Assembly (NCBI RefSeq): GCF_026226615.1
Contig: NZ_JAJAPB010000011.1
Location: 1-64,000 of the forward strand
Direction of reading: 5' to 3'
DNA from: Geovibrio ferrireducens
Lineage (GTDB): Bacteria > Chrysiogenota > Deferribacteres > Deferribacterales > Geovibrionaceae
Length of the DNA: 64,000 nucleotides
How positions within the stretch are numbered: position 1 is the first letter of the stretch; each line of letters begins with the position of its first letter. Made by a program: the position numbers and the translations under genes. The notes under the pieces were generated by a model, which saw only the letters and a program-made list of their open reading frames with translations, ran no database searches and was not told the origin of the DNA. Shown piece after piece: positions 1-64,000 of the stretch.

Positions 1-31
1 GAGGGCTTTTTTTATCAGGGACAATAAAACT

Positions 32-83
32 GAGACTGCCGCGTCGCTTTGCTCCTCGCAGTGACGTAAGATACTGTCATTGC
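32..83. repeat. Dispersed intergenic repeat, partial copy
   Basis: This stretch matches part of a second copy at 50918-50970. Both run through GAGACTGC, a CGTCGCT core and GCTCCTCGCAGTGACG, then reach a TGTCATT/GGTCATT block. It resembles the widespread small mobile repeats with GTCATTGCGA...TCGCAGTGAC ends. Bases 1-13 (GAGGGC followed by a run of T) look like the right half of a terminator for a plus-strand gene outside the window. Confidence 0.6.
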
Positions 84-90
84 GGATGAA

Positions 91-2469
91 TCAGGATTTT
101 GCCTGCTGTATCAGTCTTTCTATGTCTATATTATCCATCTGGCTTTTCTGTAAATACTTCTCGGCATATTCCATATAAACGCCGCTTCTGAGAAAAAGCT
201 CAAACAACTCTGAATCAATATGGCTGTCTTTCGCCATGAAGCTCATTATTTTCAGCGCCTCTGACAGAGGTTTGGCATTTTTGTAAGGTCTGTCACAGGC
301 GGTGAGAGCCTCATAAATATCTGCTATCGCCATAATCCGGGCAGGTACTGACAGTTCTCCGCCTTTAAGCCTTCTGGGGTAGCCTGTGCCTTTGAGAGTT
401 TCATGGTGAGTACCTGCGTATTCGGGAACACGCCTGAGATTCTCGGTGAACGGAATGCTCTCCAGCATTTTTATTGTCATTATGATATGCTCGTTGATCT
501 TGAATCTTTCTTCGTTGTTCAGCGTTCCCCTGCTTATCAGCAGGTTATAAAGCTCACCGCTGTTATTGAAGTTTTCCGGGACATCCACCCTGAATTTCAG
601 CCTTTCATACTCAGCCGCGTCAATGAGCCGCTCATGCCTGATTATATGCTCCGGTTTATCGGAAAGGAGCTTTTCCGTGCAGGGCAGGGCAGTCTCCGGT
701 ATTTCTTTTACACGGAGCTTCTCAGCATTGCTCAGTCCCTGTCTGTCGCTGAAATGCCTTATCCATGTTGTTTCAGCTATTGCCTTGAGTCTTTCCGATT
801 TTGCTTCGTCCATAAATTCGCCGCCTATGTTGCATTCGGCCACAAAGGCGAAATCATCTCTAAGCTGCTGATGTTTTTCAATAAGCTCCGATTCCAGAAC
901 TGTTTTCATTTCAGAATTATTTGCGAGTTTCCCGTAATATTCTATGACCGCATCGCGGTAGAGGATTTCAAATCTGGCTCTGACTTCGTGTATTCTGTTG
1001 TATATGGTTTCCAGCTTAGTAGCTTTGTCCACCACATACTCCGGTGTTACGACCTTGCCGCAGTCGTGAAGCCATGCGGCGATCTTGAACTCCCTCCATT
1101 CCTCCTCGTTCTTGAGGGAAAAGGATTTCATGCTGCCTTCGCTGCTGTCATTCGCCGCTTTTATAAGCATTTCGGCAATTACGGGCACTCTTTCACAGTG
1201 ACCTCCGGTATATGGCGACTTAGCATCTATTGCCCCGGCAATTATCTTTATGAACGAATCCGTGAGCTTTTTCTGGTCAGCTTCGTACTGCTTAATTGAG
1301 TTTGCCATGTTCAGGAGAGATATTGACAGCTTATAAAACTCCTCTATGCGGGTGTAGATTATTTCTGTGCTGCTGTAATTCTGCTCTGCAATGTCAGCGG
1401 TCATTTTTTTAAGCCTGTCAATCGGATTGATGAACATTCTTCTGATAATGTACGATACAGGGAAATAGATTATACCCATTATTATGACAGAAATGGCGAT
1501 TGTTATAAGTAGCGTCTGATTGATGTTTTCGATTATGGACTCTTTGTTGACCATTGAGGCCAGAAACCATTTGTTCCCTATGCTTCCGGGAACCGGGGTT
1601 ATGACATAAACATATTCTTTATCGTTTTTTTCAGCCGTTGTACCTGTTATTCTTCCATTTACCGCTGACTCAAACACAGCGGAAAGCCCCTCAGAGCCGA
1701 GGTCGCCAATCTTACGAAGGGTGTCATGTTTGTTTTTATAGTCAAACGAGGCCGCTATTATTTCCTGTTCGCTGCTGAAAAGAAACAGTCTTCCGTTTAT
1801 CAGACCTGTTTTGGTTTTAAGCAGTTCAGACAGGGTGTCCAGTGTGTAGTCAGCTCCGCAGACGTATATTACATCTCCCTTTTCATCCAGCGCGGCAGCC
1901 GATATTGTTATGCCCGGTTTACCTGTGGATGCAAAGAAATAAGGTTCGGACCAGTGAATCTTTTTTGTTCCGGAAGCCCCTAGAAACCAGTTTCTGGTTC
2001 TGGGATCATAGTCTGCGGCTGAGGTTCTGAAAGAGGTGCTCAGGAAATCATTATTTTTATATTGGTAAGTATCTGCTCCTGCTTTTTTGTTCAGGATCCG
2101 CAGAGCAAGTTCAGGATCCCGTCTGATTTGAATAAAATTTCCTTCATGATCCGCAATATAAATACTGGAGAGGTTTTTATCGGCTCTGAGCTGCTCCCAC
2201 ATTATGCGGGTAAAAATATCCGTATTTTCAAGGATTTTGGGATTTTCTGTAATATTTGCCAGAACAGAAAGTTTGTCTCCCGTGTTGCGCAGGCTTCCGC
2301 TGAGTGAGTCTGTGATATTTTTATTGACTTCAATTATTTTTGATTCAGTGAGCTTATAGGCATGATCCATCCCTCTGAAATAGAAGTTACTGATAAGAAA
2401 GAAAGTTAGGACGAGGGTCATGGCGCTGAACAGGGATAGGATGCTTACCGTGAATGTATACTTCTTCAT
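91..2469 (-). CDS. Membrane HD-GYP phosphodiesterase with periplasmic Cache sensor
   Basis: Predicted c-di-GMP phosphodiesterase of the inner membrane. Residues 7-28 are a first membrane helix, about 35-305 form a double-Cache-like periplasmic sensor (the W-F-L-G and W-S-E-P-Y-F landmarks are visible), about 320-342 a second helix, then a HAMP-like linker. The catalytic HD-GYP region starts near 410: HDCGK lies near residue 467 and HHETLKGTGYP near 690. Both metal and signature motifs are intact, so activity is likely. The gap between HD and GYP motifs is about 220 residues rather than the usual 60 or so, which means a helical insertion of roughly 155 residues sits inside the domain. It is monocistronic as far as visible and could feed the LapD switch encoded at 44767-46710; that link is inference. 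Confidence 0.9.
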   Translation of the reverse strand: MKKYTFTVSILSLFSAMTLVLTFFLISNFYFRGMDHAYKLTESKIIEVNKNITDSLSGSLRNTGDKLSVLANITENPKILENTDIFTRIMWEQLRADKNLSSIYIADHEGNFIQIRRDPELALRILNKKAGADTYQYKNNDFLSTSFRTSAADYDPRTRNWFLGASGTKKIHWSEPYFFASTGKPGITISAAALDEKGDVIYVCGADYTLDTLSELLKTKTGLINGRLFLFSSEQEIIAASFDYKNKHDTLRKIGDLGSEGLSAVFESAVNGRITGTTAEKNDKEYVYVITPVPGSIGNKWFLASMVNKESIIENINQTLLITIAISVIIMGIIYFPVSYIIRRMFINPIDRLKKMTADIAEQNYSSTEIIYTRIEEFYKLSISLLNMANSIKQYEADQKKLTDSFIKIIAGAIDAKSPYTGGHCERVPVIAEMLIKAANDSSEGSMKSFSLKNEEEWREFKIAAWLHDCGKVVTPEYVVDKATKLETIYNRIHEVRARFEILYRDAVIEYYGKLANNSEMKTVLESELIEKHQQLRDDFAFVAECNIGGEFMDEAKSERLKAIAETTWIRHFSDRQGLSNAEKLRVKEIPETALPCTEKLLSDKPEHIIRHERLIDAAEYERLKFRVDVPENFNNSGELYNLLISRGTLNNEERFKINEHIIMTIKMLESIPFTENLRRVPEYAGTHHETLKGTGYPRRLKGGELSVPARIMAIADIYEALTACDRPYKNAKPLSEALKIMSFMAKDSHIDSELFELFLRSGVYMEYAEKYLQKSQMDNIDIERLIQQAKS

Positions 2470-2563
2470 CTTCGCCGCCCCGAAATATTATTTGTTTATA
2501 ATCCACAATACCATATTACGGTTTAAATAGCTTAACGGCGGGAAAATATTAGCTGTTTAAAGA

Positions 2564-3727
2564 TCAGAAGGGTGAATAGGAGAGGGGCAGTTCCGCAAAA
2601 AAGGTAGTTCCGCTTTCTCTGCATGTTTCAAAGCGAACCTTTCCTTTGAGATAGTTTTCGGTAAGAAGTTTTATGCTGTAAGTGCCAAGACCGCGTCCTT
2701 TGCCTTTTGTGGAAAAGGAACGCTGGAAAACCTGAAGCTGAACATCCTTTGGCATGAAGCCGTTATTATGGACAAAGAAAACCGCTCTGCCGTCCTCTTT
2801 GTAGCAGCCGACAACAACCTGCTCACCTTCAAGGCTGGCCTCAAGGGCATTCTTAAGCATATTTCCCAGAACTCTGCGAAGAATGGTTTTATCTGATTCA
2901 AAAATTACGTGTCCTGCGTTTTCAGCCACAGCAACAGATTTATTAAAAGCCGCACTGTGGTTGGAGTATATCATCACTGCTTCGTTGACTATTGCCAGAC
3001 TGTCAGCGCTTTCGATATTTGTCACCAGCTCTTTCGATTCAGCCAGGTTCAGAAGCCTGTGGGACTGAACCTCCTCCACAAGGGCTTTTGATGTGCCGTA
3101 GAGGATTTTATGGTACTCGGTGCAGTCAGCCGGGGGAGGTGAGTCCTTGAGAATATCGCTCATTGTGTGGATCACTCCTGCCAGGTTTGATATATCGTGG
3201 TAAAAGATTCTTTCCAGAATCACTTTGCGTTTTTCATCAGCAATATTCTTTGCTATGAAAAGGATATACTCAGAACCGTTAACAGATATGATTCTTGTGG
3301 TGATGAGAAGATCAAACGCGTCACCGTGTTCGGTGATTATTCTGCATTCCTTTATTTCATCAGCAAGCAGGTTCGCTCCGAGAATTGCACCCACGGCGCC
3401 GCATTGTGAGCAGTATTCAGTTGTTCCGCAGGAGGGGCATCCGTCAACAAAGGCGTGTCTGCATGCCAGAGCCTCTCCGGGGCGCATTCCGAGAAGTCTT
3501 TCCTGAACGGGAAGCCCCAGAAAACTCAGCAGGAGCTTATTTGCGAAGATAATCTGCCTGTTTTCGTCCAGAACCGCAACGGTATCCGGCAGGGAATCCA
3601 GTATCTGCGCTATGTAGGGAGCATTCCTGATCTCCCTTGACTTTCTGACTATTTCGTCATGGGGAGTCCTTTGCGCAGGTGCAAAAAAAGTATGCAGATT
3701 ATCGTTTTCTTCCAAATAGTTCCTCAT
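2564..3727 (-). CDS. Soluble PAS-domain sensor histidine kinase
   Basis: Cytoplasmic two-component sensor kinase of 387 residues with no membrane segment. A PAS domain spans about 38-150, and within it a cysteine cluster (C-x8-C-x2-C-x5-C-x2-C, about residues 88-110) could hold a metal, Fe-S cluster or redox disulfide. The H-box is FYHDISN near 179. The HATPase domain (about 270-385) has an N-box (LGNMLKNALEA), an F-box-like FQRSFSTKGKGRGLG stretch and a G-box. No response regulator gene is adjacent, so the partner is unknown. The start ATG has no clear ribosome site, and a slightly different start is possible. Confidence 0.85.
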   Translation of the reverse strand: MRNYLEENDNLHTFFAPAQRTPHDEIVRKSREIRNAPYIAQILDSLPDTVAVLDENRQIIFANKLLLSFLGLPVQERLLGMRPGEALACRHAFVDGCPSCGTTEYCSQCGAVGAILGANLLADEIKECRIITEHGDAFDLLITTRIISVNGSEYILFIAKNIADEKRKVILERIFYHDISNLAGVIHTMSDILKDSPPPADCTEYHKILYGTSKALVEEVQSHRLLNLAESKELVTNIESADSLAIVNEAVMIYSNHSAAFNKSVAVAENAGHVIFESDKTILRRVLGNMLKNALEASLEGEQVVVGCYKEDGRAVFFVHNNGFMPKDVQLQVFQRSFSTKGKGRGLGTYSIKLLTENYLKGKVRFETCRESGTTFFAELPLSYSPF

Positions 3728-3763
3728 TTACAGACAATACTGAAAAGTTATATCATCTGCAAT

Positions 3764-4762
3764 CTAAATTATTGTATCGTCAATATTATTCAGTCTTCCG
3801 CCTGTTCTGAGGATGTTTCTCATGGCCAGAAGCTTTTCATCCAGCTTTCGCAGTGCCTCAAGGCTGCTGCGCTCTTCCGTGGTGGTTTCTATTATTTCGT
3901 GAATGCCGCCGTTCTTGATCACTATCCTTTTTGAGCCCATGAGAGCAAGGATAGGGTCATGTGTGGCCATGAGGACAAGCTTTTCCTCTTTCACCAGCAG
4001 TTCCAGAGCTTTCTTTCTGTCTATCCCTGCGTTTTCTATCTCATCCACAAGGACAACGGGGGACTTGCTCAGAAAGGCAGTGTCCGCAATCATCAGCGCG
4101 CGTGACTGTCCGCCGCTGAGTGAGGTTACAGGAGTATCGGGCTTAAACTTTTCCCCCGCAAGCATATTGGCCTGCTCGATTATAAGCGCTGTTTTCTCAG
4201 CGGGGTTCTCCACAAGCCTGCTTTCAGCGTGCATCATAACAAACTCTTCCGCTGTTAAGTCCATTACAAAGTTCATGTTCTGCGAAAGCTGAGCAACAAG
4301 CTTATGCTCCAGAGAATAGCGCATTGACAGATCCGGTTTTTCACCGTTTATCAGAATACGCCTCCCGGTGGGTGTGTCTCCGTCCGCCAGCCATTCAATA
4401 TCAGCAAGAAGGCGGCTTTTGCCCGAACCGGTAGGCCCGACTATGCAGATTATATCACCTTTGTGAATGGTTAGCTGAACATTTTCGAGGTTCCCGCTTT
4501 TGTCCTGCCCGCCGACTATGGTGAGGCTGTCTACATTCATCCCTTTATCGTTCATCATGGATTCAAAGTCTGCCGAGAACGCTTCCAGAGAGGCAAAAAA
4601 AGTTTCGGGGTCTATGCCCAGATCCTCAAGCTTTTCCTCCGGCACGTTTTTTATGTATTCCGCCGGAGTGGTGTCCATGTTCTCTATCTTAAGACCGAAG
4701 CTTTCGAAAAAGTCGGTCATGTATGTCTGTTCGGAAAATTTTCTGTCTGCGGCTTTCTTCAT
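3764..4762 (-). CDS. Stand-alone ABC ATPase of a three-gene metallochaperone-like operon
   Basis: ABC-type ATPase with an unusual N-terminal extension of about 75 residues (MTDFFESFGLKIENM..., a helical segment resembling the DUF1858/ScdA-N style of the neighbouring protein). The nucleotide domain has Walker A GPTGSGKS near residue 108, signature LSGGQS near 213, Walker B VVLVDEIEN and switch ATHDP. No membrane segments and no permease gene are present nearby. A strong GGAGG site precedes the ATG. It follows the GTPase gene by 2 bases, so the two are translated as a unit. A transport ATPase with an unlinked permease, or a non-transport ABC protein in metallocentre handling (SufC-like in logic), are both possible; the substrate is unknown. 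Confidence 0.75.
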   Translation of the reverse strand: MKKAADRKFSEQTYMTDFFESFGLKIENMDTTPAEYIKNVPEEKLEDLGIDPETFFASLEAFSADFESMMNDKGMNVDSLTIVGGQDKSGNLENVQLTIHKGDIICIVGPTGSGKSRLLADIEWLADGDTPTGRRILINGEKPDLSMRYSLEHKLVAQLSQNMNFVMDLTAEEFVMMHAESRLVENPAEKTALIIEQANMLAGEKFKPDTPVTSLSGGQSRALMIADTAFLSKSPVVLVDEIENAGIDRKKALELLVKEEKLVLMATHDPILALMGSKRIVIKNGGIHEIIETTTEERSSLEALRKLDEKLLAMRNILRTGGRLNNIDDTII

Positions 4763-4764
4763 TT

Positions 4765-5454
4765 TTATTCCTCCATATCCATTTTACGCACATTGCCCAT
4801 CTGATAGCTGTCGCCGATTCTCCTCTCGCCGAGGCAGTATGAGCAGAGGGCGGAAGGCATGGAGAACCTGAGCATGCGCCCTTTGAGTGTTTCTATCTCC
4901 TCACCGCCGCTGAAAAGGCGTGAGAGCTCGTAGGCTCCCTGTCCGGTGATTCCGTTTACGTTCATTATGGTTGCTGCGGGGTTCGCTATCTTTACCCTTG
5001 AGGCGAAGACCTCTCTTTCCGCCTGAGACACAATGTCCCCCTTGGTGATGATCACTATATCAGCCGATTTCAGCATGGGGCCTATCTTCTTTGGTGTGTT
5101 CACCCCGCTGAGGTTGTCAATGACGCACACGGCAGTGATGTCCTTTATGTGCGGGGAGCATCTGTTGCAGAGACCTGCGCTTTCGCTTATGAGTATGTCA
5201 AGCCCCTTGTCACTGCCCCAGCGGACGCACTCCTCAACATTGCTCACAAAAAAATGGTCAGGGCAAAGCGCGCCGGAGAGACCCTTTTTAACGGGCACTC
5301 CTTTCTTCTCATAAAGTTTGTCATCGTCAGTGGTGAGGCAGTCAAACTTCACCACGCCTGTTTTAAACCCTCTGGAGGCGAGGGCATCTATCGTTTTCAG
5401 AATTACCGATGTCTTGCCCGATGAAGGCGGGCCGGAAACTGTTATAAATCTCAT
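4765..5454 (-). CDS. SIMIBI (HypB/UreG/CobW-like) GTPase
   Basis: GTP-binding protein of the class that drives metal insertion into enzymes. The P-loop GPPSSGKTS lies near residue 8, and ESAGLCNRCSPH takes the place of the switch motif seen as ESxG in HypB and UreG, adding a CxxC pair. The base-recognition motif is TKGD (the NKxD position). A second CxxC (CSYC) lies near the C terminus. TTG, ATG and ATG codons occur in a row at 5460, 5457 and 5454; the last is chosen because GAGG at 5461-5464 is then 6 bases away. It sits between the DUF1858/solute-binding gene and the ABC ATPase gene with almost no spacing. Metal identity and client are unknown. Confidence 0.75.
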   Translation of the reverse strand: MRFITVSGPPSSGKTSVILKTIDALASRGFKTGVVKFDCLTTDDDKLYEKKGVPVKKGLSGALCPDHFFVSNVEECVRWGSDKGLDILISESAGLCNRCSPHIKDITAVCVIDNLSGVNTPKKIGPMLKSADIVIITKGDIVSQAEREVFASRVKIANPAATIMNVNGITGQGAYELSRLFSGGEEIETLKGRMLRFSMPSALCSYCLGERRIGDSYQMGNVRKMDMEE

Positions 5455-5462
5455 CATCAACC

Positions 5463-6650
5463 TCAGGAATTTTTGAATACGTTCATTGTTTCTTCTATTA
5501 CCTGATCAATATCATTATTTTCTATAAAATCCCAGCCGATCCACTTAAACGGAGCGTAATCGGGCAGAACATTCTGCACATCAGGATGTGTGGACGGGAA
5601 GAGCCCTTTCTGGGTGAGGATTTCACCGACAGCTTTGCCCGCAACAGCCTGAGCAAGCGGACGGACGCCTTCCTTATCCCTTGCCAGCATGAAAACAGGG
5701 CTCACAATTGCTCCGTCCTCCGGGAAGTACACCTTAACGGTTTTAAGTCCGGCGAGCATTTTTGTGAAGAAGTAGGGCATTATGGTGATGTACGGTTTGC
5801 CTGCTACTTTTTTCCCTGCGTTTTTAACCATCTCAGCCGGGTGCATGGACTTGATAAGGCATTTGCCAAGCTTCCGCACTCCCTCCATGCCGTGCTCCTT
5901 GTAAATGTTCAGGAGGATGGCGTTAAAGAGGTCGAAATCGCCTACAGGGAGCGCCACCTTGTTTTCGTATTCCGGACGGAGGAGATCAGCCCATGTTTTA
6001 GGCTCAGGCAGGTCTCCCTGCTCCTCAAGGTTCAGCATAAACACCGCAGGAACGAGAGACACTATGGAGAGTATATCTCTGGGGTCTTCCAGCTTAAGGT
6101 CTGTGAATCTGGGGTTTATTCCAGTTTCAACCAGGTTTCTGAAGCTGCCGTCTGCCTGAAGCTTATCGCGGAAGCTTCTGCTGAAAAAAAGCTCAAACCC
6201 TGCTGAGAGGTATATATCCGCCAGTGAGTCGGTTGATTCAGCGTTTCTGATTTCAGCGTTCATCCAGTCCGCACCCACAGAGGCTGCCTCCAGCTTGTAA
6301 GTAACGGAAACGCCTTCGCTCTCTGCGTATGCATCTATCTTTTCAAGTATGGGAAGGCGCACAGGGCAGGGGAGAAGCCCTTTCATGCTCACTGCTCCTT
6401 CTGTTTTTGTTTTTTTAAGGGTAACATCCGCAGCGGCTTCGTTGGAGTTCACCTTGTCCTCAAGGAGCGCCACGAAGGTATCTACATCGAATTTCTTGTT
6501 TTTCAGTGCGGTTTCCAGCTTGAGGAACTTGCCGAGCGTGTTGAGCTTGGCATCGTCCTTAAACTGCTCAAAACCGTTTGATATGAAAATGTCTCTGGTT
6601 TCAGGGTGGTTGTCGATAATCTCTTTAACTGTCATCTGTGAAAAGCTCAT
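5463..6650 (-). CDS. DUF1858 domain fused to an ABC solute-binding-like domain, no signal peptide
   Basis: First gene of the three-gene operon, 395 residues. Residues about 5-60 look like a DUF1858/ScdA-N domain (KEIIDNHPETRDIFISNGF). The rest resembles periplasmic iron- or spermidine-type solute-binding proteins (DIYLSAGFELFFSR, then a WADLLRPEYENKVALP stretch typical of that family). The N terminus is not a signal peptide, so the binding domain should be cytoplasmic, which is unusual. AGAGG lies 6 bases before the ATG. With the downstream GTPase and ABC ATPase it suggests an intracellular metal or cofactor handling machine, though secretion by an unrecognised route cannot be excluded. Confidence 0.7.
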   Translation of the reverse strand: MSFSQMTVKEIIDNHPETRDIFISNGFEQFKDDAKLNTLGKFLKLETALKNKKFDVDTFVALLEDKVNSNEAAADVTLKKTKTEGAVSMKGLLPCPVRLPILEKIDAYAESEGVSVTYKLEAASVGADWMNAEIRNAESTDSLADIYLSAGFELFFSRSFRDKLQADGSFRNLVETGINPRFTDLKLEDPRDILSIVSLVPAVFMLNLEEQGDLPEPKTWADLLRPEYENKVALPVGDFDLFNAILLNIYKEHGMEGVRKLGKCLIKSMHPAEMVKNAGKKVAGKPYITIMPYFFTKMLAGLKTVKVYFPEDGAIVSPVFMLARDKEGVRPLAQAVAGKAVGEILTQKGLFPSTHPDVQNVLPDYAPFKWIGWDFIENNDIDQVIEETMNVFKNS

Positions 6651-6752
6651 GTTTTACCTCTGCGATTTATATTTATAACCCGTTTATCCGTCTTTGTGAG
6701 TTTAAATATAAAGAATGGAGAGAAAAATGAATTGACAGATGTCAAATAAAAC

Positions 6753-6780
6753 AAAAAAAGACCGGAGTTTTACCTCCGGT
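6753..6780 (-). terminator. Rho-independent terminator of the TRAP genes
   Basis: ACCGGAG and CTCCGGT arms (6761-6780, 6-base loop) are followed on the minus strand by a run of T (AAAAAAAG at 6753-6760 on the plus strand). It lies 11 bases after the stop of the TRAP permease gene. Confidence 0.8.
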
Positions 6781-6791
6781 CATGAAAAATC

Positions 6792-8525
6792 TTATACTGC
6801 TTTAGCAGGTGCAAACCTGTTTCTGATTGAGTAGAACCATGCGAAGCTGAGGAAATATGAATACATCCATGTACCTATCGCAATCATTATAAAGGCTTTG
6901 ATTATGTCCGCTGATGAACCGTTAAGGGTAAAGGCAGGTACATAACCGAACAGGAACGGCGCAAGGTAGAGGAATTTTGCGAACTTGAATGAGTTAAACG
7001 CAGTTTTCCACATATGCGCCTCCGCTATTGCTGCTCCTGCGAATGCGGCGATGCACACCGGCGGTGTTATGTTTGAGTCCTGGCTGAGCCAGTAAACAAT
7101 CATGTGCGCCGCTATTGGGTTTACGCCGAGGTGGGTAAGCGCGGGTACTGCAACAACCGCTGTAATAAGGTATGCAGCCGTAACGGGTACGCCCATTCCG
7201 AGGATGAGTGATGCAAGTGCTATCAGGAGGATGGTGAGCCAGAGCTTTCCTTCCGCAAGACCGATAACTATGTCAGCGAAGGTGAGTATAAGCCCGCTGA
7301 ATGTAAGCATGGCGATGATTATACCTATTACACCCACGGTAGCCCCGATCTTAAGGCTGCTTTCCGCCCCTTTTCTGGCTGCGTCAATCATTCCTGCAAG
7401 GTCTATCCTCGTCTCTTTCTTAAACCAGCTTATAACAAGGCAGGTGAGTATGCCCACAACGGCGGAAAGACCGGCGTCATAGCCTATAATCATCAGCACT
7501 GTAATAACAGCCAGAGGGAGTATATAGTACCAGCCTTCCTTGAAGATCTTCATTGCTGATTCTTCGGATTTTTCACCGCGGATGTTATGAATCTTCGCTT
7601 CATAATGCACCATAACGAAAACGCTGAAAAAGTACATCATAGCGGGGAAGATAGCTATAAGCATTATTTTGGAGTAGGGGATGCCCGTAAGTTCCGCCAT
7701 GATGAAGCCGCCGGCGCCCATGATCGGGGGCATGAACATGCCGCCTATTGAGGCTGCGGGTTCAACTGCGCCTGCCACATGAGGTTTGAAGCCGACTTTC
7801 TTCATCAGAGGGATGGTAAAGGCTCCGGTTGACACTGTGTTTGCTATCGCACTACCTGATATAGAGCCGAAAAGCGCACTGGCGATAACAGCAACCTTTG
7901 CGGGGCCGCCTGTTCTGTGACCGACCAGAACAACGGGAAGATCTATGAAGAATTTCTGCGCACCGGATTTTTCAAGGAATGCTCCGAAGATAACGAACAG
8001 AAGCACGTATGTGGCAAGAACATCCGCCATAATTCCGAACACACCGTCATTTTTATAGAAACAGGTATTAGCTATTTCCATGAACGAACCGCCCGGATGC
8101 ATGAGAAGCTCAGGTGCGTATGGTCCGAAAACACCATATGTAAGAAGGACAGCACCGATTATAACGAAAACTGTTCCCACCGCCCTGCGGGCAACCTCGA
8201 TTCCTATGAGTACGCCTATCATGGCTATGATTCCGTCTGTCTGGGTTTCCGCGCCTGTTCTGTAGTTCAGGGCTTCAAAGTTAGCCATGAAATATATGAC
8301 AGTAATAGCTGACAGAGCTAAAAGAATATAATCCACAATGCGGAAGAATATGCTTTTTGATTTGTAGACAAGGAAAACAAGTATGTATGTAACAAAGACA
8401 TACACACCTTTATGATACTGGGTGGCTGCGGGCACTACAAGCGCCGAATATGAATAGAAAAGAACAAGGAAGAGCGCCATCCCGTCAAAGATATATTTTT
8501 CAATTTTTGAAAGCTTATCGTACAC
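6792..8525 (-). CDS. TAXI-TRAP transporter fused permease (small and large subunits)
   Basis: Inner-membrane permease of a TAXI-type TRAP transporter, taking up an unknown organic substrate with an ion gradient. About 15 hydrophobic segments are visible across 577 residues, consistent with fused DctQ-like and DctM-like parts. Typical TRAP large-subunit landmarks are ALFGSISGSAIANTVSTG and EPAASIGGMFMPPIMGAGGF. The solute-binding partner is the gene immediately upstream in transcription (8654-9616), separated by two stem-loops. TAXI systems usually carry exactly this two-gene arrangement. Confidence 0.93.
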   Translation of the reverse strand: MYDKLSKIEKYIFDGMALFLVLFYSYSALVVPAATQYHKGVYVFVTYILVFLVYKSKSIFFRIVDYILLALSAITVIYFMANFEALNYRTGAETQTDGIIAMIGVLIGIEVARRAVGTVFVIIGAVLLTYGVFGPYAPELLMHPGGSFMEIANTCFYKNDGVFGIMADVLATYVLLFVIFGAFLEKSGAQKFFIDLPVVLVGHRTGGPAKVAVIASALFGSISGSAIANTVSTGAFTIPLMKKVGFKPHVAGAVEPAASIGGMFMPPIMGAGGFIMAELTGIPYSKIMLIAIFPAMMYFFSVFVMVHYEAKIHNIRGEKSEESAMKIFKEGWYYILPLAVITVLMIIGYDAGLSAVVGILTCLVISWFKKETRIDLAGMIDAARKGAESSLKIGATVGVIGIIIAMLTFSGLILTFADIVIGLAEGKLWLTILLIALASLILGMGVPVTAAYLITAVVAVPALTHLGVNPIAAHMIVYWLSQDSNITPPVCIAAFAGAAIAEAHMWKTAFNSFKFAKFLYLAPFLFGYVPAFTLNGSSADIIKAFIMIAIGTWMYSYFLSFAWFYSIRNRFAPAKAV

Positions 8526-8563
8526 TTAAGTCCTCCGACAAAACCAGATTAACCCTAATAAAA

Positions 8564-8642
8564 GCGGCAGGTATGCCCTGCCGCATATTGATTTCTGCTG
8601 TTTTAATAAGGGTGCTGCCGGAAGAAAAAACTTCCGGGCAGC
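8564..8642 (-). promoter_or_regulatory. Two intergenic stem-loops between TRAP binding-protein and permease genes
   Basis: A perfect 7-bp hairpin (GCGGCAG/CTGCCGC, 8564-8584) and a longer one (GCTGCCGGAAG/CTTCCGGGCAGC with one bulge, 8614-8642) lie in the gap between the two genes. On the minus strand neither is followed by a T-run, so they look like mRNA stabilisers or partial terminators rather than full terminators. Such hairpins commonly let a binding protein be made in excess of its permease; that role is inference. Confidence 0.6.
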
Positions 8643-8653
8643 GGTTTTTCTTC

Positions 8654-9616
8654 TTACTTAAGAACGCCTTTTTCTTTCCAGTATTTAGCTGCGCCGGGGT
8701 GAACAGGAGTGGCTATACCTGTAAGGCCGCCTTCTATGCTCATTTCCTGAGCTGATTTGTGGATTTCTATAAGGTGTTTGAAGCCTTCGGGGCTGTAAAC
8801 TGCCTTAGTCATTTCATAGACCACGTCAGCGGGTACGTCTTTGTTAACTACCCATATAGCGCCGTCCTGAATTGTTTCCACAGGCTGAGTCTGGCCTTTG
8901 TAAGTGTTTGCAGGTATAACAACTTTGGAGTAGAAGGGATATTCTGCTATGAGGCCGCCTTTCTGAGCATCGCTCCAGAGGCTCATTATTTTAACATCTG
9001 TCTGGAGAGCAGCTTCTATAACTGAAGAGTTGGGGAAGCCGGCGAATACCCAGAAGCCGTCAAGCTGGTTGTTGCCGAAGGCTGATGCTGCGTTTCTGTA
9101 GCCGATGAACTGAGGCTTCATTTTGTCCCATACCTTAAGCTGAGTGAAGTAACGCTCAGCGTTGGAAGCCGCGCCTGAACCGGCATCGCCCACGCCCACT
9201 CTTTTACCTGCGAGGTCAGCAGTTGAGTTAATTTTGGCATCTGCTCTGACTATCATGTGTGCGGGTGCGCCGTAGAAATAGCCAATGGCCATTACGTTTT
9301 CATACTTTCTGGTATCGCCTGTGAGTTCTCCTTTTCTTGCAAGGAAAACATCACCGGCATAAGCAACGCCCATGCTCGCTCTGCCGGAGTCAACAAGCCT
9401 AACGTTCTCAACTGAACCGTTGGACGCACTGGCAAGTATTCTGATGTCCGGTGTTTTGATAAGCTGTGCTATACCGTTGGCATAGTACATGAATGTTCCG
9501 CCTGAGGGGCCGCCTGAAAATTTGTACATTGCTGCGGACGCAGCAGCGGGAAGAGCTATCAGCGCCGTGCAGAGCGCAGCAATAGCAAAAGCTGTTTTGA
9601 AAAGTCCTGACTTCAT
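8654..9616 (-). CDS. TAXI family TRAP transporter solute-binding protein
   Basis: Periplasmic binding protein of the TAXI family, 320 residues, with a clear signal peptide (MKSGLFKTAFAIAALCTALI, cleavage near ASA-A). The mature start YKFSGGPSGGTFMYYANGIA has the family's GGPxGGT binding segment, and GKRVGVGDAGSGAASNAERY is the second typical segment. GGAGGAAG precedes the ATG. It delivers its ligand to the permease encoded at 6792-8525. The ligand cannot be read from sequence; glutamate and dicarboxylates are typical for characterised relatives. Confidence 0.93.
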   Translation of the reverse strand: MKSGLFKTAFAIAALCTALIALPAAASAAMYKFSGGPSGGTFMYYANGIAQLIKTPDIRILASASNGSVENVRLVDSGRASMGVAYAGDVFLARKGELTGDTRKYENVMAIGYFYGAPAHMIVRADAKINSTADLAGKRVGVGDAGSGAASNAERYFTQLKVWDKMKPQFIGYRNAASAFGNNQLDGFWVFAGFPNSSVIEAALQTDVKIMSLWSDAQKGGLIAEYPFYSKVVIPANTYKGQTQPVETIQDGAIWVVNKDVPADVVYEMTKAVYSPEGFKHLIEIHKSAQEMSIEGGLTGIATPVHPGAAKYWKEKGVLK

Positions 9617-9808
9617 AAAACTTCCTCCATCTTTAATTATGAAAAAATACCATTAAAAGGTACTAATTACAACGGTTTTGTTCTTTTTATAATCGGGTTT
9701 CTTTTTGTAACTTATTTAAATATTGAGTCTTTTTTTGCTTTCAATGCAAATTCACTGTCACTGTTATTGCAGAAATTGTTAAACAAATATTAAGTCAGAG
9801 AAACTGTA

Positions 9809-10252
9809 TCAGCGGGAAATTAGCACGGAGCAGTGGGCTCTTCTTGCAACTTTTTCAGTGATGCTGCCGAAGAAGAAGCCGTCCAAAGCACTCTTGCCTT
9901 TGGAAGATATTACTATCAGATCGCAAGCCATGGAGTCGGCTGTTTTGATGATTTCATCATAAGGGTTGCCGTGGCAGATACGCACGGTCGGTTTAACTAT
10001 GCTTCCTTTGAAAACATCATTTTTTATTTTTTCTATTTCATGATCAATATGTTCGTCAAGGTGCTTGTTAATTTCATCTATCTTGGAGTCATCAAGGAAA
10101 AAGAGGGGGAGGTTTTCTGCTTCTTTGGCTTTGACATGGATTATGACAAGTTCGGAGTTGCACAGCTCTGCGATTTCCTTAGCCTGATTAACAGCAACTC
10201 TGGATGCGGAGGAAAAATCTGTCGGAACCAGTATTCTCTTCGGCTTAAACAT
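9809..10252 (-). CDS. Universal stress protein (UspA family)
   Basis: A single-domain Usp of 147 residues. The N-terminal strand KRILVPTDFSSAS carries the conserved Asp, and the C-terminal ATP-binding motif fits G-x2-G-x9-G-S/T (ISSKGKSALDGFFFGSITEKV), so nucleotide binding is expected. GGAGA precedes the ATG. The 192-base gap up to the TRAP gene is AT-rich with no further gene. Confidence 0.9.
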   Translation of the reverse strand: MFKPKRILVPTDFSSASRVAVNQAKEIAELCNSELVIIHVKAKEAENLPLFFLDDSKIDEINKHLDEHIDHEIEKIKNDVFKGSIVKPTVRICHGNPYDEIIKTADSMACDLIVISSKGKSALDGFFFGSITEKVARRAHCSVLISR

Positions 10253-10323
10253 AAAATATCTCCTGTCAGCTTTATTGTATTCAGAATATTATTCTATTTT
10301 GATTCTTTTGAGGTGAAGAGATT

Positions 10324-11070
10324 TTAAATATGGTTTGAAAAATAATCAAGAAAATTGTCTGACCTTTTGGAAGTTTCTTCAATTTTGTTAACCGATGTGT
10401 ATTCACAGTGAAGCATCAGGCGCGGAAATTCTGCACCTCCGTAAAGCTTGTCGCCAATAATCGGGAAACCGGAATGCGCCAGATAAGCTCTTAGCTGGTG
10501 TCTGTTAGCCTGCTTAAGTTCAGCCTGAACAACAGAGCAGTCTCGCATCAGCATTCTTCTGGAAAAACGTGCAGGATTAAGACCTTTATTATCAAGCACT
10601 TTAACCTTCTTTCTCTTTGCCGCATCAATGGCATTATCCATGTAAAGCTTCTCAGGAAACACTCCCTGAACCACTGCAATATACACCTTTTTCAGTTCTG
10701 TGATTTCCGTTTCTTTCTCCACGGCGGCAATGATTCCGTCTGTTTCAAAGTCCAGTCTGGATATGAGCCTGTGTGTTTCAGGGACAAGATCGCTTATTGC
10801 AGTCTCATCATCCGGCGTATGACGTTCACTATGAATAAAAGGCGGTTTATAATAGAAAATAACGCCGTTCTTTACTGATATAATAAAAGAATCTGCATCA
10901 ATAATGCGCCCGGTGTTTTTTACCTCAAGAAGCGGATTTTCATCTCCGTTTAATTCAATATCTTTACGGAGAGTTTTCCCGTTCAGAACAACCCTGCCTT
11001 CGGTTATATATTTCTTTGCGTTTCTGCGTGAAATACCGTATATCTCACTTAATCTTGCGGACAGTCTCAT
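10324..11070 (-). CDS. RluA-family RNA pseudouridine synthase with S4 domain
   Basis: Cytoplasmic enzyme that isomerises uridine to pseudouridine in RNA. An S4 RNA-binding domain occupies about residues 1-60 (ARLSEIYGISRRNAKKYITEG). The catalytic Asp lies in SRLDFETDG, where the family consensus is HRLDxxTSG. The C-terminal RHQLRAYLAHSGFPIIGDKLYGG block is diagnostic of the RluA fold. At 248 residues it is a little short for RluC/RluD. Which rRNA or tRNA position it modifies cannot be said. Confidence 0.88.
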   Translation of the reverse strand: MRLSARLSEIYGISRRNAKKYITEGRVVLNGKTLRKDIELNGDENPLLEVKNTGRIIDADSFIISVKNGVIFYYKPPFIHSERHTPDDETAISDLVPETHRLISRLDFETDGIIAAVEKETEITELKKVYIAVVQGVFPEKLYMDNAIDAAKRKKVKVLDNKGLNPARFSRRMLMRDCSVVQAELKQANRHQLRAYLAHSGFPIIGDKLYGGAEFPRLMLHCEYTSVNKIEETSKRSDNFLDYFSNHI

Positions 11071-11099
11071 GGGCTGTATTTTATCATAACGGAGCAGAA

Positions 11100-11885
11100 A
11101 TGAAAGAATATAGATATTTTATACGCAGCGAGGAGCTTGAAGAAGCTCTTCTTGATATGGAACTTACTGTTATAGAAGATGATTTTAAGAATGAGGAAGT
11201 TGTTTTCATAGTATATTCACAGGATGATCTCAGCAGTGTTTTCAATGACTTCGGTATGGAGTTCACCGTAAAGGATGTCAGTGAAACAGGCTGGGAGGAT
11301 AAATGGAAGGAATTTTTACAGCCCGGCTGGCTCACAGATAATGTTTACTACTGCTTTGATACCGAAACATCAGCGCCGCACGGCAGGGTAGTACGCATTA
11401 TTCCCGCTCTCGCCTTCGGAACCGGAACACACGCCACGACACAGGCTGCGGCAAGGCTTCTGGAAGGTGTGGCAGAAGGCAGGAGAGTCGCAGATGTGGG
11501 CTGCGGAAGTGCGATACTCGCCATAACTGCCTCAGTCTGCGGTGCGGAGAAAGTATATGCGTTTGATATTGATGACCTTGCCATGGGCAATGCCCGTGAA
11601 AACATTGAGCTTAACCGCTGCACAAATATCAGCGCATGGACCGGCGGCATAGAAAGCCTGAAAGAGCATGCGGATGTGATCGTGGCAAACATAATCACAA
11701 AGGTGCTCAAAAGCATACATGCGGATGTGGCGGCCCGAAAACCGGAGTATATAGTTTACTCAGGTATACTACAGGAAGAGTATGACGAATTTATGAACAG
11801 TATAGATACTGATGGCTATGAAATTGATGCAGCTTGTGAGGTTAAGGAATGGAAAGGAGTGCGTCTTAAAAGATGCTCGGTGTAA
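11100..11885 (+). CDS. prmA: Ribosomal protein L11 methyltransferase
   Basis: Trimethylates ribosomal protein L11 using S-adenosylmethionine. The frame is open from 11016, but the chosen ATG at 11100 has GGAG 7 bases upstream and begins like a PrmA N terminus (MKEYRYFIRSEELEEALLD). Characteristic motifs are PALAFGTGTHATTQ, the SAM-binding VADVGCGSAILAI and VIVANIITKVL. At 261 residues it is slightly shorter than E. coli PrmA. It heads a plus-strand run of four housekeeping genes and overlaps the next gene by 13 bases. Confidence 0.92.
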   Translation: MKEYRYFIRSEELEEALLDMELTVIEDDFKNEEVVFIVYSQDDLSSVFNDFGMEFTVKDVSETGWEDKWKEFLQPGWLTDNVYYCFDTETSAPHGRVVRIIPALAFGTGTHATTQAAARLLEGVAEGRRVADVGCGSAILAITASVCGAEKVYAFDIDDLAMGNARENIELNRCTNISAWTGGIESLKEHADVIVANIITKVLKSIHADVAARKPEYIVYSGILQEEYDEFMNSIDTDGYEIDAACEVKEWKGVRLKRCSV

Positions 11886-12634
11886 TAGGAGATATTCACG
11901 GCTGCGTAAGAACCCTTGATGCGCTTCTGGAAAGGCTTTTCGGTGAGTACGACATACACAGGCTTATTTTCCTCGGCGACATAGTGGACAGGGGCAGATA
12001 CTCAAAAGAGGTCTGCGATCTTATCATCGACCTGAAAAAACATTATGATGTCACTCTCCTTCTGGGCAACCACGAGGATGTTATGCTGGATTACTTCCGC
12101 TCCTCACTGCGTTACGGCCCTAAGCAGTTTATGAAGCTGGGCGGGGATAAAACCATAAGCTCCTTCACGGGCGGAAGGTTTGATAAGGAGCTGGCGCAGG
12201 GTAAGGACGTTTCCCTTGCCGCATACAGGTATTTTGAGCCTTACATGGACTTTTTCAGTTCCGCACAGATATGCGACAGCATGGATTACGGCTTCTTTAA
12301 GCTCCACTTCTCCCACGCCGGTATCGGCGACGGCTCCGGCAACGGGGATGACGAGTCATTCAGCCCTCAGTTCAGGTTCGCCTGGTCAAGGAATACAGAC
12401 AGGCGCAAAACCACATACTTCGGCTACTCCATGGTGCACGGGCACACCCCCGTGGTTAAGATAGACCCGCAGATTAACCCTAATAGGCCTTACGTCAACC
12501 GTAACAAAAAAGGGGAGATCTGCTCCGTTAACCTTGATACCGGCTGTGTGTACGGTTATTTTCTCAGTTCAATGATTATAGACGACAACGGGGATTTCGA
12601 GTTTGAATCCATGAAGTATAAGGATAAAGGCTGA
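11873..12634 (+). CDS. PP1/PrpA-like serine/threonine phosphatase or related metallophosphatase
   Basis: Calcineurin-like phosphoesterase, 253 residues. The metal-binding motifs are in order: GDIHG near residue 6, GDIVDRG, GNHED, then HGHTP toward the C terminus. This layout is typical of bacterial PrpA-type protein phosphatases and Ap4A-hydrolase relatives. It overlaps the end of prmA by 13 bases and the rsmE start by 1 base, so translation is coupled. The substrate is not evident. Confidence 0.88.
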   Translation: MLGVIGDIHGCVRTLDALLERLFGEYDIHRLIFLGDIVDRGRYSKEVCDLIIDLKKHYDVTLLLGNHEDVMLDYFRSSLRYGPKQFMKLGGDKTISSFTGGRFDKELAQGKDVSLAAYRYFEPYMDFFSSAQICDSMDYGFFKLHFSHAGIGDGSGNGDDESFSPQFRFAWSRNTDRRKTTYFGYSMVHGHTPVVKIDPQINPNRPYVNRNKKGEICSVNLDTGCVYGYFLSSMIIDDNGDFEFESMKYKDKG

Positions 12635-13317
12635 TGAAAAGGATCTGGCTTGACGAGGTTTCAGGCTCATCCTGCGAACTGCGGGACGATGCGCATCATT
12701 ATATAAAAACCGTTCTGAGAAGCAGGGAAGGGGATGAGTTCGGCATCCTCACTCCGGAAAGGCTCTGCACTGCCAGAGTTGCGCAGATAAACAATAAATT
12801 CACCCTGCTGGACATCCTCACGGAGCGCCCAGTGGTCAGGCCGGATTACAGGCTTTCTGTTTATCAGTGCGTACTCAAGCGGGAATATATGGATTTTGCC
12901 GTTGAGAAATACGCAGAACTTGGCGTTACGGAGATTATACCCGTAATCAGCGCCCGCAGTATGAAGGATGTGAAAGATAAATCCTTCGGCAGGTATCACG
13001 ACATAGCGGTTAAGGCGGTTCTCCAGAGCGAAAACGAGCATGTGCCTGTGATTCACCCTCCTGTTCATCTGGAGGATATTTCGGCTGACAATACGGAAAA
13101 GCTCCTCTTTTATGAGCGCAAAGAAGGTAAGGAACCGTTGAAGGTGCAGTCCCGCGATGTCGCCATGATAATAGGCTGTGAAGGCGGCTTTGAGGATGAA
13201 GAGGTCGAAACACTGACAACAAAGGGTTTCCGTGTTGTTTCACCGTTTACTCCGGTACTCAAGGCTGAAACGGCAGCGGTTGTCTTCACAGGGTTAGTCA
13301 GGATGGAGCTTGAATGA
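12634..13317 (+). CDS. rsmE: 16S rRNA m3U1498 methyltransferase
   Basis: Methylates N3 of U1498 in 16S rRNA. It has an N-terminal PUA-like part (DDAHHYIKTVLRSREGDE) and a SPOUT methyltransferase fold with the knotted SAM site at MIIGCEGGFEDEEV and the C-terminal LKAETAAVVFTGLV. The 227-residue length is normal. The stop overlaps the tadA ATG (ATGA), so the two genes are translationally coupled. Confidence 0.93.
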   Translation: MKRIWLDEVSGSSCELRDDAHHYIKTVLRSREGDEFGILTPERLCTARVAQINNKFTLLDILTERPVVRPDYRLSVYQCVLKREYMDFAVEKYAELGVTEIIPVISARSMKDVKDKSFGRYHDIAVKAVLQSENEHVPVIHPPVHLEDISADNTEKLLFYERKEGKEPLKVQSRDVAMIIGCEGGFEDEEVETLTTKGFRVVSPFTPVLKAETAAVVFTGLVRMELE

Positions 13318-13793
13318 CGGAGTTTCAGTTTACTGATGACGACATAAGGTTCATGCGGCTTGCCATGGAACAGGCTGAGGAAGCCCGCGCGGAAGGAGAG
13401 GTTCCCATCGGCGCGGTGGTGGTTAAAGACGGTGAGGTAATAGGCAGGGGCAGAAACGCCAAGGCCGTTGCCAAAACTGCCACAAGCCATGCGGAGATAA
13501 TCGCCATAGAGGATGCGTCAAGAAACACGGGTGACTGGCGGCTGGATGAATGCAGCCTGTACGTAACCGTTGAACCTTGCCTCATGTGCGCGGGGACAAT
13601 CATCCACTCCCGCATACGCAATGTTGTTTTCGGCGTACCTGAACCCAAGTTCGGCGGAGTGATCAGCCTTGCAAACACCTTTGATATTCAGGGGCTTAAC
13701 CACAGGGTAAGCTACAAACACGGGCTGTTTCAGGACGAGATACGGGAAATGCTGAAAAGCTTTTTCAGGGAACTCAGAAGCAGACAGCAGTAG
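13314..13793 (+). CDS. tadA: tRNA-specific adenosine deaminase
   Basis: Converts A34 of tRNA-Arg(ACG) to inosine. The zinc/catalytic motifs are HAEII (catalytic Glu in HAE) and PCLMCAG, spaced as in TadA. Length 159 residues matches the family. It is the last gene of the plus-strand run and ends 2 bases before the stop codon of the convergent exporter gene, leaving no room for a terminator. Confidence 0.95.
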   Translation: MTEFQFTDDDIRFMRLAMEQAEEARAEGEVPIGAVVVKDGEVIGRGRNAKAVAKTATSHAEIIAIEDASRNTGDWRLDECSLYVTVEPCLMCAGTIIHSRIRNVVFGVPEPKFGGVISLANTFDIQGLNHRVSYKHGLFQDEIREMLKSFFRELRSRQQ

Positions 13794-13795
13794 TT

Positions 13796-14683
13796 TCAGA
13801 ACTGAGTTACCGCCTTTCTTTTTATAAACAAACTGCTCCACATTGGCAGAATAATCCCCAGCATTATCATAATCATACCTATTATCTGCATGGCGGCTGT
13901 CTTCTCTCCGAGGAAAATATGCGCGAGAACCACAGTGAGTGCGGGTTCTATGGATGAGGCTATGGAGGTCATGGACGAGCCTATCTCTTTTAATGCTTTA
14001 TATAAAAATATGGTTGCCAGAAACGAAGGGATTATTCCCAGCATAAGCGCAAGGCTGAGTTTGTAGGGTGTGAGGCTGAATGAACCCTCCGGAAGACCGA
14101 ATGATAGGATGACGGATGCTGTTGCCATCAGGTAAAAGCTCAGGGCAAAAGGGTCTGTTTTTTCCAGAATATTATGTGTGATCAGCATGTATGAGGAAAA
14201 TGTCAGCATAGCCATCATAGCCAGAAGAAGTCCGGTGAGGCTCATGTTTGAGCTGAAAGCTTCGAACAGTATCAGTGCCGAGCCCGCAAAGGCCACGGCA
14301 GCCGCTATGAGATGCAGGCGGTTGAGGGATTTTTTCAGCACCAGCCATGATATAAGCACCACGGCAGTGGGGTAGAAATAAAGCACAAGCTCAGCCGTAA
14401 CAACAGGTATATATTTGATGGACAAGATAAAGAAGAAGCTCTGCGGCAGAAACATGGTTCCGCCTATGAGGACTATTTTAACCAGTGTCCGCCGCTCAAT
14501 GATGAAAGCGTTTTTTCTTCCGGTGGAAATGAGGAAAGCCGCTGTGGTAAGCGCGCCGAAAGCAAAGCGGTAAAAGAGCATCTGCGCGGAGGACATGCCC
14601 GAATCGAAGCCGAATTTGGCTATGATAACAAGCGTGGAGAAGCACAGAGCCGATAACAGGGAATAAACAATGCCCCTAAGCAC
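13796..14683 (-). CDS. EamA/DMT-family permease
   Basis: Inner-membrane transporter of the drug/metabolite superfamily. Ten hydrophobic helices are visible over 295 residues in two EamA repeats, the second with the typical SSIEPALTVVLAHIFLGEKT signature. Such proteins usually export amino acids or metabolites; the substrate here is unknown. It stands alone between convergent tadA and the priA run. Confidence 0.88.
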   Translation of the reverse strand: MLRGIVYSLLSALCFSTLVIIAKFGFDSGMSSAQMLFYRFAFGALTTAAFLISTGRKNAFIIERRTLVKIVLIGGTMFLPQSFFFILSIKYIPVVTAELVLYFYPTAVVLISWLVLKKSLNRLHLIAAAVAFAGSALILFEAFSSNMSLTGLLLAMMAMLTFSSYMLITHNILEKTDPFALSFYLMATASVILSFGLPEGSFSLTPYKLSLALMLGIIPSFLATIFLYKALKEIGSSMTSIASSIEPALTVVLAHIFLGEKTAAMQIIGMIMIMLGIILPMWSSLFIKRKAVTQF

Positions 14684-14816
14684 GGGAGTTCCCGCTTGCT
14701 GAATGTAATACTGACCGTTTCAAAATAATCCTTCTTGATATGTGAAAATATGTTCCGCATTTGCGGAGTAGAATCAATTAGTATATTTGCAAGTCTTTGT
14801 CAACGGGGAAGAAGGG

Positions 14817-16772
14817 CTACATAAAGAAGTATGGATCGCGGTCAACCTTCATTATGACTGCTGTTTTGCCGAGTTTATTGAACGCTGACACGGCGGTATG
14901 GATTGCCCGCTTGAGCAGGGCGGTGTCACTGCTTTTCATAAGGATGGAATACCTGTACTTATTGCGTATTTTATAAACCGGAGCCTGTGTGGGCTTTTTG
15001 ATGTCTATCCCCGCCGGGAGGGAGCTCAGAGCCTGTTTCACGCTGTGGGCGGCATCATAGACAGTTTCCTCTCTGGAGTGGCTGAAAATAAGCCTGCAAA
15101 GCTTGCCCGCAGGGGGATAGCCGAAGGGCTCACGGCGCGTCATCTCAAATTCGTAGAAATCATCCGGCCTGTTTATTGCCATGTCAAATATATCCATCTC
15201 CGGCGAATAGGTCTGGATAATTACCTTGCCGGGCTTTTCGCATCTTCCCGAACGGCCGGAAAGCTGCACCAGAAGCTGAAAAGCACGCTCATGCGCCCTG
15301 AAATCGGGCAGGGAAAACATGTTGTCCAGATTCAGCACGGCGGATAAGGTTACATCGGGGAAATGGAGCCCCTTGGCGACAAGCTGTGTGCCCACAAGCA
15401 CCTTGAATTTGCCGTCACGGAAATCGTCCAGCATTTTGCTGAGTTTTCCCTGAGATGTCACACTGTCGGTGTCAAGCTTGAGAACAGGGATTCCCAGAAG
15501 CTGTTCCAGAACCTCTGCCACACGCTCTGTTCCTGCGCCGTAGTCTCTGGTCTGTGTACTGCCGCAGTGTGTGCAGTGAGGAACTTTGTATTCCGATGCG
15601 CAGTAGTGGCATTTGGTTACGTTTCTTGATTTGTACCATGTGAGTGCAACGGAGCAGTTGGGGCAGTGGACAGTTTTGCCGCATTTTTCGCAGTAAAGTG
15701 TATGGGAATAGCCCTTGCGGTTTATGAGCAGTATCGCCTGTTCTCCACGCTGAACAGTGGCGGAAAGCTCGTCATAGAGCCTTTCGGATATTATGTGGTC
15801 TATTGGGTCGCAGGCTTTCATATCAACTATCTGCATCAGCGGCATACAGGCGGCATGGCGTGTTGTGAGTCTGTGGAGCTTATACTTGCCTGTTTTTGCA
15901 TTATACATGCTCTCAAGAGAAGGGGTTGCGCTGCCGAGAATAACAGTTGCGCCCAGAATGCTTCCGTAAAGCACTGCCATATCCCGAAGCTGATAGGCCG
16001 GTGCTTCCTCCTGCTTGTAGCTCTGCTCATGCTCTTCATCCACGATGATCAGCCCGATATTCTCCGCAGGAACAAACAGGGCGCTTCTTGCACCTATGAG
16101 CACAGGCGCCTCGCCCTTTGCGAAGCTCCAGAATGCCTCCCTGCGTTTTTTCGGCGTGTGTCTGCTGTGGTATGAGGGAACCTCAAAACCAAGCCTTTTT
16201 GATATGCGCTCCACCATCTGCGGAGTCAGTGAGATTTCAGGAACAAGATAAAGCACCTTTTGTCCGGCGGCTATGACATCCTTTGCGAGCTCAACATATA
16301 TCTCGGTTTTTCCGCTCCCTGTGACACCGTGTATGAGATGAACCGAGAACTTCCCGCGGTCAGCGGATATGCTTTCATAAATGCCTTGCTGATCTGCATT
16401 GAGCTTAAGGTCTTCTGCTGTGTTCAGTTTTTTAACGGGAACGGGGCAGGGCTCTGACTCCACAACTGTTTTCGATATGGTGCCTGCCAGAGTGAGGCCG
16501 GGCGGATTCACGTAGTAGTCCGCCATGGCATCTATCAGTCTGAGAAAATGGTCGGTAAAAACGGATGATTCCTCAAAGGTTTCAGCTACTTCACGATATT
16601 TTACACCTTCTCTGAGTTCCTTCGCCTCACCCAGAACAATTCCGGGGAGCACTCTGGAGGCCAGAGGAACTCTGACCCTTTGTCCCCGTATGAGCGGCGT
16701 ATGGGATATGTAAGTATAAACGCCGCCTGCGGGAACCGGCAGAAGAATATCGTAATATGTCAAAGCTTTCAA
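14817..16772 (-). CDS. priA: Primosomal protein N' (replication restart helicase)
   Basis: DNA helicase that reloads the replisome at stalled forks. It shows the N-terminal 3'-DNA-binding region, Walker A HGVTGSGKTEIY, Walker B DEEH, the zinc-binding insertion with four CxxC-type pairs (CEKCGKTVHCPNC and CHYCASEYKVPHCTHC) and helicase motifs including VGTQLVAKGLHFP. At 651 residues it is shorter than the 732 of E. coli but within the family range. The start is TTG at 16772, with GGAGGA just upstream, and overlaps the stop of the acyl-CoA ligase gene (TTGA). Confidence 0.95.
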   Translation of the reverse strand: MKALTYYDILLPVPAGGVYTYISHTPLIRGQRVRVPLASRVLPGIVLGEAKELREGVKYREVAETFEESSVFTDHFLRLIDAMADYYVNPPGLTLAGTISKTVVESEPCPVPVKKLNTAEDLKLNADQQGIYESISADRGKFSVHLIHGVTGSGKTEIYVELAKDVIAAGQKVLYLVPEISLTPQMVERISKRLGFEVPSYHSRHTPKKRREAFWSFAKGEAPVLIGARSALFVPAENIGLIIVDEEHEQSYKQEEAPAYQLRDMAVLYGSILGATVILGSATPSLESMYNAKTGKYKLHRLTTRHAACMPLMQIVDMKACDPIDHIISERLYDELSATVQRGEQAILLINRKGYSHTLYCEKCGKTVHCPNCSVALTWYKSRNVTKCHYCASEYKVPHCTHCGSTQTRDYGAGTERVAEVLEQLLGIPVLKLDTDSVTSQGKLSKMLDDFRDGKFKVLVGTQLVAKGLHFPDVTLSAVLNLDNMFSLPDFRAHERAFQLLVQLSGRSGRCEKPGKVIIQTYSPEMDIFDMAINRPDDFYEFEMTRREPFGYPPAGKLCRLIFSHSREETVYDAAHSVKQALSSLPAGIDIKKPTQAPVYKIRNKYRYSILMKSSDTALLKRAIHTAVSAFNKLGKTAVIMKVDRDPYFFM

Positions 16773-18334
16773 TCCTCCGGGTGATGCCCCGTGTGGAAGT
16801 GGCCGGAAAGAACCTCTCTCTTAAGCTCACGCTTGAGAACCTTGCCGGTGGCAGTCAGAGGGAGATCCTGCCTTATGTAGATATGACGGGGTATTTTATA
16901 GTTTGCGAGTTTTTCGCGGAGATACTTTTTAATATCTTTAATATCCAGATTAGCGCCTTCCTTCGGTTTGATGTAGGCATCAGGCACTTCGCCGCTGGCT
17001 TCATCAGGCAGACCTATAACGGCAGCCGCTTCCACGCCTTCGTATTTGTGAAGAACTTCCTCAATCTCTCTGGGGTAAACGTTCATGCCTTTGACGAGGA
17101 TAAGATCCTTTTTGCGGTCAACAATATAGATAAACCCTTCCTTGTCAACTTTAGCAAGATCCCCTGTGAAGAGCCATCCGTTGCGGATAGTGGTTTCTGT
17201 GAGGCCGGGCATATTCCAGTAACCCTTCATTACGTTGGGGCCTTTTACAATGAGCTCGCCCACTGTGCCGACAGGAACTTCCATCTCGCTTTCATCAACT
17301 ACCTTCACCTGCACGCCGTCAAGGGCGGGGCCGACTGAAAGGGGTTTCTGTTTATTAAGCAGGTTAACGGAAACAACGGGCGATGCCTCTGAAAGGCCGT
17401 AGCCCTCAACAATTGTTTTGCCGAACTTGTTTTTGAACTGCCTGAGTGTTTCCTCCGGCAGGGGCGCGCCTCCGCTTACATGGAGCCTGATGGGGTATAT
17501 AAACTTAATGAACCATGCGGGCATTTTTGACTTAAGCAGAGCGGTATAAACCTGCGGAACGCCGAGGAAGAAGGTGGGGCGTTTGAAAACAAGTATATTC
17601 TTGAAGCTTTTCTTTTTAAGGTCGTTGACTCCTTCCAGAATGATGACGGAGGAACCGCTGAATGTAGGCAGTATAAGACACGTCATCATAGCATATGAAT
17701 GGAAGGAGGGGAGGAAAAGCAGGAACTTCTCTTTAGAGCGCACATCAAATCTGGAAGCGCATGCCGCAGCGTTCGCTATAAGGTTTCTGTGGGTGAGCTC
17801 AGCCCCCTTGGGGTGGCCTGTTGTGCCGGAGGAGTAAATGAGAAGGGCTGAGTCCATCTCTGTGACATCAGGCTTAACATCCTTATCCGAAAGGTTTTCT
17901 GAAACAATATAAAGGTTTTCCGAACGGAACGCAGTCTGCTGGTATGCCATAACTGCTTTGAGGTTTTTAACCTCTTTTTCTATCTTGTTTGCAACTTCGT
18001 GAAATTCAGATGATGTGACAAATATTTTTGCGCCGCTGTCCTTGAGGATATAGGCTACTTCGTCTCTCTTGAGGAATGTGTTAACGGGAACAACCATGGC
18101 TCCGCATTTGAATGCGGCAAACAAAGTGAAGACGAACTCAGGGGAGTTCTCAAGCATTATAGCTACTCTGTCCCCTTTTTCTATCCCTTTAAGCTGTAAG
18201 GCGGAGGCAATCTTGTTTGTAAGCCTGTTTGCTTCGCCGTAGGTTATTTTTGCTTCCTGAAAATGAATATAAACTTTTTTCGGCTGGATTTTTGCCCTGT
18301 CAATAAGCATCTGGGCAAGATTGTTAAAATTCAT
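16769..18334 (-). CDS. AMP-forming long-chain acyl-CoA synthetase
   Basis: Activates fatty acids to acyl-CoA with ATP. The adenylation P-loop LLIYSSGTTGHPKGAELTH, VEGYGLSEASP, GWLFTGDLAKVD and the C-terminal lysine motif PLTATGKVLKREL are all present. Length 521 residues is usual for FadD-like ligases; acyl chain specificity cannot be read directly. GGGGG lies 6 bases before the ATG. It overlaps maf upstream by 11 bases and priA downstream by 4 bases. Confidence 0.92.
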   Translation of the reverse strand: MNFNNLAQMLIDRAKIQPKKVYIHFQEAKITYGEANRLTNKIASALQLKGIEKGDRVAIMLENSPEFVFTLFAAFKCGAMVVPVNTFLKRDEVAYILKDSGAKIFVTSSEFHEVANKIEKEVKNLKAVMAYQQTAFRSENLYIVSENLSDKDVKPDVTEMDSALLIYSSGTTGHPKGAELTHRNLIANAAACASRFDVRSKEKFLLFLPSFHSYAMMTCLILPTFSGSSVIILEGVNDLKKKSFKNILVFKRPTFFLGVPQVYTALLKSKMPAWFIKFIYPIRLHVSGGAPLPEETLRQFKNKFGKTIVEGYGLSEASPVVSVNLLNKQKPLSVGPALDGVQVKVVDESEMEVPVGTVGELIVKGPNVMKGYWNMPGLTETTIRNGWLFTGDLAKVDKEGFIYIVDRKKDLILVKGMNVYPREIEEVLHKYEGVEAAAVIGLPDEASGEVPDAYIKPKEGANLDIKDIKKYLREKLANYKIPRHIYIRQDLPLTATGKVLKRELKREVLSGHFHTGHHPED

Positions 18335-18917
18335 GCAGTCCCCCCGGTTTTATGCCTGATTTAATTAAATGCTGAAAGAGTCTGCTTACGGGCAGACCGA
18401 CAACGTTGTCATAGTCCCCGTCTATTTTTTCAGTCATCAGGCAGCCCTTTCCCTGAATCGCGTATGAGCCTGCCTTGTCAAAAGGTTCCTCTGTTTCTAT
18501 ATACCAGTTGATGAACTCATCACCGTATTTGCGGAAGTAAACGTCTGTTGTTTCATAAAATCTTTCGCACAGGCTTTCGCGCTTGTTCACGAGGGCAACG
18601 CCTGTGATAACCTGATGCTTTTTGCCGCTGAGCGCGCGGAGAGTGTTTCTTGCATCGTCAGCGTCTTTCGGTTTGCCGTATATCACGCCGTCCAGCACAA
18701 CTATTGTGTCAGCGCCGATGATGTAGGCTTCGTCATAGATATTTGCCACGTTGTAGGCTTTCATAGCGGCAAGGCGCATTGCCTGATGACCGAAGTCGGG
18801 GTCATCCGTGAAGTCTTCTTTGATGTCTGACGTTACATACTGAAAATTAAAGCCGATGCGGGTCATAAGCTCTCTTCGCCTTGGTGAGCCGCTGGCAAGT
18901 ATTATTTTCTGAATCAT
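18324..18917 (-). CDS. maf: Maf-family nucleotide pyrophosphatase
   Basis: House-cleaning nucleoside triphosphate pyrophosphatase (dTTP/UTP or modified pyrimidines). The signature ILASGSPRRRELM is at the N terminus, followed by GADTIVVLDG and KAGSYAIQGKG. The frame is open upstream to 18995, but the ATG at 18917 has GGAG at a good distance and gives the usual start of the family (197 residues). It overlaps the end of the Gx transporter gene by 4 bases. Confidence 0.92.
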   Translation of the reverse strand: MIQKIILASGSPRRRELMTRIGFNFQYVTSDIKEDFTDDPDFGHQAMRLAAMKAYNVANIYDEAYIIGADTIVVLDGVIYGKPKDADDARNTLRALSGKKHQVITGVALVNKRESLCERFYETTDVYFRKYGDEFINWYIETEEPFDKAGSYAIQGKGCLMTEKIDGDYDNVVGLPVSRLFQHLIKSGIKPGGLHEF

Positions 18918-19465
18918 ATTTTTCTGCTCCGTTCCTGCGATTTTTTCAGGTATCCGTCTATCATAAGCGCCGCATAACCTGTGAAAACTCCGCATGCAAC
19001 GGAGATCGCGGCGAAATAGGGGAGAAGCCCGTAAATCGCAGGGCTCTGAATGTAGAATGTATTAGCCATAAAGAACTGAACGGCGATATGCACCAGCCCG
19101 CCCAGCGCTCCCATACTGACCGAAGTTATGAATCTACCGCATAATTTAAAATATGTCAGCATGAAAAATGTTGACGCTAAAGTTGCTGGTAATCCTATGG
19201 AAATCTTGACAATAAAGTTGCCTGTTACCAGCGGAACTATGATTGCTTTGAGAAATGCCACGGCAAAAGCAGCCTTGAAATCAAGCATGGTTATGGCCAG
19301 CATAATCCCTATATTGGCAAGACCCAGTCTGAGCCCCGGCAGAGGAAGGCCGATGAAGTTTTCCGCTATGCCGAAAACAATGGACAAAGCGGTGAACACC
19401 CCTATAAGGGCTGTTCTATCTTGATATGGCGTCAAGTCCGGTATTATCGTTTTCGCATCTGACAT
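18914..19465 (-). CDS. Gx transporter family membrane protein (HepS1-like)
   Basis: Integral membrane protein with five or six helices, like the Gx/heptaprenyl diphosphate synthase component I family. LPLPGLRLGLANIGIMLA is the characteristic segment. The frame extends to 19534; ATG 19465 is chosen, although its ribosome site is weak and a downstream start is possible. It follows a NusG-II protein and ApbE, an order seen beside electron-transfer and quinone genes in other bacteria. Role in flavin, cofactor or quinone-precursor movement is inferred only. Confidence 0.75.
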   Translation of the reverse strand: MSDAKTIIPDLTPYQDRTALIGVFTALSIVFGIAENFIGLPLPGLRLGLANIGIMLAITMLDFKAAFAVAFLKAIIVPLVTGNFIVKISIGLPATLASTFFMLTYFKLCGRFITSVSMGALGGLVHIAVQFFMANTFYIQSPAIYGLLPYFAAISVACGVFTGYAALMIDGYLKKSQERSRKI

Positions 19466-19778
19466 AAACAGCAACCTTGTTGGGAATACATACGGCAGCC
19501 TCTCCGCAGGAGGAAACCCAGCCTGTGAGCACACATATCTGGTTTGGGCAGTCCGATTCCTTTATTCTCGCTTTTCCGTCTTTGACTTCCACAACCATCT
19601 CATGCCCTGTTTCCTCCTTGAGATCATAAAGCTGATCTCGGAAGGAGAGCTCCTTTTCACCTTTTGCAGTAACCAGAATCAGTGCAGGAACTCCGGACGG
19701 GACAAACAGATTTTTTATGAAAAATACAGAGCAGAACAGTAAGGCAATTACAACTATATCCGCAGCTTTAATTTTCAA
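19416..19778 (-). CDS. NusG domain II-containing membrane-anchored protein
   Basis: Small protein of 120 residues. Residues 5-22 form one membrane helix (ADIVVIALLFCSVFFIKN), and the remainder is a soluble NusG-II-like beta domain with the family's SDCPNQICVLTGW and a second Cys pair region (CGEAAVCIPNKV). It lies between ApbE and the Gx transporter with overlapping ends. Its function in these clusters is not established. Confidence 0.8.
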   Translation of the reverse strand: MKIKAADIVVIALLFCSVFFIKNLFVPSGVPALILVTAKGEKELSFRDQLYDLKEETGHEMVVEVKDGKARIKESDCPNQICVLTGWVSSCGEAAVCIPNKVAVYVRCENDNTGLDAISR

Positions 19779-20712
19779 AGCTTTCCCATCCGCAGAGTTT
19801 TACAACACGGTCATCGTGAGTGTATATAAGAACAGGGGTTCCGGTGCGTTTGCAGGCTTCCGCCGCATCAGCTTCCGGCAGCAGGAAAAACACTGTGGAA
19901 AGTCCGTCTGCGGTTTCGCAGTTGTCGGCTATTACGCTTACGCTTCTGTACAGGCTTGCGGGCTCCATGGTGACCATATCAAATATATGGTTGTAGCGTA
20001 TGCCGTTTTTCATGAAAAAACGTTCATAGTCGCCGCTGGTGGCTACAGCCTTGTCAGAGATTGATATGGTGGAGATAACCTTATTGGAATCATCAGGGTG
20101 GCGGATTCCCACTCTCCAGCGGGATTTGTTCTTTTTGCCGAATGCGTAAAGATCCCCCCCGGCGTTTATTATGCCTGACAGGGCTCCGTTCTGCTTCATC
20201 ACTTCCACAGCCTTATCAACTATCATCCCTTTTGAGAAGGCTCCGGTGGAAATCCTGAGCCTTTCATCCTCTTTAACCAGCTTGCCGTCCACAAAAAGCA
20301 GAGGCATGTTTTTAATAGCGTCTGTTGCGGCTGCGTATCTTTCGGGGGACGGAAGGTCATACGGCCCTTCGGGGAAACCGTAAAGCCCTGTGAGGCTGAG
20401 TGCTCTTATATCGAACCTATCTTTGGAAATAGCTTTGTAATCGTATGATTTTTTGAAGAGTATTTCCCACAGCGGGCTTATTTCAAAGGCGGAGCCTGCG
20501 GGGGCGCTGTTGTATTTTTCCTCGAAGGATTTAACCTGCTCCTCATACTCGTTTATGGTGCGTATGACCTGTTTCAGGCTCGAATCCTTTTTGTGGGTAA
20601 TCTCCACAAGGGTTCCCATTGCATAAAACTGCCTTTTTTCAAACTTGTCTGTGCAGGCAGCCGTAAAAAGTATCACACACAAAAATAAAGCTGTTTTCCG
20701 CATCCGGGACAC
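19768..20712 (-). CDS. apbE: FAD:protein FMN transferase, lipoprotein
   Basis: Flavinylates periplasmic or extracytoplasmic proteins by attaching FMN from FAD. A lipoprotein signal (FLCVILFTAAC, Cys near residue 20) places it on the periplasmic face. Family motifs are FYAMGTLVEITH, FSKGMIVDKAVE, GIINAGGDLYAFG and ATSGDYERFF. Length 314 residues is typical. It overlaps amrS by 40 bases. The client protein is not in the window; an Rnf, Nqr or FMN-binding-domain electron carrier would be expected elsewhere. Confidence 0.93.
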   Translation of the reverse strand: MSRMRKTALFLCVILFTAACTDKFEKRQFYAMGTLVEITHKKDSSLKQVIRTINEYEEQVKSFEEKYNSAPAGSAFEISPLWEILFKKSYDYKAISKDRFDIRALSLTGLYGFPEGPYDLPSPERYAAATDAIKNMPLLFVDGKLVKEDERLRISTGAFSKGMIVDKAVEVMKQNGALSGIINAGGDLYAFGKKNKSRWRVGIRHPDDSNKVISTISISDKAVATSGDYERFFMKNGIRYNHIFDMVTMEPASLYRSVSVIADNCETADGLSTVFFLLPEADAAEACKRTGTPVLIYTHDDRVVKLCGWESFEN

Positions 20713-21653
20713 CTGTTAGTTTTAAGGAAAGATTTTACTTCGTAACCGCTTCGTCTTACAAGAACAGTTTTGCAGTGCGGGCATAAGCTGCTGTTATTTT
20801 CATTTTTTATGTTTCCCGCATAAACGTATCTCAGGTGCTTTTCTGCTGTTTTCTTCATTCTGATAACAGTTTCGGGCTCCGTAGGGCGGATTGTGGATTT
20901 ATAGGCCGGGAAGTAGGCCGAAATATGCAGCGGAATATCCGGGCTTACTGAGGCAAGCCAGCGGCACATGGACTCAAAGTCCTGCTCATCATCATTTTTA
21001 CCGGGGATTAAAAGGTTGGTGACTTCAACAGAAACGCCGGATTCATAAAGAGCGGTGATCGTTCTTTTCACGGGTTCAAGGCTGCCCAGTGTTTCTTTAT
21101 AGAACTTCTCAGTGAAGCCTTTCAGGTCGATGTTGGCGGCATCAATGAGAGGTATAAGCTCCGCGAGGGGGGCTTCGTTTATATAACCGTTGGAAACAAT
21201 CACGTTTTTCAGTCCTTGTTTTTTGAACTCGGCAGCGCAGTCGTAAACAAATTCATACCATATGGTTGGTTCATTGTAAGTAAAGGCAATGCCTGTGCTG
21301 CCTGTCTGCACCGCTTCAGCGGCCAGTTCTGCCGGTGTGGTCTGTTTTCTTGGGGTTTCAGCGGTGCTTATGTGCCAGTTCTGGCAGAAATCACACCGGA
21401 AATTACACCCGTTTGTACCAATGCTCAATATAGAGCTTCCGGGATGAAAGTGGTACAGAGGTTTTTTTTCAACAGGGTCAACGCCTAATGCGGCCAGCTC
21501 GCCGTATGCCGTCTGAAAAAGTCTGCCGTTTATGTTTTTGCGTATGAGGCATATGCCGCTTTTACCGTTGCTTATCAAACACTCATGCGGGCAGAGAACG
21601 CACCTGACTGAACTGTTCTCCCGCGGCTCGTAAAAACGCGCCTCTTTCAGCAT
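20673..21653 (-). CDS. amrS: AmmeMemoRadiSam-system radical SAM enzyme
   Basis: Radical SAM protein of the AmrS family. The N-terminal VRCVLCPHECLISNGKSGIC cysteine region precedes the radical SAM motif CNFRCDFCQNW (CxxxCxxC). A C-terminal CPHC...CPGC zinc-ribbon-like tail is present. Length 326 residues is as expected. The A and B partners of the AmmeMemoRadiSam set are not in this window. It overlaps apbE and follows the polyprenyl synthase without a gap. Its substrate is unknown in the family as far as I know. Confidence 0.9.
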   Translation of the reverse strand: MLKEARFYEPRENSSVRCVLCPHECLISNGKSGICLIRKNINGRLFQTAYGELAALGVDPVEKKPLYHFHPGSSILSIGTNGCNFRCDFCQNWHISTAETPRKQTTPAELAAEAVQTGSTGIAFTYNEPTIWYEFVYDCAAEFKKQGLKNVIVSNGYINEAPLAELIPLIDAANIDLKGFTEKFYKETLGSLEPVKRTITALYESGVSVEVTNLLIPGKNDDEQDFESMCRWLASVSPDIPLHISAYFPAYKSTIRPTEPETVIRMKKTAEKHLRYVYAGNIKNENNSSLCPHCKTVLVRRSGYEVKSFLKTNRCPGCGKQLYFCV

Positions 21654-22628
21654 CTATTTTTCCCGTTTGATCATATAGTCCGCAAGGCTTTCAAGGGCTT
21701 CTCTGTATTTGTTTTCAGGGAAAAGTTTCAGGCTCTCCTTGGCTTTTGCGGAATAGCTGTCCAGTATTTCCTCTGACTTTCTTTTAACATCGTACTTTTT
21801 CATAAGTTCTATAATATAGGCGAGATTTTCATCATCCGAGTTTTCATTAACAATTATTTCACGTACCTTAACTTTCTCATCCTCTGATGCGTTTTCCAGA
21901 AGAACGATCACGGGCAGGGTTATTTTCCCCTCCTTAAGGTCTGTGCCGGGTTTTTTGCCTGTTTTGGCTTCATCACCCAGATAGTCTAGTATATCATCGC
22001 TCATCTGGAAGGCTATTCCCAGATTTTTGCCGAAGTCACGCAGGGCTGTGCGTTTGTCCTTATCCTGCCCGCCGAGGAGGGCGCCTATTTCACAGCATGA
22101 GGAGAAGAGAACGGCAGTTTTGCTGTTTATGATCTTGAGGTAGTCGTCTATGGTGATTCTGATGTCGGCAGTTTTGATAAGCTGGAAGACTTCCCCCTCG
22201 CTCATGGTTCTGGCAGCCACGGCAAGAGTCATCTGTATTTCGGGGTTTCCGTCCTTCACCAGATTCATGAACGCTCTGGAATAGAGAAAGTCACCGCAGA
22301 GAACTGTTATGTCGTTTCCGAAGACGGTATTTGCGCTTTTGCGGCCCCTTCTGTACATTGCGCCGTCTATAACATCGTCATGGAGCAGGGTTGCGGTGTG
22401 TATATACTCCACAACACCGCTGAGTGCCGCTGTTCTGGGGCCGTCATACCCGCAGAGGAGCGAAGAGAGGATTAAAAAAACCGGGCGAAGTCTTTTGCCG
22501 CCGCTTTCAAAAACATATGCCGCAACTTCGTTCACCATCTGGACGTCTGAATCAAGATTCAAAAGCAGTTCTTTCTCAACTTCTTCCCTTTGTTTTTCAA
22601 TCATTGATAATATATCGTTAACATGCAT
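21654..22628 (-). CDS. Trans polyprenyl diphosphate synthase
   Basis: Makes a long-chain polyprenyl diphosphate, probably for the quinone tail or undecaprenyl-type carriers. The first Asp-rich motif is LLHDDVIDGAMYRRG, the second is MSDDILDYLGDE, and GGKRLRP binds diphosphate. Length 324 residues matches octaprenyl/heptaprenyl synthases (IspB/HepT). It is the first gene of the run leading to amrS, apbE and the Gx (HepS1-like) protein, which may be functionally related. Confidence 0.92.
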   Translation of the reverse strand: MHVNDILSMIEKQREEVEKELLLNLDSDVQMVNEVAAYVFESGGKRLRPVFLILSSLLCGYDGPRTAALSGVVEYIHTATLLHDDVIDGAMYRRGRKSANTVFGNDITVLCGDFLYSRAFMNLVKDGNPEIQMTLAVAARTMSEGEVFQLIKTADIRITIDDYLKIINSKTAVLFSSCCEIGALLGGQDKDKRTALRDFGKNLGIAFQMSDDILDYLGDEAKTGKKPGTDLKEGKITLPVIVLLENASEDEKVKVREIIVNENSDDENLAYIIELMKKYDVKRKSEEILDSYSAKAKESLKLFPENKYREALESLADYMIKREK

Positions 22629-22686
22629 CAGACGTGTATATCCTCTCTATTGATATTTTTGCTAATAAAAGATATTTTAACCGGAA

Positions 22687-22722
22687 GAAACCCGCCGCGC
22701 ACAAAGCGGGAGCAGGGGTTTC
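22687..22722. other. Interrupted stem-loop between divergent genes
   Basis: GAAACCC (22687-22693) pairs with GGGTTTC (22716-22722), with an inner CCGC/GCGG helix closing a GCACAAA loop. It lies in the 158-base divergent gap between the polyprenyl synthase and the methyltransferase-like gene. It may act as an operator or leader structure. No T-run follows on either strand. Confidence 0.35.
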
Positions 22723-22786
22723 AACGGGTTAAGGATATACGAAACATACGGCGGTGTAAAGAAAAAAGGTTTTTGGAGATAGTCAT

Positions 22787-23470
22787 TTGAGTTATGCAGG
22801 GATGGAAGATATTCACCTTACTTATTATAAACTTCTGGACGGAATAGACACCTCGGTCAATCTAGGGGTGTCCGGTGTTGTGGATCTTTCGTTCAATGAT
22901 TTTGTAACAGCCCGTTACCTTGTTGATAACAAAGGTTTCAGAAGCGTTTCCGCTCTCACTGATCTGAAGATGATAAACTACGAAGGCATAAATCCTGTAC
23001 GCATTGACAGGAACCTTTCGTTTACCTTAAGAAAACTTAAAACGGATCTGGTTATTTCACTCGGCGGCACATTCCGCTTTCAGCCGGTGCACGATGCGGC
23101 ATACGCTGTCCACGGCTGCCTGAACGTTGGCGGTTCTGTGATTCTTGCTGTTTACCCAACTGTTTACGACAGACAGGGAAGGGATATGCTGGCCGCTTTC
23201 AGTGCGGCAACGGGAATCCCCGTGCGTGACAAGCTGGGGAGATGGTACTCCACGCTGTTCAACACAATGAGCAATCTGTTTGTGAATATCCGCACGGAAG
23301 AGGTTCTTTCAGACACCACCAGTGCGGAGGTTATGTCTGTTTTCTCCACAGACAGCTTCTACAGGTATCTTTTCAGGGATAATACTGAGTATGACAAGTT
23401 TTTTTCCCTTGCAGGTGACGGGGAAGGATATATTCTTTCATGGAAAATAATAAAAGGATTAAAGGTGTAG
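22787..23470 (+). CDS. Unrecognised protein, possible SAM-methyltransferase fold
   Basis: A 227-residue soluble protein I cannot assign. The middle (KTDLVISLGGTFRFQPVHDA then GCLNVGGSVILAVYPTVYD) reads like the strand-4/strand-5 region of a class I methyltransferase of the type 11 kind, but no clear GxGxG motif I is visible. The start is TTG at 22787: GGAG at 22775-22778 is 8 bases away, whereas the ATG at 22802 would be too far. It precedes ridA by 1 base, so the two are probably co-translated. Confidence 0.6.
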   Translation: MSYAGMEDIHLTYYKLLDGIDTSVNLGVSGVVDLSFNDFVTARYLVDNKGFRSVSALTDLKMINYEGINPVRIDRNLSFTLRKLKTDLVISLGGTFRFQPVHDAAYAVHGCLNVGGSVILAVYPTVYDRQGRDMLAAFSAATGIPVRDKLGRWYSTLFNTMSNLFVNIRTEEVLSDTTSAEVMSVFSTDSFYRYLFRDNTEYDKFFSLAGDGEGYILSWKIIKGLKV

Positions 23471-23471
23471 C

Positions 23472-23849
23472 ATGAAAACAGTTACCACAGACAACGCGCC
23501 CGCTGCCATCGGCCCCTACTCTCAGGCCACCTCCGCCGGGAATATGCTTTTTGTATCCGGCCAGATTCCCCTAGATCCGAAAACCGGGGCTGTAGTTGGC
23601 GAAACAGTTGAGGCTCAGGCGGAAAAAGCTATTCACAACCTTATTGCAATAGTGCGTGATGCGGGTTTCCTCGTCACTGATATTGCCAAGGTTACGGTAT
23701 ATATAAGGGATATGGGCAAATTTGCTGAGTTTAATGAAGTTTACGCCCGCGAGCTCTCCGGTCACAGACCTGCAAGGGCAGTTGTAGAGGTTTCAGCGTT
23801 GCCTAAAGGGGTTTTGGTGGAGCTTGATGCGATTTGTGTTAAGGAATAG
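23472..23849 (+). CDS. ridA: Rid family reactive imine/enamine deaminase
   Basis: Hydrolyses reactive enamine/imine intermediates made by PLP enzymes such as threonine dehydratase. Typical features are AIGPYSQAT near the N terminus, GQIPLDPKTG, the KVTVYIRDM strand and the C-terminal HRPARAVVEVSALPKGVLVE with the active-site Arg. The 125-residue length is standard. It overlaps the following GH114 gene by 23 bases. Confidence 0.95.
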   Translation: MKTVTTDNAPAAIGPYSQATSAGNMLFVSGQIPLDPKTGAVVGETVEAQAEKAIHNLIAIVRDAGFLVTDIAKVTVYIRDMGKFAEFNEVYARELSGHRPARAVVEVSALPKGVLVELDAICVKE

Positions 23850-24627
23850 TTTTCTTATTTTTCTGGCTGTTCTGCTCTCCTACTGCTTCTGGAAGAAAGA
23901 TGCAAAAGAGTCTATGCCTGAGCGCTGGCAGCCTTCACCCGGCCAAAGCTGGCATATCCAGCTTCAGGGTGAGCTTGTTAAATATGACGATGCGGCGGTC
24001 TACGAGATAGATTTGTTCAACACGGATGCTTCAATGATTCAGCTTCTGCATTCGGAGGGCAAAAAGGTTATATGCTATTTCAGTGCGGGAACGGTTGAGG
24101 ACTGGCGGCCTGATGCGGCGGCTTTCCCTCCTGAACTCACAGGAAATCCCCTGCCTGACTGGGAAGGGCAGAGATGGCTTGATGTGCGGAGCGTTAAGAA
24201 GCTTGCACCGCTGATGGAAGCGCGCCTTGATCTGGCAGTGACGAAAGGCTGTGATGCTGTGGATGCTGACAGAGTGGGCGGATACAGAGAGAACACCGGC
24301 TTTGAAATAACTTATGACGACCAGCTTGTGTTTAACCGTTTTCTGGCCGAAGCCGCACACAGGCGTGGGCTTGCAATCGGATTGCGGAACAATTTTGTTC
24401 AGGTTGCCGATCTTGCGGATATTTTTGATTTTGCTGTTTCTGAGCAATGCTTTGAAACAAATGAGTGCGATCTGCTCTATCCGTTCATACAGAAAGGCAA
24501 ACCTGTATTCGGCGTTGAGTATGTCTTTCCTGTTGAAGTCTTCTGCGATGCGGCAAACAATGTGGGTTACGACTTTGTACTTTCAAATAAAGAACTGGAC
24601 GGAACATTCCGCGTTCCGTGCAGATAA
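23827..24627 (+). CDS. GH114-like (endo-alpha-1,4-polygalactosaminidase family) exported protein
   Basis: Predicted TIM-barrel glycosidase-like protein of the GH114/Tm1410 family. The N terminus (FLIFLAVLLSYCFWKK) is a signal or anchor; the Cys is not in a convincing lipobox. Family landmarks are SWHIQLQGEL, VYEIDLFNT, KKVICYFSAGTVEDWRPDA and GCDAVDADRVGGY. A TTG precedes at 23824; the ATG at 23827 fits the GGTGG at 23816-23820. A galactosaminoglycan role, such as trimming of an exopolysaccharide, is family knowledge and not shown here. Confidence 0.85.
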   Translation: MRFVLRNSFLIFLAVLLSYCFWKKDAKESMPERWQPSPGQSWHIQLQGELVKYDDAAVYEIDLFNTDASMIQLLHSEGKKVICYFSAGTVEDWRPDAAAFPPELTGNPLPDWEGQRWLDVRSVKKLAPLMEARLDLAVTKGCDAVDADRVGGYRENTGFEITYDDQLVFNRFLAEAAHRRGLAIGLRNNFVQVADLADIFDFAVSEQCFETNECDLLYPFIQKGKPVFGVEYVFPVEVFCDAANNVGYDFVLSNKELDGTFRVPCR

Positions 24628-24630
24628 TTA

Positions 24631-24665
24631 AAAAGCCCTTCGTCCGTTATAGGGAGCGAAGGGCT
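24631..24665 (-). terminator. Rho-independent terminator of hflKC
   Basis: AGCCCTTCG and CGAAGGGCT arms (24634-24665, 14-base loop) followed on the minus strand by TTTTAATTA. It lies in the convergent gap between the GH114 gene and hflC. Confidence 0.75.
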
Positions 24666-24696
24666 CTGATTCTTCACATCATCTGCTTTTAATCGG

Positions 24697-25554
24697 TTAT
24701 TCGCCTTTCTGGAGCAGCCTCAGCATTTTATTATTTGTTGTGAGGAAAAATCCTGTGCTGTTGTCATTAAGGACATTCCTGTACACTTCAAGAGACTTAT
24801 AAAACTCATAGAACTGCGGGTCCTTGTTATACGCGCTTGCATAGATGTTAATGACCTCAGCATCGGTTTTACCTTTTATCTCCTCAACCTTGCGGTAAGC
24901 TTCTGCGATTATTATTGCTCTTTCCTTCTCAGTGGTAGCCTTAATAATCTGTGACTCCTCCATACCCTCTGAGCGGTACTGTTTGGCTATCCTGTTACGC
25001 TCAGCCTTCATACGCTCATATACTGCCTTTTCGTTCTGCGTGGGCAGATCAGCGCGCTTGATGCGGACATCATGGATGTCTATTCCGTATTCAAGGGCTT
25101 TTTCTCTGGAAAGAGTGGTGACATTAGCCATTATGACGCCTCTGTTGGTTTTTATAACGTCAATGAGGTCATGCTTGCCGAGTTCATTTCTCATTTCGGA
25201 GTAAATGATGTCATCCAGCCTGTGAAAAGCGCTCCTGTAGTCCCTTACCGTGAGGTAGAACTTAAGCGGGTCTGCTATTCTCCAGCGGCAGTAATTGTCT
25301 ATCACAAGGGCTTTCTTGTCCTTTGTCAGTATTTCGGATGAGCTTGCGTCATACTCAATAAGCTTTTTGGACATAAAAATGGCCTTCTGTATGAAGGGCA
25401 TTTTGAAATAGAGCCCCGGTGTGGAGTGGCTGTTTACAGGCTTTCCAAGCTGGGTTATGACAACATGCTCGGTCACATCCACAATGATGAACAGAGACTT
25501 AAACGCGACAAAAGCCGCTATTAAAATTACCGGTATCAGAAGTTCCTTTTTCAT
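24697..25554 (-). CDS. hflC: HflC, regulator of the FtsH protease
   Basis: SPFH/prohibitin membrane protein, 285 residues. One N-terminal helix (LIPVILIAAFVAFKSLFIIV) is followed by the band-7 domain (EHVVITQLGKP... TPGLYFKMPFIQKAIFMSKKLIEYD) and a long helical region with ERNRIAKQYRSEGMEE typical of HflC. With HflK it forms the large periplasmic cage around FtsH in known bacteria. Its start overlaps the hflK stop by 4 bases. Confidence 0.94.
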   Translation of the reverse strand: MKKELLIPVILIAAFVAFKSLFIIVDVTEHVVITQLGKPVNSHSTPGLYFKMPFIQKAIFMSKKLIEYDASSSEILTKDKKALVIDNYCRWRIADPLKFYLTVRDYRSAFHRLDDIIYSEMRNELGKHDLIDVIKTNRGVIMANVTTLSREKALEYGIDIHDVRIKRADLPTQNEKAVYERMKAERNRIAKQYRSEGMEESQIIKATTEKERAIIIAEAYRKVEEIKGKTDAEVINIYASAYNKDPQFYEFYKSLEVYRNVLNDNSTGFFLTTNNKMLRLLQKGE

Positions 25555-26549
25555 TTCGCCAGACCTCCTTTGATAGCGTCAAGCCCAAGGAGGGGCGATA
25601 TGTTCTCTATGCTGTCATCGAATATATATTTCTGGTTGCCCTTAAAGACTTCCGCCATGGTATCAAAATACATCCTCTTTTTTGTGACAGAGGGCGACTT
25701 GGAGTAGCTGGCAAGAATCTGGTTAAACCTTGAGGTATCACCGAGAGCCTGTTCAACTTTTTCCTTTCTGTAGGCTTCTGCTTCCTGAATCATTGATTCC
25801 GCCTGACCTCTGGCTCTGGGGATAAGCTCATTTCTGTAGGCTTCCGCCTCGTTTATGAACCTGTTTTTATCCTCTCTCGCGCTTGCAACATCCTTGAATG
25901 AATCCACAACCTCAACCGGGGGCTCAACATCCTGAAGCTGAACAGCAACAATGGTTACGCCTGTTTTGTAGTAATCAAGCATGTCCTGAAGAATCTTCTG
26001 TGTTTCGTTCTGGATTCTGCCTTTGCCTACTGTGAGGATGTCGTCTATCATCTCTCTGCCCGCAACCTCTCTGATTGCTGATTCGGCAGCGTCTTTGATA
26101 GTTATCTCAACATTGTTCACGTTGTACAGATAGCTTTCAATATCAGTTATCCTGTACTGGAGGCTGAGTGCGATGCTGACAATGTTCTCATCCCCCGTGA
26201 GCATAAGTGATTCCTTGGGAATCTCCTGATACCCGCCGCGCGTACCTGTCTTGAAACCGATCTCAATTCTGTGAACCTGAGTGACCACTGCCTTGTCAAC
26301 AGTTTCAAAGGGATACGGCATGTGATAATGGGGACCAGCACTGACTATGCGGTTAATAACACCGAAGCGTTTGATAACCGCCTGCTCATCCGCAGCGACA
26401 ATGAAAAAACCGCTGGCGAAATAGACCGCCACAATAATGAGGCCGATAAACGACGCTCCGGGCAGCTTGATGTCGGGCTTTTTGATCTTGAAGTCAAACT
26501 TCTCGTCGCCCCAGGGGCTCCCGCCCGTGCCGTTGCCTTGTGAGTTCAT
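25551..26549 (-). CDS. hflK: HflK, regulator of the FtsH protease
   Basis: SPFH/prohibitin partner of HflC, 332 residues. A short Gly-rich cytoplasmic N terminus (NSQGNGTGGSPWGDEKF) leads to one membrane helix near 33-52 and the band-7 domain beginning DEQAVIKRFGVINRIV. VQLQDVEPPVEVVDSFKDVASAREDKNR is the characteristic HflK block. First gene of the two-gene operon. Confidence 0.94.
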   Translation of the reverse strand: MNSQGNGTGGSPWGDEKFDFKIKKPDIKLPGASFIGLIIVAVYFASGFFIVAADEQAVIKRFGVINRIVSAGPHYHMPYPFETVDKAVVTQVHRIEIGFKTGTRGGYQEIPKESLMLTGDENIVSIALSLQYRITDIESYLYNVNNVEITIKDAAESAIREVAGREMIDDILTVGKGRIQNETQKILQDMLDYYKTGVTIVAVQLQDVEPPVEVVDSFKDVASAREDKNRFINEAEAYRNELIPRARGQAESMIQEAEAYRKEKVEQALGDTSRFNQILASYSKSPSVTKKRMYFDTMAEVFKGNQKYIFDDSIENISPLLGLDAIKGGLAK

Positions 26550-26868
26550 TAATATCTCCTTTTGTTTAATACACTACTAAATGATTTTGAAAGTTTCAGC
26601 GATGAAATGTTCTCAAAAATAAGCCTGATAATTACCTGAAATGCAATTTATCTATGATTGCATAATATAACAAACAGATAAATAAAAAAAATCCGCTTCA
26701 AAGCATTGAATTTCCCTCAAACTCTGATAAACTTAGTCAGGATAGGGATTAATTGCCTGTCCCTGCTGTTTTATTGAGTTTTTGACAGCCTCTTTGCTCA
26801 TAAGTTAATTTTACCCGCAGGCGGCGTCTGCGGTTTTAATCTTATAAACAAGCAGTTCGGAGGTAGAA
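26550..26868. other. 319-base gene-free divergent region
   Basis: AT-rich spacer between hflK and the EF-G paralogue. Apart from the plus-strand promoter listed separately at 26782-26810 I see no gene, repeat or strong hairpin. The hflKC promoter should lie in the part nearest 26560-26650. Confidence 0.5.
26782..26810 (+). promoter_or_regulatory. Sigma-70-type promoter for the EF-G paralogue
   Basis: A perfect -35 TTGACA (26782-26787), a 17-base spacer and a weak -10 TTAATT (26805-26810). The gene starts about 60 bases downstream behind a strong GGAGGT ribosome site. Confidence 0.5.
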
Positions 26869-28932
26869 ATGGAGATTGGCAGAATAAGAAATGTGGCATT
26901 CATCTCCCACGGAGGTGCGGGCAAAACCAGTCTGGCGGAAGCTATTCTCTTCAATGCGGGCGCAGTAAACCGTATCGGCAGTGTCGAAAACGGAACCAGC
27001 TTTATGGACTTTGATCCTGTTGAGATAAAGAGAAAATTGTCAATCCACTCCAAAGTATCCTCCATAGAATGGAACAAGCACCTTATAAACATTGTGGACA
27101 CTCCCGGTTACTCAAACTTCCTTCATGAAACCAAGGCGGCAGTGACTGCCGTCGGCGGTGCTGTGGTTATCGCAAGTGCTATTACCGGCGTTAAAGCGGA
27201 AACCCAGAGAGTCTGGCAGTATGCTGATGACAACGATCTGGCTAAAATTGTCTTCGTAAATAAAATGGATAAGGACAGGGCGGACTTTTTCCGTGCTCTG
27301 GGCGATATAGAAAAATCTTTCAATGTTGTTCCTCTCCCCATTTTCATACCCATAGGCAAAGAGAATGATTTTAAAGGTATTATCGACCTTGTAAAAATGA
27401 AAGCATACATTTATCCGGCGGAACCCACCGCACAGTACAAGGTGGAGGATATTCCCGCCGAGTACGCGGCAGAGGCTGAAAAATACAGAGGCAAGCTCCT
27501 TGAGGCTGTCAGCGAAACTGACGATGAACTCATCGAGAAATTCCTTGAAGGTGAAGAACTTACGGAAGAAGAAATAGAAAAGGGGCTGCGCGAAGGCACA
27601 ATCCGCAAGCAGTTTATCCCGGTGCTCTGCGGCTCTGCCGTTAAGAACATAGGCAGCAAGCTCCTTCTGGAAGCCATAATAAAATATCTTCCCTCACCCC
27701 TTGAGAGGGAGTATAAAATAGCTAAAAATATTGAGAGCGGCGAAGATTTTATAGCGGTTCCGGATGAGGCGGAGTTATCAGCGTTCGTATTTAAAACTTT
27801 CATCGATCCTTTCGCAGGAAAGCTCTCTCTCATAAGGATTTTCTCCGGCGAGATGAAGAGCGATTCCGAGGTCTTCAACACCAATAAGGAGGAGAAGGAG
27901 CGCATAGCCCAGCTTTATCTTCTTCAGGGCAAAAACCACATTAAGATTGACAAAGCCGTTGCAGGTCAGATAGTTATGGTGAATAAACTTAAATACACCG
28001 ACACTTTTGACACCCTTTGCGGCGGCAAAAAGAAAGTGGTCTTCCCCAAACCGGAGCTCAATGAGCCTGTGCTGGCTTATTCCATTGTTCCCAAGTCCAA
28101 AGATGATGAAGACAAGGTTTCATCCGGTCTTCACCGTCTGATGGAAGAGGATATGGGAATCCGTGTGGAGCGCAGTGAACAGACAGGGCAGCAGCTTCTT
28201 AAGGGAATGGGGCAGATGCACATAGAAGTTGTAGCCGAAAGGCTCCAGAACAAGTTCGGCGTTCAGGTTGAACTTAAAACACCGAAGGTTCCCTATATGG
28301 AAACCATACGCGGCAAAGCCAAAGGTCAGGGCAAGTATAAAAAACAGAGCGGCGGCAGAGGCCAGTACGGCGATGTCTGGATAGAGATAGAGCCTATGCC
28401 CAGAGGCAGCGGTTTTGAGTTTGCAAACAACATAGTCGGCGGTGCTGTTCCGAGAAACTATATACCCGCAGTTGAAAAAGGTATATATGAAGCATCCAGA
28501 GAAGGGATTCTTGCCGATTTCCCGCTGGTTGATTTCAGGGTCAGTCTGTATGACGGATCATACCATTCGGTGGATTCATCAGAGATGGCGTTTAAGATAG
28601 CAGGCTCAATGGCATTTAAAAAAGTTGCTGCCGAATGCAAACCAGTTCTTCTGGAACCGATTATGAACCTTGACGTTTTCGTTCCAGATGATACAACAGG
28701 TACTGTGATCGGCGACCTTAACTCCAGAAGAGGGCGCATAGCAAACGTTGAACCTCAGGCAAACGGACAGCATATCCGCGCCGAAGTGCCTATGGCTGAG
28801 GTTCTGGCATATGCGCCGGATCTCAGAAGCATGACAGGCGGACACGGCATGTTCACCATGGAGTTCTGCCGTTATGAAGAGGTTCCCACTCACCTGATGG
28901 AGAAAATTATCGAGGAGCAGAAAGGGGCATAA
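26869..28932 (+). CDS. Elongation factor G paralogue (EF-G2/FusA-like)
   Basis: Translational GTPase of 687 residues with all five EF-G domains. The G1 motif reads SHGGAGKTSLAE, instead of the AHxDAGKTT of canonical EF-G; G3 is DTPGYSNF and G4 is NKMD. Domain IV contains GQYGDVWIEIEPMPRG and the C-terminal GHGMFTMEFCRYEEVP. The variant G1 and the lack of neighbouring str-operon genes (rpsL, rpsG, tufA) suggest a secondary EF-G; the principal fusA would be elsewhere. Its specialised role is unknown. Confidence 0.88.
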   Translation: MEIGRIRNVAFISHGGAGKTSLAEAILFNAGAVNRIGSVENGTSFMDFDPVEIKRKLSIHSKVSSIEWNKHLINIVDTPGYSNFLHETKAAVTAVGGAVVIASAITGVKAETQRVWQYADDNDLAKIVFVNKMDKDRADFFRALGDIEKSFNVVPLPIFIPIGKENDFKGIIDLVKMKAYIYPAEPTAQYKVEDIPAEYAAEAEKYRGKLLEAVSETDDELIEKFLEGEELTEEEIEKGLREGTIRKQFIPVLCGSAVKNIGSKLLLEAIIKYLPSPLEREYKIAKNIESGEDFIAVPDEAELSAFVFKTFIDPFAGKLSLIRIFSGEMKSDSEVFNTNKEEKERIAQLYLLQGKNHIKIDKAVAGQIVMVNKLKYTDTFDTLCGGKKKVVFPKPELNEPVLAYSIVPKSKDDEDKVSSGLHRLMEEDMGIRVERSEQTGQQLLKGMGQMHIEVVAERLQNKFGVQVELKTPKVPYMETIRGKAKGQGKYKKQSGGRGQYGDVWIEIEPMPRGSGFEFANNIVGGAVPRNYIPAVEKGIYEASREGILADFPLVDFRVSLYDGSYHSVDSSEMAFKIAGSMAFKKVAAECKPVLLEPIMNLDVFVPDDTTGTVIGDLNSRRGRIANVEPQANGQHIRAEVPMAEVLAYAPDLRSMTGGHGMFTMEFCRYEEVPTHLMEKIIEEQKGA

Positions 28933-28948
28933 GCTCCGCAAATATTTG

Positions 28949-30136
28949 ATGAGCGGAATTAATTTACTTAAATATCATGATAAAAGCTTTTCAGACATTC
29001 ACCGTCTGATGCACGGAGAGATAGAGGACGAGCTGTTCACGCAGCTTGTCCTTGTTCCCGCGCAGAATAAAACAAGGCCGAAGCCCCGCCGGCTGTTAAG
29101 TCCGGTATATGCGGCCGCCCTCCTGCTCACTCTGAGTGCCGGAGCTGTTTCTTATTTTTATTACAATACAGGCACAGCACCTGCCGACCTCATAAGGCCT
29201 GCTGCGGAGAAACCCACCGCAGACGGGGCAGTTCCTCCTCCAAAAACCAGACTTGAAAGGGAAGGATATACTAAAATAGGCGAAATAGTCTTTCTGGACG
29301 AAAATGCCGAGGAAACCACTGTTGTCATAGAATCCGAGTATGTTCCGGAACCTGAGCCGGAACAGGGCGCAGTATCTGAACCGCCTGCTGTTGCGGTAAA
29401 ATCTCTTGATGTTACCACCGAACCCCTGCCGAGAAAGACAGCTATCGCAAGGGGAACCTATGTAGCAGTGGGCAGAGAGGAAAGCCGTGCTGTCGGTGCT
29501 GGCCCCATTGCGGAAACTAAAAAGGAAGAACCCAAACCCGCCGCGGCTCCTGCTCCGAAACCTGAGCCGGTGAAGACTCAGCCTGCTCCAAAACCGGCAG
29601 AGCAGCCCAAACCTGCGGAAGTGAGGAAGGCTCCTGAACCTCAGAAACCTGCGGCAGCTCAGAAAGAACCCGCCGGACAGCCGGAAGCGCCTAAACCTGC
29701 ACCTGCAAAGATTGCCGCTTTGCAGGTGTCTATCCCTGAAAAAATATACAGCATCGAATTTGAAAATGTTAATTCTGCAAAAAGATACACTATCCTTGCC
29801 AATGCGGAGAGAGCCGGTCTTAAGGGTACGGAAAAGCTTGTTTCATCCTCGGAAACCACCGCATGGAGAGTTTACAGGCTTGTGCCCGGTTCAAAAACTC
29901 AGATCGCAGGACGCGGTGTGGAGTTTGTTGCCGATTTGTCAGATAAAGAGCAGGCTATTGAGTTTGTGCAAAAAAATAATATTCCCGCTGCAATTAAACA
30001 GGTAAAAATTGAAAATAGTGTATATAATATAACAGTTTGCTGTACGACTGCCGAAAAAGCACGCAATTTCGTTTCCTATAATAAGGCAAATGCGGAAAAT
30101 ACGCGGCTCGTACCTTCGACAGATAAAAGTAATTGA
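28949..30136 (+). CDS. Single-pass membrane protein with Pro/Ala-rich linker and SPOR-like C terminus
   Basis: A 395-residue envelope protein. Residues about 1-50 are cytoplasmic, followed by one membrane helix (VYAAALLLTLSAGAVSYFYY). A long acidic then Pro/Ala/Lys-rich segment (about residues 180-250, many KPAP/EPKP units) spans the periplasm. The C-terminal 140 residues hold two similar modules beginning YSIEFENVNSAKRY and YNITVCCTTAEKAR, which read like SPOR peptidoglycan-binding domains, although I cannot confirm the fold. TTG at 28946 and ATG at 28949 are adjacent; ATG is chosen. It lies 16 bases after the EF-G gene. Confidence 0.6.
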   Translation: MSGINLLKYHDKSFSDIHRLMHGEIEDELFTQLVLVPAQNKTRPKPRRLLSPVYAAALLLTLSAGAVSYFYYNTGTAPADLIRPAAEKPTADGAVPPPKTRLEREGYTKIGEIVFLDENAEETTVVIESEYVPEPEPEQGAVSEPPAVAVKSLDVTTEPLPRKTAIARGTYVAVGREESRAVGAGPIAETKKEEPKPAAAPAPKPEPVKTQPAPKPAEQPKPAEVRKAPEPQKPAAAQKEPAGQPEAPKPAPAKIAALQVSIPEKIYSIEFENVNSAKRYTILANAERAGLKGTEKLVSSSETTAWRVYRLVPGSKTQIAGRGVEFVADLSDKEQAIEFVQKNNIPAAIKQVKIENSVYNITVCCTTAEKARNFVSYNKANAENTRLVPSTDKSN

Positions 30137-30182
30137 CTGTAAATAAAAGGCTATTATAATTTTGTCTATAAGGGAGGCTGTT

Positions 30183-30458
30183 ATGACAAAAGCTGACATC
30201 GTCGAAACCGTACACGAAAAGCTTGGACTTACCAAGAAGGACATTTCCAAAGTAGTGGATGAAGTTTTTGATGCAATCAGGGGCAATATCCTTGATAAGA
30301 ACAACGTCAAAATTTCCGGCTTCGGCAACTTTGAAGTAAAAAAGAGAGGCAGAAGAATCGGCAGAAACCCTAAAACAGGCGTGGAAACTGTTATCGAACC
30401 CCGCACTGTTGTGGTTTTCAGACCCAGCCAGATATTCAAAGACGAGGTAAATGACTGA
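30183..30458 (+). CDS. ihfA: IHF-alpha/HU-family DNA-bending protein
   Basis: Histone-like DNA-bending protein of 91 residues. ISGFGNFEVKKRGRRIGRNPKTG is cut short here as the key region: GFGNF and RxGRNPKTG arms match IHF-alpha and HU. AGGGAGG lies 6 bases before the ATG at 30183, which is preferred over the upstream in-frame ATG at 30162. It overlaps the MerR gene by 8 bases, the same ihfA-merR order found in many Proteobacteria. IHF alpha is favoured over HU by the KLGLTKKDISKVVDEVF start and by this gene pairing. Confidence 0.85.
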   Translation: MTKADIVETVHEKLGLTKKDISKVVDEVFDAIRGNILDKNNVKISGFGNFEVKKRGRRIGRNPKTGVETVIEPRTVVVFRPSQIFKDEVND

Positions 30459-30789
30459 TAAGCTTTACTACAAAATAGGCGAAGTCTGCGAGATAACGGA
30501 GCTCAAATCCTCCGTGCTGCGTTTTTGGGAGAAGGAATTTAAACAGCTCCGTCCTGTTAAATCAGGAGGCGGACAGCGTTTTTATACCAAAAAACACCTT
30601 GACCTGATCTTTTCCCTGAAACGTATGCTTTATGAAGAAAAGCTTACCATTGAAGGTGTGCGCAGAAAGCTTAATAAGGTTTTGAACGAACCGATGAAGG
30701 CACAGGCGCAGGTTTCACAGACTCCTGTTTCCCCGGAAGATATTAAAAAAGAGCTTTTGGATATCCTTGATATCCTTAAAGATAAGTAG
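30451..30789 (+). CDS. MerR-family transcriptional regulator
   Basis: Small DNA-binding regulator, 112 residues. The winged helix of the MerR type is at the N terminus (YYKIGEVCEITELKSSVLRFWEKEF, key residues IGEVCE and LRFWEKEF), followed by GGGQRFYTKKHLD and a helical dimerisation part. There is no metal-binding Cys set, so it is not a metal sensor. It is coupled to ihfA by overlapping frames; the target is unknown. Confidence 0.88.
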   Translation: MTDKLYYKIGEVCEITELKSSVLRFWEKEFKQLRPVKSGGGQRFYTKKHLDLIFSLKRMLYEEKLTIEGVRRKLNKVLNEPMKAQAQVSQTPVSPEDIKKELLDILDILKDK

Positions 30790-30817
30790 CGGCAGCCTTT
30801 ACCCGATTAGGCTGCCG
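30790..30817 (+). terminator. Terminator after ihfA-merR
   Basis: CGGCAGCC and GGCTGCCG arms (8 bp, 12-base loop) start 1 base after the merR stop and are followed by TATTCATTTT. It may also serve the convergent FecR gene. Confidence 0.6.
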
Positions 30818-30826
30818 TATTCATTT

Positions 30827-31660
30827 TCACTGTCCGGCTTTGTTATTCTGTCTGTCCGGTTTAGGCTGCGGTCTGGGCGGCGCAGGGGGTCTGACAGCTT
30901 CTTTCTTCTGTGTCTGTCCCTGAACATTTATGCGTGAGGAAAAGAGGTCAAGCTCTCTGAAAGCGCTGTTCACATCATCACCGAATTCTATGTTCCTTAC
31001 TTCATTTCCGTCTATTGATACGGCTGTTCCGCCTTTTATGCTGAACTCTTTTACGTATTCCACGAACTCCTCATTCTGCTCTCTCAGGTATTTCTCGTAG
31101 TCGCTCATGGTTTCATTGACGAAGTTGTTATATTCCTCCTGAACCTGCTCCACATACCTTTTGAACTCGCCTTCCACAGAAGTGAATTCAAGCTCGCCTT
31201 CTTTGAGGTAAACCTTGGCAGGCGCGGTTCCTATTCCGTCTGCATTAGGCTCAACCTCAACAAGAAAAGTCGTGCCCTTAACACCGATTACCGTGGTCTG
31301 AAGGCCTATCTGAACCCCTTGGGCCTCGTTTGTTTTGGTTATTTTGAAAACAACCTTACCCTCAGCGGGGGAGTATTTCTTAAAATCGTCTATAGTCAGC
31401 ATTGATTTTTCCAGCACAACCACCTTTGACTGGTCTCTGAAATTTATAAATGCCTTGCTTTTGCCGGAGGTTTTTATTCTGTCACCTTTGAAAAGTTTGT
31501 GGTTATTCTTTCTGAACGTTTCTCCGCGTACTTCGTTCTCTTTGTAGATATTGACTTTTCCTTCGGCTGAGGCTATCTCTCCCAGAGAGACTTTATCAAC
31601 TGAAAAAGCTGTGGCTGTGATCACGGTAAAAACTGCTGCAAGGAATAGGATCTTTTTCAT
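30827..31660 (-). CDS. FecR-domain secreted protein
   Basis: Exported protein of 277 residues with a signal peptide (MKKILFLAAVFTVITATAFS). The FecR domain (about 25-140) carries the KTSGKSKAFINFRD and VIGVKGTTFLVEV motifs. A charged aromatic coil follows (EEYNNFVN...DYEKYLREQ...EEFVEYVKEF), and the tail is Pro/Gln-rich. GGAG lies 7 bases before ATG 31660, preferred over the upstream ATG at 31675. It is divergent from the LPP20/MltC genes. It lacks the anti-sigma part of FecR proper, so it is not a FecIR-type regulator. Confidence 0.82.
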   Translation of the reverse strand: MKKILFLAAVFTVITATAFSVDKVSLGEIASAEGKVNIYKENEVRGETFRKNNHKLFKGDRIKTSGKSKAFINFRDQSKVVVLEKSMLTIDDFKKYSPAEGKVVFKITKTNEAQGVQIGLQTTVIGVKGTTFLVEVEPNADGIGTAPAKVYLKEGELEFTSVEGEFKRYVEQVQEEYNNFVNETMSDYEKYLREQNEEFVEYVKEFSIKGGTAVSIDGNEVRNIEFGDDVNSAFRELDLFSSRINVQGQTQKKEAVRPPAPPRPQPKPDRQNNKAGQ

Positions 31661-31821
31661 GATATTTCTCCGCATATATATGAATCGCTGATAATTTATA
31701 TTACCTTATATTTTGGTTATCCAGTGAATTTTCCCTTTTTTCATACGGAGAGGGAATGTATTATTTTTTAAAAGTGGTACAATGATACAGAAAGAACGTT
31801 AATAACCCTATAGGAGGATTT

Positions 31822-32388
31822 ATGAAAAGAATAATTTTGGCGGTTATGTTTGTTGCTCTTGTTACTGTCGGCTGCGGAGGAAAAAGTGCTGAAGCGCCGA
31901 AAGTTATCGATCCCTGCTTTAACGGTGCTCCCGCGTGGGTTCTCAGCCCTGAGCTTGAGGGCGGTCTTGCCGCTTCCGGTTCAGCTAAGGTCGGCCCCGC
32001 CGGAATGCAGTTCGCTAAAACTGAGGCTATGGCCTCAGGCAGAGACGAGCTTGCGAGAATCATAAGCCTTAAAGTGCAGAACATGGTTAAGAACTTCACT
32101 CAGGTAACAGGTGTGGGCGATGCTCAGACAGTTGACAAAGTTTCTTCTCAGGTTTCCAAACAGGTTGCCAACGAAACTCTCAACGGCTCCAGACAGAAAA
32201 ACATCTGGCAGTCTCCTTGCGGAGATCTCTGGATACTTGTTGTCCTTGACCCTGCTGTAGTTAAGGAACAGGCTAAACAGGCTGTTCAGTCAAGCTACAA
32301 AAACGATCAGGCTCTGTGGCAGCAGTTCCAGGCTAAAAAAGCCTACGAAGAGCTTGATAAAGAAATTGCAAAAGAATTCGGCCAGTAA
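31822..32388 (+). CDS. LPP20-family outer-membrane lipoprotein 1
   Basis: Lipoprotein of 188 residues; signal peptide with lipobox ALVTVGC (Cys near 18). The body fits the LPP20/FlgP style: PAWV start, LAASGSAKVG, then a helix of Ala/Glu/Arg and a final strand DLWILVVLD. A charged helical tail (AKKAYEELDKEIAKEFGQ) is extra. A strong AGGAGG site precedes the ATG. It is the first of three related lipoproteins within 3 kb and has its own terminator. Confidence 0.8.
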   Translation: MKRIILAVMFVALVTVGCGGKSAEAPKVIDPCFNGAPAWVLSPELEGGLAASGSAKVGPAGMQFAKTEAMASGRDELARIISLKVQNMVKNFTQVTGVGDAQTVDKVSSQVSKQVANETLNGSRQKNIWQSPCGDLWILVVLDPAVVKEQAKQAVQSSYKNDQALWQQFQAKKAYEELDKEIAKEFGQ

Positions 32389-32395
32389 AATATCA

Positions 32396-32423
32396 GGGGG
32401 CGTTTTTACGCCCCCATTGTTTT
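32396..32423 (+). terminator. Rho-independent terminator after lipoprotein 1
   Basis: GGGGGCGT and ACGCCCCC arms with a 4-base T loop (32396-32415), followed by ATTGTTTT. Confidence 0.8.
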
Positions 32424-32489
32424 AAACCCTGTATCATGCCCGCTCTTTAAGATCTTTAAAGAGGGAATCCCCGCTGTAAGGACACTTTT

Positions 32490-32906
32490 ATGAAACAAAC
32501 CTCTAAATTCATTGTCTTAATCATATTAATGAGCTTTATATACGCCTGTGCACCGCAGACAGCTACCGCGCCTGTTCTGGTGCAGAAGCCTGAATGGCTG
32601 TGGAAACCGTCTGACGGCGGCAGGATAGGAGGCGTTGGTATAGCCAAAGAGCATATCCGCGGCCTTGATGCACAGCGCAAGCTGGCAGTTTCCAGAGCCA
32701 TAGACTCCATAGCGGCACAGCTTGGCGTTCAGGTGCAGAATATTACTGTGCTGGAATCACATGCGTCTTCTTCCGGCGCTGCCTCAACAACAATCGATTC
32801 CTACAGCATACACACTGTGCAGGGAAATACGGTTAAGGCTGCCGTGAGGGAGTTCTGGACAGACCCTCAGACCAGCGAACTTTATGTATGGATGGTGCTT
32901 GAATAA
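32490..32906 (+). CDS. LPP20-family outer-membrane lipoprotein 2
   Basis: Lipoprotein of 138 residues with the lipobox FIYAC near residue 20. RIGGVGIAKEHIRGLDAQRK and the end DPQTSELYVWMVLE are nearly duplicated in lipoprotein 3 (34132-34782), so the two are paralogues. Its stop overlaps the ATG of the transglycosylase gene, so the two are co-translated. LPP20 relatives include FlgP, an outer-membrane lipoprotein of the flagellar system in some bacteria; a flagellar link here is not shown. Confidence 0.82.
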   Translation: MKQTSKFIVLIILMSFIYACAPQTATAPVLVQKPEWLWKPSDGGRIGGVGIAKEHIRGLDAQRKLAVSRAIDSIAAQLGVQVQNITVLESHASSSGAASTTIDSYSIHTVQGNTVKAAVREFWTDPQTSELYVWMVLE

Positions 32907-34114
32907 TGAAAAAACTTTTTTACCTCGCCGCTGTTATGCTTTTTGCCTCCTTTGCCTTTGCAGAAGGGTTTGATGACTTTAAAGAGAGTATGGACAGTGG
33001 TTTCAGTGACGAGAAAAAAAGCTTTGACACTTATAAGGAAGAGCTTGAGAAAGAATTTGCAGAATACAAACGCATAATTAATGAAGAGTATGCAGCCTAC
33101 AGGAAAGACATTCTCACTCAGTGGAACGAAGCCGAGATGAGCACGCCCACAAAATGGGTGGAATACACTGACGGGCTGAAAAAAAAGAAGGTGGTTGACT
33201 TTGAAAACGGAACATACCGTCTTGAGGTGATAGGCAGGGATTACTCTGCCGTGGAAAAAGAGCTTGATGCCCTCATGAAGGATATGCTTGGAGTGGATAA
33301 GGCAACGGCGTTTCAGCGGGATGTTCCTGCAAAAAAAACCGATGAAAAAGCCCGCGAAAAGCTGAAAAATATAGCTACCGGAAATGTGGGGAATGAAAGT
33401 GTGATCGGCAGCGCTATCACCGGCAAGGAAAACCCCGCAAAAAAAGATATAGATCTGGCGGCAGAAAAACTTAAAGAGAATGCGGAGGTGAAGACAGAAC
33501 CTTCAAAGACGGGTGAAACTGTTTTTATAATGCAGGGCAAGCTTCCTCCTGAAACATACAGAAATAAGGCGGAGCAGCTTAATCCTTCCGTCCAGAAATA
33601 CTCAAAGGAGTTTAAAATACAGCCTTCGCTGGTTTTCTCCGTGATACAGACTGAAAGCGCATTTAACCCGGTTGCTCAGTCACATATTCCTGCATACGGA
33701 CTTATGCAGATTGTGCCGACATCCGCCGGAAAAGATGTGGCACAGCTTCTCATGGGCAAACCGCTGATACTTACTCCTTCATATCTTTTTAATACCGACA
33801 ATAATATAAGAGCAGGCACAGCATATCTGCACATACTGTATTACAGATACCTTAAGGCGGTGAACCACCCGGAAAGCAGATTCTACTGCTCAATTGCGGC
33901 TTATAATACAGGCGCAGGGAACGTTGCTTCCGCTTTTAACGGGCGTAATGCAGGGAAAAACAGGTACAATGTTACAACGGCAGCAGGAATTATAAACGGC
34001 ATGGCTCCTGCCGCTGTTTATGACTATCTCAGGGCTAAGCTGGAATATGACGAAGCCAGAAGATACATTGTAAAGGTTACGGACGTATTGCCTTCGTACA
34101 GATACTTTGACTGA
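32906..34114 (+). CDS. MltC-like murein lytic transglycosylase
   Basis: Cleaves peptidoglycan strands to 1,6-anhydro ends. A signal peptide (LFYLAAVMLFASFAFA) precedes an MltC-type N domain (DUF3393-like) rich in paired aromatics (FDTYKEELEKEFAEYKR), then a linker and the SLT domain from about 205. The catalytic Glu lies in VIQTESAFNP, followed by AYGLMQIVPTSAG and AAYNTGAGNV. Length 402 residues is a little longer than E. coli MltC, and no lipobox Cys is visible, so it is probably periplasmic. It sits between two LPP20 lipoproteins. Confidence 0.9.
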   Translation: MKKLFYLAAVMLFASFAFAEGFDDFKESMDSGFSDEKKSFDTYKEELEKEFAEYKRIINEEYAAYRKDILTQWNEAEMSTPTKWVEYTDGLKKKKVVDFENGTYRLEVIGRDYSAVEKELDALMKDMLGVDKATAFQRDVPAKKTDEKAREKLKNIATGNVGNESVIGSAITGKENPAKKDIDLAAEKLKENAEVKTEPSKTGETVFIMQGKLPPETYRNKAEQLNPSVQKYSKEFKIQPSLVFSVIQTESAFNPVAQSHIPAYGLMQIVPTSAGKDVAQLLMGKPLILTPSYLFNTDNNIRAGTAYLHILYYRYLKAVNHPESRFYCSIAAYNTGAGNVASAFNGRNAGKNRYNVTTAAGIINGMAPAAVYDYLRAKLEYDEARRYIVKVTDVLPSYRYFD

Positions 34115-34131
34115 AAAATCAGGGGGTTGTA

Positions 34132-34782
34132 ATGCTTAAAACCATAGCCGCTGTTGCGGTTTCACTGACATTTGCCGGATGCATGGCTTCCAAGACCGAA
34201 GCTCCGAAGCCGGCCGTGCATAATACAAAACAGGTTCAGCAGAATAGGGCTGATGATGCTTTTAAAGAGCTTGATAAAGAGGTCAGCGGTCAGGGTACAG
34301 GGCTTGAAGGCATGGAAAAACCGCCTGTTCCTGCTCCCGCACCTGCGACTGAAAAGGCTCCGGAGATGCCCAAACCGGAATATGCAAACAGACCTGTGGA
34401 CAAGGATAATCTGGGCCCCGTGACGAAATACCCGGTGCAGAACGGCTTTCCAGTATGGTTTGCAACGCCTAATATGGACGGTTACATAGGCGCTGTCGGT
34501 ATAGCAAAGCAGCAGGCCAGAGGCGGTATAGCAGCTCAGCGCAGAGTGGCAAAAGCACTTGCGCAGAATGACCTTGCCAGAAGCATAAAAGTTATTGTCA
34601 GTTCCGAAGTGAATATAGAAAAGCTGAATGTGGATACACAGACGCTTAAATATTATCAGAGTAAAGTTTCCACCCTTTCCCGTCATCAGGCAGAGGAAGT
34701 ATTAAGCGATTTTGAAATACGCGATGAATGGCTTGACCCGAAAACAAAAGAACTCTACGTCTGGCTTGTGTTAAGAAAATAA
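34132..34782 (+). CDS. LPP20-family outer-membrane lipoprotein 3
   Basis: Lipoprotein of 216 residues with the lipobox LTFAGC near residue 17 and a Pro/Ala/Glu-rich spacer to about 95. The C-terminal domain repeats lipoprotein 2: PVWFATPN, YIGAVGIAKQQARGG, AQRRVAKALAQ, and DPKTKELYVWLVLRK. It starts 17 bases after the transglycosylase stop, in the same operon, and is followed by a terminator. Confidence 0.82.
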   Translation: MLKTIAAVAVSLTFAGCMASKTEAPKPAVHNTKQVQQNRADDAFKELDKEVSGQGTGLEGMEKPPVPAPAPATEKAPEMPKPEYANRPVDKDNLGPVTKYPVQNGFPVWFATPNMDGYIGAVGIAKQQARGGIAAQRRVAKALAQNDLARSIKVIVSSEVNIEKLNVDTQTLKYYQSKVSTLSRHQAEEVLSDFEIRDEWLDPKTKELYVWLVLRK

Positions 34783-34791
34783 GTTGTTCTC

Positions 34792-34835
34792 AGGCAAATA
34801 ATGGTGTAATCATACTCTGTTATTTGCCTTTTTTA
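34792..34835 (+). terminator. Rho-independent terminator of the LPP20/MltC operon
   Basis: AGGCAAATAA and TTATTTGCCT arms (10 bp perfect, 18-base loop) followed by TTTTTTA. Confidence 0.85.
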
Positions 34836-34966
34836 TATTTTGCTGTTAATGTTTTCAGCTCCGTTTACGATAATAAAGGAGGGGCAGGTGTTAACCTGTT
34901 CCGTTATTGCATGTTTAATGATATTATATTTACAGAAGTATGCTTTCAGTTTCACGAGGGGGTATG

Positions 34967-35299
34967 ATGAAGATACACACTGAAGATTACGGCCAGTTTA
35001 AAGTTCTGAAAGTCGCCGGAAAGGTCGACATACTCACTTCATCTGAGATCAGGGCTAAGCTTGCCGAAGTTGCCAGAGCAAAGATAAATGTGCTTGTGGT
35101 GGATCTTGATAAAGTTGTGTACATGGATTCATCCGGGCTTGCCACTTTCCTTGAAGGGCTTAAAAGCATGAAGGAGTACGGCGGCGTTCTGCGTCTGGTA
35201 AATGTTCCCGAAAGAATAGACAAGGTTCTCAAGCTCATGAAGCTTGATCAGGTTTTTGAAGTTTACGAATCTGTTGACGAAGCTGCCAGAGGAAAATAA
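34967..35299 (+). CDS. STAS-domain protein (anti-sigma factor antagonist type)
   Basis: Single STAS domain, 110 residues, like SpoIIAA/RsbV antagonists. The phosphorylatable Ser is in YMDSSGLATFLEGL. Adjacent ATGs occur at 34964 and 34967; the second is chosen because GAGG at 34956-34959 is then 7 bases away. It is monocistronic between two terminators. The partner kinase and anti-sigma factor are not in the window. Confidence 0.9.
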   Translation: MKIHTEDYGQFKVLKVAGKVDILTSSEIRAKLAEVARAKINVLVVDLDKVVYMDSSGLATFLEGLKSMKEYGGVLRLVNVPERIDKVLKLMKLDQVFEVYESVDEAARGK

Positions 35300-35342
35300 T
35301 AACCTGCTTCTTGATAAAACGTTTAAACAGTTTGCTTATAAA

Positions 35343-35376
35343 AAAAGCCGCTCCGTAAGAAGCGGCTTTTGTTTTT
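35343..35376. terminator. Bidirectional terminator
   Basis: AAAAGCCGCT and AGCGGCTTTT arms (10 bp, 8-base loop) with A-rich and T-rich flanks on both sides, between the convergent STAS and cytochrome b genes. Confidence 0.88.
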
Positions 35377-35399
35377 TGTTATGAGTGACTGAGGTTGTT

Positions 35400-36098
35400 T
35401 TAGTCGTCTGAAACGTCTGTTTTCCATCCGGAGAAGATAGAGCTTATATCCCCTGCACGGGTTCTGAAATCCACAAGAGCGGCGGCATACAGATGCACCA
35501 CAAGGAAAGTTGCTATAAGAAACACTACAAAGTAGTGCATCATTCTGATGTACTGAACGTTGCCTATGAGGCTGAACCAGCTAAGCATGCCGTGGAGGGT
35601 TCCGTTCGGGTCATTGAGAGACCAGAGGTAGAAACCGCTGAGTATCTGGAAGAAGAATACAAGGAAAATCGCCAGATATGCATACTGTGCCATAGGGTTG
35701 TGGGTTATTATGTGTTTCGGGTGTTTTTCCAGAAAGGTATAGTATTTCAGGTACTGGATTATAAGTTCCCTGTCCTTTTTGTTAAAAGGATTGTAGAAGG
35801 TGCGCCAGTTGGCGTATTGATTGCCTACTATTACATAAGCCACCCTGAGCAGGACGCTGAAAGTGAACACCATGCCGGCAACATAATGGATAAACCGCAT
35901 CTGTCCCATGACGTATGGTTCGGTAAGTGAGTTGTCATAGGTGAAGAATGGGAAATGGATGTAAAGCCCTGTGCTGATGAGGATCGTTATACAGATTACA
36001 TTAAGCCAGTGACTGAACCTGACAGGCATCTGCCAGACGTAGATGAAACCTTTTGCCGGGCACAGATGCCGCATTTCTGCGGTGAGTTTGGGAGTCAT
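35400..36098 (-). CDS. NiFe-hydrogenase cytochrome b subunit (HyaC-type)
   Basis: Membrane cytochrome b that passes electrons from a periplasmic hydrogenase to quinone. Four membrane helices are visible with haem-ligand His in helix regions (RFSHWLNV, RFIHYVAGM, and MMHYFVVFLIATFLVVHLYA). The RTRAGDISSIFSGWK tail is typical of HyaC/CybH. Length 232 residues matches. No hydrogenase structural or maturation gene is adjacent, so it is an orphan here. GGAGG precedes the ATG. Confidence 0.88.
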   Translation of the reverse strand: MTPKLTAEMRHLCPAKGFIYVWQMPVRFSHWLNVICITILISTGLYIHFPFFTYDNSLTEPYVMGQMRFIHYVAGMVFTFSVLLRVAYVIVGNQYANWRTFYNPFNKKDRELIIQYLKYYTFLEKHPKHIITHNPMAQYAYLAIFLVFFFQILSGFYLWSLNDPNGTLHGMLSWFSLIGNVQYIRMMHYFVVFLIATFLVVHLYAAALVDFRTRAGDISSIFSGWKTDVSDD

Positions 36099-36253
36099 AG
36101 CAACCTCCGGGAAAGTCTTATGAACTAATGATACAACTCTTCATCATCCGTGTCCAGTCGAATAAGTGTTTTATTATGAAAATCAGCTCATTTATCAGTT
36201 GCTTTTTATGCCGCTGGCTCACTGATGCGGGTGAAAAGCAGAGTCTGTTTTAT

Positions 36254-36829
36254 TTATGCGCGTTTTTCAAGATCAGGCAGAATATCCCTCAGAAAAATCT
36301 TAACGCTTATAAGGTCAGAGCCTTCAAGTTTGCGGAGTATTTCATAGTATTTTTCCTCAAACGGTGATTTGTTGCCGAGGTTTTTTTCATAAAGGCATTC
36401 AAGAACAGCGTCTATATTATCTGCGTATTTCAGGATTCTGCCTTCGATTGAGGAGTCCTTACCGTCAAAGAGTATATCCCTGAAAACACCTCTGTACGGC
36501 TCACTGAAAGAGCTCAGAAGCATGTCCTCAGCGATGAGAACCTCTATCTCCTCCACCATGTGCTTCATCTTTTCTGTTCTGTGTTTCACATGGCTGAGAA
36601 TATCCCCTGTAAAAGCTTCGGAAACGTCGTGGTTAAGGGCTTTTTTGTAAAGTCTGCCCCAGTCTATCCTGTTTCCGGCGTTCTCCTCCATGATACCGAG
36701 AAGCTGCGCTATCTGCGCCACAGAGAAGGAATGCTCCGCCACGGAAGCCCGTCTGTGCATGAAGTCACTGGCCCAGCGGCCTATATTGTTCAGTTTTTTG
36801 ACTGATAAAAGATAATCTGCTATGCTCAT
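36254..36829 (-). CDS. HD-domain hydrolase, YfbR-like
   Basis: Metal-dependent phosphohydrolase of 191 residues. MHRRASVAEHSFSVAQIA carries the first His, ALNHDVSEAFTGDIL the HD pair, and KYADNIDAVLECLYEK the last Asp. The order matches YfbR-type 5'-deoxynucleotidases, so a dNMP phosphatase role is probable. It is monocistronic. The 155 bases after it (36099-36253) hold no gene that I can see. Confidence 0.8.
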   Translation of the reverse strand: MSIADYLLSVKKLNNIGRWASDFMHRRASVAEHSFSVAQIAQLLGIMEENAGNRIDWGRLYKKALNHDVSEAFTGDILSHVKHRTEKMKHMVEEIEVLIAEDMLLSSFSEPYRGVFRDILFDGKDSSIEGRILKYADNIDAVLECLYEKNLGNKSPFEEKYYEILRKLEGSDLISVKIFLRDILPDLEKRA

Positions 36830-36948
36830 TATTCACCCTGAAATTCTCTCGGCGCTATCATACCTGTACAGGTATGATCATGCAATCAATTCTCTTTACA
36901 GAGGATATGACATGGCATATCCTTTATTAAAAATTGATGCGGAAGATA

Positions 36949-37134
36949 ATGAGTGAAAAAGAGATAAAGTGCCTTACCTGCGTTCATCTGAGAAAAATTA
37001 AGATGGCCGAACTGAAAGGCTCATGGAAAATGCGCTGTGCTGTCACCGGGCGTTTCATGAAGGACGCTAAAACAAGGTGCAGGGATTATGAATCGGAAAC
37101 GTGGGAACGTTTTGTCGATGAGGAAACCAAATAG
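36949..37134 (+). CDS. Cysteine-rich mini-protein
   Basis: 61 residues, no recognised family. Four cysteines in CLTC...RCAVTG...TRCRDY fit a small zinc-binding or redox knuckle. ATG 36949 is preferred with GGAAG just upstream; an in-frame ATG at 36937 would add 4 residues. It ends 9 bases before the malic enzyme gene, with the GAGG of that gene in the gap, so the two form a likely operon. Confidence 0.6.
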   Translation: MSEKEIKCLTCVHLRKIKMAELKGSWKMRCAVTGRFMKDAKTRCRDYESETWERFVDEETK

Positions 37135-37143
37135 GAGGAACCA

Positions 37144-38481
37144 ATGCTTTTTGAATATTCGAACAAAACCATAAAATCGATCAGAGTGAAAATAAGCGAT
37201 AAACCCGGCTATCTCGGCAGACTGACCTCCCTTGTGGGCAGTATGGACGGTATGTTCGGCGAGATAAAGTCTGTCCACATAGGTAAAGGCTACAAAATAC
37301 GCGATCTGGATGTCTATACCGACGGTGAGGAGCAGCTTAAGGCAATCCTCAAAGAGGTGGAAAAACTTGAAGGCATAGAGATAATAGCAGTTAAGGATAT
37401 AGTTGAAGAATACCATCAGGGGGGCAAGGTGAAGGTTGTGCCCACTGTTTCTGTGGAGACCATCGACGACCTTAAAATAGTCTATACACCGGGCGTTGCA
37501 TCCATATGCAAACAGATAGCCGCCGATAAGTCGCTGGCTGACAGGTTCACAACCATCCCCAATAATGTGGCCATTGTCACCAACGGAACGGCTATCCTCG
37601 GTCTCGGCGATATTGGCGCTGTTGCGGGAATGCCTGTTATGGAAGGCAAGGCGCTTCTTTTCAGCCGTCTTGCGGATATAAACGGAGTGCCGATTCTTAT
37701 CGAATCTCATGATTCGGAAGTTATTATAGAAACAGTAAAAAACATTGCGCCCACTTTCGGGGCGATCAAACTTGAGGATATAAAGGCGCCGGAGTGCTTC
37801 GAAATCGAGGAAAGGCTCCAGAATATGCTTAATATTCCTGTTATGCATGACGACCAGCACGGAACGGCGGTTGTTGTTCTGGCGGCTCTTCTGAATATTG
37901 CCAAGTACACCTTCCTTAACCTTCATCAGTCCAGTGTCGGCTTCATAGGCCTCGGCGCGGCCGGAACTGGTATCTTCAAGCTGCTTAAGGCTTACGGGGT
38001 GACCAAGCTTATAGGAACGGATCTCAATGCACAGGCAAAAGAACTGTTCAGGGAGCTTGGCGGCACGCCTACGGATCTTGCGGGGGTAATGAAAAACTCT
38101 AAAATCGTAATAGCTACCACCGGCTGCCCTGATCTCATTAAGCCTGAGATGATACAGCCAGGACAGGTGGTTCTGGCGCTTTCTAACCCTAATCCTGAGA
38201 TAGACCCGGAGCTTGCTGTTAAATCCGGCGCGATATTCGCTGCCGACGGAAAGTCGGTTAATAATGCGCTGGCATTTCCCGGCCTGTTCAAAGGGGCGCT
38301 CTCATCCAAAGCAAAAACCATCAATGACCGGATGAAGATTGCCGCTGCAAAGACCATTGCCTCTTTTGCTCTGGACGGTGACCTTGTGCCCAACATTCTG
38401 GACAGAAAAGTGCATGATGCCGTGGCTCTTGCCGTTGAGCAGGAAGCATTCAAATCCGGAGCCGCAGTAAACCCGGAGTAG
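37144..38481 (+). CDS. NAD(P)-dependent malic enzyme with N-terminal ACT domain
   Basis: Decarboxylates malate to pyruvate. Residues about 1-85 look like an ACT regulatory domain ([21 protein letters not shown]). The malic domain follows with [36 protein letters not shown] and [18 protein letters not shown]; the nucleotide-binding fold is [14 protein letters not shown]. Size 445 residues is usual for the short bacterial form. The ACT domain suggests control by an amino acid. Its Cys-rich neighbour upstream is of unknown relation. Confidence 0.93.
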
Positions 38482-38487
38482 GGGAAT

Positions 38488-38739
38488 ATGAAAAAGAACA
38501 TAACAGCCGTCATTGCGGCTGCTTTTCTCCTCTCAGGGTGTTCCATGACCCGTGAGTTCGGGGACAGCTTTAAGCGGGAATATAATAAAGCCAAACCCGA
38601 AGCAAAGCAGCAATGGAAAGAAACAAAAGAGGGGGCTAAGGAACTGCCCTCCGAGGCTAAGGACGCTGCTGTCAAATTCAAGGACGGAACAGTGGATGTC
38701 TATGAAGGAGTAAAGGAAGACCTTAAGAAAATTCATTGA
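38488..38739 (+). CDS. Small lipoprotein
   Basis: 83 residues, with a lipoprotein signal AAAFLLSGC (Cys at residue 19). The rest is one charged amphipathic helix with repeated KxAK/EAK spacing. It begins 6 bases after the malic enzyme stop. No family recognised; abundant small lipoproteins of this kind are usually structural. Confidence 0.7.
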   Translation: MKKNITAVIAAAFLLSGCSMTREFGDSFKREYNKAKPEAKQQWKETKEGAKELPSEAKDAAVKFKDGTVDVYEGVKEDLKKIH

Positions 38740-38825
38740 GCAGAAAGGTTCCTTTAATCTTGAGTTTCCGCTGATTAGTGTTTATTATTTTTTCGGTTCA
38801 TTACGTTTTTTTATAGGGTGAGGGG

Positions 38826-39815
38826 ATGCCTGAGAATATTTTATTGGTATGGATAGGTAAAATAGGGGATTTTGTTGTTTCCACAGCTTTTATAAGAGCT
38901 TTGCGCAAAAAATATCCGGATGCTCATATAACCATTGTTCTGAGTGACTTTGTTGCGGAACTGGCGGGTACAGTACCGGAGCTTGATAAAATAATTGTCT
39001 TTCCCAAAAAGAAAATAGCAAGAAATCTCCTCCCTTTCATAAGAACATATTTCGGAAGAAAGTGGGATCTTTGTATAGACCTCAATCCCAGCCGCTCCAC
39101 CTCTGCCGGCTGGCTCACACGGCTTTCCGGAGCACAGAGACGGGTTTCATCATACAATGAAAACTGTGAGAAATTTTATACAGAAATGATAAATGTGGGT
39201 GTAAATAAGGACCATATGCTCGATATTTACAGGCAGTTTGCCGAATATTTTGATGCAGGTGCAGAGTTTGACTACAAGCTTTCCATAGCCTTTTCTGATG
39301 CGGATATGAAAGCAGCAGAAGAGATAATGGCGAAAATGGGAATAAACAAGGACGATAAATTTGCCGTTGTTCATCCGGGCAACTTCACAAAACCCCGCTC
39401 ATGCTGGGCTGCGGATAAATTTGCCGCACTCACGGCTTATATTGCAGAACATTCTGAATTCAGACCTGTTTTCATATCAGGCCCCGGTGAGAATGAAAAA
39501 GTAGAGGCAATAATCTCTGCATCTGGTGTTATCTGTCCTATGGCTCCGAATATGCCTCTGTCTGTTCTTGCTGCGTTTTTGAGCCATGCTTCCATGTTCA
39601 TAGGCAACTCGACAGGAACGCTGCATATTGCTGAGGCAGTGGGAGTGCCCACACTGAGCTTTAACAGGGCTTATTCCTATGATGTCTGGCGCCCGATTTC
39701 CCCCGGATCCGTTGCAATAAGAGGACCTGAAAAAGAGATAGGCAGCCTCCCTTACGAAACGGGTCTGGAAGGGCTTAAGAAACTTTTTGAGCTTAACGGT
39801 TTCAGCTTCAGATAA
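38826..39815 (+). CDS. Glycosyltransferase family 9 (heptosyltransferase type)
   Basis: Transfers a heptose-type sugar to the lipopolysaccharide core on the cytoplasmic face. LLVWIGKIGDFVVSTAFIRALRKKYPDA is shortened here to its key GKIGDFVVSTAF, typical of GT9 N termini; VVHPGN and the SHASMFIGNSTGTLHIAEAVGVP nucleotide-sugar site lie in the C-terminal half. Length 329 residues is standard. GTGAGGGG directly precedes the ATG. Confidence 0.9.
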   Translation: MPENILLVWIGKIGDFVVSTAFIRALRKKYPDAHITIVLSDFVAELAGTVPELDKIIVFPKKKIARNLLPFIRTYFGRKWDLCIDLNPSRSTSAGWLTRLSGAQRRVSSYNENCEKFYTEMINVGVNKDHMLDIYRQFAEYFDAGAEFDYKLSIAFSDADMKAAEEIMAKMGINKDDKFAVVHPGNFTKPRSCWAADKFAALTAYIAEHSEFRPVFISGPGENEKVEAIISASGVICPMAPNMPLSVLAAFLSHASMFIGNSTGTLHIAEAVGVPTLSFNRAYSYDVWRPISPGSVAIRGPEKEIGSLPYETGLEGLKKLFELNGFSFR

Positions 39816-39839
39816 AAAAAGGGCGGAGAACCTCCGCCC
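39814..39839 (-). terminator. Terminator of the chemoreceptor gene
   Basis: GGGCGGAG and CTCCGCCC arms (8 bp, 3-base loop) followed on the minus strand by a run of seven T. It is right at the end of the glycosyltransferase gene and can serve only the minus strand well. Confidence 0.82.
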
Positions 39840-39850
39840 GATTAAACAGT

Positions 39851-41620
39851 CTATTTCTTGATTTCTTCCGGCATTATACCGCTTATAAGCGCTCCCCAGT
39901 GTTTGCCTTTAATGTAAATAGGCATGGAGATGTCGTTAAATACTTCGCCAGTGTCCCTTATAACAGTCTGGAGAAGTATGGGCTTCTGGTTTTGTGCCCG
40001 CTTTTTCTCAGCCAGTGAACCGAAGTAAATTTTCATATGGCGGCTGAATTTCAGGTCAGTATCTTTGTTTCCCGTAAGTTCCCTTGAAAACTCCGAATGG
40101 TGCACAGGAAGATAGCCTTTTCTGGTTACAGGCACAGAGTAGATAAGCTGGGGCATCCTGCGGAGGATGCTGTCGAGCTTGCTCTGAATCTCGCTTTTAA
40201 AGGCGTTTCTGTATGAAATATCGTATTTCTGCGGGAAAGTGTTCTTGATGGCTGAACAGTTTTCATCAAATACATTGATGCCTTTTTCAGCAAGCTTTTC
40301 AAGGCTTGTCTGAATCTCATTCCTGAAAACCGAAAGCTCAGCGGCAATTTTTTCAAACTCGCCCCTTCCGGTCTTGAATGTGGCCATGATTTCCTGAAGC
40401 TCTTCCGCTTCATCGCGCAGAGTATTTGTGCTGCTTCTGGTTTCTGTCATCATATGTGCAACCTGATTGCTCAGTTCCCTTATGCTGACTATATTTTCAT
40501 GCACTTCGCTGTTTGTTACGGAAAGTTCCTCAATGGCGGATGCGATGGTCATAAGCTGTGCGTTGTTTCTTTCGAAGTCATTTACCATTGTAACAAATTT
40601 AGTGGCTGATTCGGTAACAACATTCTTAGTGTTTTCAGTGTAACTGACAATAACCTCTGTTTCTTTTTCGGTGTTCTTGACCAGAGTGATCATGTCACTG
40701 ACATTATGCTCAATTTCATCGGTGGCATCTTTGACCCTTTCCGCGAGCTTGCGCACCTCATCAGCAACCACGGCAAAGCCTCTGCCGTGTTCACCTGCTC
40801 TGGCGGCTTCTATAGCGGCGTTAAGGGCAAGCAGGTTTGTCTGTTCCGATATATCCTTAATCAGTGAGATGATTTGCTTAATATTTGCCGAGTTGTTGGA
40901 AAGGGCATCAACTGTATTTCCGAAGGTTCCCAGCATGGAGCCGACCTGCGATATTTCACCGCTGGCTTCCTCAAGCCGCACAGAAATATCCTTTGCGCTT
41001 TCAAGGTTTGTGGTTGTGGATGATGATATTTCCTGTGAGTTTATGGCGATCTCGTTAATTGCTGTTGTGGACTGTTCGCTTGCTGTGTAGATAAGCTCTG
41101 CCATTTCGTTCTGTTTGTTAATGCTGCCTGTGGCAAAGTCAACAGCCTTACTGACCCTTTCACCGCCTATTGCGACCTCAATGCCTATGTTCCTCGAAAT
41201 ACATATGTTTCTGCGAAGGTGATCCATAAAGGAGTCATAGCTTTCAGCCATTTGTCTGAATTCGTCATAACTCATTTTCGGCAGTGAGCAGGAAATGTCG
41301 CTGGAGTTTGTATCTGTACTTTCAAAAACATGGATCATGGCTTTTACCGGTCGGATAAACAGGTGGCGCATGAATAATATAATGAACGTACCTGCTCCGA
41401 TGCTGAGACAGAGCATTACAGCTATAATAAGCAGTGAGCCGTTAAGAAAGGATTCCATTTCCGGTATGCCTGCATGGGCTGAGAATGACTTTTCCCTCAT
41501 ATATAAAGTTGTTACGGTAATTAAATTCAGAAGAATCAGAAAGCCGACATTACCGATAATTTTTTTGGATATTGAATCAAAGAAGTGTTTCTCAAGATAT
41601 TCATAGATCTTCATAAACAT
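39851..41620 (-). CDS. Methyl-accepting chemotaxis protein with C-terminal sensor module
   Basis: Inner-membrane chemoreceptor, 589 residues from ATG 41620 (AGGTGG 6 bases upstream; the open frame extends to 41653). Two helices (about 20-40 and 61-83) enclose only about 20 periplasmic residues, so there is no external ligand domain. HAMP follows, then the signalling hairpin with [20 protein letters not shown] and [16 protein letters not shown]. After the hairpin a domain of about 150 residues continues ([35 protein letters not shown]), seen at the C terminus of some MCPs. Sensing is therefore probably cytoplasmic. It shares a divergent intergenic region with lapE. Confidence 0.88.
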
Positions 41621-41929
41621 AAAAAACCACCTGACAATAAATCTTACAGACATTAAAGGTTATACAAGGTTGTGCTGTCAAGATATTCTTTTAAATATCA
41701 CGACTTTACATCTTTTACATATGCTCACTCATTTATTAAACGTCATCAGATCTATTAATGATTTAAAGCAGCATTACCGATAGTCATTTTCGTAAATTTA
41801 ATCGGCAGCACTGATAATTTAATTAATTCTTATGCTGCAATACAGTGTTAAATATAATTACATAGTTCTCTTTTTCCGAAAACAATTATTTTTAGCCATT
41901 GTCAGAAAATTATTTTAGGGCGCAAAAAA

Positions 41930-41947
41930 ATTGTACAAAAGTACAAT
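41930..41947. promoter_or_regulatory. Palindromic operator candidate ATTGTAC-N4-GTACAAT
   Basis: A perfect 7-bp inverted repeat with a 4-base AAAA spacer, centred about 157 bases before the lapE ATG. The same core, GTAC-N4-GTAC with pyrimidine-pyrimidine flanks, occurs upstream of lapA at 58742-58757. It is a good candidate site for a dimeric regulator of the adhesin system, possibly the LuxR-type protein of this operon. It could also act on the divergent chemoreceptor gene. Confidence 0.6.
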
Positions 41948-42025
41948 ATAGCTTTAGTTTCTTATAAACAAGAAGAAAACACATGTTTACACACTTTGTT
42001 CTATCTTATTGATATTAATTTCTGT

Positions 42026-42053
42026 TTGATTCCTTGCGCAAGAGTGGTATTAT
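42026..42053 (+). promoter_or_regulatory. Possible sigma-70 promoter of the lapE operon
   Basis: TTGATT (42026-42031), 16-base spacer, TATTAT (42048-42053). The match is moderate and the region is AT-rich, so other promoters are possible. Confidence 0.35.
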
Positions 42054-42095
42054 CTAATTGTCATTATTGCGTACACCAATAACAGGAGTGTTAGT

Positions 42096-44084
42096 ATGTG
42101 CTTATTGAATAGCTTAAGGAGAAAACTTCTCTTAGTTACGGCTCTGTTTTCTCTGTTATGCACGGCAGGATTTGTATCCTCTGCATACGCGGATGAAAAC
42201 CTGTCACCCATGCAGTCCGACATGGCTCAGACTGCTCAGTTCATGCCTCTTCAGGAGGTACTGAAAGATATTGTTAAAACAAACCCGGAAGTTCTTGAAG
42301 CTCTGAAAAGGTACCAGACGGTCAAATCAGAACTCGGAATGGCCAAAAGCGGCTACAGACCTAACATAAGCGCTGAAGCCAGCATCGGGCCGGAAGTCAC
42401 AAAAGGCTACGACACCAATTATGAAAGTGAAGACCTTATCGCAAGAAGAGCAGGAATATATGCGCGCCAGAACCTCTTTAACGGAATGCACACTTCAAAT
42501 TATGTTAAAGAGACTGAATCACGCGTAAAAGCAGCAGCTTATGATGTCCTCAATACTGCGAACAGGGTTTTTCTGGAAGCAGCGGAAGCTTATCTGGAAG
42601 TTCTGAAAACTGCAGAACTGGTTGAACTGGCCAGACAGAATGTTATTACGCAGGCTCAGATACTTAAACAGATAAAAGAAAAAACTGATTCCGGCTTCGG
42701 AAGGGCATCTGATCTTTCCAACTCAGAATCACGCTTCGCACTCTCCAGAAGCAACTTCATCTCTCAGCAGCAGGATCTTAATCAGGCAATAGTGAAATTC
42801 CACAGGCAGTTCGGCCGCATCCTCAGACCGGAAGTGTTCATAGTGCCCGAACCTGAGGGAACCCTTCCTTCCACAAAAGAAGAAGCTGTTGATATGGCTC
42901 TTCATGTGCATCCTGCCCTCCGTGTTGCAAACTATAACATAGAGGTAAGGAAGTACACTCTCTCCAAAGACAAATCAGCCTATTGGCCTTCACTTGACCT
43001 CGAACTTCAGGCTGAACACAGCAACGATGTCGGCGGTGATGACGGCTGGACAAACAACGCAGGAGCTTTCCTGAAACTCAGCTACACTTTATATGACGGC
43101 GGCATAAGAAAAGCACGCAAAGCCGGCAACTATGAATCAATGCTTAAAGAGTATCAGAGAAGCTACATCGAACGCAGAAATGTCAATGAGACAGTCGGCC
43201 TTGCATGGAACATTTTTATCGCTGAGCAGACAAAGAAACTGTTCCTCACCGAACACGTTGACATGAGCGAAAAAACCCTTGTTGAGTTTAAAGAGGAATA
43301 TCACCTCGGCAGAAGAACTCTTCTTGAGCTGCTTGATATTGAAACAGAATATTTCACTGCGCAGAACTCATTTGTTCAGTCAAAATTCTCTTTCCTGACA
43401 TCATACTACAGGCTTGCTCAGGCAACAGGCATGCTTCTCAACGAGTTTGAAACCGGTCTCTTCGAAAAAGTGGATCTCAAAGACTACAAAGACGAATTTG
43501 ACTACGCTCTTTACAAAAAACTCGGCGAAGACAGAGATAAGGATACAGTGAAGGACACTGCTGACCAGTGCGACAACTCACTGCTTAATTCTGACACTCT
43601 GCCTTGGGGCTGCTTTGATAAGAGAGGTCTTGAAGTAGGCTATAATGTTCCTGAAAAAATAGAGCCTTATATCCTCCCGAAAGAGCAAAGACCCGCAGTC
43701 AAAGAACAGAGAGTTCTTGCCATAGACGAATCGAAAAAGGAACAGTCCTTCCATCTGGACATAATCAATTTCAACTTCGACTCAGCAGAACTCACACCTG
43801 AAGCGCGCGAGTATCTTAAAACCATAGCCGGACAGCTTAAAGCGCTTAAAGACTACAAACTTGAAATAGTCGGCCACACCGATATTTCCGGTACAAGAAG
43901 ATATAACCAGCAACTTTCCGAAAAAAGGGCAGAAACAGTGGTGAATGAACTTGCGGCTCTGGGTGTTGATAAAAATATCATGACATCCTACGGCAAAGGA
44001 AGCGCATCACCTATCGTCAGCAACCAGACCCTTGAAGGAAGACAGAAAAACAGACGTATAGAGTTTAAGCTTATCAGAAACTGA
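42096..44084 (+). CDS. lapE: LapE-like outer-membrane channel: TolC fused to OmpA
   Basis: Outer-membrane exit pore for the adhesin. A long signal peptide ends near SSAYA. Residues about 50-460 are a TolC-family protein in two repeats (LYDGGIRKARKAG and HLGRRTLLELLDIETEY are standard landmarks). A short thrombospondin-type-3-like segment (DRDKDTVKDTADQC) leads to a C-terminal OmpA domain (FNFDSAELTPEAREYL, HTDISGTRRYNQQLSEKRAE, RRIEF) with the diaminopimelate-binding Asp and Arg in place. The fusion would anchor the pore to peptidoglycan. AGGAG lies 8 bases before the ATG. It begins the operon lapE-lapG-lapD-lapB-lapC-luxR. Confidence 0.9.
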   Translation: MCLLNSLRRKLLLVTALFSLLCTAGFVSSAYADENLSPMQSDMAQTAQFMPLQEVLKDIVKTNPEVLEALKRYQTVKSELGMAKSGYRPNISAEASIGPEVTKGYDTNYESEDLIARRAGIYARQNLFNGMHTSNYVKETESRVKAAAYDVLNTANRVFLEAAEAYLEVLKTAELVELARQNVITQAQILKQIKEKTDSGFGRASDLSNSESRFALSRSNFISQQQDLNQAIVKFHRQFGRILRPEVFIVPEPEGTLPSTKEEAVDMALHVHPALRVANYNIEVRKYTLSKDKSAYWPSLDLELQAEHSNDVGGDDGWTNNAGAFLKLSYTLYDGGIRKARKAGNYESMLKEYQRSYIERRNVNETVGLAWNIFIAEQTKKLFLTEHVDMSEKTLVEFKEEYHLGRRTLLELLDIETEYFTAQNSFVQSKFSFLTSYYRLAQATGMLLNEFETGLFEKVDLKDYKDEFDYALYKKLGEDRDKDTVKDTADQCDNSLLNSDTLPWGCFDKRGLEVGYNVPEKIEPYILPKEQRPAVKEQRVLAIDESKKEQSFHLDIINFNFDSAELTPEAREYLKTIAGQLKALKDYKLEIVGHTDISGTRRYNQQLSEKRAETVVNELAALGVDKNIMTSYGKGSASPIVSNQTLEGRQKNRRIEFKLIRN

Positions 44085-44098
44085 TGTTATACTGAGTA

Positions 44099-44761
44099 AT
44101 GATAAACTTTAAACGAATAATGCTTATAGTATCCGCAGCAGTGACAGTTTATGTCGCTGCTGCGGTTTCATCTGAGATGTTTTATGTTCCGGAGGATGTC
44201 CGAAGCACCTTTAAAAGCCGTTATGGTGATCAGGCTGATAAAAGGCTTGCCGGGCTTCTCAGTCTTATGAATGAGATTGCGTCCGCCGACGAGGAAACAA
44301 AAATTATTGAGGTCAATAAGTTTTTCAATCAGGTTGAATACCGTTCTGACGCGCTGGTGTGGGGTAAGAGCGATTATTGGGCAAGCAGGCTGGAGTTTAT
44401 AGGGAAGGGGATGGGTGACTGTGAGGATTATGCCGTGGCAAAGTTCCTTACTCTCATTCAACTTGGTGTTCCTCAGGAGAAACTTTTTCTCACGTACGTT
44501 AAAGCCATAGGTTATGCCGAGGTTGCTCACATGGTTGTATCATATTACCCGCAAAAAGGCGCTGTTCCGCTTGTTCTTGATAATTACAACAAGCAGATTC
44601 TGCCCGCAACTAAAAGAAACGATCTGGTTCCCGTTTACAGCTTCACTGCTAATGATCTCTACATACAGAAACAGCAGGGGCTCGGAAAAAGGGTTAATCC
44701 CTCCTCGTCCAAAAACCTGCAAAAGCTGAAAGAAATCGACCTTGAAATATATAAGAGGTAA
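44099..44761 (+). CDS. lapG: LapG-type periplasmic cysteine protease
   Basis: Transglutaminase-like cysteine peptidase that cuts the adhesin N terminus and frees it from the cell. An N-terminal signal/anchor helix (IMLIVSAAVTVYVAAAV) is followed by the catalytic triad in order: Cys in GMGDCEDYA, His in EVAHMVV and Asp in LVLDNYN. WGKSDYW precedes the Cys as in LapG. Length 220 residues matches. In known systems it needs calcium and is held by c-di-GMP-bound LapD. It lies directly before lapD, as in Pseudomonas. Confidence 0.93.
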   Translation: MINFKRIMLIVSAAVTVYVAAAVSSEMFYVPEDVRSTFKSRYGDQADKRLAGLLSLMNEIASADEETKIIEVNKFFNQVEYRSDALVWGKSDYWASRLEFIGKGMGDCEDYAVAKFLTLIQLGVPQEKLFLTYVKAIGYAEVAHMVVSYYPQKGAVPLVLDNYNKQILPATKRNDLVPVYSFTANDLYIQKQQGLGKRVNPSSSKNLQKLKEIDLEIYKR

Positions 44762-44766
44762 CTAAA

Positions 44767-46710
44767 ATGACTCTATTCCGACAGTTACAGATTTTTGTGA
44801 CAGTAATGCTGCTGGCGGTTCTGGGTATTGTTCTGCAAATTAATTTCAGCGATACCAAGGAATACGTGCGCAATCAGTTATACACAAATGCAAAAAACAC
44901 GGCTAACTCCCTTTCTCTCTCAATGAGCCCTTTTATGGATGATCTTTCCATAATGGAGACAATGATAAACGCCATGTTCGACGGCGGTTACTACGAGGAG
45001 ATAACCCTGATAAAACAGGACGGAACCGTGGCTTATTCAAAGAGTGAGAACATAGCTGTGGAGGGTGTTCCGCAGGCTTTTATAAATATGGTCAGGCTTG
45101 AGGCTCCTGTGGCTGAGGCCGCAGTATCAGGCGGCTGGAGCATATACGGAACGCTTAAGGTCAAAGTGCATCTGGGGCATTCATACTTGCGCCTGTGGGA
45201 AACATTCAAACAGCTTTGCCTGTGGTTTGTTGTTCTGGGCGGTCTTGCCTCGCTCGTAAGTTATTTCATTCTTAAACTTATTCTCGCTTCTCTCAATGCC
45301 ATAAAAGCTCAGGCAGAGGCAGTGGGGAACAATGAATTCATAATAAACGAGCGTGTGCCTAAAACCCCTGAGCTCAGGCAGGTTGTTCTTGCCATAAATG
45401 CAATGGTTCAGAAGGTGCAGGGTATTTACAACCGTGAGGTTGAAACACTCCAGAAATATCAGGAACTGCAATACAAAGATGCCCAGACAGGTCTTTATAA
45501 CCGTAAATATTTCATAAAACAGTTCAGCAACTTCGTTTCATCCAATGATGAGCGTTCAAAAGGTGAGGTCATACTCTTCTCATTTGAAGGGCTTGAAAAA
45601 GTGCATCAGATGTCAGGATTTCAGGTTGTTCAGCAGCTTTACGACTTTGCCTCTGCCACAATGAAGGAGTGCACGGTAAACAAGCTTTACTCCTTTGTCT
45701 CCTGCCTCAATTCAAATGACTTCGTGATAACACTGCCTTCGTCCGATGTTGAGGAGAGTACTCTCTGCACTAAAATAATCTATTCCAAAATAAAAGATTT
45801 TGTTGATGCAAACAAAGAGTTCAGCGGGCATACGGACTTTGCCGCAGGCATAGTCAGCTACAACGAAACAGACAGTATAAGCAGTGTTCTCACTAAGGCC
45901 GACTATGCGCTTTCTGCCGCAAAAAATGCCGCAGAACCGCATCTGGATCATTTCCGGGATGACGGAACAAAGCTGATTCTCGGTAAACTGGAATGGAAGA
46001 AGATGATAGAATCCGCCCTCAGCGAACAGAGGTTTATGCTCACATCACAGCCTGTTGTCTCTGAAATAGGGGAGCTCCACAGGGAGATATTCATCAATAT
46101 GATCGACCTTCAGGGGCAGATACAGAGGGCAGGGTATTTTATGCCTATGGTTATCAAGCTCTCTCTTGCCAATGATGTGGATCAGTACGTGCTGAGGCAC
46201 GCCACCGATTTTCTTGATAAAAATCAGGGAATTACCCTCGCTGTCAATGTTTCCAACGACTTCCTCAAGGACAGGGAATCCTTCACGTGGTTCAGAAAGT
46301 TCCTTTCCTCCGTCAGACACCTTAACAGCAGACTTGTGTTTGAAATACCGGATGAGGCGATAGGCAAAAGCTTTGACATATGCCTTGATTTCTCCGGTCT
46401 GCTGAAAGGTACAGGGTTCAAATTCGGCATAGACAGGTTCGTTATGAATGAAACCTCAGTCAAATATCTTCATCTGCTTAAACCGGACTATATCAAGGTT
46501 GAGCAGGACTATCTGCTTGATATTGAAAATAACGGTGATGCGGGTATCGCGCTCAATGCTTTCCTCACGATTACCGAAAGTCTGGGTATAAAACTCATTG
46601 CAACCAAAATAGAAAACGAGGAACAGAAAGCAGTGCTTGAAGCAAGACAGATAAAATACTTTCAAGGAAGGGGAATTGCGGATATTTCCCCATTGGGCGA
46701 TAAGAAATGA
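44767..46710 (+). CDS. lapD: LapD-type c-di-GMP receptor, degenerate GGDEF/EAL
   Basis: Inside-out signalling protein that captures LapG when c-di-GMP is high. Helix 1 (about 9-25), a periplasmic LapD/MoxY-type domain to about 150 (with GGWSIYGTLKVKVHLG), helix 2 (about 155-175), HAMP, then GGDEF and EAL domains. GGDEF is replaced by LNSNDFV and EAL by EIFINM, so both are catalytically dead, as in LapD; DRFVMNETSVKYLHLLKPDYIKVE keeps the binding-type surroundings. GAGG is 8 bases before the ATG. It overlaps lapB by 4 bases. Confidence 0.93.
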   Translation: MTLFRQLQIFVTVMLLAVLGIVLQINFSDTKEYVRNQLYTNAKNTANSLSLSMSPFMDDLSIMETMINAMFDGGYYEEITLIKQDGTVAYSKSENIAVEGVPQAFINMVRLEAPVAEAAVSGGWSIYGTLKVKVHLGHSYLRLWETFKQLCLWFVVLGGLASLVSYFILKLILASLNAIKAQAEAVGNNEFIINERVPKTPELRQVVLAINAMVQKVQGIYNREVETLQKYQELQYKDAQTGLYNRKYFIKQFSNFVSSNDERSKGEVILFSFEGLEKVHQMSGFQVVQQLYDFASATMKECTVNKLYSFVSCLNSNDFVITLPSSDVEESTLCTKIIYSKIKDFVDANKEFSGHTDFAAGIVSYNETDSISSVLTKADYALSAAKNAAEPHLDHFRDDGTKLILGKLEWKKMIESALSEQRFMLTSQPVVSEIGELHREIFINMIDLQGQIQRAGYFMPMVIKLSLANDVDQYVLRHATDFLDKNQGITLAVNVSNDFLKDRESFTWFRKFLSSVRHLNSRLVFEIPDEAIGKSFDICLDFSGLLKGTGFKFGIDRFVMNETSVKYLHLLKPDYIKVEQDYLLDIENNGDAGIALNAFLTITESLGIKLIATKIENEEQKAVLEARQIKYFQGRGIADISPLGDKK

Positions 46711-48854
46711 GCAGGAAAATATCATCCGATTCACTGATGAACTGCCTGGTTCTGCTGACCAAGCTGAACAACAGGCCTGCCACTATGGAAGCCCTGGCTT
46801 ACGGCTTGCCTTTTGACCCGAAGAAGGAGAAGCAGTCTCTTTTTGATGTTGAGAAATCGAAGGCAAATTTTTCCCGTGCGGCTGCCAACGCAGGCTTTAA
46901 ATCCACTCTTGTGAAAAGACGGATTGAAGATCTGCCTGCGGTTGTTCTCCCTGCCATTCTTCTGCTTGAGAACGGGAACGCATGTGTTATCACGGCTATT
47001 GATCATACAGGGAAAAGAGCGGAGATCGTCATCCCTGATATTGATGAAACGCCTATGGAAACAGATTTTGAGAAGCTCAATGACGAATATCTCGGTTTTG
47101 CCTTTCTCCTGAAAAAGAATTATGAAGGCTACAGGCCGGAGGACTCCGCCTCATCCGAAGGGGATCGGGATAACTGGTTTTTCGGTACACTCTGGAAATT
47201 CAGGGATATATACTGGAATGTTCTGCTGGCAACCCTTCTGATAAACATATTTGTCATAGCGGGCCCCATGTTCACAATGAACGTGTACGACAGAATTATC
47301 CCCCATAACGCTGTGGATACTCTGTGGGTTCTGGCCATCGGCATATCAACAGTCTATATCTTCGATCTTATTCTTAAATATCTCAGAACCCAGTTTCTGG
47401 AAGTGGCTGCCAAAAAGAGCGATGTAATTCTCTCTTCCATACTTTTTGAGCAGTCCCTCAACCTGAAAATGAAGAACAAACCCAGAACCGTAGGTTCTTT
47501 TGCCAACAACCTCAGAGAGTTTGACGGAATCAGAGGATTTTTTACATCCGGCGCTGTAGTGGCGTTCATCGAGCTTCCGTTTGTTGTTATCTTTCTCTTG
47601 GTTATCTATTACATAAGCCAGCTTTTGGTTCTTGTTCCCCTTACAACCATACTGCTGATACTTCTCTACAGTTTTTTTATGCGCAATCCCATCAAACGCC
47701 TCGCCGACAGCACACACGAAGCATCAGCCCGCAAAAGCGGTATTCTGGTGGAGGCTCTGTCCAATCTGGAGACAATCAAAGCGTTTAACGCCAACAGTTC
47801 AATCCAGTGGCACTGGGAGGAGAGCACGGGGGATATAGCCGCCAAAGGGCTCAAATCCAGAGTGCTTTCAAGCTCGCTGAGCACAGTTGCCGCATTCCTG
47901 ACGCAGCTGAGCAGTGTTGCGGTGGTTATTGCCGGGGTTTATCTCATTAAAGAGGGTGAACTCACCATGGGCGGGCTTATCGCAACGGTTATACTCTCCT
48001 CCAGAACCATAGCGCCCATGTCTCAGGTGGCTTCGCTGCTCACCGGTTATGAGCAGATGAAAACAGGCTTAAGCGCGCTTAATGACCTTATGAAAAAAGA
48101 GATAGAGCGCCCGGACAGAAAGCTTTTCCTCAGACGTCCGGTGTTTAAGGGAGCTATCGAGTTCAAAGATGTGACTTTCCGCTATCCTGATGAAACAAAG
48201 AATGCCCTCACTGGGGTCAGCTTCAAGATCAACCCCATGGAAAGAGTGGGGATAATAGGGCAGGTAGGTTCGGGGAAATCCACATTGGCAAAAATACTCA
48301 TGGGGTTTTATGACCCGGATGAGGGCAGTGTTTTTGTGGACGGTATAGACATTAAACAGATAGACCCGGCGGATCTGCGGCATAATTTCAGCTATGTTCC
48401 GCAGGATGTGTCTCTTCTTTCCGGCTCAGTGAGAGAGAACATCACATTTAAGGCTCCTCATTCGGAGGATTCTGAAATTATACGCGCAGCAAATATAGGC
48501 TGCGTGACTAATTTTACTGACCGCCACCCCATGGGGCTTGATGTAAATGTGGGTGAAAGAGGGGGAAACCTCTCCGGCGGACAGAGACAGTCTGTTGCAG
48601 TGGCGCGCGCTTTCCTTGTGAACAGCCCCATAATCCTCATGGATGAGCCTACCAACTCAATGGACTACACGACCGAAATGAGGGTCATTGCCAACCTTAA
48701 AGAGGCGACAAAGGATAAAACCACAATAGTCATCACCCATAAACCCAGCATTCTGGAAATTGTTGACCGGATTATTGTTTTCGATAACGGAAGCATAGTC
48801 ATTGACGGTAAGAAAGAAGACGTGCTGGCAAAACTCGGAGGCAACCGAAAATGA
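46707..48854 (+). CDS. lapB: LapB-type type I secretion ATPase/permease
   Basis: Inner-membrane ABC exporter for the adhesin, 715 residues. Residues about 1-140 are a C39-peptidase-like domain without the catalytic Cys-His arrangement, the form that recognises RTX/Lap substrates without cutting. The membrane domain has six helices (about 165-440). The nucleotide domain shows Walker A GQVGSGKST, signature LSGGQRQSVAVARAF and Walker B IILMDEPTNSMD. It is coupled to lapD and lapC by ATGA overlaps. Confidence 0.95.
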   Translation: MSRKISSDSLMNCLVLLTKLNNRPATMEALAYGLPFDPKKEKQSLFDVEKSKANFSRAAANAGFKSTLVKRRIEDLPAVVLPAILLLENGNACVITAIDHTGKRAEIVIPDIDETPMETDFEKLNDEYLGFAFLLKKNYEGYRPEDSASSEGDRDNWFFGTLWKFRDIYWNVLLATLLINIFVIAGPMFTMNVYDRIIPHNAVDTLWVLAIGISTVYIFDLILKYLRTQFLEVAAKKSDVILSSILFEQSLNLKMKNKPRTVGSFANNLREFDGIRGFFTSGAVVAFIELPFVVIFLLVIYYISQLLVLVPLTTILLILLYSFFMRNPIKRLADSTHEASARKSGILVEALSNLETIKAFNANSSIQWHWEESTGDIAAKGLKSRVLSSSLSTVAAFLTQLSSVAVVIAGVYLIKEGELTMGGLIATVILSSRTIAPMSQVASLLTGYEQMKTGLSALNDLMKKEIERPDRKLFLRRPVFKGAIEFKDVTFRYPDETKNALTGVSFKINPMERVGIIGQVGSGKSTLAKILMGFYDPDEGSVFVDGIDIKQIDPADLRHNFSYVPQDVSLLSGSVRENITFKAPHSEDSEIIRAANIGCVTNFTDRHPMGLDVNVGERGGNLSGGQRQSVAVARAFLVNSPIILMDEPTNSMDYTTEMRVIANLKEATKDKTTIVITHKPSILEIVDRIIVFDNGSIVIDGKKEDVLAKLGGNRK

Positions 48855-50218
48855 TAAACGGCAAAAATTCCTCCGGCCATAAAAACGGAAACGGTAAAAA
48901 AAGCGTTCTTAACAGTGACATTGAGTTTATGAACAGCCTTAATGCCGCTGTGCTCCAGAAAAGCCCTATAAAAATGTCGCTGATACTTTACGTAATCACC
49001 GCACTTATAATAGTGCTTTTCACATGGGCATATTTCACAGAGCTTGATGAGCTCACAAGAGGCATAGGCAAGGTTATTCCTTCCCGGCAGGTTCAGGTGA
49101 TTCAGAACCTTGAAGGCGGGATAGTAAAGGAACTCAGAGTTAAGGAAGGCCAGTTTGTTAAAACCGGAGAGGTACTTGTTGTTATAGATGACACAGGTGC
49201 CGGAAGCTCATATCAGGAAGGACGGGCAAAACTCGGCGAGCTTAAGGCAAGAGCAGTAAGGCTCAAAGCCGAAGCCGGCATAGCCGGGTTTGTAATAGAT
49301 GAGGAAGCCAAAACAAACTACCCGCAGCTTATCATGGAGGAGCAGAGGCTCTATGAAACGAACACAGCCCGCAGGAACAGCGAGAAGGAAGTGTTTGTCC
49401 AGAGGTTTAAGCAGCGGCAGGTGGAATTGGCGAATGCGCGCCAGAGGCTTAAAAACCTCCATACCAGCAAAGGTATGATACAGAGGGAAATAGAGCTGAT
49501 GGACCCGCTTTTCAAAAAAGGTCTGGTTTCGGAGCTTGAGTTTATTCAGCTCAGGCAGAAAGAGCTTGATAACCGCAAGGAGATTGACGAGACAGTGAAA
49601 AACATCGAATCCCTTGAACATCAGGTTATTGAGGCGAGAAACGCCATAGGCGAAATTGAAGGACGGCAGAAAAGTGAGGCGCAGACTGAGCTTAACAAGG
49701 TCATAGCTGAAATTGAGCAGATCTCAAACTCTCAGGTGGCTATTGAGGACAGAGTGAGGCGTACCATGGTGCGCTCCCCTGTGGACGGTACTGTGAAACA
49801 GCTTTTCATCAACACTGTGGGTGGTATTGCCAAACCGGGTATGGACATTATAGAGATAGTGCCCAATGACGACAAACTGCTTGTGGAAGCGAAAATCAAG
49901 CCTTCCGACATAGCATTTGTTTACCCCGGACAGAATGCAGTTATCAAGCTCACAGCGTATGATTTTGCGATTTACGGCGGTCTGGAAGGGAAGGTTATAC
50001 ACGTCAGTGCGGACACTATCACCGATGAAAAGGATGAGGAATACTACCTTGTCAGAATCGAAACGGACACTAACTACCTCGGAACGGAGGACAACAAAAA
50101 AGACATAATGGTCGGCATGACAGTTCAGGCGGACATAATTACGGGCAAAAAGACAATTATTCAGTACATCATGAAGCCGATTTTAAGGGCGAAGTACAAC
50201 GCGCTAAGGGAAAGATGA
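48851..50218 (+). CDS. lapC: LapC-type membrane-fusion protein (HlyD family)
   Basis: Periplasmic adaptor that joins LapB to the outer-membrane pore, 455 residues. One N-terminal helix (ILYVITALIIVLFTWAYF), a lipoyl/barrel-sandwich domain (RQVQVIQNLEGGIVKELRV, shortened as NLEGGIVKELRVKEGQ), long coiled-coil hairpin (about 130-280), and beta-barrel region with MVRSPVDGTVKQLFINTVGG, a standard HlyD signature. Frames overlap lapB and the LuxR gene. Confidence 0.95.
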   Translation: MINGKNSSGHKNGNGKKSVLNSDIEFMNSLNAAVLQKSPIKMSLILYVITALIIVLFTWAYFTELDELTRGIGKVIPSRQVQVIQNLEGGIVKELRVKEGQFVKTGEVLVVIDDTGAGSSYQEGRAKLGELKARAVRLKAEAGIAGFVIDEEAKTNYPQLIMEEQRLYETNTARRNSEKEVFVQRFKQRQVELANARQRLKNLHTSKGMIQREIELMDPLFKKGLVSELEFIQLRQKELDNRKEIDETVKNIESLEHQVIEARNAIGEIEGRQKSEAQTELNKVIAEIEQISNSQVAIEDRVRRTMVRSPVDGTVKQLFINTVGGIAKPGMDIIEIVPNDDKLLVEAKIKPSDIAFVYPGQNAVIKLTAYDFAIYGGLEGKVIHVSADTITDEKDEEYYLVRIETDTNYLGTEDNKKDIMVGMTVQADIITGKKTIIQYIMKPILRAKYNALRER

Positions 50219-50808
50219 TGAAAATAACTGTTGTAACTGATGATAACCGCTTTTTTGAATATGTTGAGTCAGCCGTCAGAATGAACGGCTGCAGTTTTAT
50301 GAGATATAACCGTGATAAGGCAGAGGAATCTGTAAAGAATGCGGACTTGCTGGTGGTGGATCTTCTTTCCTCAGACAAACAGATTCCTGTCGGAGTCTGC
50401 CCTGTGGCTGTTTTCTCCGCTGTTCCGGGGTACAATGAGGCAGTACGCTTCCTTCATAAGGGAGTAAAGGGTTACGGTAACAGGTTCATGAACCCGGAAA
50501 ACCTTAACCAGATGCTTCATACTGTGATTTCTGGACAGGTATGGCTTCCTCCTTCAATACTCAGCAGGCTGATAGCCTCAGTGCCGCAAAACGGCACTTC
50601 ACGGCTTGAGGCGGGCTTTTTTGATGACCTCAGCGAGAGGGAGCAACAGGTGGCTGAACTGATAGGGCGGGGTATGAGCAATAAGGAAATTGCCGATTCC
50701 ATGGGGATCACCGTGCGCACTGTCAAGGCGCATCTCTCATCGGTTTTTGTAAAAACCGGATGCCGGGACAGGCTGGAGGTTGCCCTCAAGCTGAAAGGAA
50801 GTGTATGA
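50218..50808 (+). CDS. LuxR/NarL-type regulator with degenerate receiver
   Basis: Transcription factor, 196 residues. The N-terminal 115 residues resemble a receiver: an Asp is present at DLLVVDLLSS and acidic DD near residue 9, but the conserved Lys of the last strand is missing (GVKGYGNRFM). The C-terminal GerE HTH is intact (LSEREQQVAELIGRGMSNKEIADSMGIT as key segment). ATG 50215 or 50218; the latter suits the AAGGG spacing. It closes the lap operon with an overlapping start, so its expression is tied to secretion genes. The c-di-GMP motif of VpsT-like proteins (W-F/L/M-T/S-R) is not present; WLPP occurs instead. Confidence 0.85.
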   Translation: MKITVVTDDNRFFEYVESAVRMNGCSFMRYNRDKAEESVKNADLLVVDLLSSDKQIPVGVCPVAVFSAVPGYNEAVRFLHKGVKGYGNRFMNPENLNQMLHTVISGQVWLPPSILSRLIASVPQNGTSRLEAGFFDDLSEREQQVAELIGRGMSNKEIADSMGITVRTVKAHLSSVFVKTGCRDRLEVALKLKGSV

Positions 50809-50873
50809 CCTGGTAGTATCAAGGCTGAATGTTTGGTTCTAATTCGATGCGTTGGCTTGCTGCCTGCAGTATA

Positions 50874-50952
50874 GTCATTGCGAACCCTGCGGGGTGAAGC
50901 AATCTTTCGTATATTCAGAGACTGCGTCGTCGCTGCGCTCCTCGCAGTGACG
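50874..50952. repeat. Dispersed MITE-like repeat, GTCATTGCGA family
   Basis: Begins GTCATTGCGA and ends TCGCAGTGAC, near-perfect inverted ends (one mismatch). The right part matches 32-83 of this window. Sequence of this style occurs as small non-coding repeats in many bacterial genomes. Confidence 0.7.
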
Positions 50953-51016
50953 CAAACCGCGGTCATTACCAACGAATGTGACGCAATCTCAAAGCCTTAA
51001 GCCGCTAAAATAAAAA

Positions 51017-51107
51017 AATCCCCCTCTGTTCCCCTTTAATAAAGGGGGAAGTTATTGCAGATAAAGCAAAACACCATCCTTTAGCAAAGGAAGGTCGGGG
51101 AGGATTT
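51017..51107. repeat. Dispersed repeat with AATCCCCCT / GGGGAGGATT ends
   Basis: Begins AATCCCCCTCTGTTCCCC, contains TTTAATAAAGGGGGAAG and CATCCTTTAGCAAAGGAAGG, and ends GTCGGGGAGGATTT. The inverted C-rich and G-rich ends and internal hairpins are typical of a non-autonomous mobile repeat. It is unrelated in sequence to the repeat before it. Confidence 0.65.
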
Positions 51108-51134
51108 ACTTGGATATTTATTTAATATACCTTA

Positions 51135-51179
51135 TAAAAAATCCCCCGTAAGCTTTCACAGCCTGCGGGGGATTTTTTT
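51135..51179. terminator. Bidirectional terminator between the lap operon and lapA
   Basis: AAAAAATCCCCCG (51135-51147) pairs with CGGGGGATTTTTTT (51166-51179). A and T runs on both sides serve the plus-strand lap operon and the minus-strand adhesin gene. Confidence 0.88.
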
Positions 51180-51239
51180 GTGCTTATTGCAACACTGCGC
51201 CGGACTGGCCGGACGCAGTGTCTGTTGTGATTTTGATTA

Positions 51240-54200
51240 CTATCCGCCTATTTCTGTACCATCATCAGTGAAAGTGACTTTGATGTGAGTGTCTGTCACT
51301 TCAAAGGTTACTCCGCCTTCGAAACTGATGTTTGCGCTGCCGTCGTTGACAACAAGGTGACCGTTATCCACAGAGAATGCTCCGTCGGAGTTGTCTATGG
51401 TTACGAAGTCGCCCTCATTACCTCTGATAACGAGTTCGTTATCAGCATCAGTAATCGCCAGAACATCATGAAGGGTCAGGTTGTTCAGCGTGTTGTCGCC
51501 GCTGGTAAGGTCTATCTCTTCGATGTTCCTTACAACATCAGCTATGTTGCTGAAATCAAGCTCGCCGCCGCCTATTACGAGTGTATCGTAACCTGCGCCT
51601 GCGTCTATGAGGTCAGCAGTCGGGTCGAATGTGATAGTATCCGCACCGTCAGTTCCGTGAACTACATGAAGCGGAGCATCGCCTATGCTTATCACGAGGT
51701 GAGCAGTGTCACTGTCGCCGTCAGGCTGAGTAAGTTTGTACTCAAAAGTTTCAGTCTGACCTATGCTGTCTGCATTCGCAACAGGAGTGTAGGTGTACGA
51801 ACCGTCAGCTTTTATTACCAGTGTGCCGTATTCGCCGATGATTGTTGTTCCTGCCGCATCGGGTGAAACGTAGTCTGTTCCGTTGAATACGGTGAATGCT
51901 GCGCCTTCTGAGCCCATATCATCCACAGCGCCCCACTGGTCGTCACTGCCGAGGTAGTTGTTGGCATCCGTAAGCACGTTGCCTGAAACCATTGCAGCCA
52001 CAAGATACTCATAGCTTTCGGTTACAGTAGTGATATTGATGTTGGAGTAGTTTACAGTAAATGTTCTGGGGTTCTTCCCGCCAGTCTGATCATTTGCTGT
52101 GAGTTGGAGTCTGTATGTGCCTTGTTCCAGACTGCCTGTTGTTACAGAACCGTTTGCACCATTTGTCACAGAACCGCTTTCAACGTTAACCCATGTTCCG
52201 TTAACAAGTTTCTGAACAGCCCATGTGAAAGTATCACCGTTGTTAAAATTACTTATTGAGTAGCTGAAACTCAGTGAAGATGATTCTCCGCTTGCAACAT
52301 CAAATGAGCCTGTCGTTTTCTGACCGTAAGTACCGACTGCTGTTCCGCTGTTTGTATCGTATATACTGCCGGAATCCAGAAGCTTGCTTGTCTCAGTGAC
52401 AGAAGGTGCCTCAACTGTGCTTATTACCGCATGGTTAGCGTTGTCAGCCGCAAATACTTCGCTGCTGTCTGTTGTTGTGAGCGTAAGTGTAGCTTCGGAA
52501 GTTTCACCGTCAGCATCCTGTATTACATACTTGATTTCGGCTGTCACATCGTCAGCAACATCTGTTCCGGAGGTGTATTCATACCTTCCGTCACTGTAGA
52601 TTGTTACCTTGCCTGCTTCGCCGAGGTCAAAGGTATGCTCTGTTGTTGAGGAATCGAACTCCACTGTCACTCCGTTGTACTCAACAGATACAAGCTGGGG
52701 TGAACCTGCACCGTCATCACCGAAGTCATCGTTGTCAAGCAGATTGCCTTCAACAGTGTTCAGGTTCACTGTGCCCTCAAGTATGGCGGAGAGCTGGTTA
52801 TCGTTTGTAACCATTATTACGTTGCCGCTGTGGTTGTTGTCAGCATCACTCGTCCATGCAACCATTCCAAGCTGCTGAGTATTGCTTATTCCTGAACCCA
52901 CTCCGATTGCGAAAACTTCATCAATACCTGAAGTGCTGAGGAAGTTAGTCCACGTTGTGCGTTCTCCACTGCTTATAGAGTTATCGTTTCCTCCGTCGCT
53001 GCCCATGGGCTCACCGTCTGAGAGGAAATAAACATAAGTTTTATCCGCATCAGGAGCGTCGGTGTAAGAGGTTCTCACAACCTCTATAGCGTGGTCATAG
53101 TCGGTATAGTTTTTAGTGGTGAGACCTTCAATGGCGGTTTTAGCCTGTTCAGCAGTGAGCCATTTCTCTCCGTCTATTGTGTAAAGCTTAGCGCTGTCAT
53201 TAAAATCGACAAGCATTACACTTCCGAGAGAATCACCGTACTTATCGATAAGGTTTTGCAGAGCCGCTTTGGCAATCTGGAGTCTTGTGAGGCTGCCGAC
53301 CTTATCATTCATACTTGTTGATGTGTCGATCACAAGGACAAGGTTGACAGTCTGAGTCGTTGAGCTGCCTTCAACAACACTCACATAGTCGTTCTGAGCA
53401 ACGGGGACATCATTGGTGTTTGCTACTTCAACAGTTACTGTCGCAGTGTCAAATCCGCCGTTTCCGTCAGTCACGGTGTATGTGAATGTATCTGTTCCGC
53501 TGAATCCCTGTACAGGTGTGTAGCTGAACGTGCCGTCCTGATTAAGGGTTACTGTTCCGCCGTTTTCAGATGTTCCGTCATATGTGTGAATGCTGAGGCT
53601 GTCGCCGTCAACATCAGTGTCATTATCCAGAACATTGATAATAACGCTTTCGTTTTCATTTGTTTCAGCGAAATCATTTTCTGCAACCGGAGCATCGTTA
53701 ACGGGTGAAACCACAAGGTAAACCGTTGCTGTGTCCTCTCCGCCGTTGCCGTCTGAAATGGTGTATTCAAACTGAGCAGGGCCGTTGTAGTCAGCGTCAG
53801 GTGTGAACGTCACGCTTCCGTCATCATTAAGAACAACCTCTCCGTTAACCGCGTTGCCCACGCCTATTATGGTGAGTTCATCGCCGTCTATGTCAAAGTC
53901 GTTATCAAGAAGATCCGCAGCAGTAAAGTCTATTGCTGTGTCTTCAGCGGTAGTGTATGTGCCTTCGTTGGTCAGAAGGGTGTATGTGAGTCCGCCGTCA
54001 TCACTTATCATAGGCTGGAACACATATTCGCCGCCCTGATCCCACCAGTACATATCAATGTCGTACCATCCGCTTTCTTCAATTGTGAAGGAATCGTGTA
54101 CGTGCGTTGCGGGTGACTGGTTGTTAACAAACTTCGCCACGCTTTCGCCGTCTATGAGTATGTCATAGCCATCGTCAGCGTATACTTTGAAGTTGTAAGT

Positions 54201-57200
54201 GCCTGCTTCGATCCAGATTTTGCCGCTTATATGGAAGCCGCCTTCCGGTGTATCTGTCTGTCCGTTGACATATTCAAGCGAAGCGCCGTCATGGTTGAGG
54301 AACTCTGCCAGACTGTTGCCTGTGGACACGCCGTTGTTATTGCCGTAGCCGTACCAGATTTTTGTGGCTTCAAAAGTAGCCGCGGGATCTGTTGTATCGA
54401 CTATGTGCTTGAACTCAGTCAGGTTATCTATCAGGTAACCGTTGTCATTATTATACGTGCTGCCTGAGAGCCCGTTGAACTCTGTGCTTACAGCATAGTA
54501 GTTGCCTGAAAGTCCTGAGAAGCTGAAATTAGGTCTTCCGTCATCAACAGCCACAGGAGCGTCATTCACCGGGTTAACGGTAATGTTTACAGTAGCAGTG
54601 CTTGTTTCGCCGCTGGGGTCTGTTATTGTGTAAGTGAAGCTGTCATCACCGTTGTAGTTCTCATTGGGAACATAAGTGAATGTTCCGTCCTGATTAAGCG
54701 TAACAGTACCGTTTTCAGGCTGAGTGAAGTCATCAATGGATATGTCATCGCCGTCAACATCATAGTCGTTGTCGAGAACACCGAAGGTCACTGAGCCGTC
54801 TTCATCCACTTCAACTTCATCGTTAACAGCCACGGGCGCATCGTTTGTACCTTTAACTTTGATTGTGATGAACCCTTCTTCTGATTCGGCATTAGCCGCG
54901 CCGGAGTTGTCTGTGGCAGTGAAGGGGATCTTAAGAGTTAATATCTCGCCTTTTGCCAGACTGTCATAAGCGGGGTCAGCCGGGTCGAATGACCATGTAC
55001 CGTCTGAATTGAATGTGAAGCCTGCGGGTGCATCATCAACCAGTGCGAATGTATGGGTATCGCCGTTATCAATGTCGTAGGCCTTAACCTGTCCGCTGAT
55101 TTCGTCTCCGCCTTCGTAGACTGTTTTAGATACGTTTTTAACCCAGGGCTGGTCGTTTGTGCCTGTTACTGTAATTGTGATTGTCCCTGTCTCGGAGATT
55201 GAGTTGAGGGAGAATGAATCATCAACAGCAACATATTTCACGGTGAGAATTATCTCCTGACCTTCTCTCAGGCTTTCATACGCCGGGTTAGAAGGGTTGA
55301 AGCTGTACTCGCCGTTGGGCAGCAGTATAAAGCCTGCGGGCAGTTTTCCTGCGGGGAGGAATATATGGTTGTCGCCTTCGTCCACATCTGTCACATCAAG
55401 CTGACCGGTGTATTTTGCGCCGTTTTCATATACGCCGAACTCAACGTCTTCAACTTCCGGTCTGTCGTTTGTGCCTATAACCTTGATGGTTATCATGCCT
55501 TCTTCTGATTCGGCATTAAAAGCACCTGAACTGTCTGTGGCAGTGTAGGGGATCTTAAGCACAAGCACATCGCCTTTTGCGAGGCTGTCGTAAGCATCGT
55601 TGTCAGGGTCAAATGACCATGAGCCGTCGGGGTTCAGTGTGAAACCTGCGGGAGCGTCATCAACCAGAGCGAAAGTATGGGTATCGCCGGTATCTACATC
55701 CGTTACCTCAAGCTGTCCGTCAATAACTCTTCCGTCCTCGAATACGACTTTGGAAACGTCTTTGACTTCGGGCTGGTCGTTTGTGCCTGTTATTGTGACG
55801 GTTACGGTTTTCGTAACTGTACCGTCAAAAGAGGTTACTTCAAACGTGTCGGTAACTTTAGCGCCTTTGGGAAGCGACTGAACGATTATATTATCGTTAT
55901 CAAGTTCATATGTCCATTTGCCGTCCGCATCTATGGTGAATTTACCATAAGTGCCTTCTGCATCTTCAACGGGTCTGACAGAGCTTTCTCCTGTGTCAAC
56001 ATCCAGAACAAATATTCTGCCGGAAGTGCCGAGTTTGACATCCTCAACAACTGCGCCTTTAAAATCGCCTATCATAAGCGGAACATCATTTGTTCCCACT
56101 ATGGTGACAGTTACAGTTTCTGTGGCAGTACCGTCAAAGGATTCAACAGTGAATTCTTCTGTCAGTGTTGCTCCTGCGGGGAGGCTCTGTATAGAGGGGT
56201 GCAGGTTGAGCGCTGTATATTTCCAGTTTCCGTCCTCGTCCATTACGAATGCGCCGTATTTACCGATCTGTGCGGAGGGTTTAAAGGAGCTTTCGCCGGT
56301 ATCAACATCAACTATATCAAGCTTTCCGTTGGTGCTGAGGAGCAGGAAGTTGCTGTCTTCCGTAACAGAACCGCTGTCCTGACCGCTTATAACGGGTACA
56401 TCGTTAGTGCCTGTTATAGTTACGGTAATTTCATGGGTAGCGGAACCGTCAATGGAGGTTACAGTGAATTTCTCAGTCAGAGTCGCGCCTTCGGGGAGTG
56501 ACTGAATGGCTGAGCTGCCGTTTGTTGCTGTGTATGTCCATACGCCGAGCGGCCCCATAGTAAATGTGCCGTATTCGCCTTTGACTATTTCAGGTTTAAA
56601 GAAATCCTGAAGAAGGTCAGCATCGTCAATGGTAAGGATTCCGCCAGTTACCAGTTTGCCGAAGATAACATTCTGATCTTCCGTAACGAAGCCTTCATCC
56701 TTGCCGCTTATAACGGGTACATCATTAGTGCCCACTATTGTGACTGTTACTTTCTGGGTAGCTGTGCCGTCCAGAGAAACGACAGTGAAGGATTCTTTCA
56801 GTATTGCTCCCTGGGGGAGGAACTGAACAGCATCATTATTGAGGTCATAGACCCAGTTGCCTTCCTCATCAATGCTGAATGTGCCGTATTTACCTGCTGT
56901 GGTTTCCTGAACACGGAAATAGCTTTCGTTTTCGTCTATATCGGCTATATCAAGCTTACCGGAAGTGAAAAGCACTTCACCGTCTTCGTAAACAGTGCCT
57001 TTTTTATCGCCGGAAATTTCGGGAACATCATTTGTGCCTGTGATAGTTATTGTGACAGTTTCAGAGGCTGTACCGTCCACAGAGTAAACAACGAATGACT
57101 CGGTGAGTGTGGCTTCTGCGGGCAGAGCCTGAACATCGCCGTTTTCGTTGTTAAGCTGGTATGTCCAGTTGCCGTCAGCATCCATTACGAATGAGCCGTA

Positions 57201-58682
57201 AATACCCGTCTGTTCGGAAGGCTCAAAGAAGCTTTCGCCGGTGTCAACGTCAGCTATGTCAAGCTTGCCGGAAGTGAAAAGCGCTTCGCCGTCTTCATAA
57301 ACGCTGCCTTCAGCTTCGCCTGTTATAACGGGTACATCGTTTGTACCTGTAATAGTTATGGTTACTGTCTCTGTTGCAGTACCGTCAAGGGAGATAACTT
57401 CGAAAGTTTCAGTGAGGGTCACTCCGGCGGGCAGAGCCTGAACTGCAGGGTTCTCATTATTGAGGCTGTATGTCCAGTTGCCGTTTTCATCCATTACGAA
57501 TGAGCCGTATTCACCTTCCTGTTCAGCGGGCTGGAAGAAGCTTTCGTCGGTGTCAACATCAGCTATGTCAAGCTTGCCGGAAGTGAAGAGAGCTTCGCCG
57601 TCCTCAATAACATCGCCTGATGCTTCACCGGTTATAACGGGTACATCGTTTGTACCTGTAATAGTTATGGTTACAGTCTCTGTTGCTGTACCGTCCAGAG
57701 AAACAACTTCAAAGCTTTCTGTGAGAGTAGCTCCTGCGGGCAGAGCCTGAACAGCGGGATTACCGTTATTGAGGCTGTATGTCCAGTTGCCGTTTGCATC
57801 AAGTGTGAACGAGCCGTATTCTCCTGTAAGTTCGGAGGGGCGGAAGAAGCTTTCGCCTTCGTCTATGTCATCTATAGTCACCTGACCGTTTACGGAGGTT
57901 ACTACATCTTCAATGACATTGCCTTCATCCCCGGTGAGCACAGGAACATCGTTAACGGGGTTAACAGTTATTTCCACTGTGTAAGTGGCTGTGCCGCCGT
58001 TTCCGTCGTTTATTACATAGGTGAAGCTGTCCGGACCGTTATAGTTGGAGTTGGGGGTGTATGTGTAGGAACCGTCGGGGTTGATAACGAGAATACCGTT
58101 AACCGGGGGTGTTCCTACAGAGTAGGTTACGTTATCGCCGTCTAAGTCAGTCGCAGCGGGAAGCTGGCCTGAGAAAACGCCGTCTTCGTCCATAATGATG
58201 GCATCATCAGCCGCCACAGGGTCAGTATTACCTGCTCCCTCTTCATCCGCAGCGTCAAGTCCGCCTTCATCCTCAGCCGCATCAAGGAGGTAACTGCCTA
58301 CCTGACCTGCTGTGTCGTCACCGCCGTAGTAAGATGCGAGGAATTCGAACTGGTCTCCTTCGCCTGCGGCTGTTTCTTCTTCGATGTCATCAATGTTTTC
58401 ACCTGCTTCAAGTGCAGCCTGAAGGGCATCAACATCGGAAACAGAAGCATCTCCGCTTTCCACTGAGGCTATTACAGTTTCATCGAGCATCATCTCAGCA
58501 TTTTCGCCGAGAGATATTTCCTTGTTGTCAGCGAGCGTGATAACCACTGAACCGCCGATTCCGGTCTGGATGATTTCGTTTTCAAAAACTATATCACCGA
58601 CTCCGAGTGTGCGAACCTGACCGTCAGCACCGAGTGCCGTTACCGTTCCGCTGATTGATTTGATTGTTCCTGCCTGAGCCAT
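51240..58682 (-). CDS. lapA: LapA-like giant surface adhesin (VCBS repeats, PA14, VWA)
   Basis: 2480-residue type I-secreted adhesin. Residues 1-110 are the retention module that plugs the pore, with a TAAG site at 104-107 for LapG. An acidic linker and a cadherin-like domain reach about 245. Seven VCBS repeats of about 103 residues (about 250-975, each ending TITGTNDVP-like) and three of a second type (about 975-1290) follow. Then cadherin-like domains surround a PA14 domain (about 1385-1560), and a von Willebrand A domain (about 1777-1960) has the metal site DTSTS. The end has a worn RTX-like segment (GTDGADTITFD, LIDAGAGYDTLVIGGG) and an uncleaved C-terminal secretion signal ending TDDGTEIGG. 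AGAGG precedes the ATG by 6 bases. It is transcribed toward the lap operon, not from it. Confidence 0.93.
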   Translation of the reverse strand: MAQAGTIKSISGTVTALGADGQVRTLGVGDIVFENEIIQTGIGGSVVITLADNKEISLGENAEMMLDETVIASVESGDASVSDVDALQAALEAGENIDDIEEETAAGEGDQFEFLASYYGGDDTAGQVGSYLLDAAEDEGGLDAADEEGAGNTDPVAADDAIIMDEDGVFSGQLPAATDLDGDNVTYSVGTPPVNGILVINPDGSYTYTPNSNYNGPDSFTYVINDGNGGTATYTVEITVNPVNDVPVLTGDEGNVIEDVVTSVNGQVTIDDIDEGESFFRPSELTGEYGSFTLDANGNWTYSLNNGNPAVQALPAGATLTESFEVVSLDGTATETVTITITGTNDVPVITGEASGDVIEDGEALFTSGKLDIADVDTDESFFQPAEQEGEYGSFVMDENGNWTYSLNNENPAVQALPAGVTLTETFEVISLDGTATETVTITITGTNDVPVITGEAEGSVYEDGEALFTSGKLDIADVDTGESFFEPSEQTGIYGSFVMDADGNWTYQLNNENGDVQALPAEATLTESFVVYSVDGTASETVTITITGTNDVPEISGDKKGTVYEDGEVLFTSGKLDIADIDENESYFRVQETTAGKYGTFSIDEEGNWVYDLNNDAVQFLPQGAILKESFTVVSLDGTATQKVTVTIVGTNDVPVISGKDEGFVTEDQNVIFGKLVTGGILTIDDADLLQDFFKPEIVKGEYGTFTMGPLGVWTYTATNGSSAIQSLPEGATLTEKFTVTSIDGSATHEITVTITGTNDVPVISGQDSGSVTEDSNFLLLSTNGKLDIVDVDTGESSFKPSAQIGKYGAFVMDEDGNWKYTALNLHPSIQSLPAGATLTEEFTVESFDGTATETVTVTIVGTNDVPLMIGDFKGAVVEDVKLGTSGRIFVLDVDTGESSVRPVEDAEGTYGKFTIDADGKWTYELDNDNIIVQSLPKGAKVTDTFEVTSFDGTVTKTVTVTITGTNDQPEVKDVSKVVFEDGRVIDGQLEVTDVDTGDTHTFALVDDAPAGFTLNPDGSWSFDPDNDAYDSLAKGDVLVLKIPYTATDSSGAFNAESEEGMITIKVIGTNDRPEVEDVEFGVYENGAKYTGQLDVTDVDEGDNHIFLPAGKLPAGFILLPNGEYSFNPSNPAYESLREGQEIILTVKYVAVDDSFSLNSISETGTITITVTGTNDQPWVKNVSKTVYEGGDEISGQVKAYDIDNGDTHTFALVDDAPAGFTFNSDGTWSFDPADPAYDSLAKGEILTLKIPFTATDNSGAANAESEEGFITIKVKGTNDAPVAVNDEVEVDEDGSVTFGVLDNDYDVDGDDISIDDFTQPENGTVTLNQDGTFTYVPNENYNGDDSFTYTITDPSGETSTATVNITVNPVNDAPVAVDDGRPNFSFSGLSGNYYAVSTEFNGLSGSTYNNDNGYLIDNLTEFKHIVDTTDPAATFEATKIWYGYGNNNGVSTGNSLAEFLNHDGASLEYVNGQTDTPEGGFHISGKIWIEAGTYNFKVYADDGYDILIDGESVAKFVNNQSPATHVHDSFTIEESGWYDIDMYWWDQGGEYVFQPMISDDGGLTYTLLTNEGTYTTAEDTAIDFTAADLLDNDFDIDGDELTIIGVGNAVNGEVVLNDDGSVTFTPDADYNGPAQFEYTISDGNGGEDTATVYLVVSPVNDAPVAENDFAETNENESVIINVLDNDTDVDGDSLSIHTYDGTSENGGTVTLNQDGTFSYTPVQGFSGTDTFTYTVTDGNGGFDTATVTVEVANTNDVPVAQNDYVSVVEGSSTTQTVNLVLVIDTSTSMNDKVGSLTRLQIAKAALQNLIDKYGDSLGSVMLVDFNDSAKLYTIDGEKWLTAEQAKTAIEGLTTKNYTDYDHAIEVVRTSYTDAPDADKTYVYFLSDGEPMGSDGGNDNSISSGERTTWTNFLSTSGIDEVFAIGVGSGISNTQQLGMVAWTSDADNNHSGNVIMVTNDNQLSAILEGTVNLNTVEGNLLDNDDFGDDGAGSPQLVSVEYNGVTVEFDSSTTEHTFDLGEAGKVTIYSDGRYEYTSGTDVADDVTAEIKYVIQDADGETSEATLTLTTTDSSEVFAADNANHAVISTVEAPSVTETSKLLDSGSIYDTNSGTAVGTYGQKTTGSFDVASGESSSLSFSYSISNFNNGDTFTWAVQKLVNGTWVNVESGSVTNGANGSVTTGSLEQGTYRLQLTANDQTGGKNPRTFTVNYSNINITTVTESYEYLVAAMVSGNVLTDANNYLGSDDQWGAVDDMGSEGAAFTVFNGTDYVSPDAAGTTIIGEYGTLVIKADGSYTYTPVANADSIGQTETFEYKLTQPDGDSDTAHLVISIGDAPLHVVHGTDGADTITFDPTADLIDAGAGYDTLVIGGGELDFSNIADVVRNIEEIDLTSGDNTLNNLTLHDVLAITDADNELVIRGNEGDFVTIDNSDGAFSVDNGHLVVNDGSANISFEGGVTFEVTDTHIKVTFTDDGTEIGG
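58362..58373 (-). other. Predicted LapG cleavage site (TAAG) in the adhesin
   Basis: Codons for Thr-Ala-Ala-Gly at residues 104-107, flanked by EEE and EGD. In P. fluorescens LapA the TAAG at nearly the same position (about 107-110) is cut between the two alanines. No second TAAG is near the N terminus. Confidence 0.8.
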
Positions 58683-58910
58683 AAAATACCTCTTAGGTTT
58701 TTATTGATAATCAATGTTAAATCAGGAAAACAACAGGAACATCGTACCATGGTACAGGTACGCATATTTTTTTGAAAAAAGTTTTCATGAAGCAGATAAA
58801 CTGCTGATGTGAGAGGCAAATAAAAAAAGATAAAAATTGAGTTATTTGGAGGGGAGATTTGGGGGAAGTACAGGGAATTTTGATATTAGCCAAACGTAAT
58901 GAGTATGGTT
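58683..58910 (-). promoter_or_regulatory. Upstream region of the adhesin gene
   Basis: 228 bases without a gene. A perfect 13-base inverted repeat ATTGATAATCAAT lies at 58703-58715, next to the ribosome site, and the GTAC palindrome lies behind it. A promoter should fall between them, but I see no strong -10/-35 pair. Confidence 0.5.
58742..58757. promoter_or_regulatory. Palindromic operator candidate TCGTAC-CATG-GTACAG
   Basis: The core GTACCATGGTAC (58744-58755) is a perfect 12-base palindrome, centred 68 bases before the lapA start codon. It has the same GTAC-N4-GTAC layout and YY flanks as the lapE site at 41930-41947. A third GTAC half follows at 58758-58761. Because the two transcription units are 17 kb apart, the shared motif suggests one regulator for both. 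Confidence 0.6.
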
Positions 58911-60521
58911 TTATTTTTTCCCTCTGTTTAATCTCTTAACTGATAGTTTTTTCCAAATACTATCAGCTAAACAAATTTCCTTGTCCGTAAACCCATAGCC
59001 TTGTTTCAAAATATGTTGATTAGTGATTTTTAAAATTTCCATAATATTCTTTTGTTCTCTCATAACTCTATCAATGGTAGAAAGTAATTCTGCGTTTTTT
59101 TCTTGATAAGGCAATAAAATTTGTTCTGTTTCGCTTGGCATTAATTCCAACACACCGCCGCCATAGCTACGACCTACAATTTCAGAAAATGCCAATGAAA
59201 GCGAATTATAAAAACTTGCAATAAACGCCTTTTTATTAGTTGTATTTTTAATGAAAACACGGTGCATCGTATCTGTGGTATATGCATTAGCTTCATTCAG
59301 TATTAGACGAGGAAATAAATTATTTCTGCGTACGAATAATGCATCTGAAAGTTTGATAGATGGAATAACAAACCAATCATCACGAATGCCTGTTTTATAA
59401 CCGTGATGGATACCAAGTGATTCTCCATACCTTAAATAATTGTTTACCTCTACATGTCCGTTGAGTTTTTCTTTAGGAGGGAAAATCAATAGGTTTGCCT
59501 TGACTTCTGCATGCAGATTAGTAAGCCAATCATTTTCAGTGAAAATAACACCATTCACTTGAACGCTTCTACCGACCATCGGTTTTGCAAATTCTTCTAA
59601 ACAATAACGAGCAACTGTCGAAGCAGGAACGGTGAAATAATTATTTGCTCCTGTTGTTATTCCGACTTCTACACTTGCGTAGTTCCCAATTGTCGGAATT
59701 TTTCTTTTTACAGTAATATTTTCTAAAAAATCAATTTCGTCTTGTTCCAAAAAATAATAAGTCCATTTATTGGATTTAAAATCTATTCTTTTGGCAGGGC
59801 ATTTCAACCTATTTATATCCAAAGTTGAAAGGTCAGAAGCATCTCGCAATTCTAAGTGTTCAATTAAATGTGAATCATTCCCATTTTTTTCGCATAAAAG
59901 TAAAACCACCTCTTGTTGAATATCTGTAAATACAAGCTTCTCAAATGAGATAATATTGATCTTGTTATAGTAATGAGCTAAAAATTCACGCAATTGCTTT
60001 GCATATGAAACTTGCAATAATTCAGCAGGAATGACAAAACCTATCTTCCCTTTTTCCTTTAACAATAAGCTTGAACCAACTACAAAAGAAACCCAAGCGT
60101 TAGTAAGTTTTGAATATTTTAATCCCGCTCTTCTGAATATTACATCTGCTTCCTGTTGCTGATCTTTATTGAAATATTGATAGCGGATATAAGGAGGATT
60201 ACCAACAACTAAATCAAATTTTTCTATTGTCTTATTACAATACGAATGGAAGTCAGTATTAATAATGGTTTTATTTCTAAGTTTGATTTTGTTAGTCTTC
60301 CTTGCTTCAATTTCATCAAGTTCAATAGCAGTTACTGATTTAAACTTGTGATTATCTTTTTTTAGTTGTTCTAAAAAAATTCCATCTCCACAGCTCGGTT
60401 CTAATATTTCATAATCAGAGCTTCCGTTAATAGCCCATTTTAATATAAATGAAACTATTGCTGCTGGAGTGTAAAAACCACCACGAAGTTTTTCAGTTGT
60501 TATATTATCAATTAGCTTCAT
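58911..60521 (-). CDS. N6-adenine DNA methyltransferase of a restriction-modification pair
   Basis: Class I DNA methyltransferase of the Eco57I/TaqI type, 536 residues. Motif I is EPSCGDGIFLEQL and the catalytic motif is VGNPPYIRYQYF. The C-terminal half is a TaqI-like target-recognition region with no second catalytic motif. It overlaps the restriction gene by 14 bases. The region is markedly richer in A+T than the rest of the window, which points to transfer. Together with the next gene it fits a type II (Eco57I-like) pair in which a separate methyltransferase protects the host. Confidence 0.85.
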   Translation of the reverse strand: MKLIDNITTEKLRGGFYTPAAIVSFILKWAINGSSDYEILEPSCGDGIFLEQLKKDNHKFKSVTAIELDEIEARKTNKIKLRNKTIINTDFHSYCNKTIEKFDLVVGNPPYIRYQYFNKDQQQEADVIFRRAGLKYSKLTNAWVSFVVGSSLLLKEKGKIGFVIPAELLQVSYAKQLREFLAHYYNKINIISFEKLVFTDIQQEVVLLLCEKNGNDSHLIEHLELRDASDLSTLDINRLKCPAKRIDFKSNKWTYYFLEQDEIDFLENITVKRKIPTIGNYASVEVGITTGANNYFTVPASTVARYCLEEFAKPMVGRSVQVNGVIFTENDWLTNLHAEVKANLLIFPPKEKLNGHVEVNNYLRYGESLGIHHGYKTGIRDDWFVIPSIKLSDALFVRRNNLFPRLILNEANAYTTDTMHRVFIKNTTNKKAFIASFYNSLSLAFSEIVGRSYGGGVLELMPSETEQILLPYQEKNAELLSTIDRVMREQKNIMEILKITNQHILKQGYGFTDKEICLADSIWKKLSVKRLNRGKK

Positions 60522-63489
60522 ACAATTCTTTGATTAAAGGGATCAATAAATCATCATTACCTAAATTATATAATTTGGCTAACAGTTTATCTAAGTTCGT
60601 TCTTTCTTTCGAAAAACATCTTTCAAGTGATGTTAAAGTTCTCTTATCTCCTGTATTAGCATCTATTATATCATGAATTTTAATTAACTCTTTTTGAGTT
60701 TTAACTATATTATCATGAAGCATTTTTTCATTTGAGTTATTAAAATCAATTTTGCGAATTGGTAAATTTTTTAAAACTTTTGTACCTCTTGCAATGTAGC
60801 CACCTCTGAAAACTTCACCATATAAGACACTAAACCACTCTAAATATTTTGAATTGAGAATAGCCTGAATATAGTAAATGGAGTACTTCAGAGTTTCAGG
60901 AATGGCAACTACACAATAACCAGCTGTGCCTCCAGATGAAATCAATGTCCCATGCGTGTCAATTGCATATTTGTCGCCAACGGAAAGAACACCAACAATA
61001 ATTTTTTGTGGTAACCCGCAACTATCCAAACTTTGATGCCTGCCGTATCTATGCCATTCGTCCTGAGTTTGAGGAATAGGTTTAATATCTCTTTTTGAAT
61101 TACTTAAAATTGTTTTTTTTGATTGTAAATACTTATAAGCCAAAGGGAATTGCTTTTGAATGGTCGCAAGAGGAATTATACTAACACCAGTCTGTGTTGG
61201 ATAATATGGATATATAACCCTCGCGTTTGGTTTAAAAGTTCTGTAGGTGTATAAATTATCTTCGCCAGAAGAAGTTTTGAAATATGGTTTTGTAATTTCT
61301 TTTTCTATTTGATAGTTAACACCACTTTTAGAAAAGTAATAATAGTTATTATCCTCACTAGTTGGTATGAAAATGTAAACATCATTTGCACTTGTCTGAA
61401 TGCCGTTAAAAATATTCTCATCACCAGTTAAATCAACTAATTTTACACTTTTGGAAACAATTTTATGATACACATCAGTTAGTTCAGATGGAACTAATAC
61501 CCAAGTTTCATTGTTTAAATCTTCAAATCTTTTGAAAGCAAAATTCAGTGCTTCAGGTTTACGTACTTTCCAACTCTTAAGGTTTTTTACTTCTGTGTAT
61601 TGAAAAAATTCTTGTGCTCTCTTGTTCAAAATGAGCAAGCAGGTGTATGTTGTTTTGTCTGCAAAAACCTGATTTGCACCAAACGAAACGATTGAATGCA
61701 AATGCTTATTATCTGCAAGTAACTTGCGGAGTTTTTGCCCTGAACCAACTTTAGTGAACTTATTTGGAACAATATAACCCAGAATCCCGTCATCAGTTAA
61801 TAAATCTAAACCTTGCTCAATAAATAAGAAATATTTATCAAATTGTTTATAAGCTGTCTTATAATACCTTTTATAAACAGGTAATTCAAGTGGTGTGATA
61901 TTTTTCATATCTTCAGACTTCATATAAGGTGGATTACCAACAATAGCATCAAAACGAAGTTTTGAGAAATCAAACGGATTTATCTCTGTTGGATTTTCAG
62001 TTTGAGATGGATTCAATAAACTGTTTCCAAAAAATATATTTTCTGAAAGATCAGGTAAGACAGGTTTTGTATCATTGGTTGAATTCATATCTTCACTTTC
62101 CAATAATTTCAGCAATAAACCAAATTTCGTTGCTTCAACGGCGTTGTAATCTTTATCAACCCCGAAAACACAATTCAATAAAACTTGTCGTTTAATTTCA
62201 AATGGTAATTTGTAAGTATTAACATCTGTTTGAATGAGTTTTGATTGGCTATTGTTTTTTAAGTAATAGTCAACCAAAGTGTCGTGTAGCAGTTGAAAAA
62301 GTTCTAACAAAAATGCTCCTGAACCGCACGCGATGTCAGCAAACTTCAATTTAAAAATTTCTTTGTCTGTTTTATCTTTAATTTTTGGTAAAATAGTATT
62401 TCTCAAAATGTCGTTGATGATAAATACTGGAGTGGTAACAATATCTCTGTCACTATTTTCTTCTTTCTTCACTAATTCGACGATTTTATTTTGAATTATT
62501 AATTTTTCAGAAAGAAAAATTTCATAAATACTTCCCAAAATATCAGAAGAAAAAACACTGAAAGAGTATGGGCTTTCAGGGTAATAAAGTTGTTTTATAA
62601 TTTCCCAAAAAACAGAGCTAATATCTTTTACGATTTTATTTCCTAATCGCTGGTCAAATAGTCCTGAATTATAGCGTTTGTCTGATTTATGAAATTTATT
62701 GATTAAGGCTTCGAAGTCATCAGCGTTAGCAAACGACAAAAGTGTTTGGTAATTCTCCAAATTTCTATCTTCACAAACACGCAGAAATAATATACGATTT
62801 AGATAATTTTGAACAATATCGTTTAATAATTGTTCATTAATTTCTTGGTCATGTTTATAAATTTCAAAACCTAATAATTTTCGCCATTCATTGATTTGTT
62901 TAAGGAAGAGATTATCAACAGAATATTGAACGATCTTATTTTCAATATATCTCCACTCGTTATCAAAAGAACCTGTATAAACAGCTTCTTTTCCTAATAA
63001 TCGTTTAATTTCATCAAACTTATTTTCATATTCAGTGTAATGGTATTTTTTTACAAGTGATGTTTGAAATGTATCTTCTTTCTCAACTTTTGTAGATGTA
63101 TCGTAAATGATGAGGTATTCAAAATTAGAAAGGATGGAAATTTTTAATTTAGCTGTAAAACCATAACGTCTTACTTGCTTGGCAGCGTTATTGTCAGTTT
63201 CGATTTTTATAAACGGTTTCTTTGCTTCTACAAAGAATTTCCTTTCAGAAAATAGACGAAAGGTATAGTCGGGTTTCTTTGAGTTTTCAAAAGCATTTGT
63301 TCTTAATGTCTCTTCCAGAATTACTTCTCTTTCGTTTGTAAATTTTCCTGCACTGTTCTTAATATCCCAGCCTAATAATTCGAAAAAAGGGTTTAAAAAA
63401 TCATTGCGAAGCTGTGTTTCATTATACACATCAGTGAGATAGGAATCTCTGTTTAAGTGATACTTTTCTACGAGTTGTTTTATGTTCAT
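60508..63489 (-). CDS. Type IIG (Eco57I-like) restriction-modification enzyme
   Basis: Single-chain restriction endonuclease-methyltransferase, 993 residues. The nuclease domain is at the N terminus: KPDYTFRLF...KFFVEAKKP gives a PD-(D/E)xK-type site (Asp, then Glu-x-Lys). A helical linker follows, then the methyltransferase with motif I FADIACGSGAFLLEL and catalytic VGNPPYMKSED, then a recognition region ending near the C terminus. GTG at 63510 and ATG at 63489 are both in frame; ATG is chosen, with only a weak ribosome site for either. AT-rich codon use as in its partner. It probably recognises an adenine-containing asymmetric site; the site cannot be read from sequence. Confidence 0.85.
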   Translation of the reverse strand: MNIKQLVEKYHLNRDSYLTDVYNETQLRNDFLNPFFELLGWDIKNSAGKFTNEREVILEETLRTNAFENSKKPDYTFRLFSERKFFVEAKKPFIKIETDNNAAKQVRRYGFTAKLKISILSNFEYLIIYDTSTKVEKEDTFQTSLVKKYHYTEYENKFDEIKRLLGKEAVYTGSFDNEWRYIENKIVQYSVDNLFLKQINEWRKLLGFEIYKHDQEINEQLLNDIVQNYLNRILFLRVCEDRNLENYQTLLSFANADDFEALINKFHKSDKRYNSGLFDQRLGNKIVKDISSVFWEIIKQLYYPESPYSFSVFSSDILGSIYEIFLSEKLIIQNKIVELVKKEENSDRDIVTTPVFIINDILRNTILPKIKDKTDKEIFKLKFADIACGSGAFLLELFQLLHDTLVDYYLKNNSQSKLIQTDVNTYKLPFEIKRQVLLNCVFGVDKDYNAVEATKFGLLLKLLESEDMNSTNDTKPVLPDLSENIFFGNSLLNPSQTENPTEINPFDFSKLRFDAIVGNPPYMKSEDMKNITPLELPVYKRYYKTAYKQFDKYFLFIEQGLDLLTDDGILGYIVPNKFTKVGSGQKLRKLLADNKHLHSIVSFGANQVFADKTTYTCLLILNKRAQEFFQYTEVKNLKSWKVRKPEALNFAFKRFEDLNNETWVLVPSELTDVYHKIVSKSVKLVDLTGDENIFNGIQTSANDVYIFIPTSEDNNYYYFSKSGVNYQIEKEITKPYFKTSSGEDNLYTYRTFKPNARVIYPYYPTQTGVSIIPLATIQKQFPLAYKYLQSKKTILSNSKRDIKPIPQTQDEWHRYGRHQSLDSCGLPQKIIVGVLSVGDKYAIDTHGTLISSGGTAGYCVVAIPETLKYSIYYIQAILNSKYLEWFSVLYGEVFRGGYIARGTKVLKNLPIRKIDFNNSNEKMLHDNIVKTQKELIKIHDIIDANTGDKRTLTSLERCFSKERTNLDKLLAKLYNLGNDDLLIPLIKELYEAN

Positions 63490-63684
63490 TTTTTTGCTCG
63501 CTTTTAGCACATTGGATTCATTTTTTGTACCGTTTTATAGTTTTCCAGCTTAAATTGCATCTTGAATTCCATATTTATCTTATCATTACTAGAGAGTAAT
63601 AACAACTCATAAGGATTACGCTTATGGGTGTCTGTAAATGAGGCAACATTTTTTAGATTCACTTGTAAATAAAGGAAAATATAA

Positions 63685-63758
63685 CGGGCGGTATGGGAGT
63701 CGAACCCATCACCTCAGGCTTCGGAGGCCTGCACTCTATCCTGATGAGCTAACCGCCC
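63685..63758 (-). tRNA. tRNA-Arg (anticodon CCG)
   Basis: Read on the minus strand it folds as GGGCGGT acceptor, a D arm, CAGGC/GCCTG anticodon stem with loop CTCCGAA (anticodon CCG), ATGGG/CCCAT T arm with TTCGACT loop, and ACCGCCC closing the acceptor, discriminator G. No CCA is encoded. Its 5' end overlaps the last 10 bases of the methyltransferase-like gene that runs in from the right. Confidence 0.93.
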
Positions 63759-64000
63759 TTTTTCAAAAGAATCGTACTATATTCATCATGCAGATTCAAG
63801 TCAAGGACTTTGAACCTCTGCCTTTCGTAGCAAACCCTTACATCGTAATTATATTCCAGCGGAATGCCGGAGAGCAGGGCGATTCCTTCGTCAGTTAAAA
63901 TATCAGTTATATAAGGACAGAGCGCAATAAGAATATCCTGATATATATTCGCCGCCACAACGTCAAACCTGCCGCGCACGGCATCGTTATACCCGCATAT
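63749..64000 (-). CDS. Partial PrmA-like methyltransferase, C-terminal end
   Basis: The open frame continues past the right edge; only the last 83 residues are seen. GRFDVVAANIYQDIL and GIALLSGI match the C-terminal strand and helix of the PrmA family, a second PrmA-like protein besides the one at 11100. The first in-window possible start is an internal GTG at 63979, which is not the true start. The stop TAG lies inside the tRNA-Arg gene. Confidence 0.7.
   Translation of the reverse strand: MCGYNDAVRGRFDVVAANIYQDILIALCPYITDILTDEGIALLSGIPLEYNYDVRVCYERQRFKVLDLNLHDEYSTILLKKGG

Follow-up and report, generated by a model that had tools for sequence, protein, structure and literature searches.

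What is known of the control of LapA-type adhesins is chiefly retention by LapD and LapG and the action of distantly encoded FleQ/VpsR-type factors in Gammaproteobacteria. FleQ, FlrA and VpsR are NtrC-type regulators encoded elsewhere, and VpsT is not known to be part of a lap operon. Adhesins of this type have been described as controlled by FleQ, FlrA, VpsR and VpsT (PMC6890996, PMC13090378), and the sites of VpsT tend to vary (PMC6890996). The locus described here resembles the FleQ/FlrA/VpsR systems of Pseudomonas and Vibrio in that transcriptional control of a Lap adhesin would act besides the retention control by LapD and LapG, but differs from them in that the regulator is of the LuxR type and is built into the export operon. 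A second point of comparison is the lux box of Vibrio fischeri, with its GTA-N6-TAC core and the half-site ACCTGTA. It is centred at -42.5 (PMC3376562). Common to both systems are an inverted repeat centred near -42 and binding by a GerE-fold dimer (here predicted), whereas the half-site here is ATYGTAC, the regulator has no autoinducer-binding domain and the target is an adhesin, not luminescence.

The locus lies in a window of 64,000 nucleotides (the whole stretch of DNA that was analysed) from Geovibrio ferrireducens, a member of the Deferribacterota. The operon (42096-50808, in the order lapE-lapG-lapD-lapB-lapC-luxR; Table 1) is convergent to lapA, and the two encode what characterizes a Lap adhesin system, i.e., a retention module, a LapG protease, a LapD receptor and a type I exporter, with matches to the profiles NF033682, PF06035, PF16448, TIGR03375 and TIGR01843. 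The components LapA, LapB, LapC, LapD, LapE and LapG are shared with the Lap system of Pseudomonas fluorescens and the Dvh system of Desulfovibrio, but here LapE is a TolC channel fused to a C-terminal, peptidoglycan-binding OmpA domain, and the operon encodes a LuxR with what appears to be a dedicated box.

Table 1. Coordinates of the lap genes, the two palindromes and the predicted promoter elements in the window.
Feature	Position	Strand	Description
lapE box, ATTGTAC-AAAA-GTACAAT	41930..41947	.	7-4-7 palindrome; proposed LuxR operator; conserved island in G001/G002
predicted lapE promoter, TTGATT-16-TATTAT	42026..42053	+	predicted; extended -10 TG
lapE	42096..44084	+	TolC-type outer membrane channel with C-terminal OmpA domain
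lapG	44099..44761	+	periplasmic cysteine protease (Peptidase_C93)
lapD	44767..46710	+	c-di-GMP receptor, LapD_MoxY_N-GGDEF-EAL
lapB	46707..48854	+	type I secretion ABC transporter
lapC	48851..50218	+	HlyD-type adaptor
luxR	50215..50808	+	NarL/VpsT-like regulator, GerE DNA-binding domain, atypical receiver; proposed binder of both boxes
lapA	51240..58682	-	2480-aa adhesin: LapA retention module, VCBS repeats, BapA/LapF-type C-terminal domain
predicted lapA -10, TAACAT	58714..58719	-	predicted; 24 nt from box
GATGTT	58738..58743	-	conserved non-consensus hexamer, -35 slot of predicted lapA promoter
lapA box	58739..58758	-	lapA strand: CCTGTAC-CATG-GTACGATGT; proposed LuxR operator adjoining -35 position

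The first-pass annotation of this DNA had pointed out two palindromes with GTAC arms and the same symmetry, one before lapE and one before lapA. Both are present where they had been placed (the pattern YYGTAC-N4-GTACRR matches at 41931-41946 and at 58742-58757, the lapA box starting about 60 nt upstream of the lapA ATG), but the common symmetry holds only in part: the lapE box is a full 7-4-7 palindrome, whereas the lapA box is symmetric over its 12-bp core only, its outer bases (CCTGTAC / ATCGTAC) being imperfectly paired. The two matches in the window compare with 0.02 expected from shuffling, and none of the shuffled sequences had two. Extended to the whole genome, the scan suggested at the time returned exactly two matches in 2,967,002 bases, namely the same two sites before lapE and lapA, and not many equally good ones at other positions. 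The bare core GTAC-N4-GTAC occurs four times in the genome, the other two copies having different flanks and no relation to lap. When up to two mismatches were allowed, ATYGTAC half-sites gave 16 sites genome-wide versus 11 for a reversed control, i.e., no sign of a wider regulon in this genome, and the lapE site was the sole perfect match. As the pattern was derived from these two sites, counts within this genome alone are post hoc, and it is conservation, in congeners, in other genera and in another phylum, that tests it independently.

Two congeners, G001 (the MAG 'Deferribacterales bacterium Deferri_01') and G002, with LapE identities of 87% and 91%, were compared with the window genome. 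Both boxes are kept in all three, and the surrounding intergenic DNA has diverged. The lapE box forms an ATTGTAC-N4-GTACAAT island in poorly conserved DNA, with the spacers AAAA, GAAG and AAAA, and its distance to lapE in G000 differs by 11 bp, about one helical turn, from that in the other two congeners; the lapA box is part of a longer conserved promoter block. In an alignment of the lapA upstream regions of ten genomes from three genera, TGTAC-NNN-GGTACGATGT is the only block that does not vary ahead of the Shine-Dalgarno sequence, with 14 of the 18 box columns invariant and the other upstream sequence variable; in G011, lapA runs off the contig, so that the promoter is missing. In the genera g3 (G004, G006, G008, G010) and g4 (G005, G007, G009), TTGTAC-N4-GTACGATGT, either unchanged or with a single letter altered, stands just as far upstream of lapA. 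The lapA gene of g4 is distant from the operon and unlinked to it, yet the box stays with lapA at that distance. The exact sequence TGTACNNNGGTACGATGT occurs once per genome in nine of the 51 genomes of the phylum, each time upstream of a LapA-type gene, and with one mismatch at lapA of G007. The lapA box was absent from the 39 other genomes searched in the phylum, and no copy with fewer than two mismatches was found in G003, a family member that has neither the lap operon nor a retention-module adhesin nor a luxR orthologue. A matrix scan upstream of lapE did not find the lapE box in g3 or g4, nor was it found at lapE of G236, a genome of another phylum (see below); judged from these genomes, the lapE box is confined to the genus of the window and the lapA box is family-wide, so that control of lapE would not be a general feature. 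About 111 nt before lapE, the g3 genomes G006 and G011 have instead CTACCATTAATGGTAG, also a perfect palindrome but not of the GTAC type.

The regulator gene follows the same distribution. Within the family, the genomes that have a luxR orthologue are exactly the 11 with lap, and in each of them this gene closes the operon, a co-occurrence that can be read off the genomes as directly as the sites themselves, their rarity, conservation and position. The recognition helix ITVRTVKAH is invariant in all 11 orthologues, the other ten being 40-90% identical to the window protein P0001, and the receiver halves have diverged, whereas the recognition helix and the box have not. A C-terminal GerE helix-turn-helix (PF00196, E=4e-15) places the protein in the LuxR/NarL family, and its closest PDB matches by sequence and fold are NarL, VpsT and VraR. 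Three more specific identities were considered and rejected. A quorum-sensing LuxR would share the GTA-N6-TAC dyad near -42 of the predicted start, but a Pfam search gave no autoinducer-binding domain, and the N-terminal half is receiver-like. A complete phospho-receiver has two acids, an Asp, a Ser/Thr and a Lys; here Asp49 is invariant, the first pair has one conserved acid only and the Lys position is N or R in YGNR, which sets the protein apart from the canonical phospho-response regulators of the NarL group. Likewise, NarL operators consist of TACYYMT heptamers 2 bp apart (7-2-7) and the arrangement here is 7-4-7 with ATYGTAC. With regulators of the VpsT/CsgD type the protein has in common a NarL/VpsT-like fold and sequence, a biofilm-type target and a recognition-helix histidine that aligns with that of VpsT. 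The c-di-GMP motif of VpsT-type binders, W[F/L/M][T/S]R (WLTR in VpsT), is however replaced by W[LM]PP in 11 of 11 orthologues; in VpsT, R134 is needed for c-di-GMP binding (PMC3359988).

The pairing of regulator and box was followed beyond the phylum with an HMM of the LuxR family, which was run against 385 genomes. G236, whose dnaA and EF-Tu genes we take to be Campylobacter-like, was chosen by its LuxR and its lap operon, the box having been defined beforehand, and is therefore an independent check. It has a tolC-lapG-lapD-lapB-lapC-luxR region, the LuxR of which carries the same helix core, LRTVKAHI, and two retention-module adhesin genes, neither of them linked to luxR. Each of the two is preceded by a perfect ATTGTAC-N4-GTACAAT (spacers CAAA and TTCA) 25 nt before TATAAT, and no further copy of the box was found in the 60 kb of this genome that were examined. 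A second LapG-like gene lies directly 3' of its luxR (L180:14365-14997). Four other distant LuxR matches, in G135, G191, G241 and G275, lie outside lap operons, and no clear box was found at a lap-like locus of another family of the phylum (G049), where the helix reads STVKKH. A second type I secretion locus in G007 encodes a LuxR paralogue, 33% identical, with a changed helix (EITVKKIL, with TVKKI), and the 137-bp gap between its adhesin gene and lapB holds ATTATAC-TTGG-GTATAAT, again a 7-4-7 arrangement with one base changed in each half-site. This single paralogue case is suggestive of the regulator helix and the box changing together. The second adhesin loci of G006 and G011, which have no luxR neighbour, showed no box.

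Very probably, the regulator that the operon's last gene encodes binds to both palindromes. A dimer of the LuxR GerE domains would recognise the ATYGTAC half-sites in the 7-4-7 inverted repeat, a proposed layout that equals the GTA-N6-TAC arrangement of the lux box. At lapA, the box centre lies about -41.5 to -43.5 from the predicted start, across phyla, and the dimer would sit there beside a non-consensus -35, the simplest reading being that of a class II activator contacting RNA polymerase. In the relatives the box is followed after 23-25 nt by a -10-like hexamer (TATGAT, TATTAT, TATAGT, TATAAT and similar), the one predicted for the window species being weak (4 of 6 positions). The GATGT in the -35 slot is invariant in all ten lapA sequences of the family, though not conserved in G236; beyond the palindrome it is asymmetric, and it is not fully explained by the operator reading. 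We infer binding, activation rather than repression, and the start sites. The same LuxR might instead repress lapA and lapE from the same operator until released by some signal, which we regard as unlikely. An operator in contact with the -35 region may indeed keep RNA polymerase off, and in Vibrio fischeri LuxR is able to repress ainS via a box overlapping the -35 (PMC5601948). Here, however, none of the genomes has a consensus -35, and the box keeps its distance from the predicted start, both of which fit an activator-dependent promoter.

The role of the lapE box is less clear than that of the lapA box, as no promoter lies at class II distance: none is conserved beside it, either towards lapE or towards the divergent chemoreceptor gene (mcp). 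The predicted lapE promoter, the -10 of which is conserved or near-conserved in three species, would place the box centre at about -121 from the start. In the window's genus, the only one in which it is seen, the box some 120 bp upstream may then act as a distal activator site, or alternatively serve an unmapped start. As the lapE operon ends with luxR, the box would, in this genus, tie the adhesin, its exporter and the regulator into a positive loop. Taken as a whole, the reading of both boxes as operators of the operon's own LuxR, with class II activation at lapA and distal activation at lapE, is one we hold with high confidence. The earlier proposal, that one system has the same operator at both of its starts, is supported in so far as uniqueness, footprinting, co-occurrence with luxR, the out-of-phylum test and one case of covariation all point the same way.

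The boxes could also be operators of another regulator encoded elsewhere, e.g., a GntR/PadR-like protein or a global factor, in which case luxR would simply have been inherited along with the operon. Other regulator families, too, bind inverted repeats that have GTAC arms, and linkage in the operon means that co-occurrence cannot separate luxR from lapE, lapG, lapD, lapB and lapC. This explanation is nevertheless improbable, for the box recurs in another phylum with a lap-linked luxR of the same recognition helix, a diverged luxR accompanies a diverged box, adhesin loci without a luxR neighbour are without the box, and the spacing and the position near -42 are typical of LuxR-type activators. 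It is very doubtful that the palindromes act as RNA hairpins in leader transcripts: the lapE box does form a hairpin, with 7 bp in the stem and 4 nt in the loop (z of -1.8 and -3.9 in two species), but so would any DNA palindrome as RNA, the predicted lapA promoter begins only downstream of its box, and it is the half-site bases themselves that are conserved, the outer pair at lapA being often mismatched or G-U. A chance resemblance of two unrelated palindromes is scarcely credible, even though the pattern was defined after both sites were known, given that both sites are kept in three species, the lapA site is kept in ten genomes, and the box was met again in G236.

A search of open-access texts gave no published account of a lap-operon LuxR that has a box of its own, and the comparative evidence supports a new regulator-operator pair with cross-phylum reach. 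With operator and LuxR so paired, the export operon would supply the regulator and a nearly unique operator would stand before the adhesin gene, i.e., a simple, dedicated switch outside the Gammaproteobacteria, and a readable one, for making a sticky cell-surface protein. We lean towards the broader view that the lap-operon LuxR and the ATTGTAC-N4-GTACAAT box form a portable module common to LapA-type systems of different phyla, serving linked and unlinked adhesins, with paralogous modules that diverged in helix and box together. If so, the motif, which points to unlinked adhesin genes, could be used to find the Lap substrates of a cell, and the regulator/box pairs would represent a natural specificity code.

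Several observations were made in the neighbourhood of the two boxes. A chemoreceptor (MCP) gene (39851-41653) is divergent from the boxed lapE promoter in the window's genus, and in genus g4 it is lapA that has a divergent neighbour of this kind, an MCP-like gene whose N-terminus differs (G007 C26 and G009 C6, judged by eye). Upstream of the lapE box, all three congeners share a second conserved block (41850-41905, ATATAATTACATA...TTATTTTT), which is possibly the mcp promoter or another site. Genes for an Eco57I-type restriction-modification system (58911-63510) lie between lapA and a tRNA-Arg(CCG) gene (63685-63758); in G001 and G002 the tRNA-Arg gene is directly upstream of the lapA promoter, so that the restriction-modification genes resemble an inserted island, about 100 bp upstream of the lapA box. 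The tetranucleotide CTAG is strongly avoided in the window, with 6 copies found versus 48 expected.

What the first reader, a model, noticed from the sequence alone, without database searches (positions are those of the whole stretch)
42096..44084. TolC-OmpA fusion as adhesin pore
The LapE equivalent carries a thrombospondin-3-like linker and a full OmpA peptidoglycan-binding domain with the ligand-binding Asp and Arg. In the described Pseudomonas systems LapE is a plain TolC-like protein. A pore tied to peptidoglycan would resist the pull of a cell-surface adhesin plugged in it, a mechanical reason for the fusion.
Basis: partly seen in the sequence, partly recalled or inferred. Interest (0 to 1): 0.6.

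Follow-up and report, generated by a model that had tools for sequence, protein, structure and literature searches.

The report
Adhesin pore with fused cell-wall-binding domain
A bacterial outer-membrane pore that holds a giant surface adhesin carries a built-in domain of the kind that grips the cell wall; many related bacteria encode the same kind of domain as a separate protein beside the pore, so this is probably a fused anchor part rather than something wholly new.

Summary
The 662-aa gene at 42096-44084 is a TolC-family type I secretion pore (LapE position) joined to an OmpA domain with both peptidoglycan-binding residues (D596, R611). It starts an operon lapE-OmpA / lapG / lapD / lapB / lapC / luxR beside an adhesin with a LapA retention module. 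Eleven of 12 genomes searched in its family (Geovibrionaceae, Deferribacterota) have it. It is not unique. Of 79 LapG-first loci, 34 hold a full tolC: 3 fused to OmpA, 18 with a separate OmpA gene next to tolC or lapG, 13 with neither. A TolC-first survey found 9 more fusions with lapG in the region and 10 without; a tree needs 10 changes of state, and one fusion has the reverse order. Most separate genes encode a lipoprotein with one TSP3-like repeat, the same layout as the fused linker plus domain; the Shewanella one (SO4321) has a reported role in biofilm formation. Against a simple wall tether: 4 of 11 family fusions lost the Arg, and all 18 single-repeat lipoproteins have Ser for the Asp. 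Best reading: a fused accessory anchor of the adhesin pore, probably wall-binding in the window's genus. New variant of a known kind; mechanism untested.

The parts
42096..44084 (+). lapE-ompA: TolC-family T1SS outer-membrane pore (about residues 50-449) + linker with one TSP3-like repeat (about 478-506) + OmpA domain (559-653) with D596 and R611
   Evidence: Pfam OEP and OmpA, TIGR01844 over cut-off; AlphaFold2 model and Foldseek; D/R by alignment
44099..44761 (+). lapG-like periplasmic cysteine protease (PF06035), GDCED motif intact
   Evidence: PF06035 2.8e-14; NF045674 LapG 5.6e-52 but below its cut-off (176 of 320 bits); alignment
44767..46710 (+). lapD-like c-di-GMP receptor: LapD_MoxY_N, GGDEF, EAL
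   Evidence: PF16448 1.7e-35, PF00990, PF00563; NF045673 1e-101, below its cut-off (341 of 1020 bits)
46707..48854 (+). lapB: T1SS permease/ATPase, LssB type
   Evidence: TIGR03375 over cut-off (869 of 693 bits)
48851..50218 (+). lapC: HlyD-family T1SS adaptor
   Evidence: TIGR01843 over cut-off (396 of 209 bits)
50215..50808 (+). LuxR-type regulator closing the operon; a homologue follows lapC in the 10 other family operons
   Evidence: PF00196 4e-15; neighbours
51240..58682 (-). LapA-type giant adhesin, 2480 aa: retention module (about 3-109), TAAG at residues 104-107, VCBS/cadherin-like repeats, VWA, BapA/Bap/LapF-type region
   Evidence: NF033682 retention_LapA over cut-off (76.3 of 50), VCBS and NF045619; VWA; TAAG position

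Best explanation
The protein is the outer-membrane pore (LapE) of a LapA-type type I secretion system, into which an accessory OmpA-type anchor module has been fused. Steps: (1) LapB, LapC and LapE export the adhesin, and its N-terminal retention module stays behind and plugs the LapE pore (described for Pseudomonas; inferred here). (2) Each LapE protomer ends in a flexible linker with a TSP3-like repeat and an OmpA domain, so a TolC-type trimer would present three OmpA domains around the pore (inferred from the fold). (3) In the window's genus these domains bind diaminopimelate in peptidoglycan through D596/R611 (residues shown, binding inferred), holding the loaded pore to the wall so that pulling on the adhesin does not drag the pore or membrane away, and/or keeping the pore where LapC meets it. 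(4) LapG cuts the adhesin when c-di-GMP falls and LapD lets it go, releasing the adhesin but leaving the anchored pore (inferred from gene content). A like job may be done in many gammaproteobacterial lap operons by a separate TSP3-OmpA lipoprotein.
For: Domains and fold. Full lap operon and adhesin with retention module. The two other TolC-type matches in the same genome lie in ORFs of 470 and 434 aa (the second with a stop inside) without an OmpA match. Found in 11 of 12 family genomes; the one without it (G003) also shows no LapG and no retention module. A retention module is matched at E 0.001 in 31 of the 32 fusion-bearing genomes searched, but over the curated cut-off in only 18, many of the rest being short weak hits, and no set without fusion was searched beside G003. 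Separate OmpA next to tolC or lapG in 18 of 34 LapG-first loci; the 18 single-repeat proteins (17 of those loci plus plasmid L065) share an N-terminal Cys at the lipobox place and a TSP3-like repeat. Repeated change: 10 changes of the fused state on a TolC tree of 136 rows, gains and losses not told apart, one fusion in reverse order, OmpA before TolC (L169). The Shewanella equivalent SO4321 is reported to have a role in biofilm formation (PMC4523816, passages). Asp/Arg pair intact in 7 of 11 family fusions and 10 of 12 lapG-linked fusions outside it. Precedent for a periplasmic partner that strengthens an adhesin's anchor: TpgA/AtaA (PMC13082670, abstract; TpgA's NCBIfam model also matches this OmpA domain, below its cut-off).
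Against: No binding or mechanics was measured. Arg611 is Met in 4 of 11 family fusions (L038, L040, L044, L045) with the surrounding motif changed. The OmpA part evolves faster than the TolC part everywhere tested, in those four (dN/dS 0.06-0.17 against 0.03-0.07) and in the window's genus too (0.06-0.10 against 0.02-0.03; dS near saturation in several pairs). Asp is Ser in all 18 single-repeat lipoproteins and in the fused L173; L190 has neither residue in its first OmpA domain and Ser/Arg in its second. The OmpA-domain tree (99 columns, weak support) does not place the fused domain with the gammaproteobacterial lipoproteins, so common descent of the module is not shown. Many TolCs with lapG nearby have no OmpA (13 of 34; 35 of 46), so the module is dispensable in other lineages.
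Confidence: 0.6

Rival explanations
1. Assembly or positioning factor: the OmpA domain docks LapE at a suitable place and height in the wall so that the LapB-LapC-LapE complex can form; load bearing is secondary.
For: TolC's equatorial domain is proposed to meet the peptidoglycan, and E. coli TolC has a lipoprotein partner, YbjP, bound at the equatorial domains in 3:3 stoichiometry and proposed to anchor and orient it (PMC13082787, PMC13095208, passages). SO4321's reported biofilm role would fit export failure as well as anchoring.
Against: TolCs without OmpA evidently manage assembly in many lap loci. The two other TolC-type matches in the window genome have no OmpA part, but the surveys looked for LapE-like TolCs and so cannot say how rare OmpA is on other TolCs.
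Confidence: 0.25
2. The OmpA-like module does not bind peptidoglycan but has become a protein-docking domain (for LapG, the retention module or LapC), as the altered Asp/Arg in several lineages suggests.
For: D to S in 18 of 18 single-repeat lipoproteins; R to M in 4 of 11 family fusions; linker repeat invariant in the 12 fusions of A2, three of the R-to-M ones among them.
Against: In the window and most lapG-linked fusions the full binding pair is kept (7 of 11 and 10 of 12). Ten of 19 fusions of the TolC-first set have no lapG in the region held, so LapG docking is unlikely to be the general reason.
Confidence: 0.12
3. Incidental fusion: OmpA domains are abundant, and this one adds nothing specific to adhesin retention.
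For: OmpA-type matches are plentiful in the genomes searched; the fused state comes and goes on the tree.
Against: Repeated, both-order fusion and repeated neighbourhood with the same partner, low dN/dS, and presence in 11 of 12 family genomes.
Confidence: 0.03

Closest known systems
Pseudomonas fluorescens LapEBC-LapA-LapD-LapG system
   Same: TolC-type pore, LssB-type ABC protein, HlyD adaptor, LapD, LapG and an adhesin with a LapA retention module
   Different: LapE there is called TolC-like, and no OmpA part is mentioned in the passages read (PMC6890996, PMC13090378). Pf0-1 itself was not tested here; the Stutzerimonas locus L111 has a plain 451-aa TolC.
Shewanella oneidensis Bpf system (BpfA, AggABC, SO4321, BpfG, BpfD)
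   Same: OmpA-family protein encoded between the T1SS genes and the lapG homologue; reported role in biofilm formation (PMC4523816, passages)
   Different: OmpA is a separate protein; in the 9 Shewanella loci read here it looks like a lipoprotein and its Asp is Ser. SO4321 itself was not fetched.
Acinetobacter AtaA-TpgA
   Same: A periplasmic auxiliary protein strengthens a giant adhesin's outer-membrane anchor (PMC13082670, abstract); NCBIfam calls TpgA peptidoglycan-associated
   Different: Type Vc trimeric autotransporter and a separate partner; the force computed in that paper comes from TpgA's N-terminal domain, not from wall binding; no LapD/LapG release
E. coli TolC-YbjP
   Same: Accessory partner of a TolC-family pore at its equatorial domain
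   Different: YbjP is a lipoprotein of another family, and its authors doubt avid peptidoglycan binding (PMC13082787, passages)

Membership tests
TolC-family T1SS outer-membrane pore (TIGR01844) | match above the curated cut-off and TolC fold | tested here: met
   243.2 bits against 225.15; Foldseek TolC hits, prob 1.00
LapD/LapG-controlled type I adhesin system | LapG-type BTLCP protease and LapD-type receptor in the same operon | tested here: met
   PF06035 and PF16448+GGDEF+EAL; the NCBIfam equivalogs match but stay below their cut-offs
LapD/LapG-controlled type I adhesin system | adhesin with LapA retention module near the operon | tested here: met
   NF033682 76.3 bits against 50; TAAG at 104-107; that TAAG is a LapG site is recalled, not from a call
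LapD/LapG-controlled type I adhesin system | adhesin retained in the LapE pore and cut by LapG under low c-di-GMP | not testable with these tools
   needs experiment
OmpA-type peptidoglycan-binding domain (PF00691) | domain match over gathering score | tested here: met
   76.9 bits against 27.2
OmpA-type peptidoglycan-binding domain (PF00691) | Asp and Arg that bind diaminopimelate (A. baumannii D271/R286) | tested here: met
   D596 and R611; role of the residues from PMC6572160 passages; no residue alignment to A. baumannii OmpA was looked at, the positions are taken from the family motif (recalled)
OmpA-type peptidoglycan-binding domain (PF00691) | binds peptidoglycan | not testable with these tools
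   needs pull-down
Thrombospondin type 3 repeat (PF02412) | Pfam match | tested here: not met
   no match at E 0.1 among the 12 A2 members; motif only. 7 of 22 other fusions (E 0.01) and 4 of 21 separate OmpA proteins (E 0.1) do match

The most novel reading that the evidence does not exclude
An OmpA-type anchor subunit is an overlooked component of LapA-type adhesin secretion systems in several phyla: encoded as a separate TSP3-OmpA lipoprotein in some, fused to either end of the pore more than once in others, tying the adhesin-loaded pore to the cell wall (with lineages in which the wall-binding residues have since been replaced). SO4321 of Shewanella would be its first genetically tested member.
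Probability: 0.45. Interest if true: 0.6.

Novelty: new variant of a known kind. Interest (0 to 1): 0.42.

Why it matters
How a TolC-type pore withstands the load on a giant adhesin plugged in it is, as far as I know, open. If an OmpA module is the load-bearing link to the wall, the unexplained biofilm role of SO4321-type genes gets a mechanism that can be tested in one laboratory strain, and it would parallel the auxiliary anchor TpgA of trimeric autotransporters.

Tried and rejected
Rejected: that the fusion is a frameshift or assembly artefact (same architecture in 11 of 12 family genomes and in other phyla). Rejected: that it is confined to this genome. Not shown: descent of the fused domain from the gammaproteobacterial lipoprotein. 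The 99-column OmpA tree puts generic OmpA domains between them with weak support; its 8 generic rows came from loci picked as good hits to this protein, and the OmpA proteins of the window's own genome (L002, L003, L005), meant to be included, did not come out of that script. The careful version of the first TolC tree did not finish and the quick one is used; the larger tree is quick, LG+G4, SH-aLRT only.

Rows dropped: L072 left out of the counts (same lapE as L043/G009). From the tree, 19 loci were left out by hand as near-duplicates or very divergent (L046, L048, L049, L072, L085, L092, L095, L114, L149, L195-L197, L250-L253, L255-L257), and TolC matches of 250 bits or less by rule. Searches gave 12, 50 and 56 rows; G059, G064 and G065 were already held (L073, L083, L093), and 14 rows were not fetched (13 with ORFs of 562-581 aa, one partial hit); the other 101 rows lie in the 100 regions counted. 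In some searches at most 3 candidates per genome were scored (5), with E limits 1e-45 and 1e-40, so those counts are lower bounds. 'No lapG' means none in the region held, at most 20 kb and often cut by a contig end.

Doubtful rows: in the LapG-first 'neither' class L149's TolC is very divergent and may not be a LapE, and L127 and L131 have an OmpA-family gene close by on the opposite strand. L185 counts as 'separate OmpA' on a 1.2-kb distance, a weak case. L093 and L171 are 98% identical, so the 12 lapG-linked fusions outside the family are 11 distinct ones. The lipobox pattern matched 16 of the 17 single-repeat proteins tested; L090 (Cys present, pattern missed) and L065 were judged by eye. 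L038 has a split lapG and is the one family fusion that scores as without lapG.

The D. vulgaris DvhE/BfsE pore could not be checked; the three papers searched do not contain the word OmpA. Print: four searches for a TolC-OmpA pore or OmpA in lap loci listed no title or abstract start that describes one; most listed papers were not opened, and the library is an open-licence subset.

Full report
WHAT IS THERE. The ORF 42096-44084 (+) is 662 aa. Residues about 50-449 are a TolC-family pore (Pfam OEP, two stretches; TIGR01844 243.2 bits against a cut-off of 225.15) and 559-653 an OmpA domain (76.9 bits against 27.2). AlphaFold2 with 18 aligned sequences (mean pLDDT 81) gives the TolC helix-strand pattern, a low-confidence stretch at 481-539, and an alpha/beta domain at about 549-661; Foldseek against the PDB finds TolC entries first and, lower down, the domains of PA0833 and OprF. 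D596 and R611 occupy the places of the Asp and Arg that PMC6572160 names as binding diaminopimelate in A. baumannii OmpA (passages); the mapping uses the family motif, recalled, not a residue alignment to that protein. The linker carries one degenerate TSP3-like repeat: four Asp and two Cys are invariant in the 12 relatives aligned, but Pfam TSP_3 does not match it. A lipobox pattern is found in none of 13 fused N-termini.

SURROUNDINGS. Downstream on the same strand, with gaps of 14 and 5 bases and then overlaps, come lapG-, lapD-, lapB- and lapC-type genes and a LuxR-type regulator. Opposite lies a 2480-aa adhesin with a LapA retention module over its cut-off, TAAG at residues 104-107, VCBS repeats and a VWA domain. 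So this has all the parts of a LapA-type system. The two further TolC-type matches of the genome lie in ORFs of 470 and 434 aa (the second with a stop inside), apart from the OmpA matches.

WHOSE IT IS. The window lies in a 2.97-Mb genome of 46 contigs. L072, named Denitrovibrio sp. BM704, has a lapE identical to that of G009, a member of the same family f1; Denitrovibrio is Geovibrionaceae, Deferribacterota. Of the 12 family genomes searched 11 have the fused gene and the same operon order; G003 shows neither LapG nor a retention module. LapG is matched in those same 11 of the 50 genomes searched in the phylum, always below the family's cut-off.

HOW COMMON IS IT. Without the duplicate L072, 34 of 79 hold a full tolC: 3 fused (L073 and L074, Desulfobacteraceae MAGs; L093, a gammaproteobacterial MAG), 18 with a separate OmpA gene next to tolC (17) or lapG (1), and 13 with neither. 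In the other 45 no full tolC lies in the stretch held. Nine of the 18 are Shewanella, so they are not independent. TolC-first: 964 genomes of three groups, namely the phylum of L073, the class of Shewanella L083 and the phylum of Arcobacter L147, gave 118 rows; 100 regions were fetched and hold 102 TolC genes. Of the 46 with lapG in the region 9 are fused, 2 have a separate OmpA and 35 have neither; of the 56 without lapG there 10 are fused, 3 separate and 43 neither. All 22 fusions of the two surveys match both Pfam OEP and OmpA. On a quick TolC tree of 136 rows the fused state needs 10 changes, gains and losses not told apart; the L093/L170/L171 group lies far from the window's clade there, and L169 has the reverse order: signal-like N-terminus, OmpA, TolC. 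I take it that fusion happened more than once.

THE SEPARATE FORM. The single-repeat OmpA genes beside tolC encode about 200 aa: a Cys at the lipobox place, one TSP3-like repeat with two Cys, and OmpA (Pfam TSP_3 matches only 4 of 21 separate proteins). A second form (L062, L077, L079) has about four such repeats. In the window the layout is TolC, then one such repeat, then OmpA: what would result from joining tolC to such a neighbour without its lipoprotein signal. Gene order fits too: tolC-ompA-lapG-lapD-lapB in Salinivibrio (L065) and tolC-lptE-ompA-lapG-lapD-lapB-lapC in Marinomonas (L062). PMC4523816 (passages) reports that S. oneidensis SO4321, annotated as OmpA family and lying between the T1SS genes and bpfG, has a role in biofilm formation; its authors call the protein's part in the process unknown and guess at translocation of BpfD and BpfG or help with BpfA's placement.

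RESULTS AGAINST A SIMPLE TETHER. The Arg is Met in 4 of the 11 family fusions (L038, L040, L044, L045). The OmpA part evolves faster than TolC among those (dN/dS 0.06-0.17 against 0.03-0.07), but also in the window's genus (0.06-0.10 against 0.02-0.03); dS is near saturation in several pairs. The Asp is Ser in all 18 single-repeat lipoproteins (17 in the LapG-first loci plus L065), while L062, L077 and L079 keep both residues. Among 12 lapG-linked fusions outside the family 10 keep the pair; L173 and L190 do not. The OmpA tree does not join the fused domain to the lipoproteins. So the position and layout recur more firmly than the chemistry, and shared descent of the module is not shown. The retention-module search of 32 fusion-bearing genomes matched 31, but only 18 over the cut-off, and lacked a set of genomes without fusion beyond G003, so it does not show that fusion goes with retained adhesins.

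MECHANISM. Shown: domain content, gene order, retention module, recurrence, conservation. Inferred: trimeric LapE presents three OmpA domains on flexible linkers that grip the wall, so the plugged adhesin's load passes to peptidoglycan; LapG releases the adhesin when c-di-GMP falls. Parallels: binding of TpgA's N-terminal domain about doubled the computed peak force needed to pull out the AtaA anchor (PMC13082670, abstract), and YbjP binds E. coli TolC and is proposed to anchor it, though avid wall binding is doubted (PMC13082787 and PMC13095208, passages). The chief rival is an assembly or positioning role.

VERDICT. Observation confirmed; interpretation partly supported; new variant of a known kind.

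Noticed in passing
L062:15094-15750 (Marinomonas algicola plasmid): The LapG homologue has Ala where the other 8 aligned LapGs have Cys (GDAED; the others GDCED or ADCED), so it may be inactive.
   Followed up: no
L038 (G004), L041 (G007): lapG and lapB in L038 and lapB in L041 are each split into two ORFs: decay or sequencing error.
   Followed up: no
L046, L047 (G011, G006): A second T1SS without lapG/lapD in the region has a 745-746-aa TolC with a degenerate OmpA-like region, next to a giant ORF.
   Followed up: partly
L194-L197, L202, L250-L257, L261 (Campylobacterota): Lap-operon TolC ORFs without OmpA but with 130-175 residues before the TolC domain (first possible start taken); several of these loci also hold a second, weaker LapG-like gene beyond lapC.
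   Followed up: no
alignment A4: Five of 22 TolC-OmpA fusions also match cadherin-like or Big_9 domains; which members and where was not resolved.
   Followed up: no
L073, L074: The two Desulfobacteraceae fusions branch beside the window's genus inside the Deferribacterota clade: horizontal transfer or MAG contamination.
   Followed up: no
window 58911-63510 (-): Two long ORFs with NPPY motifs that look like DNA methylases or a restriction-modification pair next to the adhesin (read by eye, not searched).
   Followed up: no
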